Shown: in pieces, positions 1-64,000 of the stretch
Layout: each line of letters starts with the position of its first letter
Position numbering within the stretch: the stretch's first letter is position 1
DNA from: Streptomyces sp. B21-083
Lineage (GTDB): Bacteria > Actinomycetota > Actinomycetes > Streptomycetales > Streptomycetaceae
DNA length: 64,000 nucleotides
Reading direction: 5' to 3'
Assembly: GCF_036898825.1 (NCBI RefSeq)
Contig: NZ_JARUND010000001.1
Span: forward strand, 5,022,001-5,086,000
Translations under genes and position numbers: made by a program
Notes under the pieces: model-generated
The model's database searches: none
Seen by the model: the letters and a program-made list of their open reading frames with translations, nothing else
What the model was told of the DNA's origin: nothing

Positions 1-1053
1 GCCGCCGCCGATGACGGCGAGGGCGAGGGTGATGTAGAGGGTTCTCTTGAACCACCTGCGGCCGGCGCCGGGTTTGACGAAGTCGTCGTCGGTGTAGCCG
101 CCGAAGCCGCCGGTCTGGATGTAGCCGGTGGTGTCGCCGGAGCCGGGCGGGCCGAACTCGCCGTTCCCGCCGCCGTGCGCGGGCCGCTGCCGGCCGAGCC
201 CGGAGGCGCGTCCGGCCGGGGTCTGCATGGCGCCGCCGTCGTGCATGTGGTGCTGGTTGTGCTGGTTCTCGGCGACCGCGCCGACCACGACGGGTACGTC
301 GGACAGCTGCCCGGCGAGGGTGTCACCGGTGTCGAGGTCCAGGACGTCGGCGATGATCACGGTGATGTTGTCGGGACCGCCGCCGCGCAACGCCAGCTCG
401 ATGAGCTGCTGCACGGTCTCCTGGGGGCCCTGGTAGCTGGCGAGCGTGTCCTCCATGGTCTGGTGGGACACGACCCCGCTCAGGCCGTCGGAGCAGATCA
501 GGTACCGGTCGCCGGCCCGGACCTCCCGGATGGAGAGGTCTGGCTCGACATGGTCGCCGCTGCCCAGTGCGCGCATGAGGAGCGAACGCTGCGGGTGGGT
601 GGTGGCCTCTTCCTCGGTGATGCGTCCCTCGTCGACGAGGCGCTGCACCCAGGTGTGGTCCTGCGTGATCTGGGTGAGGACGCCGTCGCGGAGGAGGTAC
701 GCACGCGAGTCGCCCACGTGTACGAGGCCGAGGCGCTGGCCCGTCCACAGGAGGGCGGTGAGCGTGGTGCCCATGCCCTCCAGCTGGGGGTCCTCCTCGA
801 CCATCATCCGGAGCTGGTCGTTGGCCCGCTGCACGGCGGTGCCGAGCGAGGTGAGGATGTCGGAGCCGGGGACGTCGTCGTCGAGGGCGACGATGGTGGA
901 GATCACCTCTGAGGAGGCGACCTCACCGGCGGCCTGGCCACCCATGCCGTCGGCGATCGCGAGGAGGCGGGGACCGGCGTAGCCGGAGTCCTCGTTGCCC
1001 TCGCGGATCATGCCTTTGTGCGATCCGGCGGCGAAGCGCAGTGACAGACTCAT
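1..1053 (-). CDS. pstP: PP2C-family serine/threonine phosphatase, membrane anchored (partial at window edge)
   Basis: Metal-dependent protein phosphatase that would reverse Ser/Thr kinase signalling, facing the cytoplasm from the membrane. The frame opens at ATG 1053-1051 behind a GAGG ribosome site. It shows the PP2C metal-binding motifs NED at residues 20-22 and ADGMGG at 34-39. After the catalytic domain comes a Gly/Pro-rich linker, then a basic stop-transfer segment and a hydrophobic stretch from about residue 338, where the window ends. The C-terminal extracytoplasmic part is missing only because of the window edge. Its neighbours fhaB and fhaA upstream are the usual partners of PstP in the actinobacterial cell-wall and division cluster that also holds pknB, rodA and pbpA, which should lie to the left. 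The symbol rests on family and context. Confidence 0.9.
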   Translation of the reverse strand, partial: MSLSLRFAAGSHKGMIREGNEDSGYAGPRLLAIADGMGGQAAGEVASSEVISTIVALDDDVPGSDILTSLGTAVQRANDQLRMMVEEDPQLEGMGTTLTALLWTGQRLGLVHVGDSRAYLLRDGVLTQITQDHTWVQRLVDEGRITEEEATTHPQRSLLMRALGSGDHVEPDLSIREVRAGDRYLICSDGLSGVVSHQTMEDTLASYQGPQETVQQLIELALRGGGPDNITVIIADVLDLDTGDTLAGQLSDVPVVVGAVAENQHNQHHMHDGGAMQTPAGRASGLGRQRPAHGGGNGEFGPPGSGDTTGYIQTGGFGGYTDDDFVKPGAGRRWFKRTLYITLALAVIGGG

Positions 1054-1181
1054 GCGCACCTCGCCCGTCGGCTCCGGGTACATCCGCACGGTGCCCACCC
1101 TCCGGTCGGGAGCGCGCCGGGGCCCTTCGCGTGGACCGCCGCCGCGTGCTCGCTCCGCTCGCGCCTATTCATGATGTAGCA

Positions 1182-1703
1182 CTACTTCCGCAGCTCGATG
1201 ACGGTCTTGCCGATGCGGATCGGCGCGCCCAGCGGAATCGGCGTGGGAGTCGTCAGCCGGGTCCGGTCGAGATAGGTGCCGTTGGTGGACCCGAGGTCCT
1301 CGACGATCCACTGGCCGTCGCGGTCCGGGTAGATCCTGGCATGCCTGCTGGAGGCGTAGTCGTCGTCCAGCACGATGGTCGAGTCATGGGCCCGGCCGAG
1401 CGTGACCGTCTGTCCCTGGAGGGCGACGGTGGTGCCCGTCAGTGTGCCCTCGGAGACGACCAGTTTGCTGGGGGCGCCCCTGCGCTGCCTGCCGCCGCCG
1501 GACGGCTGCTGCTGGCGCTGCTGCGGGGGCGCGGCGGTCTGTCTGGCGGCCTGCTGCTGGCGGCCGCTGTCACGCCTCGACCCGCGCTGGGTGACACGCG
1601 TACCGAACAGATCGCTGCGGATGACCTGCACGGCCACGATCACGAACAGCCACAGTACGGCCAGGAAACCCAGCCGCATGACCGTGAGGGTCAGCTCTGA
1701 CAT
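1182..1703 (-). CDS. fhaB: FHA-domain membrane protein FhaB
   Basis: Phosphothreonine-binding scaffold of the Ser/Thr kinase, cell-wall and division cluster. The 173-residue protein starts at ATG 1703. It has one N-terminal membrane helix (residues 7-27), a Gln/Arg-rich linker and a C-terminal FHA domain with the phosphopeptide-binding signatures LGR, SSRHA and STNGTYLD. Only 10 bases separate it from the upstream fhaA stop, so the two are co-transcribed; pstP follows after a 128-base gap. The frame extends upstream of ATG 1703, but that extension overlaps fhaA and has no ribosome site, so this start is preferred. Length and layout match actinobacterial FhaB. Confidence 0.9.
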   Translation of the reverse strand: MSELTLTVMRLGFLAVLWLFVIVAVQVIRSDLFGTRVTQRGSRRDSGRQQQAARQTAAPPQQRQQQPSGGGRQRRGAPSKLVVSEGTLTGTTVALQGQTVTLGRAHDSTIVLDDDYASSRHARIYPDRDGQWIVEDLGSTNGTYLDRTRLTTPTPIPLGAPIRIGKTVIELRK

Positions 1704-1713
1704 TGCCCCCGCT

Positions 1714-2574
1714 TCACCCTTCGGCTTGCCGGTAAATGATGGTGGTGCTGCCCACGACGATCCGGGAGCCGTCGCGGAGCGTAGCGCGGGTGGTGTGTGT
1801 CCCGTCCACCACGATGCCGTTGGTGGACCCGAGATCCTGGATCGTCGGGGGTGTTCCGGGGCGGATCTCACAGTGCCGGCGCGAGACGCCGGGGTCGTCG
1901 ATCCGCACGTCGGCCTCGGTGCTGCGGCCCAGTACGAGTGTCGGGCCGGAGATCTGGTGGCGGGCGCCGTTGATCTCGACCCAGCACCGCATCCGGTTCG
2001 CGCCCGCGGTCGGGCGCTGTCCCATGGGCGGGCCCGCCGGGGCGGCGCCGGGGCGTCCGCCGGGCGGCGGTGCGGCCGGCATCGGGGGCGCTGCGGCGGC
2101 AGGCGGATAGCCGTAACCGCCCGCTCCGGGCCGGCCCCTCGGCGGGGCCGCGGGTGCGGCGGCGCCGGGGCCTGGGCCGCCGGGGGACTGCTGGTTGGTG
2201 GAGGAGGCGAGCGTACGGCTGCGTACCCGGTACAGGCCGGTGTCCAGGTCGTCGGCCTTCTCCAGGTGCACCTTGACGGTGCCCATGAAGGTGTACCGCT
2301 GCTGCTTGGCGTAGTCCTGTACCATGCCGGCGAGCTCGTCGCCGAGCTGTCCGGAGTAGGGGCTGAGTCGCTCGTGGTCCGGCGCGCTCAGTTCCACGAT
2401 GAAGTCGTTGGGTACGACGGTCCGGTCGCGGTTCCAGATGGTCGCGTTGTTGTCGCACTCGCGTTGCAGTGCGCCCGCGATCTCCACGGGCTGGACCTCG
2501 GACTTGAACACTTTGGCGAAGGTGCCGTTGACCAGACCTTCGAGACGCTGCTCGAACTTCTTCAGGACTCCCAT
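1714..2574 (-). CDS. fhaA: DUF3662 and FHA domain protein FhaA
   Basis: First gene of the leftward signalling operon, 286 residues from ATG 2574 with an AGGAGG ribosome site. The N-terminal domain (about residues 1-125, starting MGVLKKFEQRLEGLVNG) is the DUF3662 module of FhaA. A low-complexity Pro/Gly/Ala linker follows (about 130-190), and then an FHA domain with LGRSTEADVRI, SRRHCEI and STNG motifs. In mycobacteria FhaA binds the phosphorylated pseudokinase domain of MviN to restrain peptidoglycan export; a similar role here is inferred from homology. It is soluble, with no membrane segment. Confidence 0.9.
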   Translation of the reverse strand: MGVLKKFEQRLEGLVNGTFAKVFKSEVQPVEIAGALQRECDNNATIWNRDRTVVPNDFIVELSAPDHERLSPYSGQLGDELAGMVQDYAKQQRYTFMGTVKVHLEKADDLDTGLYRVRSRTLASSTNQQSPGGPGPGAAAPAAPPRGRPGAGGYGYPPAAAAPPMPAAPPPGGRPGAAPAGPPMGQRPTAGANRMRCWVEINGARHQISGPTLVLGRSTEADVRIDDPGVSRRHCEIRPGTPPTIQDLGSTNGIVVDGTHTTRATLRDGSRIVVGSTTIIYRQAEG

Positions 2575-3044
2575 GGGGCACCTCCTCCTGGTTGCTGCTC
2601 TGTCTGAAGCCTTGCGTGCCGTGCCTGTCGTGCGTGCCGTGCCTGGTACTGCTTACTGATCGTATCCACGCGCCGGGAAATCGGCTGGTTCCCCCTGTCA
2701 GGACGGTCGACGGGTGTCGACGCCTGACGAAGTTCCCTGTGAAGCGACCCTTCGAACTCCTTGAGCCGTACCCAGATCGTAGAGGCGGCGCCAAACCAGT
2801 GTCCCGCACCTGACTGTGCACCTTGCCCGCCTCCTGGGGAGATGGGCTGGACCGGTACGAGGTTGATACGTGAACCGGCACGTGTTGATACGAAGTCGCA
2901 GCCGGTCCGGCTCGGTCGGGGTGGGGCCGGAGTGCGCCTTGGGGTGGGGAAAGGGATGTGAACCCACCACTTCCAGCGTGCTAATCTTCTCGATGTCGGA
3001 AGGCCCCCGCACCGCAGGGAGCAGGGCCCGAGGACACGGCGAAT
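2575..3044. promoter_or_regulatory. Non-coding region between fhaA and tRNA-Leu
   Basis: 470 bases between two outward-facing transcription units, so it should hold the fhaA operon promoter (leftward) and the tRNA promoter (rightward). A 15-base direct repeat, TGCGTGCCGTGCCTG, occurs at 2613-2627 and 2631-2645, just upstream of the fhaA ribosome site. I could not assign convincing -35/-10 boxes. Reading frames that cross the region have no coding-like composition. Confidence 0.5.
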
Positions 3045-3127
3045 GCGCGAGTGGCGGAATGGCAGACGCGCTGGATTCAGGTTCCAGTGCCCGCAAGGGC
3101 GTGGGGGTTCAACTCCCCCCTCGCGCA
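3045..3127 (+). tRNA. tRNA-Leu (anticodon CAG)
   Basis: Class II tRNA with a long variable arm. The acceptor stem GCGCGAG (3045-3051) pairs with CTCGCGC (3120-3126), followed by the discriminator A; CCA is not encoded. The anticodon arm is CTGGA-TTCAGGT-TCCAG, which puts the anticodon CAG at 3078-3080. The T arm contains GGTTCAA. It marks the left border of the accessory island: core genes end here and mobile genes start within 200 bases. Confidence 0.97.
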
Positions 3128-3166
3128 CAGGGGGACACCGACGAAAGTGTCCTAGTAGCACCGACG

Positions 3167-3200
3167 AAACGGGCTCATCGTGATCACGATGAGCCCGTTT
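3167..3200 (+). terminator. Perfect palindromic terminator after tRNA-Leu
   Basis: 34-base uninterrupted palindrome with 17-base arms centred on TGATCA and ending in CCCGTTT, 40 bases beyond the tRNA. It fits a Rho-independent terminator for the tRNA transcript. Confidence 0.75.
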
Positions 3201-3248
3201 TGGTCTGCCTGGGCAGGTCAGGTGCTGTGTGACGGTACTTACACGCAT

Positions 3249-3282
3249 GACTGCCCGGCGGCTGGCGAGCCGCCGGGCAGTC
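3249..3282. terminator. Hairpin between tRNA and transposase-like gene
   Basis: Perfect 15-base arms (GACTGCCCGGCGGCT and its complement) around a GGCG loop, lying just beyond the stop codon of the leftward transposase-like gene. It probably terminates that gene, and could equally stop read-through from the tRNA side. Confidence 0.65.
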
Positions 3283-3303
3283 GACCTTTGTGGTTGTTGA
3301 TCT

Positions 3304-5112
3304 TTAGCGGGCTATTGAAGTGTGGGCAGTCTCACTCATCGGGCTCGGTCTTTTCTGGCCCAGTGACGTAGCCCTTGGGGGTCCAGGTGCCCAGTGCCTT
3401 GGTCTTGCGGCGGCGGGTGGCCGGCGGTGGGGTCGGTCGCCGTGGAGGGCGATGGAGTTCGCCCAGGCGGTGAGTTTGCGGCGGTTGGCGTGGGCGAGCT
3501 GGAAGGCCAGCAGGAGGGTCTGGGCGGCGATGCCGCGGATGCGACGGGTGCCGGCGTCTTCGAGGCGTTCGTAGAGGGGGTCCTTGGCGTAGCCGTTGAT
3601 GCCCTCGACGCTGTTGCGGAGCCGGAAGTAGACGCGCTGCCAGGCTTCGGAGCCGTATTGGAGGGGCTGCCAGAGGTTGGCGCCGGATTCCGGCGGGACT
3701 GTGACGGTCTTTTGGCTGCAGCACGGGGGTGAGCCCGCGGGGCTGGGGGCGGGGTCGATGAGGGGCAGGTGGATGCCGCGGCGGAGGGTGTGCTTCTTGA
3801 GTGAGCACTGGGTGCGGTTGGCCTCGGCGGGGCACATGACGCGACGGTGGCCTTCGGCGTCAGGGCGCTGCTTGGGCATGAAGAGGTAGGCGGCGCGGGC
3901 GCGGATACGGTCGATCCAGGTCTGCTTGTCGATCTTCTCGGCGATCAGGTCCTTGGTGGCGTCCTTGAGCGTTTGGGGCATGGAGGGGCAGTACCAGTTG
4001 CCCTCGACGAGTTGGGCGCCGGCGAAGCCGGCCTGGACGCCGAGCTGGTCCTTCGCGTAGTCGTAGACCGGCTCGTAGCCCATAGCGCGGATGGGGAGCT
4101 GGAAATTCTCAGGTTTCTGGCCGTTGTAGGCGCGGTCACCGGCCAGGTAGCCACGCGGGAGGCTGTCGTCGACCTGCTGGAGAGCTTCGACGGCGACCTG
4201 GCCGGGGCGGTGGCCGGGCTTGTCGACGGAGAAGGCGATGACCAGAGCTGGGACGACGTCGGGGTCGGCGGAGCCGTCGGGCAGCGGGACGCCGTTGTGG
4301 TCGGGGTCCCGGGCGATGACCAGGGAGGCGTCGTAGCCGTAAAGACGCTTCTTGATTCGGTCTGCCTTCTTCTGGAGTTCGGCGCCGTTCTTGTCCTGCT
4401 GGGCGGGGGCGAGGTCGTCGAGGGCGAGGGGGTCTTTGTGCTTGGTGGTGCGGACGTACCAGGCGGCGTCGGGGTCGGTGGACGTGACGGGGCTGTCGGC
4501 GCCGAGGCCCTTGGCGTAGGTGCCGATGACGGTGGCGTCGACGCAGGCCGAGCCGTCCCAGTGGCCTTCCAGGAGGGGCAGGGCCTCGCGCAGGGACATG
4601 GCAAGGATCAGGTTGGCCACGCGGAGCATGAGCGTGCGCTTGCGGGCAAGTTCGGCGGTGTCAGCCTGGGCCAGTAGCTTCTCGGCGTGGCGGCGGGCCA
4701 GTCGGTGGTTCTTGGGCAGTGGGGATGGGTCGATCGCGTCGAGGACGCTGTGGATGCGACGGCGGACGACGGCGTAGGCGGCCTCGAAGCCGCGATCGTG
4801 ATCGGGGTAGCGGCGCAGGCCGAGTTGCTGGCGCACCTCGTCGGAGAGCGCGAAGTACAGCAGGTCGGTGACAGCGGTGAAGAGGATGACGCCGCCGTTG
4901 CGTGCGGCGGTCAAGCACATGCCGACCAAGAGGGCCTCGACCGGAAGGGTGCAGGGGCTGCCTGTTCCGCGGGCGACGAGCGGTTCGATCTCCTCGACCA
5001 GGCCGGAGTCGGCCACTTCGTCGAGGACTTCCATGAACTCGTGGTTGGGGACAAGTGCGCGCTGGGAGCGCAGGCGTGCGATACGGGGGTGGCGTGCGAG
5101 ACGGCTGTTCAT
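3304..5112 (-). CDS. Transposase-like protein of unknown family
   Basis: 602-residue protein from ATG 5112, behind an AAAGGAG ribosome site. It reads like a DDE-type transposase: a helical N-terminal half (residues 1-190), then a core with HWDGSACVDATVIG, GYLAGDRAYNG and a late RNSVEGINGYAKD segment that could supply D, D and E. A Cys-containing insert (MCPAEANRTQC, then CC) precedes the last block, and the last 60 residues are basic. No flanking terminal inverted repeats were found, so it does not look like an ordinary IS. The start lies 2 bases after the stop of the recombinase-like gene upstream, so the two form an operon. I cannot name the IS family. Confidence 0.6.
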   Translation of the reverse strand: MNSRLARHPRIARLRSQRALVPNHEFMEVLDEVADSGLVEEIEPLVARGTGSPCTLPVEALLVGMCLTAARNGGVILFTAVTDLLYFALSDEVRQQLGLRRYPDHDRGFEAAYAVVRRRIHSVLDAIDPSPLPKNHRLARRHAEKLLAQADTAELARKRTLMLRVANLILAMSLREALPLLEGHWDGSACVDATVIGTYAKGLGADSPVTSTDPDAAWYVRTTKHKDPLALDDLAPAQQDKNGAELQKKADRIKKRLYGYDASLVIARDPDHNGVPLPDGSADPDVVPALVIAFSVDKPGHRPGQVAVEALQQVDDSLPRGYLAGDRAYNGQKPENFQLPIRAMGYEPVYDYAKDQLGVQAGFAGAQLVEGNWYCPSMPQTLKDATKDLIAEKIDKQTWIDRIRARAAYLFMPKQRPDAEGHRRVMCPAEANRTQCSLKKHTLRRGIHLPLIDPAPSPAGSPPCCSQKTVTVPPESGANLWQPLQYGSEAWQRVYFRLRNSVEGINGYAKDPLYERLEDAGTRRIRGIAAQTLLLAFQLAHANRRKLTAWANSIALHGDRPHRRPPAAARPRHWAPGPPRATSLGQKRPSPMSETAHTSIAR

Positions 5113-5114
5113 GG

Positions 5115-6026
5115 TCAGAACTCCTTTAGCGCGGCGGCGGCCTGGTCGGGTGAGAGGTTGCGGACGTGGGGCAGGACCCGGTCGATGGAGCGCAGGGTGG
5201 TCAGGCCAGCGGCGGCCATCAGGGTGGGCAGGTGCATGCGGGCCTCGATGGCGTCGACGAGCCAGGTGGCGCGGGCCCGACCCATAACCAGGGGCGGACA
5301 TCCGGGTGGGATCTTCGTGCGGGCGAGGAAGTTGGTGACGGTGTTGGTGCCGCGGGCGTGGCTGGCGGGGCGGAAGAGATAGCGGGCATCGCCGGGCTGG
5401 CTGGCCCAGGCTGTGGCCTCGGTGAGGACCGGTGCCCAGGAAGCGCGGCACAGCACCACGCGGGCGCGCTGTCCGCGGACAGCGACGGCGACCGCGCCGT
5501 TGGGTGCTTCGCGGATGTCGTGAGTGCGCAGCGGGATGATCTCGGGTGAGTCCAGGGCGCAGCCGAGGCCCAGGGCGAGCAGGGTCAGCAGGCCGTAGCG
5601 CAGTTCGTCGGTGGGCTGGGCGCGGGCGGTGGCGTACAGCTGGGCCTGCTCGGCCCTGGCGTAGGGGCGGGAGGCGTCCGAGCCGGAGTACGCGGCCGGG
5701 TTCCCGGTGATCAGGTCGGGGCCGAGCACGGCGCGGCGGAGCCTGTTGAGGCGGCAGCGGCGGTTGGCACGAGCTGCCTCGCCCACGTGTGCGTACCCGG
5801 TGGCCAGGTACCACTCAACCGCCTCCGGCGTGAGCAGGTGCTCTGCCTTGGTGGGACGACCGCAGGCGTCGGCGTGCGCGGCGGCGTACGCGAGGGAGCC
5901 GAGCCAGTCGCGGGCATCTTTGGGTGTGGCGGGCTTCGCCTTGGTCACAGCGCGGCGGCAGTCGGGGCCGATGCGTTCCCAGACAGGGGTGGGCAGCTTG
6001 GGCCGGTACTGCTCGATCGCGTCCAT
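5115..6026 (-). CDS. Tyrosine-recombinase-like protein, probably catalytically degenerate
   Basis: 303 residues from ATG 6026 behind a GGAGA site. The layout follows a phage-integrase fold: a helical N-terminal domain (1-130) and a C-terminal domain with LLTLLALGLGCALDSPEI where box I should be, and MGRARATWLVDAIEARMHLPTLMAAAGL where box II should be. The first catalytic Arg of box I (usually GLR) is absent, the box II His is not in place, and no clear nucleophilic Tyr follows. It is therefore probably a DNA-binding partner of the adjacent transposase-like protein and not an active recombinase. This is inferred from motif positions only. Confidence 0.5.
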   Translation of the reverse strand: MDAIEQYRPKLPTPVWERIGPDCRRAVTKAKPATPKDARDWLGSLAYAAAHADACGRPTKAEHLLTPEAVEWYLATGYAHVGEAARANRRCRLNRLRRAVLGPDLITGNPAAYSGSDASRPYARAEQAQLYATARAQPTDELRYGLLTLLALGLGCALDSPEIIPLRTHDIREAPNGAVAVAVRGQRARVVLCRASWAPVLTEATAWASQPGDARYLFRPASHARGTNTVTNFLARTKIPPGCPPLVMGRARATWLVDAIEARMHLPTLMAAAGLTTLRSIDRVLPHVRNLSPDQAAAALKEF

Positions 6027-6137
6027 CGTGACTCTCCACCAGGAAAGGACCCCAGGAGGGGTGTTTTTCCAATAGCATGAGGCCGATGCGACGGACGCTG
6101 TCATGCCGGGAGGTCCGTATGGGCGACACTCTTCGAC

Positions 6138-6449
6138 GTGCCCCAGGGAGACAAGCGAAGCCTCAAGCCCTTCACGTACGTGGTCGAGGGCGTCTGGCCG
6201 CACGCTGTGGTCGATGACCACCATGGGGCCCGGGTGGCGCAGGAGGTGGCGGCCCGGCTGCGCCGGGTGATCGACGTCCGTGGCTGGTCGATCGCCGAGG
6301 TGTCCCGGCGCAGCGGCGTGTCGCGGATGACGATTGTGCAGGTGCTGGACGGCATGGTGTGGTGCGACCTGCTGACGATCGCGAACCTGGAGAAGGCGCT
6401 GGAGGTGGACCTGTGGCCCGGCCGTGAGCCGGGCAATCCTCCGCAGTGA
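6138..6449 (+). CDS. Small XRE-like helix-turn-helix protein
   Basis: 103 residues from GTG 6138, divergent from the recombinase/transposase-like pair. Residues about 48-85 (WSIAEVSRRSGVSRMTIVQV followed by LTIANLEKALEVDLW) form a lambda-repressor-type HTH with the usual third and fourth helices. It is probably a local repressor of the divergent mobile genes. No Shine-Dalgarno sequence is evident, so the message may be leaderless or the start may differ slightly. Confidence 0.65.
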   Translation: MPQGDKRSLKPFTYVVEGVWPHAVVDDHHGARVAQEVAARLRRVIDVRGWSIAEVSRRSGVSRMTIVQVLDGMVWCDLLTIANLEKALEVDLWPGREPGNPPQ

Positions 6450-6568
6450 ATTCGCATAGACATTCGGTCTCCTCGAAAGCCTGCTGGAAAGCAGGCAGGG
6501 GAATGTGGCCGAATGCCGGACGCACCCGGGCGGTGCCGGGTAGGGTCGGAAACGGCCTTAGCGGGCCC

Positions 6569-6617
6569 GACCGCCACCGCACCCTGGGGCCAACCAGGGG
6601 AAACTGCGGTGGCGGTC
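6569..6617. terminator. Bidirectional terminator between convergent genes
   Basis: 13-base outer arms (GACCGCCACCGCA at 6569-6581 and its complement at 6605-6617), with a second 6-base stem inside (CCCTGG / CCAGGG), followed by TTTT. It sits between the rightward HTH gene and the leftward winged-helix-like gene. Confidence 0.75.
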
Positions 6618-6666
6618 TTTTATGTGCGGCGGTGCTTTGTGGGTGTCGTGTTGCGGGCGGTCTGGG

Positions 6667-7326
6667 TCAGGCGAATTTCCAGTTCAGTCGGGGCCGGTAG
6701 TAGACGTGCGGGTCGTCTTCCCGTGTGACGCGTTCCAGGGCGCCGGAAATCGTCAGGGCCCGCAGGCAGTTGCGCAGGCTCTTGCGTTCCCGGGGGTCCC
6801 GGGGAATGCCGAGCGTTCTGGCCAGAGCCTCGCTGCCCCACGGCTCTTCAGGGCGTTGGGCGATGACGTTCAGGATCTCCTGCTGCTTCTGGCTGCGGAT
6901 GACGATCTGGGCGGGGAGCTGTTCCGTGTCCGTCGACGGCGGGGCGGTGGGTTCCCCGGAAGGGGCGGGCTCCGCGTCTGCCGGGGAGGTTGTCCCGCCG
7001 TCATGCGGGCTCGGGACGATGCGTAGCTCCACCGCAGGAGCGGGGGGCGCGGGAATGAAGATGCCGTGCTCGCGGGCGCTTTCGTGCATGGCCCGTAGAC
7101 GTGCCTGCAGCCCGACCAGACTTACCGCCTCCTCGCGGTGCGCGATCAGCAGCTCGCACTTCTCGGTCTCCTCGCGCGCAGCCGCTTTGTGTCTTTCGGC
7201 AGCCACTGTGTGGCTTTGGATAGCGGTCTTGGATTCCTCGATCAGGGCGTCGTACTGACGGACCGCATGCTCTGCTTCGTCCCCGAAGTCGGCCGGGGGA
7301 CTCGGGAAAGTCTCCTGGTACGTCAT
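6667..7326 (-). CDS. Hypothetical protein: coiled coil, Pro-rich linker, winged-helix-like C-terminus
   Basis: 219 residues from ATG 7326; a GTG codon three codons earlier is an alternative. Residues 10-80 are charged and heptad-like (ALIEESKTAIQSHTVAAERH...), predicting a coiled coil. A Pro/Ala/Ser linker spans about 95-145. The C-terminal 75 residues (QQEILNVIAQRPEEPWGSEA, then LRNCLRALTISGALERV) look like a winged-helix DNA-binding domain. It lies downstream of tniB on the same strand, 185 bases away, and could be an accessory protein of that element. It shows no TniQ features. Function unknown. Confidence 0.55.
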   Translation of the reverse strand: MTYQETFPSPPADFGDEAEHAVRQYDALIEESKTAIQSHTVAAERHKAAAREETEKCELLIAHREEAVSLVGLQARLRAMHESAREHGIFIPAPPAPAVELRIVPSPHDGGTTSPADAEPAPSGEPTAPPSTDTEQLPAQIVIRSQKQQEILNVIAQRPEEPWGSEALARTLGIPRDPRERKSLRNCLRALTISGALERVTREDDPHVYYRPRLNWKFA

Positions 7327-7510
7327 GCGCACCACGGTAGAACGGGGCCGGGCTGGCTGTCTGGCTTTTGGGTGACCAGATGGCTGCCTTATTGGCTGCG
7401 AACCTCTTAGCGCGGCTATTTCTCGGCTATGTGTTCGCTATACGATGTTCTGTATGACCAGATGGGGGATTTCGGAGGCTGCAACGGGACTCGTATCTGG
7501 TCTCTTCTCC

Positions 7511-9240
7511 TCAGACGGTCCAGATCGGCTGTCTGTGTTCGGCTTCGTTTGGATGGCCCGGGAGGGGCAGTTCGGACAGCAGCGAGGCCGTCACCTGTTC
7601 TGTACCGTCTCGAACGGCCCGCACAGCGGCGGTACGCAGCAGGTAGGCCAGCCGTCCCACGTTGCCGCCAGTGCGCTGGTGAAGGAACTCGGCCTGCGCG
7701 GTGAGCGTGCCCGGTTCGTGTGCGCGCAGGCGCAGCGCCGCCTCGGCCTCGCTGACGACCTGGTCCCAGTCCTTGCCCGGCGGCAGGATGGACAGGTGGA
7801 CGGGCACCAGTCGGCGGTGGGCGGTGTGTGTCACCACGGCGGCGAGCACCGTGGGGTCGCCGATGCCGGCGAAGGCGAAGGTCGCCGGGATGCGGTCGCA
7901 CAAGTAGTCCAGGACCTCGGCCACGGCACTGCCGGCCTTGCCCGGACTGCGAAGGTGCTGGACCTCGTCGACCAGTACCAGCCTGGTCGAGGCGGTCTCC
8001 ATCGCCTCGCTCACCCGGACCACCAAGTCGGCGGTCGTGGGAGATCCCCGCAACGCAACACCGAGGCGGCGGCCCAGTTCAGCCAGGAACAGACGCGGTG
8101 AGGTGGCGGGCGCCAGCCGGACGTAGACCACCGGCACGCTCTCGCCGTCCGGTTCCTGAGCGTTGCAGTAGTGGCCTGCTTCCCATAGGGCGGTGGTCTT
8201 CCCGGTGCCGGGCTGTCCTTCCAGCAGCACCCCATAACGGGCGCCTGGCGCGTACCTGTTGACGGCCAGCGACTCCTCGATCCGCCGCACGGCGGCCACG
8301 ACACCTGGCGCGCGCAGGGGAAGCCGGGCGTGATAGGTCACACGGAGTTCCTCCGGCAGCGTGCGCGTGCCCTCGGCCAGGGCCGGGAGCTGGGACACGG
8401 TAGTCATCCAGTTCGTGAATTGCATCCAGTCCCTGAACGACTGCCCACCCGTGGTGGCAGGGCCGCGCGCGGTCCAGCCGCTGACGGCTGGATCCGGTCC
8501 GCCCCGACTCGCGCCGACATAGCGGTAGGTATGTTCAAGTGGTGCGTGGTGCAAGGCGAGTTGAGTAGATGACCGGTTGGCGGCAGGTACCGCATAGGCG
8601 GTGATCCACTCAGTGCTCCCGGTCCGCAGCCACACGCGCCGCAGATCGAAGGGGTCCCACCGCACTTCGAACGGGCTGCGGCCCGTGCCGGACGGCGAGG
8701 TCTGGCGCAACGGCTCCAGGGCCGGGGCGTTGTAGAGACGCCCGCCGAGCCGGAGCCCCGAGGGCCCGACCACGCGCCGGGTGACGTTCAGCAGCTCCGT
8801 GAGCTGCTGCGGGGGAAGGGGGGCCGGTGTCCAGCCTGTCGAGGCGGTCAGCGTCTCATGGCGGGTCCGCGGAGTGTGTGCTCCGCCCGTAGGGGCGGTG
8901 GACACGGGGGTGTCCGGCCAGACGCGGGCCACCCATGCATCGAGCAGGTCCTGCACCATCTCTGGCGGCCACCCGGCCTCGTGTGCGCCCCGCCCGGCTG
9001 CGGACAGCAGATGGTCGGTGAACAGCGACACGAAGTGCTTCAGCGTGCGTTCCAAGCTCCCGCGCTCCACCGGCCGCGTGCGCTGCGAGTACCGCACGTT
9101 GATCCCCATATGGGCACAGGCTTCACGAAGTGCGCGCAGGCCGGGCGCGTGTGCGCCGTCGACGACGAGGGTGGCCGGGCGGACGACCAGCGAGGGCGCA
9201 TGCCGCTGGTCCGCGCCCTGGAGTCTCCCGGACAGTAGGT
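7511..9240 (-). CDS. tniB: TniA transposase exon 2 continuing in frame into TniB AAA+ ATPase
   Basis: Downstream exon of the intron-split transposase, followed without a stop by a TniB-type ATPase. Codons from 9240 to about 8426 give the rest of the TniA catalytic core (VVDGAHA supplying the second Asp, VERGSLERT supplying the Glu) and its C-terminal beta-barrel-like region. From ATG 8425, which has a weak AGGGA in front, begins a 304-residue AAA+ protein with Walker A GQPGTGKTT, Walker B LVLVDEVQH and a sensor region. Normal TniB is a separate protein of this size. TniB proteins activate and target TniA for Tn5053/Tn7-type transposition. Spliced to exon 1 the frame encodes 913 residues. Whether TniB is made as a fusion or from the internal ATG is not settled by the sequence. 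No tniQ or resolvase gene was found. Confidence 0.75.
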
Positions 9241-9281
9241 GTCGGGTAGCGGGGACGCATTGCTGCGTCCCCGCCCCCTCA

Positions 9282-9316
9282 GAACCGGGCGAGCGGGTTT
9301 CCCCGCACCTCGGCTC
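9282..9316 (-). ncRNA. Group II intron domain V catalytic hairpin
   Basis: 35-base hairpin starting GAGCCG and ending CGGTTC, with a central GAAA tetraloop, the most conserved element of group II ribozymes. It follows the RT stop codon by 18 bases and is followed by domain VI, so the RNA core looks intact. Confidence 0.9.
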
Positions 9317-9334
9317 AAGCAAGCCCCATGGGCT

Positions 9335-11107
9335 TCACGAAAGTGCAGCAACTGCTGGCCTCCTGCGGCTGCGAGGCCGAAGCCTGCGGTGACAGGAGGC
9401 GTGCACGAGGCGTGTTCGGTCCGTGCTCGGCGCGTCAGGCCGTCCGTGGTGAGTGAGATAGTCGGCGGCTATCGCTCTCTTGACGACGTTCAGCCACCAT
9501 CGTTCCCATTCCTGGGGCGATTGCGGGGGCTGATCGGCGGTGAGCAGGTGGTCCCCGCAGAGCGGACAGCGGCCGTCCTGCTTGGCGAGCAGGCGCAAGT
9601 TGTAGCTGTCCAGCGGGGGTTTGACCTTTCGTCGCCGCTTGACCCAGTAGTTCGTCAGGCCGGGGTCGTCGGGTGACGCCCCGCCTGCGATCAGCTGGTG
9701 CCGAACGATGTTCGTCCAGGAGAACTTGAGCAGAATGGGGATCTCGCCGCGGTCGTTGAGCACGTTGGCGCGATCTCCGAACACCCACCGGTCGTTCCTG
9801 AACTTGTTGAACCTGCCGAAGTAGCGGCGAGCGATCCACTTCTTCGACTTGTTGGGGTGCATGCGTCTGGCCCACCGGTAGGTGAGCCACCACACGTAGT
9901 GATCCAGCGCCGTGAAGATTCTGCTGGACACCACCCCCCGGTAGTAGGCAGCCCAGCCCCGCACGATCGGGTTGAGCTTGGCGATGACCGCCGTCGCGTT
10001 CAAGCCGCGCAGAGCGCGCACCTCGTCCGCGAGCCTGTTCCGGATGCGCCTGACCGCCTCCGCACTTGGTTTGATCAGCAGCTTGCCGCGTCGATAGCGG
10101 CGGACGTTGAACCCGAGGAAGTTGAAGCCTTCTTCGAGGTGGACGATGCGCGTCTTGTCCTCGTTGAAGACCAGCCCCCGAGGCGCCAGCCACTGCGCAA
10201 GCTGTGCCTTGACCTGCTCGGACTGCTGTCTGGAGTGGCAGCAGGCGACCATGTCGTCGGCGTATCTCACCAAGATCGGAGAGCCCGCCACCACATCCCC
10301 GGCGTGTGTGCCGGTGGTGAGATAGCGGACCCCTGCGGCCTCCTCCAGCCCGTGGAGGGCCACGTTCATCAACAGCGGGCTGATCACACCGCCTTGAGGA
10401 GAGCCCTCCTCGGTCGGCGTGAACTGCCCTTTGTCGACCACTCCGGCCTTCAGCCACCGTTCGATCAGATCCCTGGCCGGGAACGAACCGAGCGAGTCGA
10501 GTAGCCGTGAGTGGCCGATCTTGTCGAACGCGGCGGACAGATCAGCGTCCAGGATCCACAACCGGCGGGCGCGTGGCCCGCTGAGCGTGGAGAACAGGGA
10601 GCCGATCGCATCCGCGCAGCTTCGCCCGGGGCGGAACCCGTAGGAACGGGGCTCGAACCGGGCTTCCCACTCGGGTTCCAGTGCGCTGCGGACCCGCGCC
10701 TGATGGCACCGGTCCAAGATCACGGGAATGCCGAGCGGTCGCTGCTTTCCATTGGCCTTCGGAATGTACACACGGCGCACGGGCATGGGGTCCCAGGACG
10801 AACGCGTGCGGTGCACCCGCATCGCGACCGCCGCCCTGGCTTCGGGGGACAAAGCTGTCTCCCCGTCGATCCCGGCCGTCCGACGTCCAGCGTTGCGCTG
10901 AGTGACTTGCCGCACGCTGACCAGCGTGTTCGACCAGGACCTCAGCATCAGTTTCTGCAAGGACCGGACCTGAGCCCAGTCCTCTTCTCGTGTCGCCTTG
11001 AAGATCCTCCGCCGCAGCCTCACTACGTTCTCCTCGTGAGTGCGCCAGACGATGGCGTCCCAGTCGAGAACGTCCTCGGGTCCGTTCACCGCAATGGTGT
11101 CCAACAT
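9335..11107 (-). CDS. ltrA: Group II intron reverse transcriptase/maturase
   Basis: 590-residue intron-encoded protein. It assists intron RNA folding and splicing and copies the intron into target DNA. Domains in order: RT0-7 (residues about 70-370) with [36 protein letters not shown] and the catalytic YADD at 282-285; maturase X domain (about 390-480, with [28 protein letters not shown]); and an HNH endonuclease domain at the C-terminus (CPLCG ... [11 protein letters not shown]). Length is normal for the family and no disruption is seen, so it may be active. The gene symbol denotes the family, not a curated name. Confidence 0.9.
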
Positions 11108-11775
11108 GTCCCTCGGTTCGAGAGGCGCTCGGCCTCGGCGTTCAAAGGCTCACCAGCCCACGTCAGCGCCCTTTCGGGCCCGGTCGCCTGGACCGGCATC
11201 CGGCCGGTTCCCCGTGACAGCCGCCTGGAGAGGCAGCCGTGGTGTCACGAGTCCCGTTGCCTTTCGGCAGCCGGCATCCGCTTCTTGGGCATCCTGTCCC
11301 GCCGAGGGCTTCCGCCCCTCTTGCGATCGGCCTACCGAGCCAGATGGCCCGGACCCCGACGGGGTTTCCACGTTCCGCGCATACGAGACGCGACCGGGGA
11401 GGGCGCCCCCTAAACCCCGGGACCAGCGGTGTTCTTGCGACCGACGGGGCAGGCTCCGGTCGCCGCTCGCCGCCTCTTCCAGCGGCCAGGTCCTATCACC
11501 CGGTGTTCTTTCCGTCTCCCCGGGCTTGTCGATGACGAGGCATCACAGGGGGTTCACTCGCGTTCGCCCGTCCGGCCTTCTCCTTGCCCGGTTGCTCCCC
11601 CTGACGGATCGGGGGCCCTTGGGCGTCTTCCCTGAGCTTCGCACCCTCTGCGGGCAGGACCCGCGAGCGCACGTCAGGGCGGAGATCGGTCTCGAACACT
11701 GACCGAGAACTACGCAACCGGCATGACCGGCCTCCAATCTGCGAGTTCACTCATATGCGCGACTTCGTGTCGCAC

Positions 11776-12787
11776 CACCCCAGTCGGCCTGTACCTCCAG
11801 CGGCGTGCACATCCGGGCCAGCAGCGCCGCGTGCAGTGGCGCCTTGGGCTCGGTGTGGACCACGGCGGTCAGGGCGAGCCGGGTCGCCTCGTCGAGAGCG
11901 ACCACGAGCCGCAGGTGCTCGGCCCCACCCTCCCCACCGGAGGGCAGGGGCAACTCGACTGCGTCCAGGTGAACGCGCTCGCCCACCGCCACCACGGTCA
12001 CTGGGCTGGCCCTCTCCTCCACGGCGCGGACCAGGAGGCGGGCGGCGAAGCGCCGGACGGCGGTGCGGGATGGCCGGGACAGCTCGCCCGCCGCAAGGGG
12101 CGCAGCCAGACGTATCAGCACCCGCTCGTACAACGGCCCGGCCGCTAGTTGACGGCCCGGGCGCTGTGCGGCGAGCACCTCCCGCACCGCAGCCTGTACC
12201 CGGGGATGCAGCTCGGCCTCCTCCGTTGCCGAGTACCGCTCGGCCCTGCCGTCGGTGAGACCAGTCAGTCCCCGCTGCTGGTATCGCTGCCGCTTGCGCC
12301 GCACTGTCCGCGCGGAAGCCCCGCCTATCCCCAGCTCGGCCAGCTCCCAGGCCTTGGCCTCCTCCCGCTCGGCCAGGGTGTGGCGGGCAGGGTCATAGGC
12401 CGTACGTGGCTTCGCGCCGGGCGGCGCACCGTACGGCACACCGGTCAGCACCTCGGTGACATGCCGCCGCCACCAACGCGCCCGCTCCAGCGCCGCCTCC
12501 GGCAGGACCGGCACCGAGGGCTCCAGCGAGGGCGGGCTATCGCGCCCCAGGAACGCGAAGTCCTCCGCCGTCAGCAGCGAGATCACGTCGATATGCTCGG
12601 TGGCACCCAGGCCGTCCCGCAGTGCCACGCGCCCGCCGCACACCCCGGTCACCGTGCACACCTGCCCGTCGAACCGCACCCGGTCACCTGTGCCGAGCCG
12701 GTCGGGCCACGCCGCGTCCATCCACTCCCTCGGTCCGAGTTTCGGGGCCGGATCGAGCCGCACCGAGGTGCGCTCGCGCGCGTTCAC
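11776..12787 (-). CDS. tniA: TniA transposase exon 1 (N-terminal half)
   Basis: Mu/TniA-type DDE transposase, cut after the first base of codon 338 by the group II intron. From GTG 12787: an SH3-like/beta N-terminal region (GDRVRFDGQVCTVTG), helix-turn-helix DNA-binding domains (about 110-250, including WELAELGIGGASARTVRRKR and the GLTGLTDGR segment typical of TniA), then the start of the catalytic core with VHLDAVELPL carrying the first Asp. Unspliced, translation runs into the intron and stops after 8 codons. The GTG start is inferred from where homology-like sequence begins; the frame is open further upstream to 12940, across a 21-base inverted repeat. Confidence 0.75.
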
Positions 12788-12836
12788 ACCGTGCGCCAGA
12801 ACACCTCGGCCCCGCTCGCACCGGCCAAGGTTTGCC

Positions 12837-12896
12837 GTCGGGCGGGTTGGATGCCACGGGCCCTGCACCGGCCTGGTGGCATCCAACCCGCCCGAC
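12837..12896. repeat. 21-base perfect inverted repeat upstream of tniA
   Basis: Arms at 12837-12857 (GTCGGGCGGGTTGGATGCCA plus one base) and 12876-12896 are exact complements around an 18-base spacer. It lies between divergent tniA and the Nudix-like gene, so it could be an operator, a transposase-binding site near an element end, or an RNA hairpin in the tniA leader. Confidence 0.8.
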
Positions 12897-12981
12897 GCGA
12901 CAACGCTCCCATCCTGCCCCGTACCACCCGGATGGAACACCCCGATTGCTATTCCAATAACAGGCCGGGAAGGTGATCCAC

Positions 12982-13431
12982 GTGACTCCTTCCCGCTCCG
13001 CCGCGGCCGCCGTCGTCCGCCCCGTCCTCATCGACCCGGCCCGCCGCTTCCTGCTGCTGCCCGTCAGGCACCGGGACGCCAAGTGCTGGTCGGTGCCCGT
13101 CGTGCCGGTGCGCGCAGGCGAGCCCTACCGCCGGACCGCGGTGCGCTACCTGCGGTCGCTGACCGGCCTGCCCGGTCTGCTGATCACACCGGTCGTCGGC
13201 GTGCTTCCGGCCACCGGCGTGCGGCGCCGCATCGCATACGTCGTCCTGGCCCGACCGGCCACCGGAGCTTGGCCGCAGAACGCACCTGCCCTGTTAGGGG
13301 CGGGCGCGCGCTGGTGGAGCACGGCCCAGCTGCGTGACGTAGGCGTACGTGTGGAACCCGACACGCTGCCGCTGCTCATGGACGGCTACTGGGAGGGATG
13401 GCTGCCCGACGGAGAGGTCTCACTCGAGTGA
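12982..13431 (+). CDS. Nudix-like protein with degenerate catalytic box
   Basis: 149 residues from GTG 12982 (GAAGG ribosome site at suitable spacing; GTG 12973 is an alternative). The fold pattern follows Nudix hydrolases: a first strand AAAVVRPVLIDPARRFLLL, then CWSVPVVPVRAGEPYRRTAVRYLRSLTGLP in the Nudix-box position, then VVGVLPATGVRRRIAYVVLA. The catalytic REUxEE is replaced by RYLRSL and the leading GG is missing, so hydrolase activity is unlikely. It is divergent from tniA, and the downstream gene starts 38 bases after its stop. Possible role: nucleotide sensing or binding; unproven. Confidence 0.55.
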   Translation: MTPSRSAAAAVVRPVLIDPARRFLLLPVRHRDAKCWSVPVVPVRAGEPYRRTAVRYLRSLTGLPGLLITPVVGVLPATGVRRRIAYVVLARPATGAWPQNAPALLGAGARWWSTAQLRDVGVRVEPDTLPLLMDGYWEGWLPDGEVSLE

Positions 13432-13468
13432 GTTCCACTGTGCCTATCGCGATGAGGGAGAGCGGAAA

Positions 13469-13972
13469 GTGACGCTGCACGCTATTGAGATCACCCTGAC
13501 CCGAGCCGTTGGGGCCGTCGAGTTGAAGGCAGCGCAACAGGGAAGCCGTCTACCCCTAGCGGCTTGCGAAGACCACACACGCTTGGTGGTTCTCGTGTCG
13601 GCGAAGAACGAACACAAGGCGATGAGGAAGATCTGGCAACGGCTGGACGACGCACTGCCCATCGACGTGCTCTGCAGCCTGTTCCCCAGCCCCGACGGGC
13701 AGTACCTCATGAGCATCCCGATGACCGAACAGGCATGGCAACAGATCCGCGCTCAGGCCGCTACCGCGGGACAGAGTCCGGAGGATCACCTGCGGGCGGC
13801 CGTCGCCCAGGCCCTCGCTCGAGACCGGTCTAGACGCCGGGCGAGGCTGGACTGCCAACTCAGCACCCTGCTCAGCACGTTCACTCCCGAGGAGATCACA
13901 GCGGCGGCAGCGCGGCGGATCCGGCCGCCTGGCTGCCCGTCGGACGGACCGAACGGGAGCCGCGAGGAATAG
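13469..13972 (+). CDS. Hypothetical protein, likely co-transcribed with Nudix-like gene
   Basis: 167 residues from GTG 13469 with an AGGGAG site 9 bases upstream. An N-terminal part predicted alpha/beta (HAIEITLTRAVGAVELKAAQ, TRLVVLVSAKNEHKAMRKIW, GQYLMSIPMTEQAWQQIRAQ) is followed by a helical basic C-terminus (ARDRSRRRARLDCQLSTLLS). The composition is coding-like, but I recognise no family. It may belong to the transposon cargo. Confidence 0.5.
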   Translation: MTLHAIEITLTRAVGAVELKAAQQGSRLPLAACEDHTRLVVLVSAKNEHKAMRKIWQRLDDALPIDVLCSLFPSPDGQYLMSIPMTEQAWQQIRAQAATAGQSPEDHLRAAVAQALARDRSRRRARLDCQLSTLLSTFTPEEITAAAARRIRPPGCPSDGPNGSREE

Positions 13973-14468
13973 CGGTCACGTGGCCCCTCCAGCGGGACGC
14001 ATCGGCTGCCGAACTGGATGAGGCGTGTACAAATCGGTGCACCTCGCGCGGGCTCGGACGTCCACGTCGCCCGCACCCGGGGGGCATTCCCAGCGCTGGG
14101 CCAACCCGACCAGGAGGGCAGAGCGTTATGTAGCGGCGGCTGCAGGCGTCGCCGAGATCTCTCCCTGGTCAGGTTGTCGGCGCTGGCTGAACACAGCCGT
14201 CGTCGTGAGAGGTTCCCCCGTTGCACAGTAGTTGCTGATCAACTGTTCAGATGGGTGGAGGGGTTTTCAGCCCACCACTCGGCGGGGACGACGTCGCGGA
14301 TCGTGGACGGCCAGATCGGGCCCTCGCCGGCGCGCCCGCGAGCGGCCAGACGATCTGCCTGGTGGCCGCGGCAGAGCGGCTCACTTTCGCCTCTCGATAC
14401 CTTCAGCCTGCCTAGACTTGGAGGAAGGCGACAAGACGCCGAATTCCACGAACACGAGGGTGGCGGAA
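13973..14468. promoter_or_regulatory. Non-coding stretch upstream of DISARM
   Basis: About 500 bases between the hypothetical gene and drmD. Open frames crossing it lack a ribosome site and plausible protein sequence, although the drmD frame is open back to 14232. It probably holds the drmD promoter. No repeat or palindrome stands out. Confidence 0.4.
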
Positions 14469-17400
14469 GTGACCGAAGCAGTGGCTGAGTCCGGGCTGCG
14501 CGAGGCCGGTCCAACCCGGGGCCGCAAGCGCCGTCCGACCGGAACTTCCGGGGAGGCCCCGGCGCCAGGTCAGTCCGTGACTGTTCGCAACCGTCAGTGG
14601 GTCGCCACCGAGGTGTCTCGTTCCAGCGTTGTCGCGGACGACCCCACCCGGGGCTTCGATGCGACGCCTCAGCATCTGGTCACGTTGGTCTCGATTGAGG
14701 ATGACGCCGGCGACGAGGAGCTCCGAGTGGTATGGGAGCTCGAACAGCAGGCCGTCACTCACGATCGGCACGCTCTCCCGAGTCCGCAGCCGGTCGGAGA
14801 TGACAGCGTTCCTCGCTTCGACGATCCGGACCGCTTGGACGCCTTCCTTGACGCGGTCCGCTGGGGCGCCATCGCCTCGGCCGACAAGACCGCGCTCCAA
14901 GCGCCCTTCCGCTCCGGAATCAAGGTCGAGGATTACCAACTCGACCCCGTGGTCCGGGCCTTGTCGATGCCCCGTACCAACCTGCTCATCGCCGACGATG
15001 TCGGCCTCGGCAAGACCATCGAAGCCGGTCTGGTCATGCAGGAACTGATGCTGCGCCACCGTGCCCGCACGATGCTCATCGTCTGCCCTGCCAACCTCAC
15101 GGTGCAGTGGCGGGACGAGATGCGAGACAAGTTCGGCCTCGACTTCAAGATTGTTAACAGTGAGCTGCTCCGTGAGCTCCGCCGGTCCCGGGGCCTCTAC
15201 ACCAACCCCTGGACGCACTACCCCCGCTTGATCGTCAGCGTGGACTGGCTCAAGCGGGAACGCCCTATGCGCCTGCTGCGTGACGTACTGCCTGCCGTAC
15301 CTGAATACCCCCGCGCTTTCGACCTCCTTGTCGTCGATGAGATCCACACGTGTGCTCCGTCGGGCAACGGCAAGTACGCCGTTGACTCGCAGCGCACCAC
15401 GGCGATCCGCACGCTGGCTCCGCACTGCGAGCACCGCCTCTTCCTGTCCGCGACCCCGCACAACGGCTATCTGGAGTCCTTCACCGCGCTGCTTGAACTC
15501 CTCGACGATCAGCGCTTCGCCCGTGGCGTTCCGCCTTCTCAGGAACAGCTTGCCCGCATCATGGTTCGGCGCCTCAAGCGGGAGCTCCCACCCAACTGGG
15601 ACGGCAGTGCGCGGTTCCCGAAGCGGCAACTGCGTGCCCTGGAGGTGGAGTACAACGCTCAGACGCGCGATGCCTACGCCGACCTCACCGCCTATGCCGC
15701 GAGTCGGCGCGGACAAGGAGGCGCGGGCAACCAGCCTGGCGCCGTTGCCCAGCGCACCGCTGCTGATTTCGTCACCTCGCTGCTCAAGAAGCGTTTCCTC
15801 TCATCGCCCAAGGCGTTTACAGAGACCATCGACACTCACCTGGCGACCATGACGGCCAGATCCGAAGGCAATTCCTCGGGACAGGCCGGCCGTCAGCTCG
15901 ACGCTTCCGCGCGGGATTCACGGGTCAAGATCCTCAAGCCGCTCGTTGACCGACTCGACGAAACAGCCGAGGACGACGAGTCGTACGGCGAAGCCGCGAC
16001 CGAGGCGCTCACCGCAGCGCGCAGCCTCTCCGCTCCACTCACCAGCGAGGAACACGGCCTGCTCACTCGGCTCCGGGACTGGGCACGCATCGCGCAGGAC
16101 CGTCCCGACGCCAAGTTCGATGCCCTCCGCCTGTGGCTCGACCCGGTCGTCTGCCCGCAAGGTCCGCGCGAGGAGTGGACCGACGAGCGCGTCATCATCT
16201 TCACGGAATACCGGGACACCCAGCGCTGGCTGCACGAGCGACTCCTTGCGGCAGGAGTGCCTGCGGAGCGAATCGCCATGCTGTTCGGCGGCCAGGATGA
16301 GGAGCAACGGGAGCACATCAAGTCCGTGTTTCGTGAATCTCCTGAACTCTCGCCGATCCGCATCCTGCTGGCCACCGACGCTGCCAGCGAGGGCATCAAC
16401 CTCCAGTCGTACTGCCATCGGCTCCTGCACTGGGAGATCCCCTGGAACCCCAATCGTCTGGAGCAGCGCAACGGCCGCATCGACCGCCACGGCCAGAACG
16501 CCCCGGCCGTGGAGATCTTCCATTTCGTCCCCACCGGATGGCAGGGCAGCAAGATCCGGCCGGAGAAGGAACCGACGTCGCAACGCATTAGCGGTGGCCT
16601 GTTCGACGAGACCAGCACGGACGTCGTCGAGGAGGGCGCGTTCACGACAGGAACGCTGGAGGATGAACTCCACTTCCTGGCCGTCGCCGCTCGCAAGGTC
16701 GACCAGATCCGAGAGGACCTCGGCAGCGCAGGAGAGGTGATCGCCGCACAGGTTGAGCAGAAAATGCTCGGCCGACGGGCTGACTGGCAAACCGCGGACG
16801 CCGAGATCAGCAAGCGTTCAGGGCGTGCGACCCTCAAGATCGAACGTGATCTCGCTCGTGACCTCGAGCGCCTCGTCAGTGAGCTCTCCGGCAGCCGTGC
16901 CGAACTGAATCTGACCCCCGGTACGGTCGAGAGGGTGGTACGTACGGCTCTTCGCCTCGCTCACCGGAAGGACCTGAACGAGGTGCCGGCACCGCAAGGT
17001 GTCACCGCTCGCTGCTTCCGCCTGCCCGACCTGCCAGGTGTCTGGGGGCAGGCCCGCAATGACGGGCTGCGGCACCCGATGACCAAGCAGGAACGACCGG
17101 TGACATTCGACCAGGAGGCCGTCTCCGCTGGGCGGACAGACGTCGTATTGATGCATCTCGGGCACCGGCTCGTGCAGATGTGCCTGCGCCTGTTGCGTGC
17201 CGAACTCTGGGCCGGCGGAGCCGCCGCCAAACTTAGCCGGGTCACCGCGAAAGTGGTCCCTGGTGATCTTCTGCGAGCGCCGGCGATTGTCGCGCACGGT
17301 CGTGTCGTCATTTCGGGAGACGGCGGCATGCGACTCCACGAGGAGATCGTCGCCGCAGGCGGCAGCATCGTCGAGGGAAGGCTGGAAGCCGCCAAGCAGG

Positions 17401-17861
17401 ACGACGTGGACGCATGGCTCCACGCAGCAGTCGACGAATTGCCGGCCGAGACCGTCCTCCAACGCCTCACCGAGCTGTGGCCGAACCTTGAGGACCGGCT
17501 CTCCCGCGCTCTGGAGACCCGGTCCAACCAGCGGGCCCGATCCCTGCAGGCGGTGCTCAAGAAGCGCTGCGACGAAGAGGTAAAGGGCGTAGAGCAGGTC
17601 CTTCGAGAGCTTGAGAAGTCCATCGGACAAGCTCTGGAGGACCACACTCACTGGGAACAGGCATCACTCTTCGAAGTAGAACAGCGCAACCAACTCCGCA
17701 AGGACCACGACGCCCTCCGGGCGCGCTTGAAGGCTATTCCTGACCTCGTCGAGCAGGAGACCAGCGCCCTTCGCCGTCGATATGCCGACCCGACCCCGCG
17801 CTGGTTCCCTGTCGCTGTGACCTTCCTCGTCCCGTCCGTACTCGCCCGAGGTGACCGCTGA
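14469..17861 (+). CDS. drmD: DISARM SNF2-like helicase DrmD
   Basis: 1130-residue SF2/SNF2-type ATPase of class 1 DISARM. The N-terminal RecA lobe has Walker A DVGLGKT (GKT at residues 181-183), DEIH at 290-293 and SATP at 327-330. The C-terminal lobe has TDAASEGINLQ and the motif VI region RNGRIDRHGQ (667-676). The C-terminal 350 residues are helical and charged. The start GTG 14469 follows a GAGGG site at 8 bases; the upstream extension of the frame is Arg-rich and not protein-like. The stop overlaps the drmMI start (TGATG), indicating translational coupling. In the class 1 order it is the first gene. It is thought to act on incoming phage DNA with the other Drm proteins; its mechanistic role is inferred from the family. 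Confidence 0.9.
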   Translation: MTEAVAESGLREAGPTRGRKRRPTGTSGEAPAPGQSVTVRNRQWVATEVSRSSVVADDPTRGFDATPQHLVTLVSIEDDAGDEELRVVWELEQQAVTHDRHALPSPQPVGDDSVPRFDDPDRLDAFLDAVRWGAIASADKTALQAPFRSGIKVEDYQLDPVVRALSMPRTNLLIADDVGLGKTIEAGLVMQELMLRHRARTMLIVCPANLTVQWRDEMRDKFGLDFKIVNSELLRELRRSRGLYTNPWTHYPRLIVSVDWLKRERPMRLLRDVLPAVPEYPRAFDLLVVDEIHTCAPSGNGKYAVDSQRTTAIRTLAPHCEHRLFLSATPHNGYLESFTALLELLDDQRFARGVPPSQEQLARIMVRRLKRELPPNWDGSARFPKRQLRALEVEYNAQTRDAYADLTAYAASRRGQGGAGNQPGAVAQRTAADFVTSLLKKRFLSSPKAFTETIDTHLATMTARSEGNSSGQAGRQLDASARDSRVKILKPLVDRLDETAEDDESYGEAATEALTAARSLSAPLTSEEHGLLTRLRDWARIAQDRPDAKFDALRLWLDPVVCPQGPREEWTDERVIIFTEYRDTQRWLHERLLAAGVPAERIAMLFGGQDEEQREHIKSVFRESPELSPIRILLATDAASEGINLQSYCHRLLHWEIPWNPNRLEQRNGRIDRHGQNAPAVEIFHFVPTGWQGSKIRPEKEPTSQRISGGLFDETSTDVVEEGAFTTGTLEDELHFLAVAARKVDQIREDLGSAGEVIAAQVEQKMLGRRADWQTADAEISKRSGRATLKIERDLARDLERLVSELSGSRAELNLTPGTVERVVRTALRLAHRKDLNEVPAPQGVTARCFRLPDLPGVWGQARNDGLRHPMTKQERPVTFDQEAVSAGRTDVVLMHLGHRLVQMCLRLLRAELWAGGAAAKLSRVTAKVVPGDLLRAPAIVAHGRVVISGDGGMRLHEEIVAAGGSIVEGRLEAAKQDDVDAWLHAAVDELPAETVLQRLTELWPNLEDRLSRALETRSNQRARSLQAVLKKRCDEEVKGVEQVLRELEKSIGQALEDHTHWEQASLFEVEQRNQLRKDHDALRARLKAIPDLVEQETSALRRRYADPTPRWFPVAVTFLVPSVLARGDR

Positions 17862-20800
17862 TGCCGCCGACCGCCAAGAAGGCCCCTGTGCGCGTACTCA
17901 AGCAGATCGCGCAAAAGCCGGTCGAGCAGCACGAGGAATGGCTGAAGCTCCTCCGGCCCGACGGCCCCTTCATTGCTCTACCGGTCCTGGTCGAGGCGCT
18001 TCCGCAGGGTCTCGACACGGTGCCGGCCGAGACTGTCCAGCGGATCCGCCAGGCGTGGGCCGAGGTCCAGGGGGACACAGACCTGCTCGGCCCCGCATGG
18101 CAGCAGTTGATCCTGGAAGAGCTCCTCGGTTACCGCGGGCAAGTCCTTCGCCATGGTGCTGCGCTGCCCGGCGATCTCGGAACCAGCACTGTCGGCGATG
18201 TCTCAGGACGCATCTTGCCGGATGCCGTACTGATGGGCCCCGGCTCCGGTGGTCTCGCTGAGCGTGTACTCGTCTACCGGCGTCCTTGGGCCGAGCGCCT
18301 GGACAAGACGGAGAGCAAGGACCGACAGGCGCTCACCGAGCAGGCCGCTGAGCTCTGCCGACGCCGCGATGTTCCGGTGGCGCTTCTGACGAATGGTCGC
18401 CAGTGGGCACTGCTGCATGCACGGCCTCAGGAGCCGACAACGATCGCGGTGTTCGATGCAGACCTGTGGTTGGAGGAGCCACTTCTACTGCGCAGTTTCA
18501 CCACTTTGCTGAAGGCTAGGCGGGCGTACCAGGCGCCGAAGACCAACGAAGGCAAGTACACGGACAGCCTGGCCGCACTCTTCGCCCGCAGCGCCGAGGC
18601 GCAGGCGGAAGTCACCGACACGCTGGGCAAACAGGTTCGCGCGGCGGTGGAGCTGCTTGTCGGTGAACTGTCCCGACTGGACCGGGAGAATCGGGGAGAG
18701 ATCCTCGATGCCATCGCGCCCCGGGACGTCTACCGAGCTGCGCTGACCGTAATGATGCGGCTCGTCTTTCTCCTCTATGCGGAGGAGCAGCGGCTCCTGC
18801 CGATCGACGACGAGCTTTACCATGACTCCTACGCGGTCTCGGCGCTGTACGACCTACTGGAGATCGAGCGCACCAAGCACGGCGACGAGGTCGGCGACCG
18901 CCGCGAAGCGGCTTGGCCCCGGCTACTGTCGATCTTCGCTGCACTGCACGGCGGCTCCCGCCACCCCGATCTGCGAATCCCCGCCTACGGCGGCTCCTTG
19001 TTCGACCCGGACCGGTTCTCGTGGCTGACCCGGGCCAAGGTCACGGACCGCGTCGTCTATCAGATCCTCGACTCGTTGCTGACCCTTCGCCGGAAGGGGA
19101 AGGGGGCCGAGAGGCTCTCCTACAAGGGACTCGATGTCGAGCAGATCGGCCACGTCTACGAAGGTCTGCTGGAGTACTCCTGCCTCAAGGTCACGGAGCC
19201 CTACCTGGGGCTCTTCGGCAAGTTCGAGCCCGAGATCAAGCTCGTCGAGCTAGAGACCTGGCAGGAGGCGGGGACTCTGGAGGACGAGCTCAAAGAACGG
19301 ACCGGAGCGACGCTCAAGCAGATCGCCAAGGCCCTCACGACGCAGCCGAACCTCGATCAGCACGCAGCACTGCACGCGGCCTGTGACAACGACGAAGCGC
19401 TGGCGACGCGGGTGGCCGGCTTCTACGGACTGCTACGGATGGACCTCCGTGACCAGCCGACGGTATTTCCCACCGATGCGGTGATAGTTACCCAGGTTGG
19501 CGACCGTCGAGCCACCGGCACCCACTACACACCACGCCGTCTCGCTGAAGAGATCGTCGAACACACGCTGGCCCCGCTGTGCTACGCCCCAGGGCCCGCG
19601 GAAGGTGTCGCCCATGACGGCGTGTGGCACGCGAAGTCTGCGAGAGAACTGCTGGAGCTGAAGATCCTCGACCCGGCCATGGGCTCAGGCGCTTTCCTGG
19701 TCTCCGCCTGCCGGTATGTCGCCGAGCGGGTCGTGGAGGCGTGGGAACGCGATGGGCTGCCGGATGATGTTGCCGAGTACGCGGGTGACGCTGACCGTGA
19801 CGAACTGCTCCTTGATGCCCGAAGGTTGGTCGCGGATCGTTGCCTTCACGGAGTCGATCGGGACGAGATGGCAGTGGAGCTCGCCAAGCTGTCTCTGTGG
19901 TTGGTGACTCTGGCGAAGGGGCGCCCCTTCTCGTTCCTCGATCATGCGTTGCGCTGCGGCGACTCGCTGGTGGGCACGCTGTCTGCGGACCAGATCAGCT
20001 CGTTCCACCTTGACCCCGAGCGGGGTCACCTGATCAACGCGCGCATCACCGGCGCCATCGATGAGCTGACCGGCCCTCTCCTGTCTCGTGCTGCCGAGCT
20101 GCGTCGGGAGATCGAGGCGATGCCGGTGCTCGATATCCGCGATGCCAACACAAAGGCCGACAAGCTGCACGAGGCCGAGAAGCTGACCGGCCGGCTTCGA
20201 CTTGCGGCGGACGCGGTTGTGGGCGCGGCGCTCTCGGCGCAGGTGCTGGAGGAGTCTGAGGTCGAAGACGTCACGGGGGAACGGAACGTGGGCGGCAACC
20301 GCGCCGTGTTCCGCTCCGCGACAGCTGCGGCGAAGGAAGAGGTCTACGACGACCGGTTGACCGCCGTCTCGGAGATGGTCCAGAAGGCGATACTTGGAGA
20401 TGAGGAGGCGTACGCCGAGGCCCGCGCGCTCGTCGACGGGTGGCTGAAGGGCCCCCGTGAGGCACCGATTCGGCCACTGCACTGGCCTTTGGACTTCCCG
20501 GAGCTGCTGGGCGTCGAAGGAGGCCGAAGCTTCGACGCCGTGATCGGCAACCCGCCGTTCATCGGTGGCCAGAAGCTCACAGGCAACCTCGGTACCGACT
20601 ATCGCGAATACCTCGTAGACAAGATCGGCAAGGGCGTTCGCGGAAGCGCCGACCTGTGCGCTTACTTCCTGCTGCGCAATCTGAGCCTGGCTCCGAACCG
20701 GCGCACCGGCATCATCGCCACGAACACCATCGCCCAGGGTGACACCCGCGAGGTCGGCCTCGACCAGGCGGTGGCGCAGGGATGGAAGGTGTACCGGGCA

Positions 20801-21061
20801 GTCAAGTCACAGCCGTGGCCGGGGGCAGCAGCGCTTGAAGTGTCGCTGCTCTGGATCGGGCGGGCCACGGAGCGAGAACAGTACGTGTTGGACGACCTTG
20901 CCGTCCGGGGGATCACTCCGTCGCTGGACGCGCAGTCGCGTGTGTCGGGGAATCCGTATCGGTTGGTAGCCAACCGAGGACAGGCTCGCACATCGGTCGA
21001 ACGTGCTCGGCAGGGGTTTCGTGCTTCAGCCCGAGCAAGCACAGGCTCTGATCGAGCGTGA
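17861..21061 (+). CDS. drmMI: DISARM N6-adenine methyltransferase DrmMI, truncated by a frameshift in its specificity domain
   Basis: Class 1 DISARM methylase, which marks host DNA so the system spares it. The constant part is intact: an N-terminal region with LLTNGRQWALLHARP, SAM-binding motif I DPAMGSGAF (604-612) and catalytic NPPF (897-900). At 20959-20977 the reading frame crosses a palindrome (around RLVANR). Just after it a net +1 indel near 20980 shifts the frame, giving an abnormal tail (QARTSVERARQGF...) and a stop at 21061 (1066 residues). The expected product would continue through 21003-21946 to about 1361 residues. Reading from the same palindrome into the inverted copy keeps the frame correct, so the shift belongs to the cassette present here. 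Confidence 0.88.
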   Translation: MPPTAKKAPVRVLKQIAQKPVEQHEEWLKLLRPDGPFIALPVLVEALPQGLDTVPAETVQRIRQAWAEVQGDTDLLGPAWQQLILEELLGYRGQVLRHGAALPGDLGTSTVGDVSGRILPDAVLMGPGSGGLAERVLVYRRPWAERLDKTESKDRQALTEQAAELCRRRDVPVALLTNGRQWALLHARPQEPTTIAVFDADLWLEEPLLLRSFTTLLKARRAYQAPKTNEGKYTDSLAALFARSAEAQAEVTDTLGKQVRAAVELLVGELSRLDRENRGEILDAIAPRDVYRAALTVMMRLVFLLYAEEQRLLPIDDELYHDSYAVSALYDLLEIERTKHGDEVGDRREAAWPRLLSIFAALHGGSRHPDLRIPAYGGSLFDPDRFSWLTRAKVTDRVVYQILDSLLTLRRKGKGAERLSYKGLDVEQIGHVYEGLLEYSCLKVTEPYLGLFGKFEPEIKLVELETWQEAGTLEDELKERTGATLKQIAKALTTQPNLDQHAALHAACDNDEALATRVAGFYGLLRMDLRDQPTVFPTDAVIVTQVGDRRATGTHYTPRRLAEEIVEHTLAPLCYAPGPAEGVAHDGVWHAKSARELLELKILDPAMGSGAFLVSACRYVAERVVEAWERDGLPDDVAEYAGDADRDELLLDARRLVADRCLHGVDRDEMAVELAKLSLWLVTLAKGRPFSFLDHALRCGDSLVGTLSADQISSFHLDPERGHLINARITGAIDELTGPLLSRAAELRREIEAMPVLDIRDANTKADKLHEAEKLTGRLRLAADAVVGAALSAQVLEESEVEDVTGERNVGGNRAVFRSATAAAKEEVYDDRLTAVSEMVQKAILGDEEAYAEARALVDGWLKGPREAPIRPLHWPLDFPELLGVEGGRSFDAVIGNPPFIGGQKLTGNLGTDYREYLVDKIGKGVRGSADLCAYFLLRNLSLAPNRRTGIIATNTIAQGDTREVGLDQAVAQGWKVYRAVKSQPWPGAAALEVSLLWIGRATEREQYVLDDLAVRGITPSLDAQSRVSGNPYRLVANRGQARTSVERARQGFRASARASTGSDRA
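20959..20977. repeat. Palindromic junction site, left (proposed inversion site)
   Basis: TCGGTTGGTAGCCAACCGA: 8-base arms around a 3-base spacer, inside drmMI. Identity with the inverted copy begins here (from 20960) and not before. This is where a tyrosine recombinase would exchange strands to flip the segment. Confidence 0.75.
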
Positions 21062-21946
21062 CGTCCGCAACAAGGACGTGCTGTTTCCGTATCTCAACGG
21101 TGAGGACCTCAACTCCAGGCCAGACTGCTCGGCAAGCCGCTGGGTGATCAACTTCCACGACTGGACCGAGGAGCGCGCTCGCAGCTACCCCGAAGTGTTC
21201 GAGATCGTCGAACGCGACGTGAAACCGGAGCGAGCAAAGAACAGCGATCGCCGCCGTCGAGAGATTTGGTGGCGATTCACAAGGCCAACGCTTGACATGT
21301 ATGAAGCGATCTCTGGGCTGGACCGAGTCCTGGTGGTAGCTCGCGTGAGTAAGACGGGCTTGCCGGTCTTCACAGTACTGCTGGCCAAGTGATGAGTGAG
21401 CAGACGGTGTCTTTCAAGAAATGAAACTTCCGCTTCTTTCCATGCTCAGTAGCGCTACTCACAGCTGGGCCATCGCGCGCGCATCCAGCTTGAAGGCGGA
21501 CCTTCGCTATACGCCGTCCGACGTCTATGAGACATTGCCGCTACCCAGAGAGAAATCCGACATGGAAGCGACCGGGCGAATCCTCGATTCGGCACGCAGG
21601 CGAATCATGAGATGACCGGGAAATCGGCTTGACGAAGCTCTACAATCTGGTCCACGATGCGACCGTTGTGGATAGTGACATCTTGAGGCTGAGAGACTTT
21701 CACGTAGAGATCGATCAGGCGGTTGTAATTGCCTACGGCTGGCAGGACCTCAACATTGATCACGGATTTCATCAGACTCGCCAAGGAGTTCGCTGCACAA
21801 TCAGCCCCATGGCCAGGATTGAGATTCTTGACCGTCTACTAGAGCTTAACCATGAGCGACACACTTCCGAAAGCGGTACCCAGCAAGCCGGAATGAGCCT
21901 GAGAAATCGCCAGAGCGCTGCCCATGTGGGCGAGGTACTGTTCTGA
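21003..21946 (+). pseudogene. DrmMI C-terminal specificity cassette A (currently joined, frameshifted)
   Basis: C-terminal target-recognition part of the methylase in the orientation now fused to drmMI. Recognisable blocks lie in different frames: GFVLQPEQAQALIERDVRNK to VVARVSKTGLPVF (21003-21380), GQVMSEQTV (21383-21409), MKLPLLSMLSSATHSWAIAR to RRRIM (21421-21615), and GLTKLYNLVHDATVVDSDIL to EILDRLLELNHERH (21629-21946). At least four indels separate them, near 20980, 21378, 21410 and 21605. The blocks match the usual C-terminal order of DISARM/type IIG methylases. The cassette ends at the hairpin 21938-21963. It is either decayed or affected by consensus error in a mixed population. Confidence 0.8.
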
Positions 21947-21963
21947 TGGAAGGATCAGAACAG
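21938..21963. terminator. Hairpin at the meeting point of the two specificity cassettes
   Basis: Perfect 10-base arms CTGTTCTGAT / ATCAGAACAG around a GGAAGG loop. Both convergent cassettes end inside it (stop codons at 21944-21946 and 21955-21957), so it would terminate transcription of whichever cassette is joined to drmMI. Because it is symmetric it works in either orientation. Confidence 0.8.
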
Positions 21964-22996
21964 AAATCCATCTGTTGAAATTTGCTCACCCGGCTGCGGA
22001 TCCTTCCCGTTTCCTCCGGGTGACCGAAGAGATGATCTTTTCCTCGCAGATGGCTGTACGGCGGCTACCAGGCCTCCACCGCAGGTCCCCTCTAGAGCAT
22101 GTCGTTGATGATTGAGCTCGAGGAGGCGGTCCAGAATGTCAACCTGTGTAGCTGGGTCGATGGTATATCGCTTACCCTGTCGCGTTTGATGGAATCCGTA
22201 GGAAGAATCGATATCCACCCATCCGTAAGCGCTCGCCACCGCTCGATCGATCTCTTCGTGGAGAGATCGCAGACTCTGAACGTCGGCATCCACGACGGTC
22301 GCGTCGTGGACCAGATTGTAGAGCTTCGTCAATCCGATTTCCCGGTCTCGCATGATTCGCGCTGCGTGCCGAATCGAGGGTTCGCCCGGTCGCTTCCATG
22401 TCGGCATTCTCTCTGGGTGAGGCAATGTTTCATAAACGTCGGACGGCGTATAGCTGAGGTCCGCCTTCAAGTCGGATGCGCGCGCGATGGCCCAGCTGTG
22501 AGTAGCGCTACTGAGCATGGAGAAAAGCGCGAGATGCATTTCTTGAAAAGACCACCGTCTGCTCACTCATCACTTGGCCAGCAGATGTGAACGACCGGCA
22601 AGCCCGTCTTACTCACGCGAGCTACCACCAGGACTCGGTCAAGATGACGAGTCGCCTCGTAGAGCCTCGGCGCGCGTTCAGCAAATTGCCACCACCGCTC
22701 GCGGCGAGCAGCCCGTTGTTTTTTGCTCGCTCCGGTTTCACGTCGCGTTCGACGATCTCGAACACTTCGGGGTAGCTGCGAGCGCGCTCCTCGGTCCAGT
22801 CGTGGAAGTTGATCACCCAGCGGCTTGCCGAGCAGTCTGGCCTGGAGTTGAGGTCCTCACCGTTGAGATACGGAAACAGCACGTCCTTGTTGCGGACGTC
22901 ACGCTCGATCAGAGCCTGTGCTTGCTCGGGTGCAAGAATGAACCCCTTGCCTAGCACGTACGAACCGATGTGCGAGCCACCTCGGTTGGCTACCAA
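21955..22996 (-). pseudogene. DrmMI C-terminal specificity cassette B (silent, inverted, frameshifted)
   Basis: Second copy of the methylase C-terminal part on the opposite strand, with no promoter or methylase core of its own. Its first block (residues from LVANRGGSHIGSYVLGKGF to about VKPERAK) is open and would be in frame with drmMI after inversion. Further in, single-base indels occur near 22705, 22582, 22556 and a pair near 22410-22360. The first 80 residues are nearly identical to cassette A, then the two diverge (RRREIWWRFTR versus RRERWWQFAER; IDHGFHQ versus DSSYGFHQ). Divergence in the recognition region is what alternative specificities would look like. Confidence 0.8.
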
Positions 22997-23000
22997 CCGG
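22982..23000. repeat. Palindromic junction site, right (proposed inversion site)
   Basis: TCGGTTGGCTACCAACCGG, the reverse complement of the left site apart from its last base: 7-base arms around a 3-base spacer. It bounds cassette B on the recombinase side, 80 bases before the recombinase start. Confidence 0.75.
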
Positions 23001-23081
23001 CACGGGGCATACGGTCAAAGTTAGCCGAATTTAGATGAGTTATGGACATTATCGCGGAGATTCGCTTGCGTCATCGGGCGA

Positions 23082-23939
23082 ATGGCGACGTACCCGATCA
23101 TGTCCGTCGACAGGTTCATAGAGGCGCAGCGCGCCGATGGGTACTCGCCGAACACGATCAGGGCGCGGGCCGTGTGCGTCAGGTCCGTCGCGCGGCAGGC
23201 CGGGGTAGAGCCGGAGGACCTGCGAAACGTCCATGTGGTGGCGTACTTTGCGTCGCGCCCGCTGAAGCCGTGGTCGCGGCGGACGTACCTCAACCACCTT
23301 GGGGCCTTCGGCAAGTGGTTGGGTGTCAGCCTGATCGAGGGCATTCGGAAGCCGCCGGCACCCCGGTCCATCCCGAATCCCTTGCCTGATACGGAGCTGA
23401 ACAAGCTCGTCAAGGTGACAACCGGGCGCCACCGGGCCTGGGTTCTCCTCGGTGCGTTCTGCGGGTTGCGTGCGCATGAGACGGCCAAGTTGGAAGCCGG
23501 GGATCTGGTTGATGGAGAGGACGGCGAGGTAGTCATACGAGTGACAGGCAAGGGAGGCCGCACGGACATTGTCCCGGTTCCACCAGTGGTGCTCAAAGCG
23601 CTGGACAGATCCGTGGAAGGACGTTTTTGGCCGGGTGCCCGTCCGGAACGTGTCTCCCGCTCCGTTGCGACGACGGCAGCCAGGATCGGTATCAAGATGC
23701 GATATCACCAACTGCGCCATCGCTTCGGGACAGCTGTCTACCGAGCCTCCGGCAGAGATCTTCTGCTCACTCAAAGATTGATGCGCCACGCCTCACCTGC
23801 GACGACGGCGGGGTACGCCGCCGTGGCCGATGAGCGGATCCACGAAGTCATCCGGGCTTTGCCAGGGTCTGGATCTCCCGCGAGACGTGCTGCCCCTGCC
23901 TCAGCACCTTGCGGCCACTGCCATAAGTCTGCGGCGTAG
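23082..23939 (+). CDS. Tyrosine site-specific recombinase, proposed DISARM specificity invertase
   Basis: 285-residue XerC/D-like recombinase. The N-terminal SAM-like DNA-binding domain spans about residues 5-88 (SVDRFIEAQRADGYSPNTIR). The catalytic domain has a full set: R130 (FCGLRAHE), K157 (TGKGGR), H209 and R212 (YHQLRHRFGT), H236 (LMRHASP) and nucleophile Y245 (TTAGYAAV). Start ATG 23082, with ATG 23100 as an alternative; no strong ribosome site. It lies just outside the inverted drmMI cassettes and inside the DISARM locus, where normal class 1 loci have no recombinase. The inferred job is flipping 20960-22999 at the two palindromes. A role in island integration is possible but less likely given its position. 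Confidence 0.85.
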   Translation: MATYPIMSVDRFIEAQRADGYSPNTIRARAVCVRSVARQAGVEPEDLRNVHVVAYFASRPLKPWSRRTYLNHLGAFGKWLGVSLIEGIRKPPAPRSIPNPLPDTELNKLVKVTTGRHRAWVLLGAFCGLRAHETAKLEAGDLVDGEDGEVVIRVTGKGGRTDIVPVPPVVLKALDRSVEGRFWPGARPERVSRSVATTAARIGIKMRYHQLRHRFGTAVYRASGRDLLLTQRLMRHASPATTAGYAAVADERIHEVIRALPGSGSPARRAAPASAPCGHCHKSAA

Positions 23940-23954
23940 CCGGCATAGCCATCG

Positions 23955-25124
23955 TCAGTCGACGTCTACGACCTGGAATTGGTGGACAGACCGGATGTGG
24001 GCACGGTTGCCACTCATCTCGACGTCGCCGAGGACTTGCACCTCGTGTCCCTGTTCGTGGGCGCGGTTGGCCTCGGAATAGGGTTCGGCCGCCAGGAGCA
24101 TCCGGTAGCGGCGGTTGCGCTGGTACTCGTCACCAAGGGTGTATCCGGAGATGGTGACTTCGCCGGGCCCCTCTGAGGCTTCACGGTGCAGTCGTACGAC
24201 CGTTCCTCTCACCCTGACGTCGCGCTCGCCGAGGCGGGCACGTAGATCCTTTGCGCCATCAGCCAGCGCCTCAAGTGACCTTCGCCGAAAGGTGAGTGGA
24301 TGGGTTTCGAGGCCGATGGGATAGTCGGGAGACCAATTGAATTGGAGATCGAAGCTCTGTCCTTCCTTGCCCCCGATCTTTACGAGGGCTTCGCACAGGT
24401 TCGCGGACAGGCCAGTCGGTGCGAAGCGCTCGAAGTAGCTGAGGTCGTTGGTCTTCAATGCATGCTCTGCGGCATCGCGAGCGCAGAGGATGCCCGCATA
24501 CAGGGTGCGTGACACCTTCCGTTCGAAGGGCTCAGCGGGGTTGGTCGAGGGAGTGTCGAAGATGCTCAACTGCTGTGGCTCGGGCTGGGGAAGCGCTGTC
24601 TGTACTGCGATGATGTAGCTGCCGACCTGCGTTTGCCCGAGGCGTACGCCGCCGACGAAGTTCCTGGCCTGGCTTGGTCGAACGGGTGGCTGTACAGACT
24701 GTGGTTGAAGTGAGAGAGCTGACGTGGCGGCGGAGAGCATCAACTCCTGCAAGCCGATGAGTGCTGGGACAACGTCGAGCAAGGGCGCGGTGCCTGGCGG
24801 TCCGAGGGGCTGCAAGCGTAGGTACTGCGTGTCCGATGAGGGCATGAACAGGCCGCGAAGGATCTCGCTAGGACGTCGGTCCTCCACGGTGCCAAGGGTG
24901 TCGAGCAGCTCCGCCATTCGCTCTCGGTAGTCCCGGAGCTCAGCGTCGAGTGGCACCAACACCTGAAAGGGCCGGGTGTCAGCGCTGTCCGGAGGGGTGA
25001 ACTGCCAGATCTGTCCACTGCCGTAGTTCTGGGCGAAGGTCCATCCGTGTGCGCTGAGATAGCGGAGAACGGCGTGCGGCTCCAAGGACGTGACCTGGGC
25101 GATACGATCTTGGGAGAGACTCAC
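23955..25124 (-). CDS. Unknown 389-residue protein embedded in the DISARM locus
   Basis: 389 residues from GTG 25124, overlapping the stop of the gene upstream by GTGA, so the two are translationally coupled. The N-terminus (SLEPHAVLRYLSAHGWTFAQ, IWQFTPPDSADTRPFQVLVP) looks like a small alpha/beta module. A Gln/Pro-rich stretch follows at about 145-205. The C-terminal 100 residues (DVRVRGTVVRLHREASEGPG, then VQVLGDVEMSGNRAHIRSVH) are rich in short beta strands and suggest an OB-like fold. I do not recognise a named family. Its position between drmMI and drmA on the opposite strand suggests an accessory or regulatory role in defence, which is inference. Confidence 0.6.
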   Translation of the reverse strand: MSLSQDRIAQVTSLEPHAVLRYLSAHGWTFAQNYGSGQIWQFTPPDSADTRPFQVLVPLDAELRDYRERMAELLDTLGTVEDRRPSEILRGLFMPSSDTQYLRLQPLGPPGTAPLLDVVPALIGLQELMLSAATSALSLQPQSVQPPVRPSQARNFVGGVRLGQTQVGSYIIAVQTALPQPEPQQLSIFDTPSTNPAEPFERKVSRTLYAGILCARDAAEHALKTNDLSYFERFAPTGLSANLCEALVKIGGKEGQSFDLQFNWSPDYPIGLETHPLTFRRRSLEALADGAKDLRARLGERDVRVRGTVVRLHREASEGPGEVTISGYTLGDEYQRNRRYRMLLAAEPYSEANRAHEQGHEVQVLGDVEMSGNRAHIRSVHQFQVVDVD

Positions 25125-25639
25125 TTCGCCACCAGCATGTTCCTGAACGAGGGCGCGAAGAGCCCGTGTAGTGATTCGACGCTCAGAAGATTGGCGCGTG
25201 GAACCGGCACCGTGTGCGTGCTGCCCTGCCGGTCCTCGTCCAGAATCGGTTCATCGCCGTGGAAACAGGCCCAGTAGGCAGCGTGCCGGAGGAGGAGCCT
25301 GGTCTTGTCGACATCGATCCAGTCGGACGGATCGGTCGGCACCACTACTAAGAAGAGGAACCGGGGGATCTGATACGCCGGGCCGGCGAGCATATTGAAG
25401 TTCTTGATTTCGAGTGGGTACCTGAACTCGGCGTCGTTGCCTTTGGGCTTGGACCAGCTCTTCACCTGGGCGTTGATGGCCGGAAAGCCGATGGTTCCCC
25501 CGCGGCCCGGGTAGTTGATCGTCCAGTCCAGGCCGATGCGGTCGCGTCGGCCCGGCTTCTGGATGTCAAGGTTGGCGGCCACGGCAAGCGCTTCGACGAA
25601 CATCTCACCGAAGTCTCCTTGGTGCCCTTGATCGCCCAT
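25121..25639 (-). CDS. DUF4365-like protein (predicted nuclease-like fold)
   Basis: 172 residues from ATG 25639. GDFGEMFVEALAVAANLDIQ followed by RIGLDWTINYPG and FPAINAQVKSWSK gives the E...D...QVK pattern of DUF4365, a family with a restriction-endonuclease-like (PD-(D/E)XK) arrangement that recurs in defence islands. Whether it cleaves nucleic acid is unknown. It is divergent from drmA across 292 bases and coupled to the 389-residue gene. It could be a DISARM accessory or an independent two-gene system inserted here. Confidence 0.6.
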   Translation of the reverse strand: MGDQGHQGDFGEMFVEALAVAANLDIQKPGRRDRIGLDWTINYPGRGGTIGFPAINAQVKSWSKPKGNDAEFRYPLEIKNFNMLAGPAYQIPRFLFLVVVPTDPSDWIDVDKTRLLLRHAAYWACFHGDEPILDEDRQGSTHTVPVPRANLLSVESLHGLFAPSFRNMLVAK

Positions 25640-25931
25640 GGGCAGGCCCGAAAGGAACTGCTCGGCGCCGCTGTGCCCGGTTATGGCTGGTGATGGCTGG
25701 TGCGGGAGTCCGTGGAACGTCCCGCTGTTCGTTGCCTCGCCAGCCCCACCGTGCACTCGTGCTACTCCCCATCTCCGGTGGTGTCATGTCCCACGCTACC
25801 CATCCAGCGTGAGAGGAGTCCGGGGGACGGCGGGTTTCAGCCGGAGGCGAAGGCTTCTCTGCCCGCTGTCCGCGACTGTACGTTCGGCAATCGGCAGCGT
25901 GTTGTCTGCGCTGGTAGTTAGGGTTGTGTGC

Positions 25932-28900
25932 GTGGCCCAGGAGAGCTTTGAGACGCAGTCCCCCAGCAGCTCGGCAGCGGCGGCGGGGACCTCGGACGTG
26001 TCTGTGCTGACGCTGCCCCGCCCGCAGGAGATCCGCAGCGAGCTGGAGCAGCTTGTCGTGCGGGATCTGCTCGGGCCGATCGGGGATCAGAATGAGGAGC
26101 TGAGCGACAGCCCAGTCGATCAGTATGTGATCGGCCGGCTCGCGCCCAACGGTTCGACCGTGGAACCCGACCAGCTCGATGCGTTGGCTGATGCCGAGCC
26201 TCAAGCACTCGAAGAGGGAGATCGGGAGCCGGACGCCCCAAATGTCCCCAGTCTTCAGCCCTCGGCCATCGGCTTCACGATCTGCCTGGACGGAGACGCC
26301 ACCGAACTGACCGTCGCGGCCTCCTGGGCCCGCTATGAGCGCGTGCCTGCGCCCGAGCACGAGCGGGCCGCCTCGGTGTGGCGCCGGACTCCGGTACTTG
26401 GCACTGCCGCGATCAAGATCAGTGAAGGTGAGATTCTGCCGCAGTCGCTCAACTCGGAGCAGCCGCAGATCATGGTTCGCGGCCGGACTCGGCGTTTCCA
26501 GGGCGACTGGCTGATCTCGCTTTTCCTGGTGAACGCACAGTTGGATATGCCGGGGCCGAAGAACTGGATCTTCCAGGCTGAACTGGAGGTCCATGGGACT
26601 GAGGGTGAGGCACCCTTCAAGCCGCGACAGTCACAGGTCTCGGGAGGTGGTGATCCCTCCGATCAAGGAGAGCAGCGGGCGCTGGCCATGGCCTACCGAT
26701 TCCATCCCGAGTTCGCGGTCGGGCACGGCACCGGCGTACATGCTGTGCGTGCCCGGCATGATCGCCTCCGCGCCTCCGCGATCCGGACTGTCGCGGCACC
26801 CGCGTACGAGGTCCCCTTCACGGACGTCCCGAGTTACACCCACCCCGCGGACTCCGATCTGCCGGAACTCGCTGGTCTTGTACTCGACATGAAGGAGTTG
26901 GCGGAGCTCACGCCGGATCAGCTCCGCAGCGCTCTGATGCCCTTGGTCGACGGGTACCGAGCCTGGATCGGTCGGTGCGAAGCCCGGATCGATGATCCGG
27001 AGCAGCGTCTCGAAGGATTCGCAGCAGACGCTCGGGACAATCTTCGACGGGCCACACGGGCTGCGAGCCGGATCGAAGATGGCATCAACCTTCTGACGAC
27101 AGGGCCAGCACTGGAGGCGTTTCGCTTCGCTAACAGGGCGATGCGCGATCAGCGTGTCCACAGCATGGCTGCTGCGATCCGTCGGCGGAACGACAATATT
27201 GATCTGGAATCCGCTGTCTCCGCCGTGGACCTCCCCAAGAACCGCAGCTGGCGTCCCTTCCAGTTGGCGTTCGTGCTTCTTAACCTCCCCGCCCTGGCGG
27301 ACCCGGGGCACCCCGAACGCGCGGAGGAAGCAACCAGTGCGATCGCCGACCTCCTGTGGTTCCCGACCGGTGGTGGAAAGACCGAGGCGTATCTGGGCCT
27401 GACCGCCTTCACCTTGGCAATCCGTCGTCTGCGGCCGGACCTTGGCGGGATCGATGCCCGCAACGGGGTCGCAGTGCTCATGCGCTACACCCTCCGTCTA
27501 CTGACGATCCAACAGTTCCAGCGTGCAGCCGCACTCATCTGCGCCTGCGAGGTCCTGCGTCGTCAGGACACCGGTGTCTGGGGGGAGCAGCCCTTCCGGC
27601 TCGGCCTGTGGGTCGGTAGCGGCGTGACGCCGAACCGGACGGATCAGGCCGACGACTGGCTGACCAGTCTCCGTCGTTCCCAGGGGCGTCCGGCGCGGGC
27701 GCAGGGATCTCCGCATCAGCTCACCAGTTGTCCCTGGTGCGGCAGTCAGATTGTGCCCGGCCGCGACGTCAGCGTGGATCTGACCACCCGTCGAACCGTT
27801 ATCACCTGCCCGGAACTGTTCAACTGCCCATTCGGGGCGATGTCCGACAGCAGTTCGGGGGGCCAAGGACTCCCCGTCCTCGTCGTGGACGAGGAGATCT
27901 ACCGACTTCTGCCGAGCGTCATCATCGCCACGGTCGACAAGTTCGCACAGCTCCCCTGGAAGGGGGAGACACAGGCCCTCTTCGGCCAGGTGACACAGCG
28001 TTGCAGTCGGCATGGGTACGTCACCAAGGACCTTGCCTCCGCAGAGTGGGAGAAGCCCAGCCACGATGCGAAGGGTGTGCACCCTTCTGCTTCGACCACC
28101 CCGGCCTTGCGCGTGCGGCCACCTGACCTGATCATCCAGGATGAGCTGCACCTGATCTCCGGGCCACTGGGATCCCTGGTAGGCCTCTACGAGTCGGCTG
28201 TCGACAAACTCTCTACGTGGGAGATCGTGCCAGGCAAGTCAGTGCGCCCCAAGGTGATTGCTTCAACGGCAACGGTCCGCCGAGCGGATCGCCAGATCCA
28301 TTCGCTGTTCAACCGTAGGACCGAGGTCTTCCCGCCACCCGGGCTAGAGGCGAGTGACAACTTCTTCGCTCGCCAGCGTGACACCCAGGATCAGGAAGCC
28401 ACGGAGACCCGCCCTGCCATCACCGGCGTCCCCGGGCGCAGGTACGTGGGGATCTGCGCGCAGGGTGTGCGCACGAAATCGACACTGATCCGTATCTATG
28501 TCGCTGTACTGGGAGCCGCCCAGCTCATTCACGAGAAGTACGGCCAGAACGAGATCACCGACCCCTACATGACGCTGGTGGGGTACTTCAACAGTCTGCG
28601 AGACCTCGGCGGCATGCGCCGGCTGGTCGAGGACGATGTCACCACCCGACTCGGCCGTGCAGATCAGCGCGGGCTGGCCAAGCGCTACGACCCTCTACTG
28701 CGCGAGCTCACCTCGCGCATGTCATCGGACGACATCCCCGAGGTCCTGGAACAGTTGGACCTCACGTTCCGGCCGCGAAGCCCGAAGAAGAGCGGCGGAA
28801 CCACCTCGCGCCGGCCAATCGATGTGCTCCTTGCCACCAACATGATCGCCGTGGGCGTGGACGTGTCCCGTCTCGGTGTCATGGTTGTCACCAACCAGCC

Positions 28901-29582
28901 CAAGTCAACGGCCGAGTACATCCAGGCGACAAGCCGAGTAGGCCGTGCCTCTCCGGGCCTGGTCTTCACCGTGCTCAACTGGGTTCGCCCCCGAGATCTC
29001 TCCCACTACGAGACATTCGAGTCGTTCCACGCCACGATCTACCGTCACGTTGAGGCCCTGTCTGTCACTCCCTTCGCTGACCGCGCGGTGGACCGTGGGC
29101 TTTCAGGTGTCCTCGTCGCACTGGTCCGCAACCTGGAGCAGCAGTACAACGGCAACACGGGCGCACAGCAGTTCGACACTCGCGGCAAGCTGTCCGACCA
29201 CGTATCGGGCTACCTCAGCCGACGAGCGCGTGATGTCGCTGCCGCCCGGCCTGTCGGTGACGAGGTTCGACGCCAGCTCGACAGCCGCCTCGACCACTGG
29301 GACCGTATGCGCAAACAGCCCGCGACCGTCCTGGGCTACCGCAAGCCGTACCGGATCCAAGACGACATGATCGGCTTGCTTCATGAACCGGACGGTGGCC
29401 CCTGGCGTGCGATGAGCTGTCCGACTTCGCTGCGCGAGGTGGAACCGGGAATCCGGCTCATCCTCCATACCGGTCCGAGTGGTGAAGAGGCAGATGAACC
29501 TGCCTTCCAGCCTCGAGTGGACGACCCGGAGACCTCACATCCGCAACAGCTCGGCGGAGCCATTGCCGACGAGGAGAACTGA
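25932..29582 (+). CDS. drmA: DISARM helicase DrmA
   Basis: 1216-residue DISARM core helicase. Start GTG 25932 follows AGGG about 10 bases upstream; the frame runs back to 25638, but that part overlaps the opposite-strand gene and is not protein-like. Helicase motifs: Walker A FPTGGGKTEAYLG (K483), DELH at 737-740, ASTATVRRA, and the C-terminal lobe LLATNMIAVGVDVSRLG ... ATSRVGRA. A Cys pair, CPWCG with a later CPELFNC, suggests a zinc site between the lobes. With DrmB it forms the DISARM core complex, known to bind DNA with a 5' overhang in an auto-inhibited state. It is 3 bases from drmB. Confidence 0.92.
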   Translation: MAQESFETQSPSSSAAAAGTSDVSVLTLPRPQEIRSELEQLVVRDLLGPIGDQNEELSDSPVDQYVIGRLAPNGSTVEPDQLDALADAEPQALEEGDREPDAPNVPSLQPSAIGFTICLDGDATELTVAASWARYERVPAPEHERAASVWRRTPVLGTAAIKISEGEILPQSLNSEQPQIMVRGRTRRFQGDWLISLFLVNAQLDMPGPKNWIFQAELEVHGTEGEAPFKPRQSQVSGGGDPSDQGEQRALAMAYRFHPEFAVGHGTGVHAVRARHDRLRASAIRTVAAPAYEVPFTDVPSYTHPADSDLPELAGLVLDMKELAELTPDQLRSALMPLVDGYRAWIGRCEARIDDPEQRLEGFAADARDNLRRATRAASRIEDGINLLTTGPALEAFRFANRAMRDQRVHSMAAAIRRRNDNIDLESAVSAVDLPKNRSWRPFQLAFVLLNLPALADPGHPERAEEATSAIADLLWFPTGGGKTEAYLGLTAFTLAIRRLRPDLGGIDARNGVAVLMRYTLRLLTIQQFQRAAALICACEVLRRQDTGVWGEQPFRLGLWVGSGVTPNRTDQADDWLTSLRRSQGRPARAQGSPHQLTSCPWCGSQIVPGRDVSVDLTTRRTVITCPELFNCPFGAMSDSSSGGQGLPVLVVDEEIYRLLPSVIIATVDKFAQLPWKGETQALFGQVTQRCSRHGYVTKDLASAEWEKPSHDAKGVHPSASTTPALRVRPPDLIIQDELHLISGPLGSLVGLYESAVDKLSTWEIVPGKSVRPKVIASTATVRRADRQIHSLFNRRTEVFPPPGLEASDNFFARQRDTQDQEATETRPAITGVPGRRYVGICAQGVRTKSTLIRIYVAVLGAAQLIHEKYGQNEITDPYMTLVGYFNSLRDLGGMRRLVEDDVTTRLGRADQRGLAKRYDPLLRELTSRMSSDDIPEVLEQLDLTFRPRSPKKSGGTTSRRPIDVLLATNMIAVGVDVSRLGVMVVTNQPKSTAEYIQATSRVGRASPGLVFTVLNWVRPRDLSHYETFESFHATIYRHVEALSVTPFADRAVDRGLSGVLVALVRNLEQQYNGNTGAQQFDTRGKLSDHVSGYLSRRARDVAAARPVGDEVRRQLDSRLDHWDRMRKQPATVLGYRKPYRIQDDMIGLLHEPDGGPWRAMSCPTSLREVEPGIRLILHTGPSGEEADEPAFQPRVDDPETSHPQQLGGAIADEEN

Positions 29583-29585
29583 GCC

Positions 29586-31439
29586 GTGACCACCGCCTCT
29601 GCCCAGCCGCTGCGTGTCGGCGAACTCCGCCCGAGCCAACTTCTGCACACCTACGGGATCGGATCAGTCGCCGATCTGCCCAACCTGTCCGTCATGGTGA
29701 TGGGCCTCGACCACTGGAATCTGGAGAACACCAAGATCCTTACGGAGGATCGCCTGCTTGCAGCTACTAAGCGTCGGCTCGGACAGCAGGTTCAGACCCT
29801 ACGGACTCCGCCTTACGCACCGGAAACCACGGACGTCTACGGTGCATGGGCTCGGGTGGGCGTACCTGTCACGCTCTTCCCACGGTGGCTCCGCTGTTCC
29901 GACGGACGGTGCAACCGTCTCGCCCCAGCGAACTCCGGACTCTTCGAACTGCTCCCGCACACGTACTCGCCCGAGAAGATCCGCTACGTGCACTCGTGTC
30001 GAGGAAGCGGGGGGAATCGTCCGTCCGCAGTCCCCGCTCGCTTCCTCATCGCCTGTGCCGAGGGCCACCTTGACGACTTCCCATGGTCTTACTTCGTCCA
30101 CCGAGGCGTAGAGCCGATCGGTGAGCACACACTCAAGCTCCAGGAGCGGGGTACCACCGGCGAAGCTGCGAACATCTTCGTCACGTGCTCATGCGACAGC
30201 AGCCGCACCATGGCTGAGGCGATCGGAATGCGCGGCGAATCCGAACTCCCCGGATGTCGCGGGCGCCATCCCCACCTGGGCACGTTCCAGGGCTGTGGGC
30301 AGACCGTGCGCACTCTGGCCCTAGGCGCTACGAATAGTTGGTTCGCGGCACAGCTCAGCGTCTTCAGCCTGCCCAAGGCGGAGGAGCCGCTTGAACAGGC
30401 CATCCGGGATAACTGGAAGATGCTCAGCCTCCTCGCCCATGTTCCTGCGGAAGCTGCACTCATGCTGCTTCCCACTCAGGTGTGCTGGCCGCAACTCGAG
30501 CCCTTTGGCGTCGGTGAGGTCTGGAAAGCCATTCGCAGCGAGGCCGACCGGCAGGCGTCGCATCAGCACGGTGACGCCGAGGATGTCGACGAGCTGGATC
30601 TCGCGACACCGGAGTGGGAAGCGTTCACACAGCGAACCCGCAGTCAACTGCCCGATTTCACAACGAAACCGGAGCCCGTCCCTCTCGCCGCGAGCGGCTG
30701 GTTGAAACAGGTGGTTCTCGTCCAGCGGCTTCGGGAAGTCGCAGCGCTCACCGGGTTCACGCGCATCGACGCGCCGGAGTGGCGTCCCCAGGACGACGAT
30801 GATGCCGACCGGCTGGCTCCTCTCTCTGTTGAACCGCCGACCTGGGTGCCATGCGCCGAACTAAGGGGAGAGGGAGTGTTCTTGCGCTTCGATGAGAAGC
30901 GCATCGCAGTCTGGGAGCAACTGCCCGAAGTAAGGAGGCGAGAGAGCGAACTGCGCGGCGCCTATGCGCAATGGTGCGCCAACCGTTCTGTCGACCCGCA
31001 ATGGCCGGGCGCCCGTTACGTGCTGCTGCACTCCTTCTCGCACATGCTTATCCGAGAATTCGCCCTGGAGTGTGGCTACGGGGCCTCCGGGATAGGGGAG
31101 CGGATCTACGCACGGTCCGGGGACAAACCCATGGCAGGCGTGCTGCTGTACACCGCCGCCCCCGACAGTGAAGGAACGCTCGGTGGATTGGTGACGCTCG
31201 GGCAACAGGGGAGGCTTGGCCCGCTTCTCTCGCAAGCACTGGATGCAGCCCGGTTGTGCAGTTCAGACCCGTTGTGCGCGGAACACGACCCCACAGTGCA
31301 CAGTCGACTCCACGGAGCGGCCTGCCACGCTTGCCTCTTCGCAGCCGAGACTTCGTGTGAAAAGGGCAACCACTTCCTGGACCGGGCCATGCTCGTGGAG
31401 ACCTTGGCGGGTGGCACGTTCGGATTCTTCGCTTCGTGA
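29586..31439 (+). CDS. drmB: DISARM DUF1998 protein DrmB
   Basis: 617-residue partner of DrmA. GTG start at 29586, 3 bases after the drmA stop. It has the DrmB N-terminal signature GELRPSQLLHTYGIGSVADL and probable zinc ligands at C104 and C109, with further Cys in HSCRGSGG and IACAEGH. The C-terminal DUF1998 domain contains YVLLHSFSHMLIREFALECG, YGASGIGERIY and the Cys cluster C580, C583 and C591. It overlaps drmC by GTGA. Complete, with normal domain order. Confidence 0.92.
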   Translation: MTTASAQPLRVGELRPSQLLHTYGIGSVADLPNLSVMVMGLDHWNLENTKILTEDRLLAATKRRLGQQVQTLRTPPYAPETTDVYGAWARVGVPVTLFPRWLRCSDGRCNRLAPANSGLFELLPHTYSPEKIRYVHSCRGSGGNRPSAVPARFLIACAEGHLDDFPWSYFVHRGVEPIGEHTLKLQERGTTGEAANIFVTCSCDSSRTMAEAIGMRGESELPGCRGRHPHLGTFQGCGQTVRTLALGATNSWFAAQLSVFSLPKAEEPLEQAIRDNWKMLSLLAHVPAEAALMLLPTQVCWPQLEPFGVGEVWKAIRSEADRQASHQHGDAEDVDELDLATPEWEAFTQRTRSQLPDFTTKPEPVPLAASGWLKQVVLVQRLREVAALTGFTRIDAPEWRPQDDDDADRLAPLSVEPPTWVPCAELRGEGVFLRFDEKRIAVWEQLPEVRRRESELRGAYAQWCANRSVDPQWPGARYVLLHSFSHMLIREFALECGYGASGIGERIYARSGDKPMAGVLLYTAAPDSEGTLGGLVTLGQQGRLGPLLSQALDAARLCSSDPLCAEHDPTVHSRLHGAACHACLFAAETSCEKGNHFLDRAMLVETLAGGTFGFFAS

Positions 31440-32242
31440 GTTCCGATCACGTCGTCGCTGACGCTGACGCGGATCCTCTGGCGGCTCAGCTCGCCGAGCT
31501 GGGCCGCTTCCTCCCGCCCGTCCATCGAAGGGCGTGGGCACGTGTGCTGAAGTCGCTCGAAGGGCCGGGCCCGACGACGGTAGCCAGACTGCTCGCAGCG
31601 CACCCAGGTGTCGGCCTCGCCGCTCGGGCCGACGCACTTGTCAGCCTGTGGAGGCAGAACGCCCCAGAGCTGTCCGGGTCCGCGCTGGCGTTTGCACTCG
31701 AGACTGCGGCAAGTCAGTTCGATTACCTGCGTGCGGAGCAACACCTGGACCTCGTGGTGAGTGGCCCCACCTCCCGGGCCGTACCAGTACGGTCGACGAG
31801 CAGTGTGGCTGTCGAAGTCATCCGCCATGCTCGGGCCAATCTCCTTGTGGTGAGCTTTGCCGCGTACGGTGTGAAGGAGATCGTCCAGGAGCTCAAGCTG
31901 GCGGCTGGGCGCGGCGTTCGTCTCGATCTCGTGCTGGAGACATCGACTTCTGCTGTGAATGCCTTCGAGGGCCTTGGCCCTTCGGCACGCCTTTGGCACT
32001 GGCCAGATGAAGGTCGTAGCCGTACCGGAGGTGGCAGGGCAGCACTGCACGCAAAAATCATCGCCGCTGACCGCGAGGTCATACTGCTGGGTAGCGCCAA
32101 TCTCACCGACCGTGCGTTCGCCGACAACCTGGAGATCGGGTTAGTCCTTCACAACCGGGCGCTTGTTGGCCGGGTCGTTGATCATTTCACCGCGCTGATG
32201 GACCCCGCTCGCGGCCCGCTGAAGCCGCTCGGATGTGAGTGA
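31436..32242 (+). CDS. drmC: DISARM phospholipase D-like protein DrmC
   Basis: 268 residues, starting at GTG 31436 inside the drmB stop. It has one HKD motif, H205-A-K207 with D212, followed by LLGSANLTDRAF, typical of PLD-family nucleases and phosphodiesterases. The N-terminal half is helical (LPPVHRRAWARVLKSLEGPG). DrmC is the last gene of DISARM and in the Bacillus system was dispensable for protection. A 259-base gap then separates the next operon. Confidence 0.9.
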   Translation: MSSDHVVADADADPLAAQLAELGRFLPPVHRRAWARVLKSLEGPGPTTVARLLAAHPGVGLAARADALVSLWRQNAPELSGSALAFALETAASQFDYLRAEQHLDLVVSGPTSRAVPVRSTSSVAVEVIRHARANLLVVSFAAYGVKEIVQELKLAAGRGVRLDLVLETSTSAVNAFEGLGPSARLWHWPDEGRSRTGGGRAALHAKIIAADREVILLGSANLTDRAFADNLEIGLVLHNRALVGRVVDHFTALMDPARGPLKPLGCE

Positions 32243-32501
32243 GTCGGTTCACTTCGACGGACGCAGCAGACGTGAGGGGCCGCGCCAGAAGCGGGAACTT
32301 GGGGCTGGCAGTGCTGCGGTCGCTGACGCTGTTGTGATGGCGTGACCTGCTCCGAACCGGCCCGGCGCGGAGCCCGGGAGCTCGAACACCTTTCGGCCGG
32401 GCTTCCGAGAGCTCGTTTGCAGTGGCCGGGCTACCAAAGCATCAGTGGGCTCTCTACGGTTGCATCAGCGAGGTCTTGAAGGTCGTGCCCAAGGGGGTTT
32501 T

Positions 32502-32957
32502 GTGGAAGCTGAGTTGGCAGCGCTGGCGGCGTCCGGAGCGACGACGCTGGTCGGGCTCATGGTGTCGGAGACCTGGGCACAGGCGAGGGATCGAGTCGCT
32601 CGATTCTTTGCACGTGGCGGCGACGGGAGCTCAACTGGGGAAGAACTCCAGCTGTCCCAGCAGGAGCTGATGGTGGCTCATGCCGAGCAGGACGAACTCG
32701 CCGGGTCGGATATCGAGGCTGTATGGAGGACGCGGCTGCGTCGTGTCCTCCTGGCTGATCCCGAGGCGGCGGAAGAACTCCGGCTGCTGCTCGCAGAGTT
32801 GGACCCGAATGCACAGAACGACCCCTCTGTTTCTGTGCACAACAGCATCAGCGGGGGCGTGCAGAACGGCCCGGTCTTCCAGGGGCAGCACTTCTCCGGT
32901 CTGACCTTCGGCGCCTCTGGGGCGGTTCCGCCCGAGCAGGGTGCCGGAGCGGTGTGA
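32502..32957 (+). CDS. Bell-domain-like effector with C-terminal amyloid signalling motif
   Basis: 151 residues from GTG 32502 behind AAGGGGG. The N-terminal helical domain (residues 1-105; SGATTLVGLMVSETWAQARD, then RFFARGG) resembles the bacterial Bell domain, a predicted membrane-targeting cell-death domain related in architecture to fungal HeLo/HET-S. A short Asn/Ser linker leads to the motif SGGVQNGPVFQGQHFSGLTF (117-136). The same pattern is at the N-terminus of the next gene's NLR protein. In the known bacterial BASS pairs the NLR motif templates amyloid folding of the effector motif and so activates the effector. Stop and next start overlap (TGATG). The Bell call is from pattern only. 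Confidence 0.65.
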   Translation: MEAELAALAASGATTLVGLMVSETWAQARDRVARFFARGGDGSSTGEELQLSQQELMVAHAEQDELAGSDIEAVWRTRLRRVLLADPEAAEELRLLLAELDPNAQNDPSVSVHNSISGGVQNGPVFQGQHFSGLTFGASGAVPPEQGAGAV

Positions 32958-35134
32958 TGAGCGAGAGTTTCAGGGATCGTCAGGGACATCCGTACGTCAG
33001 GAACGACCTGTCCGGGAACGTCGACGGACCGGTCGTCCAGGCCCAGGAGATCCATGGCGGCATCACATTCAACGTCCGAACGGTGGTGGCCGACGGTCCG
33101 GTCCTCCGCCCTGATCAGGTGCCGCCGCTGACCGTGTGGTGCGTCAACCACGTGGAAGAACTCTCGCTTCTCGACTCGGACTTGCGCGCTGTCCTGCGTG
33201 GATCCTCCGGCATCGGGTTCGTCGTGATCTCCGGTATCCCCGGCGTCGGCAAGACGACTCTGGCCTGCCGATGGGCCGACACGGTCCGTGACCGATTCCC
33301 GGACGGGCAGATTTTCATCGACTACGCGGCACTGCGCCGCCGGGCGGGTGGTGATGTGTCGGCGGCCCTGGTGATGTGCCTGAGAGCCCTCGGGGTGCAT
33401 GACACGTTCCTGCCGGAGTCCCTTGAGGAGTTGACCGCGCACTACCGCTCCCGGACCGCGGACCGCCGTATTCTCGTCGTTCTCGACGATGCGAATCGGC
33501 CCGGCCAAGTGCTGCCCCTGGTGCCGAAGGGGCCGGGCAGCGCACTGCTGGTCACCAGTAACGGCAAGCTGGGTGAGCTGGTGGCTCTGGACGGGGCACG
33601 CCCGCTGCCCCTCGAACCGTTGAGCATGGCCGATGGCCTGCGGTTGCTGGCGCAGCGGTGTGGTGAGGAGGCCGTCGAGGCGGAGCGGGGCGCTGCCGAA
33701 CGGCTCGTCGAGTTCTGCGCCGGCCTGCCGAAGGCACTGCAACTCGTGGCCGCCCGCCTCCTGACCAGCAAGCGGCTCACGATGAGTCGGCTGGCCGAAG
33801 AACTCGCCGACGAAACCCGCCGCCTGCGAGGGCTGTCTCTGCGAGGGGAACATTCGGTGTCCGCCGTACTCGATCTCACCTACCGTGCGCTGCCGCCCGA
33901 CGCGGCTCGGCTGTACCGGGTCCTCGGCTGGCTCCCGGGGCGTACGTTCGACGCCGGTACGGCTGCCGTCGCCGCATGCCTGGACGTGGCGACGGTGGAA
34001 GCGTTGCTGGATGTCCTGGAAGAGTCCAGCCTCGTCGATGTGACGGAGGACGATCGCTTTCGCTTCCATGACCTCGTACGCCTGCACGCACGCGAGCGTG
34101 CGGCCGAGGCAGCTGAGGAGGAGCCGGAGGGCGGCCAGCAGGCTGTGGTGGAACGGGTGGCCACCCACTACCTGGCTCTCACCGCGTTCGCCGACCGGGC
34201 TGTCAGGGAGGACCGGCTGAGGATCGGGAATCTGACCGGCCTCCTGCGCGATGCATCGGACCCTTTCGCGGCGGAGGGCGGCCCGGATCCGCTGGCCTGG
34301 CTGGAGGCCGAGCGCGCCGGCATCCTGGCCGTACTGCGGGAGGCGTCCGGGCTCGGTCTCCACAAACACGCATGGCAGCTGGCGGAGGGCTTCACGGTCC
34401 TGTTCCTGCACCGCAGGTACCTGGGGGACTGGAAGGAGTCCCTGGAGCTGGGAGCGGACGCGGCGGCCGCGGCCATGGTGCCGGCCGCGGAGGCCCGGTT
34501 GCGCAGCCTGCTGTCGCGGCCCCTCATGGACCTCGGGGAGTACGACCGGGCGCGTACAGAGTTGGAGAAGGCGGTCGCCTGCGCGGAGGTGTCGGCGCAC
34601 GCCGCGCTGAAGGCTTCCGTGCAGGAGTTCTTCGGACGCTACTGGGACCGCTTCGACCCCTCCCGCGCCATGGAAGCGTACCGGCGGTCCGTCGAGCTCA
34701 ATATCGAGGCCGGGGAATGGCGAGGGGTGGCCATCGCCACGTACTTCCTGGGCTGCGCGCAGGATGCCGCAGGCCGCCACGACCAGGCCCTGGACACGTT
34801 GCGCCGGGCCCGTCAGGACCTGCTGGCCCGCGACGACAAGCGGATGGCGGCCCGCGCGCTGGCTGCCATCGGCGCCGTCCACGACCACAAGGGGGACTCG
34901 GACGCGGCGATGTGCGTACTGAGTGAGGCGGCTGACGCGTTGCGCGCGGGAAAGGCCAGTCACTACGAGGCCCAGGCATTGGTCCTGCTCGCCGACATCA
35001 CGGAGCGTACTGGCGGCGCTGAGGAGACCGTACGCGAGCATGTCATTCGGGCCCACGAGATCTACGAGACAGGCGGCAGCCCGGAGGCGGAGAAACTGCG
35101 GGAACGCCTCGACCGTCTAGGCGGGGCCATGTGA
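32957..35134 (+). CDS. NLR-like STAND ATPase: amyloid motif, NB-ARC, TPR
   Basis: 725 residues from ATG 32957. The N-terminal motif SGNVDGPVVQAQEIHGGITF (19-38) matches the upstream effector's C-terminus. NB-ARC domain: Walker A GIPGVGKTT (K99), Walker B ILVVLDD, the GLPKAL motif (GxP), and FHDLVRLHAR in the MHD position. TPR-like helical repeats follow from about residue 400 to the end (YRRSVELNIEAGEWRGVAIA, LGCAQDAAGRHDQALDTLRR). It is predicted to be a sensor that oligomerises on recognising an infection signal and triggers the partner through amyloid templating. It converges on the next gene, 10 bases between stops. Confidence 0.8.
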   Translation: MSESFRDRQGHPYVRNDLSGNVDGPVVQAQEIHGGITFNVRTVVADGPVLRPDQVPPLTVWCVNHVEELSLLDSDLRAVLRGSSGIGFVVISGIPGVGKTTLACRWADTVRDRFPDGQIFIDYAALRRRAGGDVSAALVMCLRALGVHDTFLPESLEELTAHYRSRTADRRILVVLDDANRPGQVLPLVPKGPGSALLVTSNGKLGELVALDGARPLPLEPLSMADGLRLLAQRCGEEAVEAERGAAERLVEFCAGLPKALQLVAARLLTSKRLTMSRLAEELADETRRLRGLSLRGEHSVSAVLDLTYRALPPDAARLYRVLGWLPGRTFDAGTAAVAACLDVATVEALLDVLEESSLVDVTEDDRFRFHDLVRLHARERAAEAAEEEPEGGQQAVVERVATHYLALTAFADRAVREDRLRIGNLTGLLRDASDPFAAEGGPDPLAWLEAERAGILAVLREASGLGLHKHAWQLAEGFTVLFLHRRYLGDWKESLELGADAAAAAMVPAAEARLRSLLSRPLMDLGEYDRARTELEKAVACAEVSAHAALKASVQEFFGRYWDRFDPSRAMEAYRRSVELNIEAGEWRGVAIATYFLGCAQDAAGRHDQALDTLRRARQDLLARDDKRMAARALAAIGAVHDHKGDSDAAMCVLSEAADALRAGKASHYEAQALVLLADITERTGGAEETVREHVIRAHEIYETGGSPEAEKLRERLDRLGGAM

Positions 35135-35144
35135 GGAGCGCATT

Positions 35145-36875
35145 TCAGCGCTGCGGATCGACGGTGTCCGGCAGGGAGTTCCTCAGACGGAGCCCGATGT
35201 CCTCCTCCCGGACACCGCCGATCCGCAGGGTCACGAAGACGTTGTCCAAGGGCAGGCCCTCGCGCAGGCATGTGTAGACCACGGCGGCGGGCAGTCCGGG
35301 GTCGACGGCGAGGCCGGTGATTGTCGCCTCAACCATCCGTCCGTCGTCCAGCCCCACCAGGAAGCAGCCCCTTCCCAGCGCCGTAGCGGCAAGTCGGCAG
35401 CCGGGGAAGCGGCTCAGCGTGTTCCGGATCCAACGGAGGGCGCTGACCGTGGTTGGTGCGGGGCTACGACACAACAGCACCGAAGCGCTCTCGGTCAACT
35501 GGTGGTCCTGCTCCTCCTCGTCGCACGCGAGATGGAGATACGCGTCGGTCCCCTCACCGCGAGCGTCGGCAACAGCCGCGGGACTGCGGCGGACGGCGAC
35601 TGCCCACTGCCCGCCCTCGCCGAGTGTGGCAGTGCTTTCCACCGTCCACGAGGTGACGATGGCGGTCGGTGTGGCCGGAGGAGGCAGCGTACGCGCGCGT
35701 GGTGGGGCCGAGCCGGGTTCGGCCAGCTCCAGCAGGCGGTACACGGCGGTACGCAGCCGGGCAGATGCCTGGCCTGTCTGAACGAAGGCGGCCTGCGAGA
35801 TCCCCGCATAGCGATCGGGGACGTGGCCCGCGATTGCCGAGTCGACCTGCCCGCGCAGGTCACCGCGCAGATCGAGGCGGGGCGCGGCCTGGCCGAGCCT
35901 GACGATCGCCGTCCCTTGCACCGCGTCGTCGCCGAACGCGGCGAGGAGTACCGGCTTGCCCAGCGCCGCCCCGTACAGCGTCACGGAGCCGTGGTCCCCT
36001 ATGACGGCGTCGGCTGCGACCAGCGCCGACCGCCAGGCGTGGACCGTCGGCATCAGCAACAGCCCTGCCTCCAGCGCGCCGGCCAGTACGGAACGGATCT
36101 GCCAAGAGCCGTGCGCCGACCACACGTTGGGGTGGACGATCGCGGCGACCCGGTACTCGTCGCACGGCAACTCGGCGAGCATCCGCGCGGGCAGCTCTGG
36201 ATCCCGGCCGAGGAGCGACGTCGGACCCCAGGTGGAGCTGAGGACGACAAGGCGCTGACCGTCGGCAGCACCCAGCGAGCGTTTGAAGGAAGCGGCATCC
36301 GGGAGACTCGCGGACAATTCGTCGAAGCAGGGGTCTCCTATAAGCAGCGTGCGGCCGTCCGCCTTCGGATGCGCAGCGAGCAGCTGCTTCTCCTGGTCCG
36401 GGTGCGAGACGGCGATCCAGGCCCGTCCGGTGTCGAGAAGGGAGTCCGGAACAGCACCAGACAGGCGGGTCCCTGAGGCGCGGGAATCCGGTACGAGTTT
36501 CTGGAAGCCTATGCCGTGCGGCAGGACGAGTACGGGGCAGTCGCCCTCGGGCACGTCGACGTTCTCGCTGGCGGTGATGATGAGGTCGGGTGTGATGGTG
36601 CTCAACTGCGACCAGGGCATGATCCGGCAGCCGGCATCGCCGAGAAGGTCGAGGACTCCATCGTTGAAGGCGGAGGTGGGGTCGTAGGCGAAGACGACGG
36701 CGACCCTGCTGTCGTTACGCAGAAGGGCCGGGAGCGATTCCAGCACTCGTACCGTCGAAGTGACGGTACGGGCCGCCACGATCAGTGTCTTCTCGCTGTG
36801 GAAAGTTCTCCACCGCTGGGGGTCGTGTCCCACGGGGACACGGAGGGGCGGGCCGACGCTAGCGTTCACGGCCAC
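35145..36875 (-). CDS. GT-B-like (CDP-glycerol glycerophosphotransferase-like) protein
   Basis: 576 residues from GTG 36875 (GTG 36869 possible). Features of the GT-B/TagF-like fold: an N-terminal domain with LIVAARTVTSTVRVLESLPA and VLVLPHGIGFQKL, then a second domain with RLVVLSSTWGPTSLL, VAAIVHPNVWSAHG and VIGDHGSVTLYGAALGKPVL, the usual nucleotide-sugar or CDP-polyol-binding region. The last 180 residues are a separate alpha/beta part with no obvious match. A decayed relative lies at 41462-42401. Its promoter region holds 21 heptamer repeats. Substrate unknown; it may act on a surface polymer. Confidence 0.5.
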   Translation of the reverse strand: MAVNASVGPPLRVPVGHDPQRWRTFHSEKTLIVAARTVTSTVRVLESLPALLRNDSRVAVVFAYDPTSAFNDGVLDLLGDAGCRIMPWSQLSTITPDLIITASENVDVPEGDCPVLVLPHGIGFQKLVPDSRASGTRLSGAVPDSLLDTGRAWIAVSHPDQEKQLLAAHPKADGRTLLIGDPCFDELSASLPDAASFKRSLGAADGQRLVVLSSTWGPTSLLGRDPELPARMLAELPCDEYRVAAIVHPNVWSAHGSWQIRSVLAGALEAGLLLMPTVHAWRSALVAADAVIGDHGSVTLYGAALGKPVLLAAFGDDAVQGTAIVRLGQAAPRLDLRGDLRGQVDSAIAGHVPDRYAGISQAAFVQTGQASARLRTAVYRLLELAEPGSAPPRARTLPPPATPTAIVTSWTVESTATLGEGGQWAVAVRRSPAAVADARGEGTDAYLHLACDEEEQDHQLTESASVLLCRSPAPTTVSALRWIRNTLSRFPGCRLAATALGRGCFLVGLDDGRMVEATITGLAVDPGLPAAVVYTCLREGLPLDNVFVTLRIGGVREEDIGLRLRNSLPDTVDPQR

Positions 36876-37265
36876 CCCGAACGATTACGGGTGGCCCGCC
36901 GCCGGTCAGCGACGAATAAGACGCATAAGCACCCTCGCGGCTCGCGGCTCGCGGCTCGCGGCTCGCGGCTCGCGGCTCGCGGCTCGCGGCTCGCGGCTCG
37001 CGGCTCGCGGCTCGCGGCTCGCGGCTCGCGGCTCGCGGCTCGCGGCTCGCGGCTCGCGGCTCGCGGCTCGCGGCTCGCGGCTATGGTTCCCATACCGTTT
37101 TGCAAGCCGCTTCGCAACCTCTCGCCTGTCGTCCCCGTCTCTTGTAACCGCCCATACCGTAAGACATCAAGCCGCACTTGAGCATCGCCGGGAGGAGCGG
37201 AACGCCGGGGGCGAAAGGCCGAATCGCAGCTTGCAAGCGGTTCACGCCCCACTACGCTCCTGATC
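36876..37265. promoter_or_regulatory. Divergent intergenic region carrying the heptamer array
   Basis: 390 bases between two divergent genes, so both promoters must lie here or inside the neighbours. It is dominated by the CTCGCGG array at 36934-37080. The remaining right flank (37081-37265) is less GC-rich and may hold the promoter of the formyltransferase-like gene. No clear -35/-10 boxes were assigned. Confidence 0.5.
36934..37080. repeat. 21 perfect tandem copies of CTCGCGG
   Basis: 147 bases made of the heptamer CTCGCGG repeated 21 times without a single mismatch, 60 bases before the start of the leftward GT-B-like gene. Such perfect short-unit arrays change copy number easily by slippage, which here would alter promoter spacing. 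Frames through it read as repeats of LAARGSR and are not genes. Confidence 0.97.
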
Positions 37266-38123
37266 ATGGCGAACGGCATGCGTATCGGCTTGATCTCCTT
37301 CGGCACAGCAGAGTTCGCCGCTCTGCACGAAACGTGTGCCGCAGCGGGCCATGACCCGGTCGTCTACGCGTTCTCCCGTTCGATGCGCCCACGCAAGCCC
37401 ACGGACGAGGGTGCGGCACGCGTTGCAGGCGAGATCACCACAGCTCTGCCGACGGGCGTCGACTTGCTGCTGCCGGGCAGTTCCGAAGGACTGGGTGCCT
37501 CGTTACACGGATACGGTCTTGACCTCCTCGTCTGCTATGGATTCTCGTGGCGGCTGCCACGATCCGTGCTGCAGATCCCGCGCTACGGCGTGCTCAACAT
37601 TCACTCCTCGCTGCTGCCCAAATACCGCGGCCCGGCCCCAGTACTCTGGGCGATCCGCAATGGCGACGCGGACCTGGGCGTGACAGTTCACCGTATGGAT
37701 GAGGCCTTCGACACCGGCCCGGTGCTGGCCCAGCAAGGCGGCGTTCCGCTGCCGGACGATGTGACTCCCCGGAGCCTGTGGGCTGATCTGTCCCCAGTGC
37801 TGCGCGAACAACTGAGAATTGGCCTGGACCGGGTGCGAGACCCGTCGGCAGGCGAACCTCAGTCTGTCGACGGCGTCAGTTATGCGGGGCTGCTGGAACC
37901 GGAGTTCTTCGGAGTCGACACCACAATGACCGCGCGTCAGGTTCACAACCAGGTGCGGACATTCCATTTCATGGGCCCGAGCCTCGGTCCGACGGCAATG
38001 GTCAATGGCCGTCGCTTGAAGGTCCTGCGGACCAGCCTCACCCCGGCCGGCGGAATCCGTCTGGACTGCGCCGACGCGCCCGTCTGGATCACGGCTTCGG
38101 CGCCCGTAGCAGCTGACGACTAG
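37266..38123 (+). CDS. Formyltransferase-like protein (methionyl-tRNA formyltransferase family)
   Basis: 285 residues from ATG 37266. The N-terminal formyl-transfer domain has the family triad in place: N111 and H113 in VLNIHSSLLPKYRGPAP, and D149 in DEAFDTGPVL. A C-terminal domain with QVHNQVRTFHFMGPSLGPTA resembles the Fmt C-domain in brief form. It is unlikely to be the housekeeping fmt, given the island context and short N-terminus; sugar- or amino-acid-derivative formyltransferases share the same motif. It might modify a surface or secondary metabolite together with the GT-B-like gene. The stop shares CTAG with the opposite gene. Confidence 0.65.
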   Translation: MANGMRIGLISFGTAEFAALHETCAAAGHDPVVYAFSRSMRPRKPTDEGAARVAGEITTALPTGVDLLLPGSSEGLGASLHGYGLDLLVCYGFSWRLPRSVLQIPRYGVLNIHSSLLPKYRGPAPVLWAIRNGDADLGVTVHRMDEAFDTGPVLAQQGGVPLPDDVTPRSLWADLSPVLREQLRIGLDRVRDPSAGEPQSVDGVSYAGLLEPEFFGVDTTMTARQVHNQVRTFHFMGPSLGPTAMVNGRRLKVLRTSLTPAGGIRLDCADAPVWITASAPVAADD

Positions 38124-40522
38124 CTTCCGTCGCCACCACTCAAGCACAGTGCCACCTGCCCTGCCAGCGCCATGGCCCTGGGGTCGTCGAACGAACCGAG
38201 CAGGTGCAGCGCCTCCTCTCGGGCGGCACGCGCCGATTCGTGGTCGCCCAAAGACGTCAGCGCGTCGGCCAGATGCGCCTGGGCACGGGCGAACTGCCAG
38301 GGAGAGTCCAGTTGGCGGTAGGTATCCGCAGCGCGGCGGTGCAGCTCTGCTGCTTCTTCGAAGCGTGCCAGCGACTGGAACGCTTCGCCCGCTCCGTCCA
38401 GTGCGGTGGCTTCCCGGGATGCGTCACCGAGCTTCTGTTGAATGGCGGCCGACTTCTGGAAGAGGCGGAGGGATTCTTCAGGATTCCCGCGGGCTCGCTC
38501 GACTCGTGCCGACTCGGCCAACCAATGCCCCTGCCACACCTGGTTGTTCTCGTCATCAGCGATCGACAGGGCGGCACGGATCGAGCGGGCAGCTGCTTCG
38601 GCCTCGCCTGATGTGCGCTGTGCCCAGCTCAGCAGGCATAGAGCATTGCCCTCGCATGCGCGGTCACCGAGTTCGCGGAAGTCGGCCAGCACCTGCTCGA
38701 TGAGGGTCCAGGCCTCTTCACCCCGGCCGAGGTCGCACAGCGTCTCCGCGAGGTTGCTCCGCACCAATGCTGTCCATCGGCGGTCGCCGAGCTCACGGAA
38801 GATCTCGGCGCCGTCTGTGAGGTGCGCCCTGGCCTCATCGAGTCGTCGCCGACGCAGTCCGAGCAGGCCGAGAGCATTGGCCGACACCGCCATGCCACGG
38901 CGGTCGCCGATACGTCGGCGAAGGGCGAGCGAGGCGCGGTGATGCTCCTCCGCCTCATCAAGCCGCAATGCCTGGAAGGCAGCCTTGCCCAAAGATTCGA
39001 GCGCCTCCGCCTCACCATGCTGCTCTCCGGCGCGCGCTGCGGCCTCGACGCCGATCCGGGCAGTCGCCTCCCAGTCGTCGAAGGCGTTCTGATGCATGTA
39101 GACGGCCCGCAGCACCACGGCCAGTCGCCACGCGATCTCCGGGAATCCGGCATCGGCGGCGGCACGAGTGGCGGTGACGAGGTTGGTGCTCTCCGCGCGG
39201 TACCAGTCGAACGCTGACTGGTAGTTCTCGAAGCGGAGGGCCGTGGCGGGTGCGGGGATCCGGTCGTCCAGGTCGTAGCGGTCGAATGGCGCCATGGTGC
39301 ACTGTGCCGCGTACGCGGTGTGGAGGTACCAGCCGAGACAGCGCCTGAGGATCTCTGTCCGCTCCGTCTCGCTCTCTTCCCGCCGGACCTGCTCCGCCGC
39401 ATAGGCCCGCAGCAGGTCATGGAACTCGTAGCGACCGGCGGGGCGCCGCTCCAGCAGATGGGCTCGCACCAATGTGTCCAACAGGCCCCGTACATGGGCC
39501 GGATCGCTCCCGGCGAGGCTCGCGGCGGCGGTCAGGCCGAACTCGTTGCCAGGGTGCAGGCCGAGCCGTCGGAACAGCCTGGCCGCGGGGTCGGACAGCG
39601 CTTGGTAAGACCACTCGAAAACGCTGCGCATTGCGTCGGACCCCTCCTCGGCTTCGGCTGTCAGAACACTCCAGCGGGCCGATTCGTCGCGCAGGTCGTC
39701 GATCAGCTCGCCGAGCGGCATGGATGGCCAGCCCGCCGCGCGTTCGGCGGCGATACATAGCGCCAAAGGCAGTCCCGCGCACAGTCGGGCCAGCGTCGCC
39801 AAGTCTCCCCGATGGTCGCTGGTCCGGTAATCGGCGGTGGCGGCACGCAGCAGTTCTACGGCGTCCGTCGTTTGGAACGTTGTGATGTCCAGGCGCAGTG
39901 CGCCCTCCTGGCGGACCAGGCCGGACAGGTCATCCCGGCTGGTCACCACGACGAGGCATCCGGAGGTGGCGGGCAACAGCGGGCGGACCTGTGAGCTGTC
40001 TGCGGCATTGTCGAGTACGAGCAGCATGCGGCGCTCGGCGAGCAGCGACCGGAACATCGTTTCCCGGCGCTCCGGTTCGGCCGGTACATGCGTGGCGGAG
40101 ACGCCGAGGTCCTCCAGGAAGCGGCCCAGTATTTCCTGGGGTGTAGCAGGAGAGCCTGCGGTATAGCCCCGCAGATTGGCGTAGAGCTCACCGCCTGGGA
40201 AATGCGACCGGATGCTGTGTGCCCAGCGCAGTGCCAGTGAGGTCTTGCCGACTCCGGCAGTCCCGGTGATGGCTGCTACGCGCACCGCGTGCGGGTCGTC
40301 ATGACGGTCCGCCACAAGACTGCTGAGGCGGGCCCGTTCCTCGGACCTGTTGACGAAGTGACGTACGGAGCTGCGTAACTGATGCGGCACGATGACAGGC
40401 GCGGGCAGCGGCACCTGGTGATGAAAATGCACCCCGCCACTGACCTCGCCGGCCTGCACGACAGTGTGCGCCGAAGCCGAGCCGTCGAACCGGTTGACGT
40501 GTCCCGGGATGTCTTCTCTCAT
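38120..40522 (-). CDS. Second NLR-like NB-ARC/TPR protein with N-terminal amyloid-like motif
   Basis: 800 residues from ATG 40522, overlapping the upstream stop (ATGA). The N-terminal motif DGSASAHTVVQAGEVSGGVH (13-32) followed by FH fits the bacterial amyloid signalling pattern but differs from the motif of the first NLR. NB-ARC: Walker A GTAGVGKTS (K93), Walker B MLLVLDNAAD, GLPLAL, and FHDLLRAYA in the MHD position. TPR repeats fill the C-terminal half (RRRIGDRRGMAVSANALGLL). It lacks the SARP DNA-binding domain of AfsR-type regulators. No Bell-type partner is encoded next to it, so its effector is unknown or elsewhere. Confidence 0.78.
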   Translation of the reverse strand: MREDIPGHVNRFDGSASAHTVVQAGEVSGGVHFHHQVPLPAPVIVPHQLRSSVRHFVNRSEERARLSSLVADRHDDPHAVRVAAITGTAGVGKTSLALRWAHSIRSHFPGGELYANLRGYTAGSPATPQEILGRFLEDLGVSATHVPAEPERRETMFRSLLAERRMLLVLDNAADSSQVRPLLPATSGCLVVVTSRDDLSGLVRQEGALRLDITTFQTTDAVELLRAATADYRTSDHRGDLATLARLCAGLPLALCIAAERAAGWPSMPLGELIDDLRDESARWSVLTAEAEEGSDAMRSVFEWSYQALSDPAARLFRRLGLHPGNEFGLTAAASLAGSDPAHVRGLLDTLVRAHLLERRPAGRYEFHDLLRAYAAEQVRREESETERTEILRRCLGWYLHTAYAAQCTMAPFDRYDLDDRIPAPATALRFENYQSAFDWYRAESTNLVTATRAAADAGFPEIAWRLAVVLRAVYMHQNAFDDWEATARIGVEAAARAGEQHGEAEALESLGKAAFQALRLDEAEEHHRASLALRRRIGDRRGMAVSANALGLLGLRRRRLDEARAHLTDGAEIFRELGDRRWTALVRSNLAETLCDLGRGEEAWTLIEQVLADFRELGDRACEGNALCLLSWAQRTSGEAEAAARSIRAALSIADDENNQVWQGHWLAESARVERARGNPEESLRLFQKSAAIQQKLGDASREATALDGAGEAFQSLARFEEAAELHRRAADTYRQLDSPWQFARAQAHLADALTSLGDHESARAAREEALHLLGSFDDPRAMALAGQVALCLSGGDGS

Positions 40523-41103
40523 CTCGGTGCTTGGCGCTGTGGGGGCGGTAGGGGTGCCACATGCCCATTGAACCAGTGCGCCAATGGCTCACCGGCGTTG
40601 TACACGCTCACGATGAGCTCCCGGCAACGCAGGACGAGCTGGCGGTCGACGAACTTCCGCGCAGCTACCAGGATGCCCTGTTCATCGTAGAGCGCCTGGT
40701 ACATCACCTGGTTTCCGAGAGTGGAGATCTCAGGCAGCGGGCCGTCTTGCTCGTATCGGGCCACCCGGTCCGCGTCGGTGACATGGATGGGGCCCCCGCA
40801 CTGGTCCCGGATACGCAGCGCGTGGAGTTCCCACTGCATGTAGTCGCTGAGCGGTTCTTCGACGACGCGAGCCCGCCGGGCCACGAAGCCGTTCTGCTCG
40901 ACCTTGCGGTGGTACTCCGCCATGTCCGCGCGGCCCGCTTCCAGCAGGCGCAGGGACTCGTCCCAGTCGCCACGCCAGAATGCCTCCCAGCTGTCGTAGC
41001 CGGGTTCCTTGAATGTCTGCTGCCGCTCAATTTTCCAGAATCCGAGGTCGCCGCAGTGCCAGAAGTACTTCTCGAAGTCGGTGTAGTAGTCCTTGAGAGC
41101 CAT
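40519..41103 (-). CDS. DUF6879-like protein
   Basis: 194 residues from ATG 41103 behind GGGAG. The N-terminal FEKYFWHCGDLGFWKIERQQ and central WRGDWDESLRLL, then PLSDYMQWELHALRIRDQCG, resemble the DUF6879 family that accompanies small DUF397/XRE gene sets in streptomycetes. Function unknown. It overlaps the NB-ARC gene by 4 bases, so it may report to or be guarded by that protein. Family assignment from memory of the pattern. Confidence 0.6.
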   Translation of the reverse strand: MALKDYYTDFEKYFWHCGDLGFWKIERQQTFKEPGYDSWEAFWRGDWDESLRLLEAGRADMAEYHRKVEQNGFVARRARVVEEPLSDYMQWELHALRIRDQCGGPIHVTDADRVARYEQDGPLPEISTLGNQVMYQALYDEQGILVAARKFVDRQLVLRCRELIVSVYNAGEPLAHWFNGHVAPLPPPQRQAPR

Positions 41104-41131
41104 ACGCTCTCCCACCGCACCGTGCAGCGGA

Positions 41132-41401
41132 CTACGCATCCGGAATGTCCGCCTTGGCAGCGAGGATCGTCGCCCGGGGGATGATGACCAGCCGCTCTCC
41201 GGGATCGACCCGTACGTCGTCAGGAAGCCGCCCCTCGTAGGAAGCGGTTAGATCCGCACCGATGACCGCGACATCTCCGTTGTCCAGCTCCCACATGTCA
41301 GGGCAGCCGGTGTTCCCGGAAGTCTGTCCCAGCTCAAGAGACGACTTGCCTAACCGCCGCGCGAAGGACGCTTCGGGATCGGCTTCCCACTTCTTCGCCA
41401 T
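41132..41401 (-). CDS. Small hypothetical protein upstream of DUF6879
   Basis: 89 residues from ATG 41401 behind a strong GGAGGA site. The central CPDMWELDNGDVAVIGADLT and the C-terminal ERLVIIPRATILAAKADIPD are a recognisable streptomycete pattern commonly found beside DUF6879. It is the first gene of a three-gene leftward operon ending in the NB-ARC protein. Role unknown. Confidence 0.6.
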   Translation of the reverse strand: MAKKWEADPEASFARRLGKSSLELGQTSGNTGCPDMWELDNGDVAVIGADLTASYEGRLPDDVRVDPGERLVIIPRATILAAKADIPDA

Positions 41402-41461
41402 GTCTCCTCCAGGTGTCAGCATCTGATGAAGTCCCAGCTCTGAGCGTGACGACATTATCAC

Positions 41462-42401
41462 CTAGAGTGTTTGTTCGACTTCGGGATTCCTGCTCCTCTG
41501 CGGCGGCAGGCCTCGCAGTGGCCTACCCGCCGACGCGGTCGAGCAGTCACCCAGGATGCAGTCAGCGGTGATCAGGGCCTGTCGCCGCCCGGCGAGCGGA
41601 GTGATGGCGGGGAGATCAGCACGCCGGGCATGCACGTACCTGCCCCGGGCCATGGCCGTACCAGACGTTCGGATGCAGAACCGCGACAGCTTGGTACTCG
41701 TCGGCTGACAATTCGGCAGCCGGTCGGGACGGCAGCTAGTGCAGCAGATCATTCGGCTTCGGTTCCCAGGAACCGTCGAAGAGGGAACGTGGCGCCCAGG
41801 TTGAGCTGAAGACGATCAGCGGGCGGCTGGGGCCCACGCCCAGAGAACGGCGGAAGCGATCACGATGGGGAGGGGTATGGAGGATGCGGTTGTGGCACGG
41901 GTCGTCGGCGAGGACCGCAGTCGGCACCGCCTCGGGACAACACTCGGTCCCACGGCGCGGCGTAATCGGTCAAATCGCCCGGTATTGAGTCTAGTTCGCC
42001 GCCGTAGCTCGCGGCGACGGCCAGGTCGAACACTGTGCCCTTGGCCTGCTTCCAGGGCAGGGCGGCAGTCCCGTCTCTGCCAGCAACTCCGGTACTCCCG
42101 CCGGGAAAGGAGACGAGCCCGTGCAGGTGGCGAACATCTGCACCCGAAGGTCGCCGCGGAACAGAGTAAGCACGTCTAGCAGCCGGCTTGCCGAGGTCGT
42201 GTTGTGCGCAATGAACAGGGCGCGTTGGCGGCCCGCGCTCGTGACCCGTCGATCCGCGTCATCCCTCACGGGAACCCGCTGACCCCGGCCGCCCGAGCAA
42301 CCGCCCGGATCCCGCCAGGCCCCAGAATCCGGGCCTCCGTGCCCACCAGCGGCTGACGTAGCTGGTCGTCCAGACGCGGGAACAACAACCCCGGACTTCA
42401 C
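41462..42401 (-). pseudogene. Decayed GT-B-like paralogue of the gene at 35145-36875
   Basis: Pieces of a related protein lie in different frames: RALFIAHNTTSASRLLDVLT (about 42220, matching the start of the intact gene), VLADDPCHNRILHTPPHRDR with FSSTWAPRSLFDGSW (41927-41740, matching IGDPC and LSSTWGPTSLL), HPNVW and QALITADCILGDCS (about 41690-41550, matching VHPNVW and VAADAVIGDHGS). Large deletions and frameshifts separate them. It records an older duplication or a second acquisition of this family. Confidence 0.65.
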
Positions 42402-42629
42402 ACCGAGTGAACCACGGATCTCATCAGGGACGCGCCTACCACGTCAAGGAGCCTCGGAAAAGCGCCGGGCCAACATGTGTGCGGACCTGTGCTGGCAGCT
42501 CATGCCAGCAACTCCGAGAATCGCGAGTGCATCCGCTGGGTAACATGCAGATCAAGGACCCTTCTCCCGAAAGGCAAACCTCCGGGCGCTCCAGCACGGT
42601 GGGACTGGGATGGCATCAGGGAGGTCATT

Positions 42630-43517
42630 GTGGCTGCTGCGTGCAACCGGCCGCGGGCAACGCTGCTCGTAACGGATCTCGATAATACACTTTGGGATTG
42701 GTTCGAGGCCTGGCATGCGGCCTTTTCTGCCATGCTGCATCGACTTTGCGAACTGAGTAATGTTCCCCAGGAGCAATTGGAGCGGGAAATTCAGGTAGTC
42801 CACCGCAGGCGTGGAACCAGCGAGTACACCTACTTGCTAAATGAGCTTCCATCGCTGCTGGATATTAACCCCAATTCTAGGCCATCAGACGTCTATGACG
42901 AGGCAATTCACGCATTTAGCCGTGAACGCCTACGGCATACCAAACTGTATGCGGGCGTGGAAACAACACTTCGCGAATTGGCGGGTCGAAATGTGCCCGT
43001 CGTCGCGTACACGGAATCTGTCGCCTACTGGGCAGAGTGGCGAATCAAGCGAACCGGCCTTGATGGTCTCATTCAGATACTTTATTCTTCACCTGATCAC
43101 GATTTTCCGGCAGGAGTCGGTCCGGGGTCACTGCGGACTCAGCCAGCCAGTTGGTACGGACTTCGGAAGACGATTCACAAGCACGTCCCACCAGGTGCAT
43201 TGAAACCGGATACGGGGGTGCTCACTTCGATCCTGGCGGACTTCTCAGTAGACCCTGCAGAGGCAGTCTACGTCGGTGACAGCCTAATGAAGGACGTGGC
43301 CATGGCCCAGGAAGTTGGCGTTCAGGACGTATATGCACGATACGGGGTCTCACGGCACCGTGATGGGTACGAACTGCTGAGGCGAGTGTCTCATTGGACA
43401 GATGCCGACATTCGACGCGAGAAAGAACTGGGTGCCCGACGCCCAGTATCCCCGACTTACGTACTCACAGATGATTTCTCGCAACTTCTCGCCATCTTTG
43501 ACTTCATGGAGCGTTAA
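42630..43517 (+). CDS. HAD-superfamily phosphatase-like protein
   Basis: 295 residues from GTG 42630 with GGGAGG at good spacing. HAD motif I is VTDLDNTLWD (nucleophile D16, acid D18), motif II VVAYTES, and motif IV AVYVGDSLMKDVAMAQ. A helical cap follows motif I (about 30-110). Base composition is clearly lower in GC than the core genes, pointing to recent transfer. The stop TAA directly abuts the ATG of the membrane protein, so the two function together. Confidence 0.75.
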   Translation: MAAACNRPRATLLVTDLDNTLWDWFEAWHAAFSAMLHRLCELSNVPQEQLEREIQVVHRRRGTSEYTYLLNELPSLLDINPNSRPSDVYDEAIHAFSRERLRHTKLYAGVETTLRELAGRNVPVVAYTESVAYWAEWRIKRTGLDGLIQILYSSPDHDFPAGVGPGSLRTQPASWYGLRKTIHKHVPPGALKPDTGVLTSILADFSVDPAEAVYVGDSLMKDVAMAQEVGVQDVYARYGVSRHRDGYELLRRVSHWTDADIRREKELGARRPVSPTYVLTDDFSQLLAIFDFMER

Positions 43518-44021
43518 ATGGAAGACTCTCACATTCCTCACTACCTAGAGATGTGGAAACAAGCTATCGCGGTCCAGCAGCACTTCAACGATATTAGCTG
43601 GCGAATCCGCGGACTTGCTCTGACCGCCCTGACAGCAGCCCTCGGGGCCGCCGCAGTGGCGGCCCGTGAGAAGTCTACGATCGAGCCGTTTGGCTGGCAC
43701 ATCCAGCTCTCGACTACGCTATTGCTCCTCGGGCTGGTTCTTTGGTTCTCCTTTTACTTTGTTGACCAGATTTGGTATCACCGCCTCCTTGTCGGAGCCG
43801 TGAAGCACGGGGAAGTTTTGGAGGCTGCGCTTCGGGAAAAACTGCCGGATGCTGGACTCACTCAGTCAATCAGTTTAAACAGCCCTTACACTATTAACCT
43901 CAGAGCTGGTTCATGGCGCCATCCAGTCAAGATCCATTCATCTGTCAAAATGCTTATTTTCTATCTCGTTGGAGGTATTACTCTACTTGTCCTCGCTGTC
44001 GGCCTCCAGATAGGGGCGTGA
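43518..44021 (+). CDS. Small membrane protein paired with HAD gene
   Basis: 167 residues from ATG 43518. An N-terminal amphipathic helix (YLEMWKQAIAVQQHFND), then hydrophobic segments at about residues 30-50 (LALTALTAALGAAAVAA), 62-82 (LSTTLLLLGLVLWFSFYFVD) and 145-165 (KMLIFYLVGGITLLVLAVGL), with a soluble stretch of about 60 residues between the second and third. The size and layout recall SLATT-type membrane effectors of defence systems, but no family match can be claimed. Lower GC like its partner. Confidence 0.65.
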   Translation: MEDSHIPHYLEMWKQAIAVQQHFNDISWRIRGLALTALTAALGAAAVAAREKSTIEPFGWHIQLSTTLLLLGLVLWFSFYFVDQIWYHRLLVGAVKHGEVLEAALREKLPDAGLTQSISLNSPYTINLRAGSWRHPVKIHSSVKMLIFYLVGGITLLVLAVGLQIGA

Positions 44022-44898
44022 GTGCGGGCACTGGCGCTACCTGTGGACAGACTCCCACTAGTAGGCGCACTCAGGCGAGGTCCGTGCTTGCTCTGAGCTC
44101 GTGACTAAACAATGGGCACGAATCTCGACTGCCTGCTGGTCGCGGTGTCCGGCGCAGAACGGACCCGGCTTGCCAACGGGCCTGATGCCGCAATCCCCCT
44201 GGCTCGTACCCACGGTTGCCCTGTAGACAGTGTTGAGAACCACCGCCTGACCGGAATGCTGCGCACTGGCTCCCGGGACTTCGGGACCGTAGGCGGCCCG
44301 CTGGTCCATGGAGGGCAGAAGCTGTCCTCCATGGTGTGATGACGGCTTTGAACTGTCCCGGCATCGAGTGCCATCACGGGATTCCAGCGGCGGGCCGTCC
44401 CCTTGCATGTATTCCGCGAGGTGTCGGAAGCGCAACTACGCCGATGTACGCGTGGAGATCGGCATGGGCCCGATCATGCGCGGATCCGGTGCTTGAGCGA
44501 AGAGACGGCGGGATGAGCCAACGCGGTACACCCTCAGGATCGGTTTTTCCGATGCACCCACCTCAAGCGCATCGCGGAGGAGTTTGGTCAGGAGGACGGA
44601 TTCTTCGATCACCGTCGAGAAGCCGTAGCTGGCCCGCATGGTCATCAAGGTGGCGTATGACCTCGTCGAGCGATACACGCAGGTGCGGGAAGACTCCAAG
44701 GTGTTCAATCACGGGGCCAAGGAGCTTGACGTGTGGCTGGACACTCTCGAACAGTCGCGCATCCGGCGCTACCCGTGAATCTCTGTGTCAGCCGCTGGCC
44801 TGGACCGTGGGAAAACCAAGGGCATAGCGCGGGAATCGATCTTTTCGCAGAGGTGTATAGCGCCTGATCAGCGAGTTCCGTCGGTGCCCCACAGGTGA
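44022..44898. other. Gene remnants at the right end of the island
   Basis: No intact gene. A 46-codon stretch at 44638-44778 (MVIKVAYDLVERYTQVREDS ... LDTLEQSRIRRYP) reads like the tail of a lost protein. A possible leftward frame at 44105-44377 is not convincing. The mixture of short open stretches suggests decayed insertions at the island border. No copy of the tRNA-Leu 3' end was seen. Confidence 0.4.
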
Positions 44899-44930
44899 AC
44901 GGCCCTCATCGGGATCTCGATGAGGGCCGT
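44899..44930. terminator. Hairpin terminator at the island/core border
   Basis: 13-base perfect arms ACGGCCCTCATCG / CGATGAGGGCCGT around GGATCT, followed by TTCTCG. The next 200 bases lead to the core DUF2252 gene, so it insulates the core from island transcripts. Confidence 0.75.
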
Positions 44931-45126
44931 TTCTCGTTGTCCTCATGCGTCTTGTCCTCGCGCGTCTTGTCCTCGCCGCCGCGAAGATGTGAGGTCTCTC
45001 TCATCGAGGTGCGTCCCGCGGAGGTGCCCGACTTATCCACAGGGTCTGACCTGATCCGGTCTGTGGTTGTACGGTCGTCGCCAGTTGATGTTGGCGGTGG
45101 CGGGCGGAGCGGGGGAGGCGGTCGCG

Positions 45127-46578
45127 ATGACCGAGGTCGGTACGGGGTCGGCGGGGGCCACGGTGGCGCGGAGCCGGGTGCGGGCGCTTCCCAAGGTGCG
45201 CGGGTTCGCCCAGTGGCAGTCGGAGGGCTCTCCCAAGGAGGAGGGGAAGGCGCTGCGGCGGCAGGTTCCGCGCAGTGCGCACGCCTCCTTCGACACCGGC
45301 GCGGACGGCGGCCGTCCGGACGCCGAGGCGGCGGTCAGGGAGTCCAACCGTGGTCGTATTCCTGGGCTGACCCCGATAAGGGTGGGCAGGATGGCGGCCA
45401 CCCCGTTCGCCTTTCTGCGTGGTTCGGCGGGGTTGATGGCGTACGACCTGGCCCGTACGCCGATGACCAGGATCCGCGCGCAGATCTGCGGTGACGCCCA
45501 TGCGGGCAACTTCGGTCTGTACGGTGACGCGCGCGGCGGCCTGGTCATGGATCTGAACGACTTCGACGAAACCGTCCAGGGTCCCTGGGAGTGGGACCTC
45601 AAGCGGCTCGCCGCCTCGCTGGTGCTCGCGGGCCGGGAGGCGGGCGCGGACGAGGGCACCTGCCGGCAGGCGGCGCACGGCGCTGTCGGCGCGTACCGCC
45701 GGACGATGCGGCTGCTCGCGAAGCTGTCGGTGCTGGACGCGTGGAACGCGATCGCGGACGAGGAGCTGGTCTCCCACACGGACGCCCATGACCTGGTCGG
45801 CACTCTTGAGCGGGTCTCCGAGAAGGCGCGGGGCAACACCAGCGGGCGTTTCGCGGCCAGGTCGACGGAGGTCACCGAGGACGGCGGGCGGCGCTTCGTG
45901 GATGCCCCGCCGGTGTTGCGGGGAGTGCCGGACGCGGAGGCCGCGGCGGTGGCGGCGTCGCTGGAGGAGTACGTGAGCACGCTGTCGGAGGACCGTCTTC
46001 CGCTGCTGGCCCGCCACTCGGTGCACGATGTGGCGTTCCGCATCGTCGGTACGGGCAGTGTGGGCGCGCGGTCGTACGTCGTCCTGCTCCTGGACCACAA
46101 GGGCGAGTGTCTCGTCCTGCAGGTGAAGGAGGCCCGTCCCTCGGCGCTGGTCCCGCATCTGGCCACCGCCGGCTTCGACCCGGTGGAGGCGGCGGGTGCG
46201 GTGCACGAGGGTCGCCGGGTGGTGCTCGGGCAGAAGCGCATGCAGGTCGTCAGCGACGTCCTCCTCGGCTGGACGACGGTGGACGGACTGCCTTTCCAGG
46301 TACGGCAGTTCCGCAACCGCAAGGGCAGCGTCGACCCGGCGGCCCTGTCCGCCGACCAGATCGACGACTACGGCCGGATGACGGGCGCCCTCCTCGCGCG
46401 TGCCCACGCCCACAGCGCCGACCCCCGTCTGATCGCCGGGTACTGCGGCAAGAGCGACGAGCTGGACGAGGCGATGGCGACGTTCGCGACGGCCTACGCC
46501 GACCGTACGGAGGCGGACCACGCGGTGCTGGTGGCGGCGGTGCGGGCGGGGAGGATCGACGCGGAGATGGGCGTGTGA
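45127..46578 (+). CDS. DUF2252 family protein
   Basis: 483 residues from ATG 45127 with GGGGAGG 8 bases upstream. Typical DUF2252 blocks: MAATPFAFLRGSAGLMAYDL, QICGDAHAGNFGLYGDARG, VMDLNDFDETVQGPWEWDLK and the late GALLARAHAHSADPRLIAGY. The family has a kinase/phosphotransferase-like arrangement (GDAHAGNFG and DLNDFDE resemble catalytic and metal-binding loops), but no reaction is established. First gene of the right core block. Confidence 0.85.
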   Translation: MTEVGTGSAGATVARSRVRALPKVRGFAQWQSEGSPKEEGKALRRQVPRSAHASFDTGADGGRPDAEAAVRESNRGRIPGLTPIRVGRMAATPFAFLRGSAGLMAYDLARTPMTRIRAQICGDAHAGNFGLYGDARGGLVMDLNDFDETVQGPWEWDLKRLAASLVLAGREAGADEGTCRQAAHGAVGAYRRTMRLLAKLSVLDAWNAIADEELVSHTDAHDLVGTLERVSEKARGNTSGRFAARSTEVTEDGGRRFVDAPPVLRGVPDAEAAAVAASLEEYVSTLSEDRLPLLARHSVHDVAFRIVGTGSVGARSYVVLLLDHKGECLVLQVKEARPSALVPHLATAGFDPVEAAGAVHEGRRVVLGQKRMQVVSDVLLGWTTVDGLPFQVRQFRNRKGSVDPAALSADQIDDYGRMTGALLARAHAHSADPRLIAGYCGKSDELDEAMATFATAYADRTEADHAVLVAAVRAGRIDAEMGV

Positions 46579-46689
46579 CGGTGGTGGCCGGGGGCGAAGG
46601 GTACGGGGCGGTGACGGCTGCGGGGGCCGTTTCGGGCTTGGTCCGGTGACCTTGGGTGGGCGGACGAGCCGTGGCCTACGCTTGGGCGG

Positions 46690-47586
46690 GTGACGACCCC
46701 GGAAGCTGAGCAGTCCTCGTCCGCGCCCGACGCCGAAGGGCCGCGGGAGCGTCCTGACGCGCGGGCGCCGTCCGGCGCGTCCGACACGGCCGAGGGCGCG
46801 GCTGAGGGGCCGCGGCCCGAGGAGCGGTTGGAGCGGGCCGTGCGGGTCGCCGAGCAGGCGCTCATCGAGTACGAGATCGCGGTCGAGACCTTCCGTATCG
46901 AGGTCGAGAACTTCTCCCGGCTGCACCATCAGAAGCTCGGTCCGATGTACGCCCGCCTCGATGAGCTGGACGCGGAGATCGCCGAGGCGAAGGCCGCCCG
47001 CAGTGGCGATCCGGAGGATGTGCGAGCCGCGCAGGAGGCGCGGGCGCGGGTCATGCCGATGCCGGGTGTCGAGGAGCTGTTCCACGGCTGGATGGACTCG
47101 GAGGGGCTGTTTCCGGAGGCGGCGGCGATGCTCACCGAGCAGCCGGTACGGCCTCCGCAGCGGGTCCGCCCGAGCGACGAGGCCCGCAAGCTGTACCGCG
47201 AGCTGGTCCGTAAGGCCCACCCGGACCTGGCGCAGGACGAGGGGGAGCGGGCGCGGCGCGACGAGTTCATCGCCCGGGTCAACAGTGCCTACGGGCGGGG
47301 TGACGAGGTGCTGTTGCGGGAGCTGGCCGAGGAGTGGGCGGCCGGTCCGGTGCCCGCCGAGTGGCGGCCGAGTCACAGCGAGGAGCTGTACGCCCGCCTG
47401 GAGTGGCTTTCCCAGCGTAAGGAGCTGCTCACGCTGGTCGCCAGTGAGCTGGAGGAGGGGGCGATCGGCGCGATGCTGAAGCTCGCTCCGGACGACCCGG
47501 ACCGTCTCCTGGAGGAGATCGCCGAGCAGTTGCTGGCTCAGGTCTCGCAGCGTGAGGCGGAACTCGCGGCGCTGCTCGGGCGGTGA
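46690..47586 (+). CDS. J-domain-like protein with long helical N-terminus
   Basis: 298 residues from GTG 46690. After a low-complexity acidic leader (1-50), residues about 55-120 are helical (EIAVETFRIEVENFSRLHHQ), and about 165-215 contain YRELVRKAHPDLAQDEGERA, including the HPD tripeptide of J domains, and FIARVNSAYGRGD. It may recruit DnaK or be a J-like structural module. Another helical stretch ends the protein. It is followed after 19 bases by the rhodanese gene. Confidence 0.75.
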   Translation: MTTPEAEQSSSAPDAEGPRERPDARAPSGASDTAEGAAEGPRPEERLERAVRVAEQALIEYEIAVETFRIEVENFSRLHHQKLGPMYARLDELDAEIAEAKAARSGDPEDVRAAQEARARVMPMPGVEELFHGWMDSEGLFPEAAAMLTEQPVRPPQRVRPSDEARKLYRELVRKAHPDLAQDEGERARRDEFIARVNSAYGRGDEVLLRELAEEWAAGPVPAEWRPSHSEELYARLEWLSQRKELLTLVASELEEGAIGAMLKLAPDDPDRLLEEIAEQLLAQVSQREAELAALLGR

Positions 47587-47605
47587 CCTGGGTATCGTCG
47601 GGGGC

Positions 47606-47953
47606 ATGAGTTTCGGATCTGGTGTGCCCACGGTCGAGGTCGCGGACCTCAAGGACGGCGACTTCCTGCTGGACGTCCGTGAGGACGAGGAGTGGCAGGC
47701 GGGGCACGCCGAGGGGGCGTTGCACGTCCCGATGAGCGAGTTCGTCGCCCGCTACGGCGAGTTGACCGAGGCGGCGCCGCGGGACGGTCGGGTCAACGTG
47801 ATCTGCCGCTCCGGTGGCCGGTCGGCCCAGGTGACGAACTATCTGGTGCAGCAGGGCATCGACGCGGTGAACGTCGACGGCGGTATGCAGGTGTGGGAGG
47901 CGGCGGGTCGCCCGGTCGTCACCGACGAGGGTGCGCCGGGCTTCGTCGCCTGA
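47606..47953 (+). CDS. Rhodanese-like domain protein
   Basis: 115 residues from ATG 47606. Single rhodanese domain: LLDVREDEEWQAGHAEGALH, and the active-site loop VICRSGGRS with the catalytic Cys, ending VDGGMQVWEAAGRP. Single-domain rhodaneses carry persulfide sulfur. It is complete and probably co-transcribed with the J-like gene. Confidence 0.9.
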   Translation: MSFGSGVPTVEVADLKDGDFLLDVREDEEWQAGHAEGALHVPMSEFVARYGELTEAAPRDGRVNVICRSGGRSAQVTNYLVQQGIDAVNVDGGMQVWEAAGRPVVTDEGAPGFVA

Positions 47954-47997
47954 ATCCGGGCGTCTGAGTCCGGGTGTCCGGCGGCCCGCGCACGGCT

Positions 47998-49146
47998 TCA
48001 GCCGAGTTGGTGGGCCGCGAGCAGGTCTCCCAGCATCTCCTCGTGGGCGGCGGCAGGGCCGAGCGACAGTTCCAGGTGTTTGGCCCAGGCGTGGTACCGG
48101 TGCAGCGGATAGTCGGTGTCGGCGCCGAAACCGCCGTGCAGGTGCTGCGCGGTCTGCACGACCCTCCGTACACCTTCCGAGGCCCAGATCTTGGCGACGG
48201 CCACGTCCCCGGAGACGGGCAGCGCGCCTCCGGCCCCCGTGCTGATGCGCCACGCGGCCTGCCACAGGGTGGCCTCCATCGCGCGCAGGTCGATGTACCG
48301 GTCGGCGGCCTGGACGGCGACGGCCTGGAACGTCGCCAGTGGATGCCCGAACTGCTCCCGCTTGCCGGTGTAGTCGCTGGTCATGTCCAGTACGGCGGTC
48401 CCCAGTCCGAGCGTCTGCGCGCAGGTGCCGACGGTCAGCAGATCGCGCAGCCACGGCCAGGCGCCGTCGGCGTCGAGGACGTACCGGTCGGGCAGCCGCA
48501 CGGAGTCCAGGCGTAGTTCGCCGAGTCGCTCTCCGGCGGTGGATATCTGTTCGGCGAGGTGGACGCCGTCGAGCGGGCCGCCTTCGGGGGCGCGGGGGAC
48601 AAGGGCGAGGACGGTCCGGTCGGCGTTCGTGCGCGCGGGTACGAGGACGAAGTCGGCGTTGTGTGCCCAGGGCACCGCCGTCTGTATCCCGTCGAGCACC
48701 CAGAGGTCGCCGTCCCGGCTGGCGGTCACGGCGAGTTCGGCGGGGTCGTGGCCGGTGCGGCCGTGCGCGGCGGCGGTGAGCACGAGTTCGCCGGTCCCGG
48801 CGCGGCGCAGCACCTCGTCGCGCAACTCCCCGCTCCCGTACGCCTGTACGGCCGCTGCGGCGGCGCAGCTCTCCAGCAGGGGCACCCTGGCCAGCACCTT
48901 CGCGGACTCGCGCAGGACGAGGCACAGGGCGATGGCGTCGAGACCGGCCCCGCCGAACTCCTCGGTGAGCAGGAGGCTCAGCAGATCCGCGCCGGCGAGG
49001 CTCTCCCACAGTGCCCGGTCGAAGTCGTCCGCGACGGCACCCGGGACGAGTGACGGACTGGGTACCGCGTCCGGCGCGACGCCGCCGAAAACCGCCCGGG
49101 CCGCCTCGACCGCCGCCTGCTGCTCCTCACTGAACCTGAAGTCCAC
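47998..49146 (-). CDS. Acyl-CoA dehydrogenase
   Basis: 382-residue flavoprotein from ATG 49146. N-terminal helical domain (MDFRFSEEQQAAVEAARAVF), a middle beta domain with VLTAAAHGRTGHDPAELAVT, and a C-terminal helical domain with KIWASEGVRRVVQTAQHLHG and YPLHRYHAWAKHLELSLG, including the conserved HGG and yplHRY-type signature. It oxidises acyl-CoA substrates, chain length unknown. A palindrome at 49250-49263 in its promoter region matches those at the paaN/paaH and E1-alpha promoters. Confidence 0.88.
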   Translation of the reverse strand: MDFRFSEEQQAAVEAARAVFGGVAPDAVPSPSLVPGAVADDFDRALWESLAGADLLSLLLTEEFGGAGLDAIALCLVLRESAKVLARVPLLESCAAAAAVQAYGSGELRDEVLRRAGTGELVLTAAAHGRTGHDPAELAVTASRDGDLWVLDGIQTAVPWAHNADFVLVPARTNADRTVLALVPRAPEGGPLDGVHLAEQISTAGERLGELRLDSVRLPDRYVLDADGAWPWLRDLLTVGTCAQTLGLGTAVLDMTSDYTGKREQFGHPLATFQAVAVQAADRYIDLRAMEATLWQAAWRISTGAGGALPVSGDVAVAKIWASEGVRRVVQTAQHLHGGFGADTDYPLHRYHAWAKHLELSLGPAAAHEEMLGDLLAAHQLG

Positions 49147-49481
49147 GGTGCTGTCCTCTCGGCAAGGGGCGGGTGACCTGACGGGGCGTCAAGATAGAAC
49201 AGGTTCTAGAAGAAGGGAACGGGTGAGGCCGGGAGGGTGCGCGACAGCGACCGATCGTTCGGTTTGTCCGAGTCGATCGTGCAGCGGTGGGTCGTAGGGT
49301 GTCAACGGCTGTGGACAACTCCCGGGACCGGCCGTGCGGGCACTGTCCATCGGTCGCACGGGTGTGCGGAGGGGGCTGTGCTGGGCGGGTGTCCCTGAGT
49401 ACCGTGCCCGTGCGCATGCCGTGTCGTGGTGCGCGTGGGCCGGCGGGTGCGGTGGGACCGGGGATCGGGAGACGGGGCGGA
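49147..49481. promoter_or_regulatory. Divergent promoter region of acyl-CoA dehydrogenase and DUF5819 operon
   Basis: 335 bases between divergent starts. It holds the operator-like palindrome at 49250-49263, about 100 bases upstream of the acyl-CoA dehydrogenase start. Open frames through it read as shadows without ribosome sites. Confidence 0.5.
49250..49263. promoter_or_regulatory. TetR-type operator candidate 1 (ACCGATCGTTCGGT)
   Basis: Palindrome ACCGA-N4-TCGGT, upstream of the acyl-CoA dehydrogenase gene. Same pattern as at 54131-54144 and 56923-56936. Confidence 0.7.
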
Positions 49482-50315
49482 ATGGACGCGTACGAGGCAG
49501 ACCCGGACGCCGGGCACGAGCGCGACGAGGCCGGCGAGGCCGAGGTTCCCCCGCCCGACGGCCCCCTGCCACCGCCGGGGCCCGGGCCGCCGGTCGAGGG
49601 CGCCGCGCCTGACCTCGCCTCCCCGGAAGCTCGCCGCCCGGAACTGGCGGCTCTCTCGCTGCCGTATCAGATCGGCGCCGCCCTGGTCGTCGCGGTCGTC
49701 GCCGTTGCCGCGATCGCCCACCTCGGCATGGTCTTTCTGCACGTCGCGCCGTCGAACACGGTCTCGAAGGAGCACGCCCGGGCGATCGACGACTGGATCT
49801 ACCCGGAGTTCGAACAGAACTGGAAGCTGTTCGCCCCCAATCCGCTGCAGCAGAACATCGCGGTCGAGGTCCGCGCCGATGTCCGTACGGCGGACGGCGG
49901 GGCCCGGACGACCGGCTGGTACGACCTCTCCGCGCTGGACGGCGAGGCCATCGACGGCAACCTGCTGCCGAGCCACACCCAGCAGAACGAGCTGCGCCGG
50001 GCCTGGGACTTCCTTCTCGCCTCGCACGACGCCCAGAACCGTCCCTCGGGCCTGCGTGGCGTCCTGGCCGAGCGGTATATGCGCCGCATCGTCGTCCTGC
50101 GCCTGGACCGCGAGGACGCCGCCGGGCCCGGCGGCACGATCGACCGGGTCCAGGTCCGCTCCCGCAGTACGAACGTCCGACCGCCCGAGTGGAGCCAGGA
50201 GCAGGTGCCCGAGAAGCCCACGTACCGCGTACTGCCCTGGTGGCCCGTCCCCGACGACGAGGCGCCCCCCGAGGCGGCGGGCCCGGCCGGCGTGACGAAG
50301 GCGGACGGCTCATGA
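49482..50315 (+). CDS. DUF5819 family membrane protein
   Basis: 277 residues from ATG 49482. Pro-rich N-terminus (1-60), one membrane helix (about 68-92, IGAALVVAVVAVAAIAHLGM), then an extracytoplasmic domain with YPEFEQNWKLFAPNPLQQNI, the hallmark segment of DUF5819. It overlaps the HTTM gene by ATGA, and DUF5819 proteins are typically encoded beside HTTM proteins, so the two probably form a membrane complex of unknown activity. Confidence 0.85.
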   Translation: MDAYEADPDAGHERDEAGEAEVPPPDGPLPPPGPGPPVEGAAPDLASPEARRPELAALSLPYQIGAALVVAVVAVAAIAHLGMVFLHVAPSNTVSKEHARAIDDWIYPEFEQNWKLFAPNPLQQNIAVEVRADVRTADGGARTTGWYDLSALDGEAIDGNLLPSHTQQNELRRAWDFLLASHDAQNRPSGLRGVLAERYMRRIVVLRLDREDAAGPGGTIDRVQVRSRSTNVRPPEWSQEQVPEKPTYRVLPWWPVPDDEAPPEAAGPAGVTKADGS

Positions 50316-51577
50316 CCCGCCTCGTCCCCGCGGCCTCGGGTTCGCTCGCCCGTTCGCTGTCCCAGGGCATCGGCCGGGTCACCGAGACCGCGCTGGGCCC
50401 CTACCAGACCGCCGTCGTCCGTATCGGCCTCTCGGCGACCTGGCTGCTCTTCCTGCTGCGCGAGTTCCCGCACCGGCAGGAGCTGTACGGCCCCGACGGT
50501 CCCTGGAGCTGGGACCTCGCCCAGCAGCTCATCGCGGACAACCGCGCGTTCACGGTGCTCATGTGGTCCGGCAGCGACGTCTGGTTCGAACTCGTCTACG
50601 CGCTCGCCGTACTCACCGGTCTTCTCCTCCTGATCGGCTGGCGCACCCGCACCCTCTCCGTGCTCTTCATGGTCGGAGTGCTCTCGCTCCAGAACCGCAG
50701 CATCTTCGTCGGCGACGGCGGCGACAACGTCCTGCACCTGATGTCCCTCTACCTGGTGTTCACGCGCTGCGGGCAGGTGTGGTCCCTGGACGCCCGGCGC
50801 GCCCGCAAGGCACGCGCGCGCGTGCTCTTCGACGCAGCCCCCGACCGCGCGGGCCCGGTCCTCTGGGTCGTCCTCGGGGCGTTCCTCGTCGCCGGTACGG
50901 CGGCCGGAAAGCTCGACGGTGACCCGCTGGTCCCGGTGATCCTCTGGGGCATGTGGCTGGCCCAGGCCGTGTGGTGGGCCGTGGCGCGCCGTGAGCAGGG
51001 CGGCGAGCCACGGATGCTGCTCGACATCGTCGGCAACGTCGTGCACAACGCCGCCCTTTTCGTGATCATGGCCGAGGCCTGTCTGATCTACGCGACGGCC
51101 GGCTGGTACAAGATCCAGGGCTCCCGCTGGCAGGACGGCACCGCCGTCTACTACCCGCTCCACCTCGACTACTTCTCCCCGTGGCCCGCGCTCTCCGACC
51201 TGATGTCGTCGAGCGGCACGATGGTGATGCTGGTGACGTACGGGACGGTGGCCGTGCAGGTCGCCTTCCCCTTCACGCTCTTCAACCGGCGCGTCAAGAA
51301 CGTCCTGCTGGCCGTGATGATGACCGAGCACGCCGTGATCGCCGTCGTCCTCGGGCTGCCCTTCTTCTCGCTCGCGATGATCGCCGCGGACGCCGTGTTC
51401 CTGCCGACCTCCTTCCTGCGCCGCCTCGGCGACGGGGCGGCACGCGCGCGCGTGCGCCTGCTCGCCCGCCTGCCGGGCGACGGACGCTTCGTGCCGGACC
51501 GGCGCACCGCCGGGGCGGCCGACGAGGAGGCGGCGGGCGAGACGGCGGAGCCACCGCACGTAGGCTTCACGGCATGA
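50312..51577 (+). CDS. HTTM (gamma-carboxylase-like) membrane protein
   Basis: 421 residues from ATG 50312. Multiple membrane segments (IGLSATWLLFLLREFPHRQE, LVYALAVLTGLLLLIGWRTR, VLHLMSLYLVFTR, and more to residue 375) with the HTTM-domain signature GWYKIQGSRWQDGTAVYYPL. Related to the membrane part of vitamin K-dependent gamma-carboxylase; its substrate in actinobacteria is not established. Coupled by ATGA overlap to genes on both sides. Confidence 0.85.
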   Translation: MTRLVPAASGSLARSLSQGIGRVTETALGPYQTAVVRIGLSATWLLFLLREFPHRQELYGPDGPWSWDLAQQLIADNRAFTVLMWSGSDVWFELVYALAVLTGLLLLIGWRTRTLSVLFMVGVLSLQNRSIFVGDGGDNVLHLMSLYLVFTRCGQVWSLDARRARKARARVLFDAAPDRAGPVLWVVLGAFLVAGTAAGKLDGDPLVPVILWGMWLAQAVWWAVARREQGGEPRMLLDIVGNVVHNAALFVIMAEACLIYATAGWYKIQGSRWQDGTAVYYPLHLDYFSPWPALSDLMSSSGTMVMLVTYGTVAVQVAFPFTLFNRRVKNVLLAVMMTEHAVIAVVLGLPFFSLAMIAADAVFLPTSFLRRLGDGAARARVRLLARLPGDGRFVPDRRTAGAADEEAAGETAEPPHVGFTA

Positions 51578-52347
51578 CGGACGAGGCGACGGAGTCGGCG
51601 AACGACCCGGTGGGCGACTGGCACCGGCTCGCCGGCGCTTGTGTGCTGCTCGACGGCTTCCACGCCCTCAAGCACGCCGTCCGCTTCGGCGCGCGGATCC
51701 CGCTGGCCGTGACCACCGACCGGCGGGCGACTCTGGAGCTCGCCGGCCAGCTGGCTCCGGACGTACGGGACACCCTGTACGCCCTCCTGACCGAGGTCCC
51801 GGAGGCGACGTACACCTCCCTCGTGCCGCGCCCGCACCCCACCGCGGTGGCCGCCCTCGCCGTACGGCCCTCCCGCGCGGTCAACCTGGAGACGCTCGCG
51901 CGCTCGCCCCGGGCCGCGCCCGTCGTCGTCCTCGACAACCCGCGCAATCTCGGGAACGCCGGTGCGGTGATCCGGCTCGCCGCCGGGTTCGGCGCGACCG
52001 GGGTCGTCACCACCGGGACGCTCGACCCCTGGCACCCCACCGTCGTACGCGCCGGGGCGGGGCTGCACTTCGCGACCGCCGTGGAGCGCCTGGCGGTGGC
52101 CGAGCTGCCAGCCGGGCCGGTGTTCGCGCTCGACCCGGAGGGCGACGACATCCGGGGGCTGAAGCTCCCGGACGACGCCGTCCTCGCCTTCGGCTCCGAA
52201 CGCAGCGGGCTGTCGCCCGAACTACGCGCGCGTGCCGACCATCTGGTGTCGCTACCGATGCGCCCCCAGGTCTCCAGCTACAACCTCGCGACCAGCGTGG
52301 GTATGACGCTGTACCACTGGAGCGTCACCAGTAACGGGACCTTCTAG
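51574..52347 (+). CDS. TrmH-family RNA 2'-O-methyltransferase (SpoU)
   Basis: 257 residues from ATG 51574, ATGA overlap with the HTTM gene. It has the SPOUT knot motifs: VVLDNPRNLGNAGAVIRLAA, LAFGSERSGLSPELRARADH and LPMRPQVSSYNLATSVGMTL. Methylates a ribose 2'-OH in tRNA or rRNA; the exact target is not predictable. The TAG stop shares its bases with the convergent paaN stop (CTAG at 52344-52347). Confidence 0.9.
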   Translation: MTDEATESANDPVGDWHRLAGACVLLDGFHALKHAVRFGARIPLAVTTDRRATLELAGQLAPDVRDTLYALLTEVPEATYTSLVPRPHPTAVAALAVRPSRAVNLETLARSPRAAPVVVLDNPRNLGNAGAVIRLAAGFGATGVVTTGTLDPWHPTVVRAGAGLHFATAVERLAVAELPAGPVFALDPEGDDIRGLKLPDDAVLAFGSERSGLSPELRARADHLVSLPMRPQVSSYNLATSVGMTLYHWSVTSNGTF

Positions 52348-54050
52348 GCCTGGCGGCGGACCTCCACCACCCGGAAGCGGTTCGCCACGAACGCGCCGTC
52401 GCACAGCGCCGCGTTCGCCGCCGGGTTGCCGCCCGAGCCGTGGAAGTCGGAGAAGGCGGCCGTCTGGTTGACGTACACCCCGCCGGTCAGGTTCAGCGAC
52501 AGCTGGGCGCACTCCTCCAGGCAGGCCTCCTGGACGGCCCGCTCGAACTCCGGGTCGGTCGTGTACGCGCCGACCGTCATCGCGCCCTTGTCGCGGATCG
52601 TCCGGCGCAGCAACTCCACGGCGTCCGCCGCCGAGTCGACCGCGACGGCGAAGGAGACCGGCCCGAAGCACTCGCTCATGTAGGCGGCCTCGGAGTCCGC
52701 CCCGTCCCAGTATTTCCGCGCGCCGTCCAGCTTCACGACGACGGGCGTACGGACCACCGCTTCGGGGAAGTCCGGGTTCACGACCTCCCGTGAGGCCAGG
52801 GCGACTTCGCCGAGCCCGGCCGCCGCCTCCAGGCGGGCCTTCACATCGGGGTTGACGATCGCGCCCAGCAGCCCGTTCGCTCGCGCGTCGTCGCCCAGGA
52901 GCCCGCCCACCGCGGCGGCGAGACCGGTGACCACCTCGTCGTACGACTTGTGGCCCTCCTCCGTACGGATGCCGTCGCGGGGGATGAGGAGGTTCTGCGG
53001 GGTGGTGCACATCTGGCCGCTGTACAGGGAGAGGGAGAAGGCGAGGTTCGACAGCATGCCCTTGTAATTGTCGGTCGACTCCACGATCACCGTGTTGACG
53101 CCGGCCTTCTCCGTGTAGACCTGCGCCTGGCGGGCGTTGGTCTCCAGCCAGTCGCCGAACGACGTCGAGCCCGTGTAGTCGATGACGCGGATCTCGGGGC
53201 GGGTCGCCAGTGTCTTGGCGATGCCCTCGCCGGGCCGCTCGGCCGCCAGTGCCACCAGGTTCGGGTCGAAGCCGGCCTCCGTCAGGACCTCGCGCGCGAT
53301 GGCGACCGTCAGCGCGAGCGGCAGTACCGCGCGCGGGTGGGGCTTCACGAGGACCGCGTTGCCCGTGGCCAGGGACGCGAACAGGCCCGGGTAGCCGTTC
53401 CACGTGGGGAAGGTGTTGCAGCCGATGAGGAGGGCGATGCCGCGCGGGACCGGCGTGAACTCCTTCGTGAGGGCAAGCGGGTCGCGCTTGCCCTGGGGCT
53501 TGGACCACTCCGCGGTGCCCGGGGCGCGGACCTGCTCCGCGTACGCGTAGGCCACCGCTTCCAGGCCGCGGTCCTGGGCGTGCGGGCCACCCGCCTGGAA
53601 CGCCATCATGAAGGCCTGGCCGCTGGTGTGCATGACCGCGTGCGCGAACTCGTGCGTCCGGCCGCTGATCCGCCTGAGGATCTCCAGACAGACCATCGCG
53701 CGGACCTCCGCGCCCGCGTCGCGCCAGGCACCCTGGCCGGCCTTCATGGCGGGCAGCAGCACGTCGACGTCCGCGTGCGGGTAGGTGACGCCGAGGCCGA
53801 TGCCGTACGGAGACACCTCGCCGCCCACCCAGTCGTCCGTGCCGGGCTGACCGAGGTCGAGGCGGGTGTTCAGGACGGCGTCGAAGGCGGCCTTGCCGGC
53901 GGCCAGGTCAAGGCTGCCGTCCTCCCCGTACGCCTTGGGGTGTTCGGGGTGCGGGGACCAGTACGCGCGCGTGCGGATCGCTTCCAGCGCCTGGTCGAGG
54001 GTGGGCCGGTGCTGGGCGATCAGCTGGTGCGCGGTGAGTTCGGCGGCCAT
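52344..54050 (-). CDS. paaN: Phenylacetic acid degradation protein PaaN (aldehyde dehydrogenase family)
   Basis: 568 residues from ATG 54050. Aldehyde-dehydrogenase fold with cofactor-binding VPRGIALLIGCNTFPTWNGY, VLVKPHPRAVLP, VIDYTGSTSFGDWLETN and the catalytic Cys C348 in SLYSGQMCTTPQN. The length fits the actinobacterial PaaN type. In ring-opening phenylacetate catabolism this family oxidises the aldehyde product, but here no paaABCDE genes are in view, so the actual substrate may be another aldehyde. Divergent from the hydroxyacyl-CoA dehydrogenase gene across an operator-like palindrome. Confidence 0.88.
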   Translation of the reverse strand: MAAELTAHQLIAQHRPTLDQALEAIRTRAYWSPHPEHPKAYGEDGSLDLAAGKAAFDAVLNTRLDLGQPGTDDWVGGEVSPYGIGLGVTYPHADVDVLLPAMKAGQGAWRDAGAEVRAMVCLEILRRISGRTHEFAHAVMHTSGQAFMMAFQAGGPHAQDRGLEAVAYAYAEQVRAPGTAEWSKPQGKRDPLALTKEFTPVPRGIALLIGCNTFPTWNGYPGLFASLATGNAVLVKPHPRAVLPLALTVAIAREVLTEAGFDPNLVALAAERPGEGIAKTLATRPEIRVIDYTGSTSFGDWLETNARQAQVYTEKAGVNTVIVESTDNYKGMLSNLAFSLSLYSGQMCTTPQNLLIPRDGIRTEEGHKSYDEVVTGLAAAVGGLLGDDARANGLLGAIVNPDVKARLEAAAGLGEVALASREVVNPDFPEAVVRTPVVVKLDGARKYWDGADSEAAYMSECFGPVSFAVAVDSAADAVELLRRTIRDKGAMTVGAYTTDPEFERAVQEACLEECAQLSLNLTGGVYVNQTAAFSDFHGSGGNPAANAALCDGAFVANRFRVVEVRRQA

Positions 54051-54130
54051 CAGGGGGACCAACTCCTCGTCTCAAGAGCACTTCGTTGAGCTCATGACCT
54101 GGGCAGAAAAGGCACGACAGAGCTAGAGTA

Positions 54131-54144
54131 ACCGAACGATCGGT
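54131..54144. promoter_or_regulatory. TetR-type operator candidate 2 (ACCGAACGATCGGT)
   Basis: Palindrome centred in the 150-base divergent region between paaN and the hydroxyacyl-CoA dehydrogenase gene. It could control both directions. The TetR gene is the last gene of the rightward unit. Confidence 0.75.
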
Positions 54145-54200
54145 CGGGACAAGGGGGTCCGCCGCATCTGTGGACAACCTCGTGCGGGAGGATCGCGCAC

Positions 54201-55715
54201 ATGACTGCACTCGACCTCAGCAGCCCCGTGGCCGTCGTCGGCACCGGCACCATGGGCCAGGGCATCGCCCAGGTCGCGCTGGTCGCCGGTCATCACGTAC
54301 GGCTGTTCGACGCCGCGCCGGGACGGGCCCAGGACGCCGCTGACGCGATCGGCGCGCGGCTCGACCGGCTCGTCGAGAAGGACCGGATGACGGTGGCCGA
54401 CCGGGACGCCGCGCGGGGCCGGCTGCACGCCGCCGGGAACCTCGCCGAACTCGCCGACTGCTCCCTCGTCGTGGAGGCCGTCCTCGAACGGCTCGACGTG
54501 AAGCAGGAGCTGATGCGCGCCCTGGAGGACGTGGTCGACGACGACTGTCTGCTCGCCACCAACACCTCCTCCCTGTCCGTCACCGCCATCGGGGGCGCCC
54601 TGCGCAACCCCGGGCGGCTCGTCGGGCTGCACTTCTTCAACCCGGCCCCGCTGCTGCCCCTCGTGGAGGTCGTCTCCGGGTTCGCCACCGACGTCACGTC
54701 GGCCACGCGCGCGTACGAGATGGCCCGCGCCTGGGGCAAGACGCCGGTCGCCTGCGCCGACACCCCCGGCTTCATCGTCAACCGTCTCGCCCGGCCCTTC
54801 TACGCGGAGGCCTTCGCGGCGTACGAGGCCCAGTCGGCCGATCCCGCCACCATCGACGCGGTGCTGCGCGACTGCGGCGGGTTCATGATGGGCGCGTTCG
54901 AGCTGACCGACCTGATCGGGCAGGACGTCAACGAGGCCGTCACCCACTCCGTGTGGCAGGCCTTCTTCCACGACGTGCGGTTCACGCCCTCACTCGCCCA
55001 GCGCCGGCTCGTCGAGTCGGGCCGGCTCGGCCGGAAGACCGGCCAGGGCTGGTACGAGTACGGGGACGACGCCGAGCGCGCCGAACCGCACACCGCGGAA
55101 CCGGCCCAGCCGCCCGCGTACGTCGTCGCCGAGGGCGACCTGGGTCCCGCGGCCGATCTCCTCGCGCTGATCCGTGAGGCGGGCATTCCCGTCCGTGAGG
55201 ACGAGGAGGACCACGGCACCCGGCTGGTGCTGCCGAGCGGCGGTCAGCTGGTCCTCGCCGACGGACAGACCAGCGTCGAGTTCCGGGACGTCGTCTACTT
55301 CGACCTCGCCATCGACTACCGCCGGGCCACCCGGATGGCCGTGTCCGCCTCCCAGGACACCCAGGCGCAGACCCTCTCCGAGGCCATCGGCCTCTTCCAG
55401 GCGCTCGGCAAGGACGTCAGCGTCCTCGGGGACGCCCCCGGCATGATCGTCGCCCGTACGGTGGCCCGGATAGTCGACCTCGCGCACGACGCCGTCGCCA
55501 AGGGCGTCGCTACCGAGGAGGACGTCGACACGGCGATGCGCCTCGGGGTCAACTACCCGCTCGGGCCGTTCGAGTGGAGCCGCCGGCTCGGCCGGAGCTG
55601 GGCGCACGAGATCCTCGACGAACTGCACCAACGCGACCCGAGCGGACGGTACGCGCCGTCCCTCGCGCTCTACCGCCACGCGTACGCCACCGACAAGCGG
55701 GAGGGCACCCCATGA
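54201..55715 (+). CDS. paaH: 3-hydroxyacyl-CoA dehydrogenase (PaaH type)
   Basis: 504 residues from ATG 54201. Two-domain dehydrogenase: NAD-binding GTGTMG (14-19), LATNTSSLSVTAI and LVGLHFFNPAPLLPLVEVV with the catalytic His and Glu, then two consecutive C-terminal dimerisation domains (residues about 185-290 and 370-490), the long PaaH-like form. Oxidises 3-hydroxyacyl-CoA to 3-ketoacyl-CoA. It overlaps the TetR gene by ATGA. Confidence 0.88.
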   Translation: MTALDLSSPVAVVGTGTMGQGIAQVALVAGHHVRLFDAAPGRAQDAADAIGARLDRLVEKDRMTVADRDAARGRLHAAGNLAELADCSLVVEAVLERLDVKQELMRALEDVVDDDCLLATNTSSLSVTAIGGALRNPGRLVGLHFFNPAPLLPLVEVVSGFATDVTSATRAYEMARAWGKTPVACADTPGFIVNRLARPFYAEAFAAYEAQSADPATIDAVLRDCGGFMMGAFELTDLIGQDVNEAVTHSVWQAFFHDVRFTPSLAQRRLVESGRLGRKTGQGWYEYGDDAERAEPHTAEPAQPPAYVVAEGDLGPAADLLALIREAGIPVREDEEDHGTRLVLPSGGQLVLADGQTSVEFRDVVYFDLAIDYRRATRMAVSASQDTQAQTLSEAIGLFQALGKDVSVLGDAPGMIVARTVARIVDLAHDAVAKGVATEEDVDTAMRLGVNYPLGPFEWSRRLGRSWAHEILDELHQRDPSGRYAPSLALYRHAYATDKREGTP

Positions 55716-56302
55716 CCACCGCCAAGCGCGACACGTACACCCCGCAGACGCTGCTCCAGGTCGCCGTCCAGGTGTTCAACGAGCGCGGTTACGACGGCAC
55801 CTCCATGGAGCACCTCTCCAAGGCCGCGGGCATCTCCAAGTCGTCGATCTACCACCACGTCACCGGTAAGGAGGAGCTGCTGCGGCTGGCCGTCAGCCGG
55901 GCGCTGGACGGCCTCTTCGGGATCCTCGACGAGGAGCACGCGCGCGTGGGGCCCGCCGCCGGACGCCTGGAGTACGTCGTACGGCGGATGGTCGAGGTGC
56001 TCATCGCGGAACTGCCGTACGTGACGCTGCTGCTGCGGGTGCGCGGCAACACCGGCACCGAGCGCTGGGCCCTGGAACGGCGCCGCGACTTCGACCACCG
56101 GGTGGCCGAACTGCTCAAGGCCGCCGCCGCCGAGGGGGACATACGCGGTGACGTGGAGGTGCGGCTCGCGACCCGACTCGTCTTCGGGATGATCAACTCG
56201 GTCGTGGAGTGGTACCGCCCGGACGGGCGCGGCATGGGCGAGCGGGAGGTCGCCGACGCGGTGGCGCGGCTGGTGTTCGGGGGGCTGCGCCACCCGGAGT
56301 GA
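55712..56302 (+). CDS. TetR-family regulator of the acyl-CoA/phenylacetate genes
   Basis: 196 residues from ATG 55712. N-terminal HTH (YTPQTLLQVAVQVFNERGYD then MEHLSKAAGISKSSIYHHVT) and a helical ligand-binding domain. Co-translated with the dehydrogenase gene, so it is autoregulated if the operator at 54131-54144 is its site. Likely ligand an acyl- or aryl-CoA, by analogy with PaaR/FadR-type TetR proteins. Three matching palindromes in this window are candidates for its regulon. Confidence 0.85.
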   Translation: MTTAKRDTYTPQTLLQVAVQVFNERGYDGTSMEHLSKAAGISKSSIYHHVTGKEELLRLAVSRALDGLFGILDEEHARVGPAAGRLEYVVRRMVEVLIAELPYVTLLLRVRGNTGTERWALERRRDFDHRVAELLKAAAAEGDIRGDVEVRLATRLVFGMINSVVEWYRPDGRGMGEREVADAVARLVFGGLRHPE

Positions 56303-56320
56303 GCCCCCCGTAGAGGTGAC

Positions 56321-56821
56321 TCAGGTCTGCGGTTCCAGGTCCTCCGCCTCGAACACCAGGAGGGTGCGCGTGCTGAGCACCTCCGGGATCGCCTGCAGGC
56401 GCATCAGCACCAGCTCGCGCAGCGCCTTGTTGTCGGGGGTGTGGACCAGCAGGAGTACGTCGAAGTCACCGCCCACCAGGGCGATGTGGTCGGCGCCGGG
56501 GAGCTGTCTCAGCTGCTCGCGGACCGTGCGCCAGGAGTTCTGCACGATCTTCAGGGTGACGTACGCCGATGTGCCCTGTCCGGCGCGCTCGTGGTCCACG
56601 CGGGCGCCGAAGCCCCGGATCACGCCGTCCTCGATGAGGCGGTTGATGCGCGCGTAGGCGTTGGCCCGCGAAACGTGGACGTGCTCGGCCACGGAACGGA
56701 TCGAGGCGCGGCCGTCCGCTTGGAGCATCTGCAGGATGTCCTGATCAATGGCGTCCAGCGGGCGCGGGGGCGGCGGGGTGTTGCCGCCTTCCGGGCGTTC
56801 GGCCATTTGTTCAGGTGCCAT
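56321..56821 (-). CDS. Lrp/AsnC-family transcriptional regulator
   Basis: 166 residues from ATG 56821 (ATG 56842 possible). The HTH is in LDAIDQDILQMLQADGRASI ... VHVSRANAYARINRLIEDG, and the C-terminal effector-sensing domain contains VGGDFDVLLLVHTPDNKALR. It is divergent from the oxoacid dehydrogenase operon, so its likely target is that promoter and its likely ligand an amino acid or branched-chain 2-oxoacid. Confidence 0.88.
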   Translation of the reverse strand: MAPEQMAERPEGGNTPPPPRPLDAIDQDILQMLQADGRASIRSVAEHVHVSRANAYARINRLIEDGVIRGFGARVDHERAGQGTSAYVTLKIVQNSWRTVREQLRQLPGADHIALVGGDFDVLLLVHTPDNKALRELVLMRLQAIPEVLSTRTLLVFEAEDLEPQT

Positions 56822-56922
56822 GTCCCCCCGCTTCCCTTTCATGGACGTACTGCGTCCATCTCAGGCTGTGGAGAACCGTTTGTCCACAGCCTGGCGGTGC
56901 CTGTAGCCAAAATGTGCCGACG

Positions 56923-56936
56923 ACCGAACAATCGGT
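56923..56936. promoter_or_regulatory. TetR-type operator candidate 3 (ACCGAACAATCGGT)
   Basis: Palindrome 61 bases upstream of the E1-alpha start, between it and the Lrp/AsnC gene. Identical to the 54131 site except for two central bases. Confidence 0.7.
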
Positions 56937-56996
56937 AGGTGAGGCGGGTCACATCCGTGGCGCGCCCGGAGCCGTCTCCCACGAGGAGGTGCCGTC

Positions 56997-58130
56997 ATGA
57001 CGGTCATGGAGCAGCGGGGCGCGTACCGGCCCACGCCGCCGCCCGCCTGGCAGCCCCGTACCGACCCCGCGCCGCTGCTGCCCGACGCGGCTCCGTACCG
57101 CGTCCTCGGCACCGAGGCGGCGGCGCGGGCGGATTCCGGGTTGCTGCGCCGGCTGTACGCGCAGCTGGTGCGCGGGCGCCGGTACAACGCGCAGGCCACC
57201 GCTCTCACCAAGCAGGGCCGGCTCGCCGTGTACCCCTCCAGCGTCGGCCAGGAGGCCTGCGAGGTGGCCGCCGCGCTCGTCCTGGAGGACCGCGACTGGC
57301 TCTTCCCCAGCTACCGGGACACGCTCGCCGTGGTCGCCCGGGGCGTGGACCCGATACAGGCGCTGACGCTGCTGCGCGGCGACTGGCACACCGGGTACAA
57401 CCCGCGTGAGCACCGGGTGGCGCCCCTGTGCACCCCGCTCGCGACGCAGCTGCCGCACGCCGTGGGGCTCGCGCACGCCGCCCGCCTCAAGGGCGACGAC
57501 GTGGTCGCGCTGGCGATGGTCGGCGACGGCGGCACCAGCGAGGGCGACTTCCACGAGGCGCTGAACTTCGCCGCCGTGTGGCAGGCGCCGGTGGTCTTCC
57601 TGGTCCAGAACAACGGCTTCGCGATCTCCGTACCGCTCGCCAAGCAGACCGCCGCCCCGTCGCTGGCCCACAAGGCCGTCGGTTACGGGATGCCGGGCCG
57701 CCTGGTCGACGGCAATGACGCGGTCGCCATGTACGACGTGCTGAGCGAGGCCGTACGTCACGCGCGCGCGGGGGGTGGTCCCACGCTCGTCGAGGCGGTG
57801 ACCTACCGCGTGGAGGCGCACACCAACGCCGACGACGACAAGCGCTACCGGGCCGACTCCGAGGTCACCGCCTGGCGTGAGCACGATCCGATCGACCTCC
57901 TGGAACGGGAGCTCACCGCGCGCGGGCTCCTCGACGAGGACGGCATCAGGGCGGCGCGCGACGACGCCGAGACCCTCGCCGCCGACATGCGCGCCCGGAT
58001 GAACCAGGACCCGGCGCTCGACCCCATGGACCTGTTCGCCCAGGTGTACGCCGAGCCCACCCCGCAACTGCGCGAGCAGCGGGCCCAGCTGCGGGCCGAA
58101 CTCGACGCCGAGGCGGAAGGGACGCACTGA
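56997..58130 (+). CDS. pdhA: 2-oxoacid dehydrogenase E1 component, alpha subunit
   Basis: 377 residues from ATG 56997 behind GAGGTG. Thiamine diphosphate motif GDGGTSEGDFHEALNFAAVW ending in NN, with YPSSVGQEACEVAAALVLED and SYRDTLAVVARG. Decarboxylates a 2-oxoacid (pyruvate or branched-chain) as the first step of the complex. It overlaps the beta-subunit gene (TGATG). The presence of an Lrp/AsnC regulator slightly favours branched-chain substrates, so bkdA is an alternative name. Confidence 0.88.
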   Translation: MTVMEQRGAYRPTPPPAWQPRTDPAPLLPDAAPYRVLGTEAAARADSGLLRRLYAQLVRGRRYNAQATALTKQGRLAVYPSSVGQEACEVAAALVLEDRDWLFPSYRDTLAVVARGVDPIQALTLLRGDWHTGYNPREHRVAPLCTPLATQLPHAVGLAHAARLKGDDVVALAMVGDGGTSEGDFHEALNFAAVWQAPVVFLVQNNGFAISVPLAKQTAAPSLAHKAVGYGMPGRLVDGNDAVAMYDVLSEAVRHARAGGGPTLVEAVTYRVEAHTNADDDKRYRADSEVTAWREHDPIDLLERELTARGLLDEDGIRAARDDAETLAADMRARMNQDPALDPMDLFAQVYAEPTPQLREQRAQLRAELDAEAEGTH

Positions 58131-59134
58131 TGACGACCGTCGCCCTCAAACCGGCCACCATGGCGCAGGCCCTCACGCGCGCGATGCGCGACGCCATGGC
58201 GACCGACCCCACCGTGCACGTCATGGGTGAGGACGTCGGCACCCTCGGCGGGGTCTTCCGGGTCACCGACGGGCTCGCCAAGGAATTCGGCGAGGACCGC
58301 TGTACGGACACCCCGCTGGCCGAGGCGGGCATCCTCGGGGCGGCCGTCGGCATGGCCATGTACGGCCTGCGCCCGGTCGTGGAGATGCAGTTCGACGCGT
58401 TCGCCTACCCCGCGTTCGAGCAGCTGATCTCGCACGTCTCCCGGATGCGCAACCGCACGCGCGGGGCCATGCCTCTGCCGATCACCGTCCGGGTGCCCTA
58501 CGGCGGCGGCATCGGCGGAGTCGAACACCACAGCGATTCCTCCGAGGCCTACTACATGGCGACCCCAGGTCTCCATGTCGTCACGCCCGCCACGGTCGCC
58601 GACGCGTACGGCCTGCTGCGGGCGGCCATCGCCTCCGACGACCCGGTGGTCTTCCTGGAGCCCAAGCGTCTGTACTGGTCGAAGGACTCCTGGAACCCGG
58701 ACGAGCCGTCGGCCGTTGAACCGATCGGACGCGCGGTGGTGCGGCGCCCGGGCCGCAGCGCCACACTCATCACGTACGGGCCGTCCCTGCCCGTCTGCCT
58801 GGAGGCGGCGAAGGCGGCGGAAGCGGAGGGCTGGGACCTGGAGGTCGTCGACCTGCGCTCGCTGGTCCCGTTCGACGACGAGACGGTGTGCGCCTCGGTA
58901 CGGCGGACCGGGCGCGCCCTGGTCGTCCATGAGTCGGGCGGTTTCGGCGGCCCCGGCGGGGAGATCGCGGCCCGCGTCACGGAGCGCTGCTTCCACCACC
59001 TGGAGGCGCCGGTGCTGCGTGTCGCCGGGTTCGACATCCCGTACCCGCCGCCGATGCTGGAGCGGCACCACCTGCCCGGCGTCGACCGTGTCCTGGACGC
59101 CGTGGGACGGCTGCAGTGGGAGGCGGAACGTTGA
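58130..59134 (+). CDS. pdhB: 2-oxoacid dehydrogenase E1 component, beta subunit
   Basis: 334 residues from ATG 58130. Typical E1-beta: VMGEDVGTLGGVFRVTDGLA, TPLAEAGILGAAVGMAMYGL, VVEMQFDAFAYPAFEQLISH, and the C-terminal transketolase domain with LEVVDLRSLVPFDDETVCAS. Forms the heterotetramer with the alpha subunit. The stop overlaps the E2 start (TGATG). Confidence 0.92.
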   Translation: MTTVALKPATMAQALTRAMRDAMATDPTVHVMGEDVGTLGGVFRVTDGLAKEFGEDRCTDTPLAEAGILGAAVGMAMYGLRPVVEMQFDAFAYPAFEQLISHVSRMRNRTRGAMPLPITVRVPYGGGIGGVEHHSDSSEAYYMATPGLHVVTPATVADAYGLLRAAIASDDPVVFLEPKRLYWSKDSWNPDEPSAVEPIGRAVVRRPGRSATLITYGPSLPVCLEAAKAAEAEGWDLEVVDLRSLVPFDDETVCASVRRTGRALVVHESGGFGGPGGEIAARVTERCFHHLEAPVLRVAGFDIPYPPPMLERHHLPGVDRVLDAVGRLQWEAER

Positions 59135-60468
59135 TGGCACAGGTACTGGAGTTCAGGCTCCCCGACCTCGGCGAGGGACTCACCGAGGCGCTGATCGTGC
59201 GCTGGCTGGTCGAGGTCGGCGAGGTCGTCGCCGTCGACCAGCCGGTCGTCGAGGTCGAGACGGCCAAGGCGATGGTCGACGTGCCGTGCCCCTACGGAGG
59301 TGTCGTCACCGCCCGCTTCGGCGAGGAGGGCACCGAACTGCCCGTCGGTTCACCCCTGGTGACGGTCGCGGTCGGGACACCGGCCCACCCCGACCCCGCC
59401 GGTGACACGGCCGAGGGCTCCGGGAACGTGCTCGTGGGATACGGCACGTCCGAGGCGCCCGCACGGCGGCGGAGGGTACGGCGGGACCAGGCGGCGCCCG
59501 CCGCCCCGCAGGCCCTCAGGGACGGGGCCGTACAGTCCCCCGCCCCTGTCCCCGCTCCGGCGCGCGCTCCGGTGGACGGTCCCGTACCGGTCATCTCGCC
59601 GCTCGTCCGCAGGCTCGCCCGCGAGAACGGCCTGGATCTGCGGGAGTTGGCGGGCTCCGGGCCCGACGGACTGATCCTGCGCGCCGACGTGGAGCGCGCC
59701 CTTCGCGATGGCGCCACGCGACCCGGGGCGCCGGCCCCGACCGCGGGCCCGGTGCCTGTCGCGCACCCCGCCACCACCGAGGGCACGCGCGTCCCCCTGA
59801 AAGGGATCCGCGGTGCCGTCGCCGACAAGCTCTCCCGCAGCCGGCGCGAGATCCCGGACGCGACCTGCTGGGTGGACGCCGACGCGACGGAACTGATGCA
59901 CGCGCGCGCGTGGATGAACACGGGCGGGGCCGCGAAGATCTCCCTCCTCGCCCTGCTGGCCCGGATCTGCACCGCCGCCCTCGCCCGCTACCCCGACCTG
60001 AACTCCACGGTCGACCTGGAGGCCAGGGAGATCGTCCAGCTCGACCGGGTCCACCTCGGCTTCGCCGCGCAGACCGAACGCGGACTGGTCGTCCCCGTCG
60101 TCCGGGACGCACACACCAGGAACGCCGAAGCGCTCAGCGCGGAGATCGCACGACTGACCGAGGCCGCCCGCACCGGCACCCTCACACCGGCCGAACTCAC
60201 CGGCGGGACCTTCACGTTGAACAACTACGGCGTGTTCGGCGTCGACGGCTCCACGCCGATCATCAACCACCCCGAGGCGGCCATGCTCGGCGTCGGCCGG
60301 ATCGTCCCCAAGCCGTGGGTGCACGAGGGTGAACTGGCGGTGCGTCAGGTCGTCCAGCTGTCGTTCACCTTCGACCACCGGGTGTGCGACGGCGGTACCG
60401 CGGGCGGTTTCCTGCGCTATGTGGCGGACTGCGTCGAACAACCGGCGGTGTTGCTGCGCACACTGTGA
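59134..60468 (+). CDS. pdhC: Dihydrolipoamide acyltransferase (E2)
   Basis: 444 residues from ATG 59134. N-terminal lipoyl domain with the lipoylated Lys in VETAKAMVDV (about residue 44), an Ala/Pro-rich linker, a peripheral subunit-binding domain (SPLVRRLARENGLDLRELAG), and the catalytic domain ending FTFDHRVCDGGTAGGFLRYV with the His and Asp of HxxxDG. Transfers the acyl group from E1 to CoA. No E3 gene is next to it. Confidence 0.92.
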   Translation: MAQVLEFRLPDLGEGLTEALIVRWLVEVGEVVAVDQPVVEVETAKAMVDVPCPYGGVVTARFGEEGTELPVGSPLVTVAVGTPAHPDPAGDTAEGSGNVLVGYGTSEAPARRRRVRRDQAAPAAPQALRDGAVQSPAPVPAPARAPVDGPVPVISPLVRRLARENGLDLRELAGSGPDGLILRADVERALRDGATRPGAPAPTAGPVPVAHPATTEGTRVPLKGIRGAVADKLSRSRREIPDATCWVDADATELMHARAWMNTGGAAKISLLALLARICTAALARYPDLNSTVDLEAREIVQLDRVHLGFAAQTERGLVVPVVRDAHTRNAEALSAEIARLTEAARTGTLTPAELTGGTFTLNNYGVFGVDGSTPIINHPEAAMLGVGRIVPKPWVHEGELAVRQVVQLSFTFDHRVCDGGTAGGFLRYVADCVEQPAVLLRTL

Positions 60469-60523
60469 TCGGGGCCGCGCGCGTACGTTCCCCGTGATCG
60501 ACGACGGCCCGCATACTCGGAGG

Positions 60524-61462
60524 GTGACCGCCTACGAGCCCCAGCCCTCCGGGACCCCCGGCGCCGACGGCTACGACGCCGTGGTGCTCGCGGGCGGGGC
60601 CGCCCGGCGGCTCGGCGGCGCCGACAAACCCGGCGTACAGGTGGGCGGGCGGGCGCTGCTCGACCGGGTGCTCGGCGCCTGCGCGGACGCCGGCACCACC
60701 GTGGTCGTGGCCGGCCCCCGGCCCACCACACGGCCCGTGACCTGGGCCCACGAGGACCCGCCGGGCGGCGGACCCGTCGCCGCGCTCGACGCGGGCCTGC
60801 GCCACACCGAGGCCGAGCAGGTCCTCGTACTCTCCGCCGATCTCCCCTTCCTCGAACCGGCGACGGTACGGCGGCTTCTCGGCGCCCTGCGGACGCGTGG
60901 CGCCGAGGGCGCGCTGCTCACCGACACCGGCGGCCGGGACCAGCCGCTCGTGGCCGCGTACCGGGCGTCCGCGCTGCGCCGGGAGCTGGGCGCGCTCGCC
61001 CTCGAACACGGCGGCCTCACCGGCCTGCCGCTGCGCCGGCTGACCGCCGCGCTCGACCTCACCCGTGTCGTGGACCCTGTCGCGTCCTTCGACTGCGACA
61101 CCTGGGAAGACATCGCCGCCGCCAGAGCACGCATCAGGGAGCATGGGCACGTGTTGGACGAATGGATTTCCGCAGCCAAGGACGAACTGGGCATCGACCT
61201 GGACGTCGACACCGGCCTCCTCCTGGACCTCGCCCGCGACGCCGCGCACGGAGTGGCCAGGCCGGCCGCCCCGCTGACGACGTTCCTCGTCGGATACGCG
61301 GCGGGCCGGGCCGGGGGAGGCCCCGAAGCGGTCGCGGAGGCCACCCGTAAGGCCGTCGCCCTCGCACTGCGCTGGGCCGACGAGGCAGCGGCGGAGGCGA
61401 AGCCCGCAGCCGTCGAGCCCGGCGCGAGCCAGGCCCCCGACAGCAGCCCGGACGCCGGATGA
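60524..61462 (+). CDS. MobA-like nucleotidyltransferase fused to DUF6457
   Basis: 312 residues from GTG 60524; GTG 60494 is an alternative, and the start is uncertain because the GGAGGG site is very close. The N-terminal domain (1-195) has the MobA signature LAGGAARRLGGADKPGVQVG and VLVLSADLPFLEP. The C-terminal domain (about 210-290, VLDEWISAAKDELGIDLDVD, FLVGYAAGRAGG) is DUF6457. Predicted to attach GMP or CMP to molybdopterin. It overlaps moeA by ATGA, so both act in molybdenum cofactor synthesis. Confidence 0.85.
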   Translation: MTAYEPQPSGTPGADGYDAVVLAGGAARRLGGADKPGVQVGGRALLDRVLGACADAGTTVVVAGPRPTTRPVTWAHEDPPGGGPVAALDAGLRHTEAEQVLVLSADLPFLEPATVRRLLGALRTRGAEGALLTDTGGRDQPLVAAYRASALRRELGALALEHGGLTGLPLRRLTAALDLTRVVDPVASFDCDTWEDIAAARARIREHGHVLDEWISAAKDELGIDLDVDTGLLLDLARDAAHGVARPAAPLTTFLVGYAAGRAGGGPEAVAEATRKAVALALRWADEAAAEAKPAAVEPGASQAPDSSPDAG

Positions 61463-62925
61463 CCGCCCGCGGCGACCTGGACGACCTCGGCGTCGAGGAG
61501 GCGCTCGCCCTCGTGAACGAAGGCAACGGCAACAGCCTCGGTGGGCAGGGCGACGGACCGAACCCCGCGCGCCCCCCGGCACCGGGCCTCACAGGGGAGG
61601 GCGTCTACGACGTGGACGCCGACAGCGGCGGTGCCGGCGCCGAGCTGGGTGTCACTCCTGCCTCCGCCCTCGAGCGACCCCGGGCCACCCCCTGGCCCCA
61701 GGCCCGTGCCATCGCCGAGCGCGCTGCCCGACGGGTCCCCCGTGCCTCCTCGTCCCCCCTCTCCGTCCCCCTCGAAGCCGCCCTCGGCCTGGTTCTCGCC
61801 GCCCCCCTCGCGGCCCTCACCGACCTCCCCTCCTTCGACACGTCCGCGATGGACGGCTGGGCGGTGGCGGGCCCCGGCCCCTGGGACGTGCGCGAGGCCG
61901 GTGTCCTCGCCGGACACGCCCAGCCCGAACCGCTCACCGACGGCGAAGCGGTACGGATCGCGACGGGCGCCCGTATCCCCCACGACACGACCTCCGTACT
62001 GCGCAGCGAGCACGGCCGCACCGACGACAACGGCCGACTGCACGCCACCCTCCCCCACTCTCGGCTTCGCTCGAGCGGGGGGACCCCCACCATGAGCCAC
62101 GGCCAGGACATCCGGCCGCGCGGCCAGGAGTGCCGCTCCGGCGACCAGCTGCTGCCCACCGGCACCTTCGTGACCCCGGCGGTGCTCGGTCTCGCGGCAG
62201 CCGCCGGGTACGACACCCTCGCCGTGATTCCCCGGCCCCGGGCCGAAGTCCTCGTCCTGGGCGACGAGCTACTCACCGAGGGACTGCCGCACGACGGGCT
62301 GATCCGGGACGCCCTCGGCCCGATGCTGCCGCCCTGGCTGCGCTCGCTCGGCGCCGACGTCATCACCGTACGCAGGCTCGGGGACGACGCCGAGGCGCTC
62401 TACGAAGCCCTGAAGAACTCGCCCGCCGAGATCGTCGTCACCACGGGCGGTACCGCCGCCGGGCCCGTCGACCACGTCCACCCCACCCTGCGCCGTCTCG
62501 GCGCCGAGCTGCTGGTGCACGGCGTCCAGGTGCGCCCCGGACACCCGATGCTGCTGGCTCGGCTGAAGGAGAACCAGCACCTGGTCGGGCTGCCCGGCAA
62601 CCCCCTGGCCGCAGTCTCCGGGCTGCTCACCCTCGCGGAGCCCCTGCTGCGGACCCTGGCCGGGCGGCCGGCGCCCGAGCCGTACACGCTGCCCCTCAGG
62701 GACGAGGTGCACGGGCATCCGCACGACACCCGGCTCATCCCCGTCGTCCTGCGCGGCGACCGGGCCGTGCCGCTGCACTACAACGGGCCGGCCATGCTGC
62801 GCGGGATCGCGGCAGCAGAGGCCCTCGCGGTCGTACCGCCGGGCGGTGCGCGAGCCGGTCAGGAACTGGAACTGCTCGACCTGCCCTGGGCCGCGGCCAC
62901 CGAAGCCGGGCTGTGTTTCACGTGA
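61459..62925 (+). CDS. moeA: Molybdopterin molybdenumtransferase MoeA
   Basis: 488 residues from ATG 61459. Inserts molybdate into adenylylated molybdopterin. The N-terminal 70 residues are a streptomycete-type extension. Core motifs: SFDTSAMDGWAV, VRIATGARIP, RPRGQECRSGDQLLPTG, EIVVTTGGTAAGPVDHVHPT, and LVGLPGNPLAAVSG. An in-frame 14-residue insert (SRLRSSGGTPTMSH, from 62059) lies inside the core and is encoded by a repeat-like sequence. The stop codon lies within a parS-like palindrome, which also dictates the last three residues (CFT). Confidence 0.9.
   Translation: MTARGDLDDLGVEEALALVNEGNGNSLGGQGDGPNPARPPAPGLTGEGVYDVDADSGGAGAELGVTPASALERPRATPWPQARAIAERAARRVPRASSSPLSVPLEAALGLVLAAPLAALTDLPSFDTSAMDGWAVAGPGPWDVREAGVLAGHAQPEPLTDGEAVRIATGARIPHDTTSVLRSEHGRTDDNGRLHATLPHSRLRSSGGTPTMSHGQDIRPRGQECRSGDQLLPTGTFVTPAVLGLAAAAGYDTLAVIPRPRAEVLVLGDELLTEGLPHDGLIRDALGPMLPPWLRSLGADVITVRRLGDDAEALYEALKNSPAEIVVTTGGTAAGPVDHVHPTLRRLGAELLVHGVQVRPGHPMLLARLKENQHLVGLPGNPLAAVSGLLTLAEPLLRTLAGRPAPEPYTLPLRDEVHGHPHDTRLIPVVLRGDRAVPLHYNGPAMLRGIAAAEALAVVPPGGARAGQELELLDLPWAAATEAGLCFT
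62059..62100. repeat. Streptomyces-type small repeat inserted in frame in moeA
   Basis: 42-base insertion with the core CTCGGCTTCGCTCGAGCGGG and following GGGGACCCCCACC, a motif seen repeatedly in streptomycete genomes. Without it the protein reads ATLPH-GQDIRPRGQE. The length, a multiple of 3, keeps the gene open. Confidence 0.65.
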
Positions 62926-62929
62926 AACA
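62914..62929. promoter_or_regulatory. parS site 1 on the moeA stop codon
   Basis: TGTTTCACGTGAAACA, an exact 16-base palindrome and a perfect match to the ParB-binding parS consensus. The moeA stop TGA (62923-62925) lies inside it. Confidence 0.9.
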
Positions 62930-62971
62930 TTTGGGTCGCGACGGCGCCCGCCGCCGTCGTGCAAGGGAAGG

Positions 62972-64000
62972 ATGTTTCACGTGAAACTGCCGGGCCATGA
63001 CGCCATCGCCCGCCAGGCGGACGAGCATCTGGTGACCTATCGGGTGAAACTTCCCCGGACTGTGGTGGAACGGCCGATCCGGCAGGTCGGCAAACGCGTC
63101 GCCATGGCCCTGCTGGTGCTGGTCGGGACCGCGCTCATCGTCTACGCCGACCACGACGGCTACAGCGACAACGCCGACGGCTCCGTCAGCCTCCTCGACG
63201 CCTTCTACTACGCCACCGTCACCCTCTCCACCACCGGATACGGCGACATCGCGCCCGTCAGTGACGCCGCCCGGTTCACCAACATCTTCGTCATCACACC
63301 GCTGCGCGTGCTCTTCCTGATCATCCTGGTCGGCACGACCCTCGAAGTCCTCACGGAACGCACACGCGAGGAGTGGCGGCAGAACCGCTGGAGGGCGGCC
63401 TTGCGAGAGCACACCGTGGTCATCGGTTTCGGCACGAAGGGGCGGTCGGCCGTACAGACCGTCTGTGTCACCGGGCTGAAGAAGGAACAGGTCGTGGTCG
63501 TCGACCCCAGTTCCAAGGCCGTGGACGCCGCCACCGCCGAGGGGTACGCCGGAGTGGTCGGCGACGCCACCCGCAGCGACGTACTCCTGCGGGCCGAGGT
63601 GCAGAAGGCGCGGCAGATCATCATCGCCACCCAGCGCGACGACACGGCCGTGCTCGTCACCCTGACGGCCCGGCAGCTCAACCGCCAGGCGAAGATCGTG
63701 GTCGCCGTGCGCGAGGAGGAGAACGCGCCGCTGCTCAAGCAGTCCGGCGCCGACGCCGTCATCACGAGCGCGAGCGCGGCCGGACGGCTGCTCGGGCTGT
63801 CCGTGCTCAGCCCCGTCGCCGGCATGGTCATGGAGGACCTCATCCAGCAGGGCAGCGGGCTCGACATCGTCGAGCGGCCGGTCATAAAGGCCGAGGTCGG
63901 CAAGGGGCCGCGCGAGACGGACGACCTGGTCGTGAGCGTCGTACGCGGACATCGTGTGCTGGGTTACGACGATCCGGCCATCGGGGAGCTCCAGGTGGCC
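62972..64000 (+). CDS. Potassium channel with TrkA-N (RCK) domain (partial at window edge)
   Basis: Runs off the window: 343 codons seen from ATG 62972 behind GGGAAGG. The channel part has two membrane segments (VAMALLVLVGTALIVYADHD; FVITPLRVLFLIILVGTTLE) with the selectivity filter TTGYGD between them. After a basic linker the Rossmann RCK domain begins (HTVVIGFGTKGRSAVQTVCV, VVGDATRSDVLLRAEV) followed by a TrkA-C-like part (RETDDLVVSVVRGHRVLGYD). Ligand-gated K+ flux across the membrane. The first codons are encoded by a parS-like site. Confidence 0.92.
   Translation, partial: MFHVKLPGHDAIARQADEHLVTYRVKLPRTVVERPIRQVGKRVAMALLVLVGTALIVYADHDGYSDNADGSVSLLDAFYYATVTLSTTGYGDIAPVSDAARFTNIFVITPLRVLFLIILVGTTLEVLTERTREEWRQNRWRAALREHTVVIGFGTKGRSAVQTVCVTGLKKEQVVVVDPSSKAVDAATAEGYAGVVGDATRSDVLLRAEVQKARQIIIATQRDDTAVLVTLTARQLNRQAKIVVAVREEENAPLLKQSGADAVITSASAAGRLLGLSVLSPVAGMVMEDLIQQGSGLDIVERPVIKAEVGKGPRETDDLVVSVVRGHRVLGYDDPAIGELQVA
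62973..62988. promoter_or_regulatory. parS site 2 on the channel start codon
   Basis: TGTTTCACGTGAAACT, 15 of 16 bases of the parS palindrome, with the core GTTTCACGTGAAAC intact. It overlaps the ATG of the channel gene and is spaced 59 bases from site 1. Confidence 0.88.

Follow-up and report, generated by a model that had tools for sequence, protein, structure and literature searches.

Can a DISARM operon exchange the recognition part of its own methylase by flipping a piece of DNA? The question is raised by a 64,000-nt stretch of the Streptomyces sp. B21-083 genome (the whole of which we call the window), where the methylase gene drmMI runs into one of two inverted, facing versions of its C-terminal part, with a tyrosine recombinase gene close by. 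Our reading, to which we give a probability of roughly 0.8, is that this DISARM operon carries a drmMI core and two inverted tails, and that a recombinase-driven flip would swap the recognition domain.

PADLOC finds all of DrmD, DrmMI, DrmA, DrmB and DrmC in the window, with DrmD and DrmMI upstream, a gene set which we take to be ‘class 1’ DISARM:

14232..17861, + strand: DrmD helicase (PADLOC DrmD, 1345.6 bits)
17861..21061, + strand: drmMI ORF, 1066 aa as assembled (PADLOC DrmMI, 1167 bits; Eco57I and MmeI_Mtase domains)
25638..29582, + strand: DrmA helicase (PADLOC DrmA, 1013.4 bits)
29586..31439, + strand: DrmB (PADLOC DrmB, 274.6 bits; MZB domain)
31436..32242, + strand: DrmC, a PLD-type nuclease (PADLOC DrmC, 318.4 bits; PLDc_2)

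The candidate switch lies between drmMI and DrmA:

20959..20977, no strand: 19-nt palindrome at the left end, first noted in the sequence-only reading
20960..20970, + strand: left end motif CGNYTGGTAKC, the proposed recombination site (sole + strand match in 64 kb)
20960..21943, + strand: copy A, the tail presently fused to the core, frameshifted (delimited by self-match and by relatives’ tails)
21030..21238, + strand: main repeat, a 209-nt block identical in copy B
21318..21368, + strand: inner block encoding LDRVLVVA, an arm of a 51-nt inverted repeat (98%) with 22593-22643
22018..22999, − strand: copy B, the facing silent tail, whose frame agrees with the core at the junction and is shifted deeper in
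22983-22999: 17-nt palindromic right end
22989..22999, − strand: right end motif CGNYTGGTAKC (sole − strand match in 64 kb)
23082..23939, + strand: tyrosine recombinase, predicted invertase (PF00589, E 1.2e-12)

The C-terminal part of drmMI is indeed doubled, as the sequence-only reading had held, copy A running from 20960 on the + strand and copy B facing it from 22999 on the − strand. Positions 20960-21723 match 22999-22238 at 88% over 777 columns, and the arms of the inverted repeat are complementary over 250 nt (96%), 128 nt (91%), 57 nt (95%), 51 nt (98%) and 194 nt (72%); similarity of copy A to relatives’ tails stops between 21874 and 21943. The earlier description of the first 80 residues as near-identical was too simple: 20 identical nucleotides at the site are followed by a differing patch, the 209-nt identical block and then shorter blocks. 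Beyond itself and its inverted copy, a 4-kb query has no match in the whole 10.5-Mb genome. The recombinase gene, some 80 nt outside the segment, encodes the full catalytic set that had been claimed for it (R130, K157, H209, R212, H236, Y245), which is retained in 57-58 of 58 aligned recombinases, the exceptions being a sequence with F in place of Y and a gapped one. Its closest solved chain is 5vfz Gp33 (E 2.8e-31).

As assembled, the window’s switch is broken. The methylase core reaches the site at 20960; copy A is out of frame right after the palindrome, and the drmMI ORF therefore stops at 21061. This 1066-aa ORF has no MmeI_TRD match in a Pfam domain search. Read across the site into copy B, the core does stay in frame at the junction, as had been proposed, and continues for 124 residues from the site on (an ORF of 1158 aa versus the present 1066 aa), but copy B loses frame near 22713. 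Compared frame-tolerantly with relatives, copy A has some four frame changes and copy B as many as five, the count varying with the template. An open protein in both orientations is not found in the window, since the 1066-aa and 1158-aa ORFs are both shortened by frame changes; the joined tail being out of frame and both copies frameshifted, the working pair of tails that had been supposed is not supported by this assembly.

Two origins of these frameshifts are conceivable: an error of the consensus, arising where copies were mixed or mis-mapped, or genuine decay. It is possible, though we find it somewhat doubtful, that the locus in this strain is a decayed relic which has lost the drmMI recognition domain, while the family may still function. 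The number of frame changes in each copy favours decay, as does the quality of the rest: the remaining DISARM genes read as long, open frames in an assembly of 99.96% completeness, so that the genome is not generally error-rich. A relic fits less well with a 209-nt repeat still identical between copies, with intact catalytic residues in the recombinase, and with frame changes that fall at roughly corresponding places of A and B in three cases; moreover, a differing patch of copy A contains a string of 13 nt shared exactly with copy B, which resembles a mixed consensus.

Support for the proposed switch comes from relatives. A scan of genome contigs with the single recombinase sequence gave 201 stretches and no confirmed case, and an alignment of three recombinases used as query found seven loci. 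Searches by taxon matched 1 of 394 at class level (own genome), 1 of 150 among relatives of genome G110 (G110 itself), 2 of 255 at order level (own genome and G848, the same genome as locus L074) and 3 of 394 at family level (again own genome and G848, plus a new one, G993, which carries locus L101). Two distant matches within the genus, G002 and G284, stand at 31-37%. Recombinase relatives in 179 plasmid records were all below 60% identity (26-36% among the 15 listed), and none was confirmed among 22 stretches of viral contigs. For 14 of 57 recombinases, a stand-alone tail is recorded on a contig of equal length.

In all, the recombinase subfamily was found at ten further loci, where its presence follows from the search design, and DISARM genes adjoin it in all ten. 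DrmD lies immediately upstream in 7/7 further loci with sufficient upstream DNA, and in L101 as well. Within the sequence examined, all five DISARM genes were located in L063, L075 and L101; in the remaining loci the set is incomplete, is ended by a contig edge, or has its genes more distant. There, DrmA went unmatched in L053 and L078; in L073 and L074 its match was distant or weak. PADLOC, which among relatives covered the proteins of L053 and L063, gave DrmA, DrmB and DrmC matches together in L063.

The sequence-only reading had proposed a search of other DISARM loci for paired inverted tails, and the outcome agrees with it: an inverted second tail or its arm accompanies the recombinase in 9/10, counting L073 by its arms only and L053 by a truncated tail. 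Inversion at the end motif in silico yields an open, in-frame and different DrmMI in 6/6 evaluable relatives. In five loci, all ten tails, whether active or silent, match the MmeI_TRD domain, nine above the cut-off and one below. Another 34 DrmMI-like places show strong inverted repeats in 3 cases, namely the two that have the recombinase and a convergent methylase gene pair. In the S. paludis locus (L053) the recombinase is kept, the silent tail is truncated and CGNYTGGTAKC was not found; by its sequence, this switch looks locked. No near-identical DrmMI with the alternative tail turned up, the window’s best DrmMI relative standing at 69%; 40 records of DrmMI relatives on plasmids were all below 60%, and the silent recognition domains, compared with 120 full-length DrmMI relatives, reached 84% at best. 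That the inverted duplication is a fold-back artefact of assembly is hardly credible. Inverted repeats do assemble poorly (the SID3212 and BV286 contigs break off within the repeat, and L073 contains a run of Ns), yet the tails differ across their variable parts, the two tail proteins of Streptomyces sp. P3 being 62% identical, and the plan is repeated in independent genomes, contigs of 8-10 Mb included.

The silent tails of relatives are open frames, which public records name, as stand-alone proteins, ‘type IIL restriction-modification enzyme MmeI’. The tails thus share with MmeI-type enzymes both this name and the MmeI_TRD domain, and differ from them in belonging to a DISARM operon, where DrmD lies upstream and DrmA, DrmB and DrmC downstream. 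Such annotation would suit a facing tail that is a separately expressed recognition-domain protein and no store for inversion, as would the P3 silent-tail frame, which begins outside the end motif with a TTG start. We consider this very unlikely: the silent copies agree with the active tail in length and frame, the two tails end back to back with 3-19 nt between them, and they are accompanied by a recombinase and paired inverted motifs.

Where would the recombinase act? Both tails in the window start at a palindrome, of 19 nt on the left and 17 nt on the right, as the sequence-only reading had observed. The long palindrome was rejected as a conserved site; it was found in the window and not at the segment ends of eight further loci that were scanned. 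Relatives have in common the 11-nt core alone: CGNYTGGTAKC is found at 15/15 segment ends, and in 8/8 complete loci (among them L101, retrieved only once the motif had been defined) it has one match per strand, inverted, at the segment ends.

Inside the segment, the repeats are homogenised. A 135-bp tail block is 100% identical between copies in 9/9 loci and 79.3-94.1% identical between loci; some relatives are fragmented assemblies, in which repeat identity may partly reflect assembly. Where tails from different strains are nearly identical, they differ in cleanly exchanged modules, with breaks at inner conserved blocks. Such mosaics make up 90 of 1326 pairs among 52 tails (in which a few tails are entered more than once), 82 of the 134 tails having been left out as the motifs could not split them. 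Homologous recombination could also yield homogenised repeats and inner mosaics, and one might suppose that recombination of this kind, or gene conversion, between the long inverted repeats is the sole route by which the tails are exchanged, the recombinase being a bystander. The ~210-330-nt repeats, identical or nearly so, and the position of the mosaic breaks are in keeping with this. We nonetheless judge it unlikely, given that similarity at the ends begins at the 11-nt motif in 15/15 sites, that in L074, L075, L078 and L101 a differing stretch separates this motif from the repeat, and that the subfamily adjoins DISARM genes in all ten further loci.

The plan of an invertible specificity switch, as the sequence-only reading had it, is therefore strongly supported in relatives, by the ten loci, the six in-frame alternatives out of six, the shared end motif and the homogenised repeats; its choice of the palindrome as site and its working pair in the window were not supported. 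In the mechanism that we favour, the recombinase would flip the ~2-kb segment between two inverted CGNYTGGTAKC motifs, presumably cutting at the motif itself, and each flip would join the drmMI core to either of two predicted recognition domains. Should this inversion occur in living cells, the core would acquire the alternate recognition domain and the methylated sequence would therefore likely change, provided that the two tails recognise different DNA targets; self-methylation and DISARM targeting may then alter with the tails. Further combinations would likely arise from exchange, whether through this recombinase or through homologous recombination, in the identical repeat (~210-330 nt) and at the LDRVLVVA block. 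We lean, with less assurance than for the simple flip, towards a recombinase subfamily dedicated to DISARM and a multi-site shuffle over the 11-nt motif, the long repeat and the LDRVLVVA block, amounting to a shufflon-like, phase-variable DISARM. With recognition domains combined in this way, one actinomycete culture would hold several DISARM self-marks.

Comparable arrangements are known from other systems. At the pneumococcal cod locus, inversion of type I hsdS genes by the tyrosine recombinase PsrA has been demonstrated experimentally (PMC7096588). There too a tyrosine recombinase adjoins inverted specificity genes, and recombination gives a methylating system an altered recognition part; its repeats IR1 (15 bp), IR2 (298 bp) and IR3 (85 bp) may be set beside the 11-nt motif, the ~210-330-nt repeat and the inner block here. 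The cod locus, in Streptococcus, has a separate hsdS subunit, whereas here the part that would be exchanged is the C-terminal recognition domain of a fused DrmMI and inversion is predicted from sequence. In Lactobacillus rhamnosus BREX-1, full-length and partial pglX adenine methylase genes occur with a site-specific integrase, and PglX heterogeneity has been tied to phase variation (PMC7513527). That system shares with ours a phage-defence methylase gene, a second partial copy and a site-specific recombinase; its integrase is located between the two pglX copies, while the DISARM recombinase flanks the inverted pair on the outside. In REBASE, roughly 6% of type I systems carry duplicated specificity genes with inverted repeats, in a survey limited by its title to type I and naming no DISARM in the portion available (PMC7394358). 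The Serratia DISARM has a DrmMI adenine methylase with the same DrmA, DrmB and DrmC, and methylated DNA is described as lowering DrmAB activity; neither an inverted tail nor a recombinase is mentioned in the available part of that account (PMC9142583). The sequence-only reading knew of no description of DISARM phase variation by inversion, and no report of DISARM phase variation was found in the literature searched, of which part of each source was available; related cases may be contained in an epigenetic-inverton survey that PMC9427043 cites (PMC7672463). Type I restriction thus already has known invertible specificity, which has also been tied to BREX pglX; what would be new is the DISARM case.

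If the proposed switch operates, DISARM would exchange its self-mark in one step with its attacking proteins unchanged, and would provide a natural system in which to study self/non-self discrimination by DISARM and survival when the mark changes. It would also supply a recombinase whose candidate site is short and defined. Mixed methylomes would be predicted in Streptomyces cultures, which would be relevant to transformation and to phage work.

The window (G000:C1:5022001-5086000) comes from a genome of 10.5 Mb in five contigs that is 99.96% complete, and the host system of its candidate switch is DISARM, as called by PADLOC. The DISARM genes, all open frames, and the recombinase gene are placed as follows:

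14232-17861: drmD, DISARM gene
17861-21061: drmMI, DISARM gene (methylase)
start at 23082, + strand: tyrosine recombinase gene
25638-29582: drmA, DISARM gene
29586-31439: drmB, DISARM gene
31436-32242: drmC, DISARM gene

PADLOC also calls a candidate defence gene, PDC-M02B, at 23955-25124 on the - strand, between the recombinase and DrmA; at two related loci, L063 and L075, the drmA frame begins ∼190 and ∼150 nt past the recombinase, respectively.

The motif CGGTTGGTAGC lies at 20960, directly after codon 1033 of drmMI. Copy A, the tail now joined to the drmMI core, runs forward from this point, and copy B, the facing silent tail, runs backward from 22999. G+C content is 57% in the cassette (20999-22960) and 66% in the core. 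The facing inverted tails claimed by the sequence-only reading are present, with an 88% match over 777 columns and identical blocks of 20, 209, 48, 31, 48, 24 and 29 nt, but both are frameshifted as assembled. Copy A loses frame directly past the palindrome, such that the drmMI ORF stops at 21061. Reading from the core into copy B, also proposed to stay in frame, does so at the junction and for 124 residues of copy B from the site, after which the frame is lost. In-silico inversion changes the ORF from 1066 to 1158 aa, both cut short.

In a frame-tolerant comparison with relatives, each copy is otherwise an almost complete tail. Copy A shows some four frame changes and copy B as many as five, according to the template used; three of these changes fall at approximately corresponding positions. 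At 20984, in an otherwise divergent patch, copy A carries a 13-nt string identical to copy B. As the source of the frameshifts we tend to favour an error of the consensus, through mixing or mis-mapping of the copies, over decay; mixed copies alone are no proof of inversion, since reads can mis-map between copies. As assembled the window methylase is without a recognition domain, and the family-level claim therefore rests on the relatives.

DrmMI-like matches (E≤1e-100) were found at 38 places in 35 of 392 genomes of the genus drawn, and recombinase matches (E≤1e-20) in five. Three of these five, the source genome, G110 and G225, match at 65–100% identity, all at DrmMI; the other two are distant (31–37%). 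Comparison of 34 of the 37 other DrmMI-like places with their flanks gave strong inverted repeats at three, two of which, L053 (S. paludis) and L063 (Streptomyces sp. P3), carry the recombinase. At the third, L059 (G122), the repeat pairs the gene with another methylase gene that converges on it: close to their ends, the two DrmMI-like genes at 9691-19901 match in inverted orientation over 286 bp (82%). The search of drawn genomes found no match to the recombinase family in this genome. The source genome has a second DrmMI-like gene (L064, G000:C1:1193263-1196343; frame of 1571 aa, 43% identical to the window core), without inverted repeats at the threshold of the inverted-repeat search.

A genome-contig scan with three recombinases added seven loci, with recombinases 64–71% identical, and a family-level search added one, L101. 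DISARM genes adjoin the recombinase in all 10 further loci, as judged by PADLOC for L053 and L063 proteins and elsewhere by tblastn with window proteins. Within the DNA covered, all five DISARM genes are present in L063, L075 and L101; DrmD, DrmMI, DrmA and DrmB in L079 (Nocardiopsis sp. FR4); and DrmD and DrmMI, with no DrmA match, in L053 and L078. L073 has a DrmA match 6.7 kb past the recombinase and L074 a weak one. L076 and L077, at contig ends, show downstream DISARM genes only; their sequences begin, respectively, within the first tail and 288 nt upstream of the recombinase match. In the L079 genome (G769), contigs C3 and C5 each carry a long DrmMI-like gene, and the facing tail belongs to the one on C5.

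A second, inverted tail occurs in nine of the 10 loci, including L076, L053 (truncated) and L073, where an N-run leaves only the arms visible. The tails end back to back, 3–19 nt apart, in six intact pairs and in L101. Inversion in silico at the motif yields an open, alternative DrmMI in 6/6 evaluable relatives; L073 (N-run), L053 (no site) and L076 and L077 (contig ends) fall outside this count.

Table. DrmMI length (aa) in further loci, now and after flip
L063: 1436, 1442
L074: 1392, 1384
L075: 1450, 1430
L078: 1383, 1392 (counted from the tblastn match start, not a confirmed start codon)
L079: 1341, 1341
L101: 1449, 1445

The long palindrome proposed as the site proved peculiar to the window when compared with the eight other loci scanned. 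Common to both segment ends is instead CGNYTGGTAKC, at 15/15 sites. In a scan of the recombinase loci that left out L077, it occurs once per strand, at both ends, in 8/8 complete loci (15–64 kb), among them L101, obtained after the motif had been defined, and once in the cut locus L076. It is absent from the L053 locus as scanned; with the silent tail truncated too, this switch (7421-9404) therefore looks locked. The active and silent tails of L053 share a long identical C-terminal stretch, and its recombinase is still open. Among 32 control DrmMI loci, one (L065) has the shorter CGNYTGGTA at the matching codon. GTA, the valine codon inside the motif, accounts for only 5–9% of valine codons across the counted genes, a rarity that suggests constraint on DNA here.

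A 135-bp tail block is identical between the two copies within 9/9 loci, window included, and 79.3–94.1% identical between loci (mean 86.5 over 128 comparisons excluding L101). Identical stretches of at least 20 nt lie at or just past the inner LDRVLVVA block in six of eight loci examined (not L063 or L076). In SID3212 and BV286, the contig carrying the drmMI core stops within the repeat. Among 52 splittable tails of 134, 90 of 1326 pairs are ≥85% identical in one recognition-domain half and ≤60% in the other. Three cases stand out most clearly. P0242 (Streptomyces sp. MBT59) starts as the flank of the P3 silent ORF (MATGD), and matches the silent TRD1 of P3 at 29/29 and the active distal part at 206/213. 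Both P0266 and P0271 begin with MFQHRLV and agree over the repeat (74/76) and in the distal part (186/190), but diverge in their first segment (10/23) and TRD1 (11/30). P0265 and P0282 agree over the repeat (73/74) and diverge in TRD1 (13/30) and at the C-terminal end (180/206 in the distal part). Such module-swapped tails, which come from different strains, would be the products expected from inversion at the outer motif combined with exchange at inner blocks. In L063 the silent-tail frame starts with TTG (MATGD..., 8801-8819), outside the end motif, and could therefore yield a recognition-domain polypeptide of its own.

Among the best 120 of 338 recombinase matches at E≤1e-20, 57 proteins are at least 62% identical to the window recombinase, the next being 54%. 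The six catalytic residues are conserved in 57–58 of 58 aligned recombinases, and the closest solved chain is 5vfz, Gp33 (E 2.8e-31). For at least 14 of the 57, a stand-alone tail protein sits on a contig of identical length, which is likely the same contig (45 of 120 tails entered).

The original DISARM paper is said to be that of Ofir et al. 2018. We found no description of DISARM phase variation in the literature examined, which covers few subscription papers and comprised passages from PMC9142583, PMC12707154, PMC7513527, PMC7096588, PMC12458937, PMC12926258, PMC6329791, PMC7922946, PMC12939059, PMC7511551, PMC9427043 and PMC7394358. Where these passages mention both DISARM and phase variation, the two stand apart; for PMC12926258 this covers 12 of 24 places.

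The tails are predicted recognition domains: at five loci, all 10 of them, active as well as silent, contain Pfam MmeI_TRD, nine above the curated threshold and one, the silent tail of L075, below. Because the domain begins close to the motif, inversion would swap the C-terminus and the greater part of the predicted recognition domain. The family very likely behaves as an invertible specificity switch of the type of cod/PsrA, the pneumococcal type I hsdS locus with its tyrosine recombinase, with DISARM as the host system.
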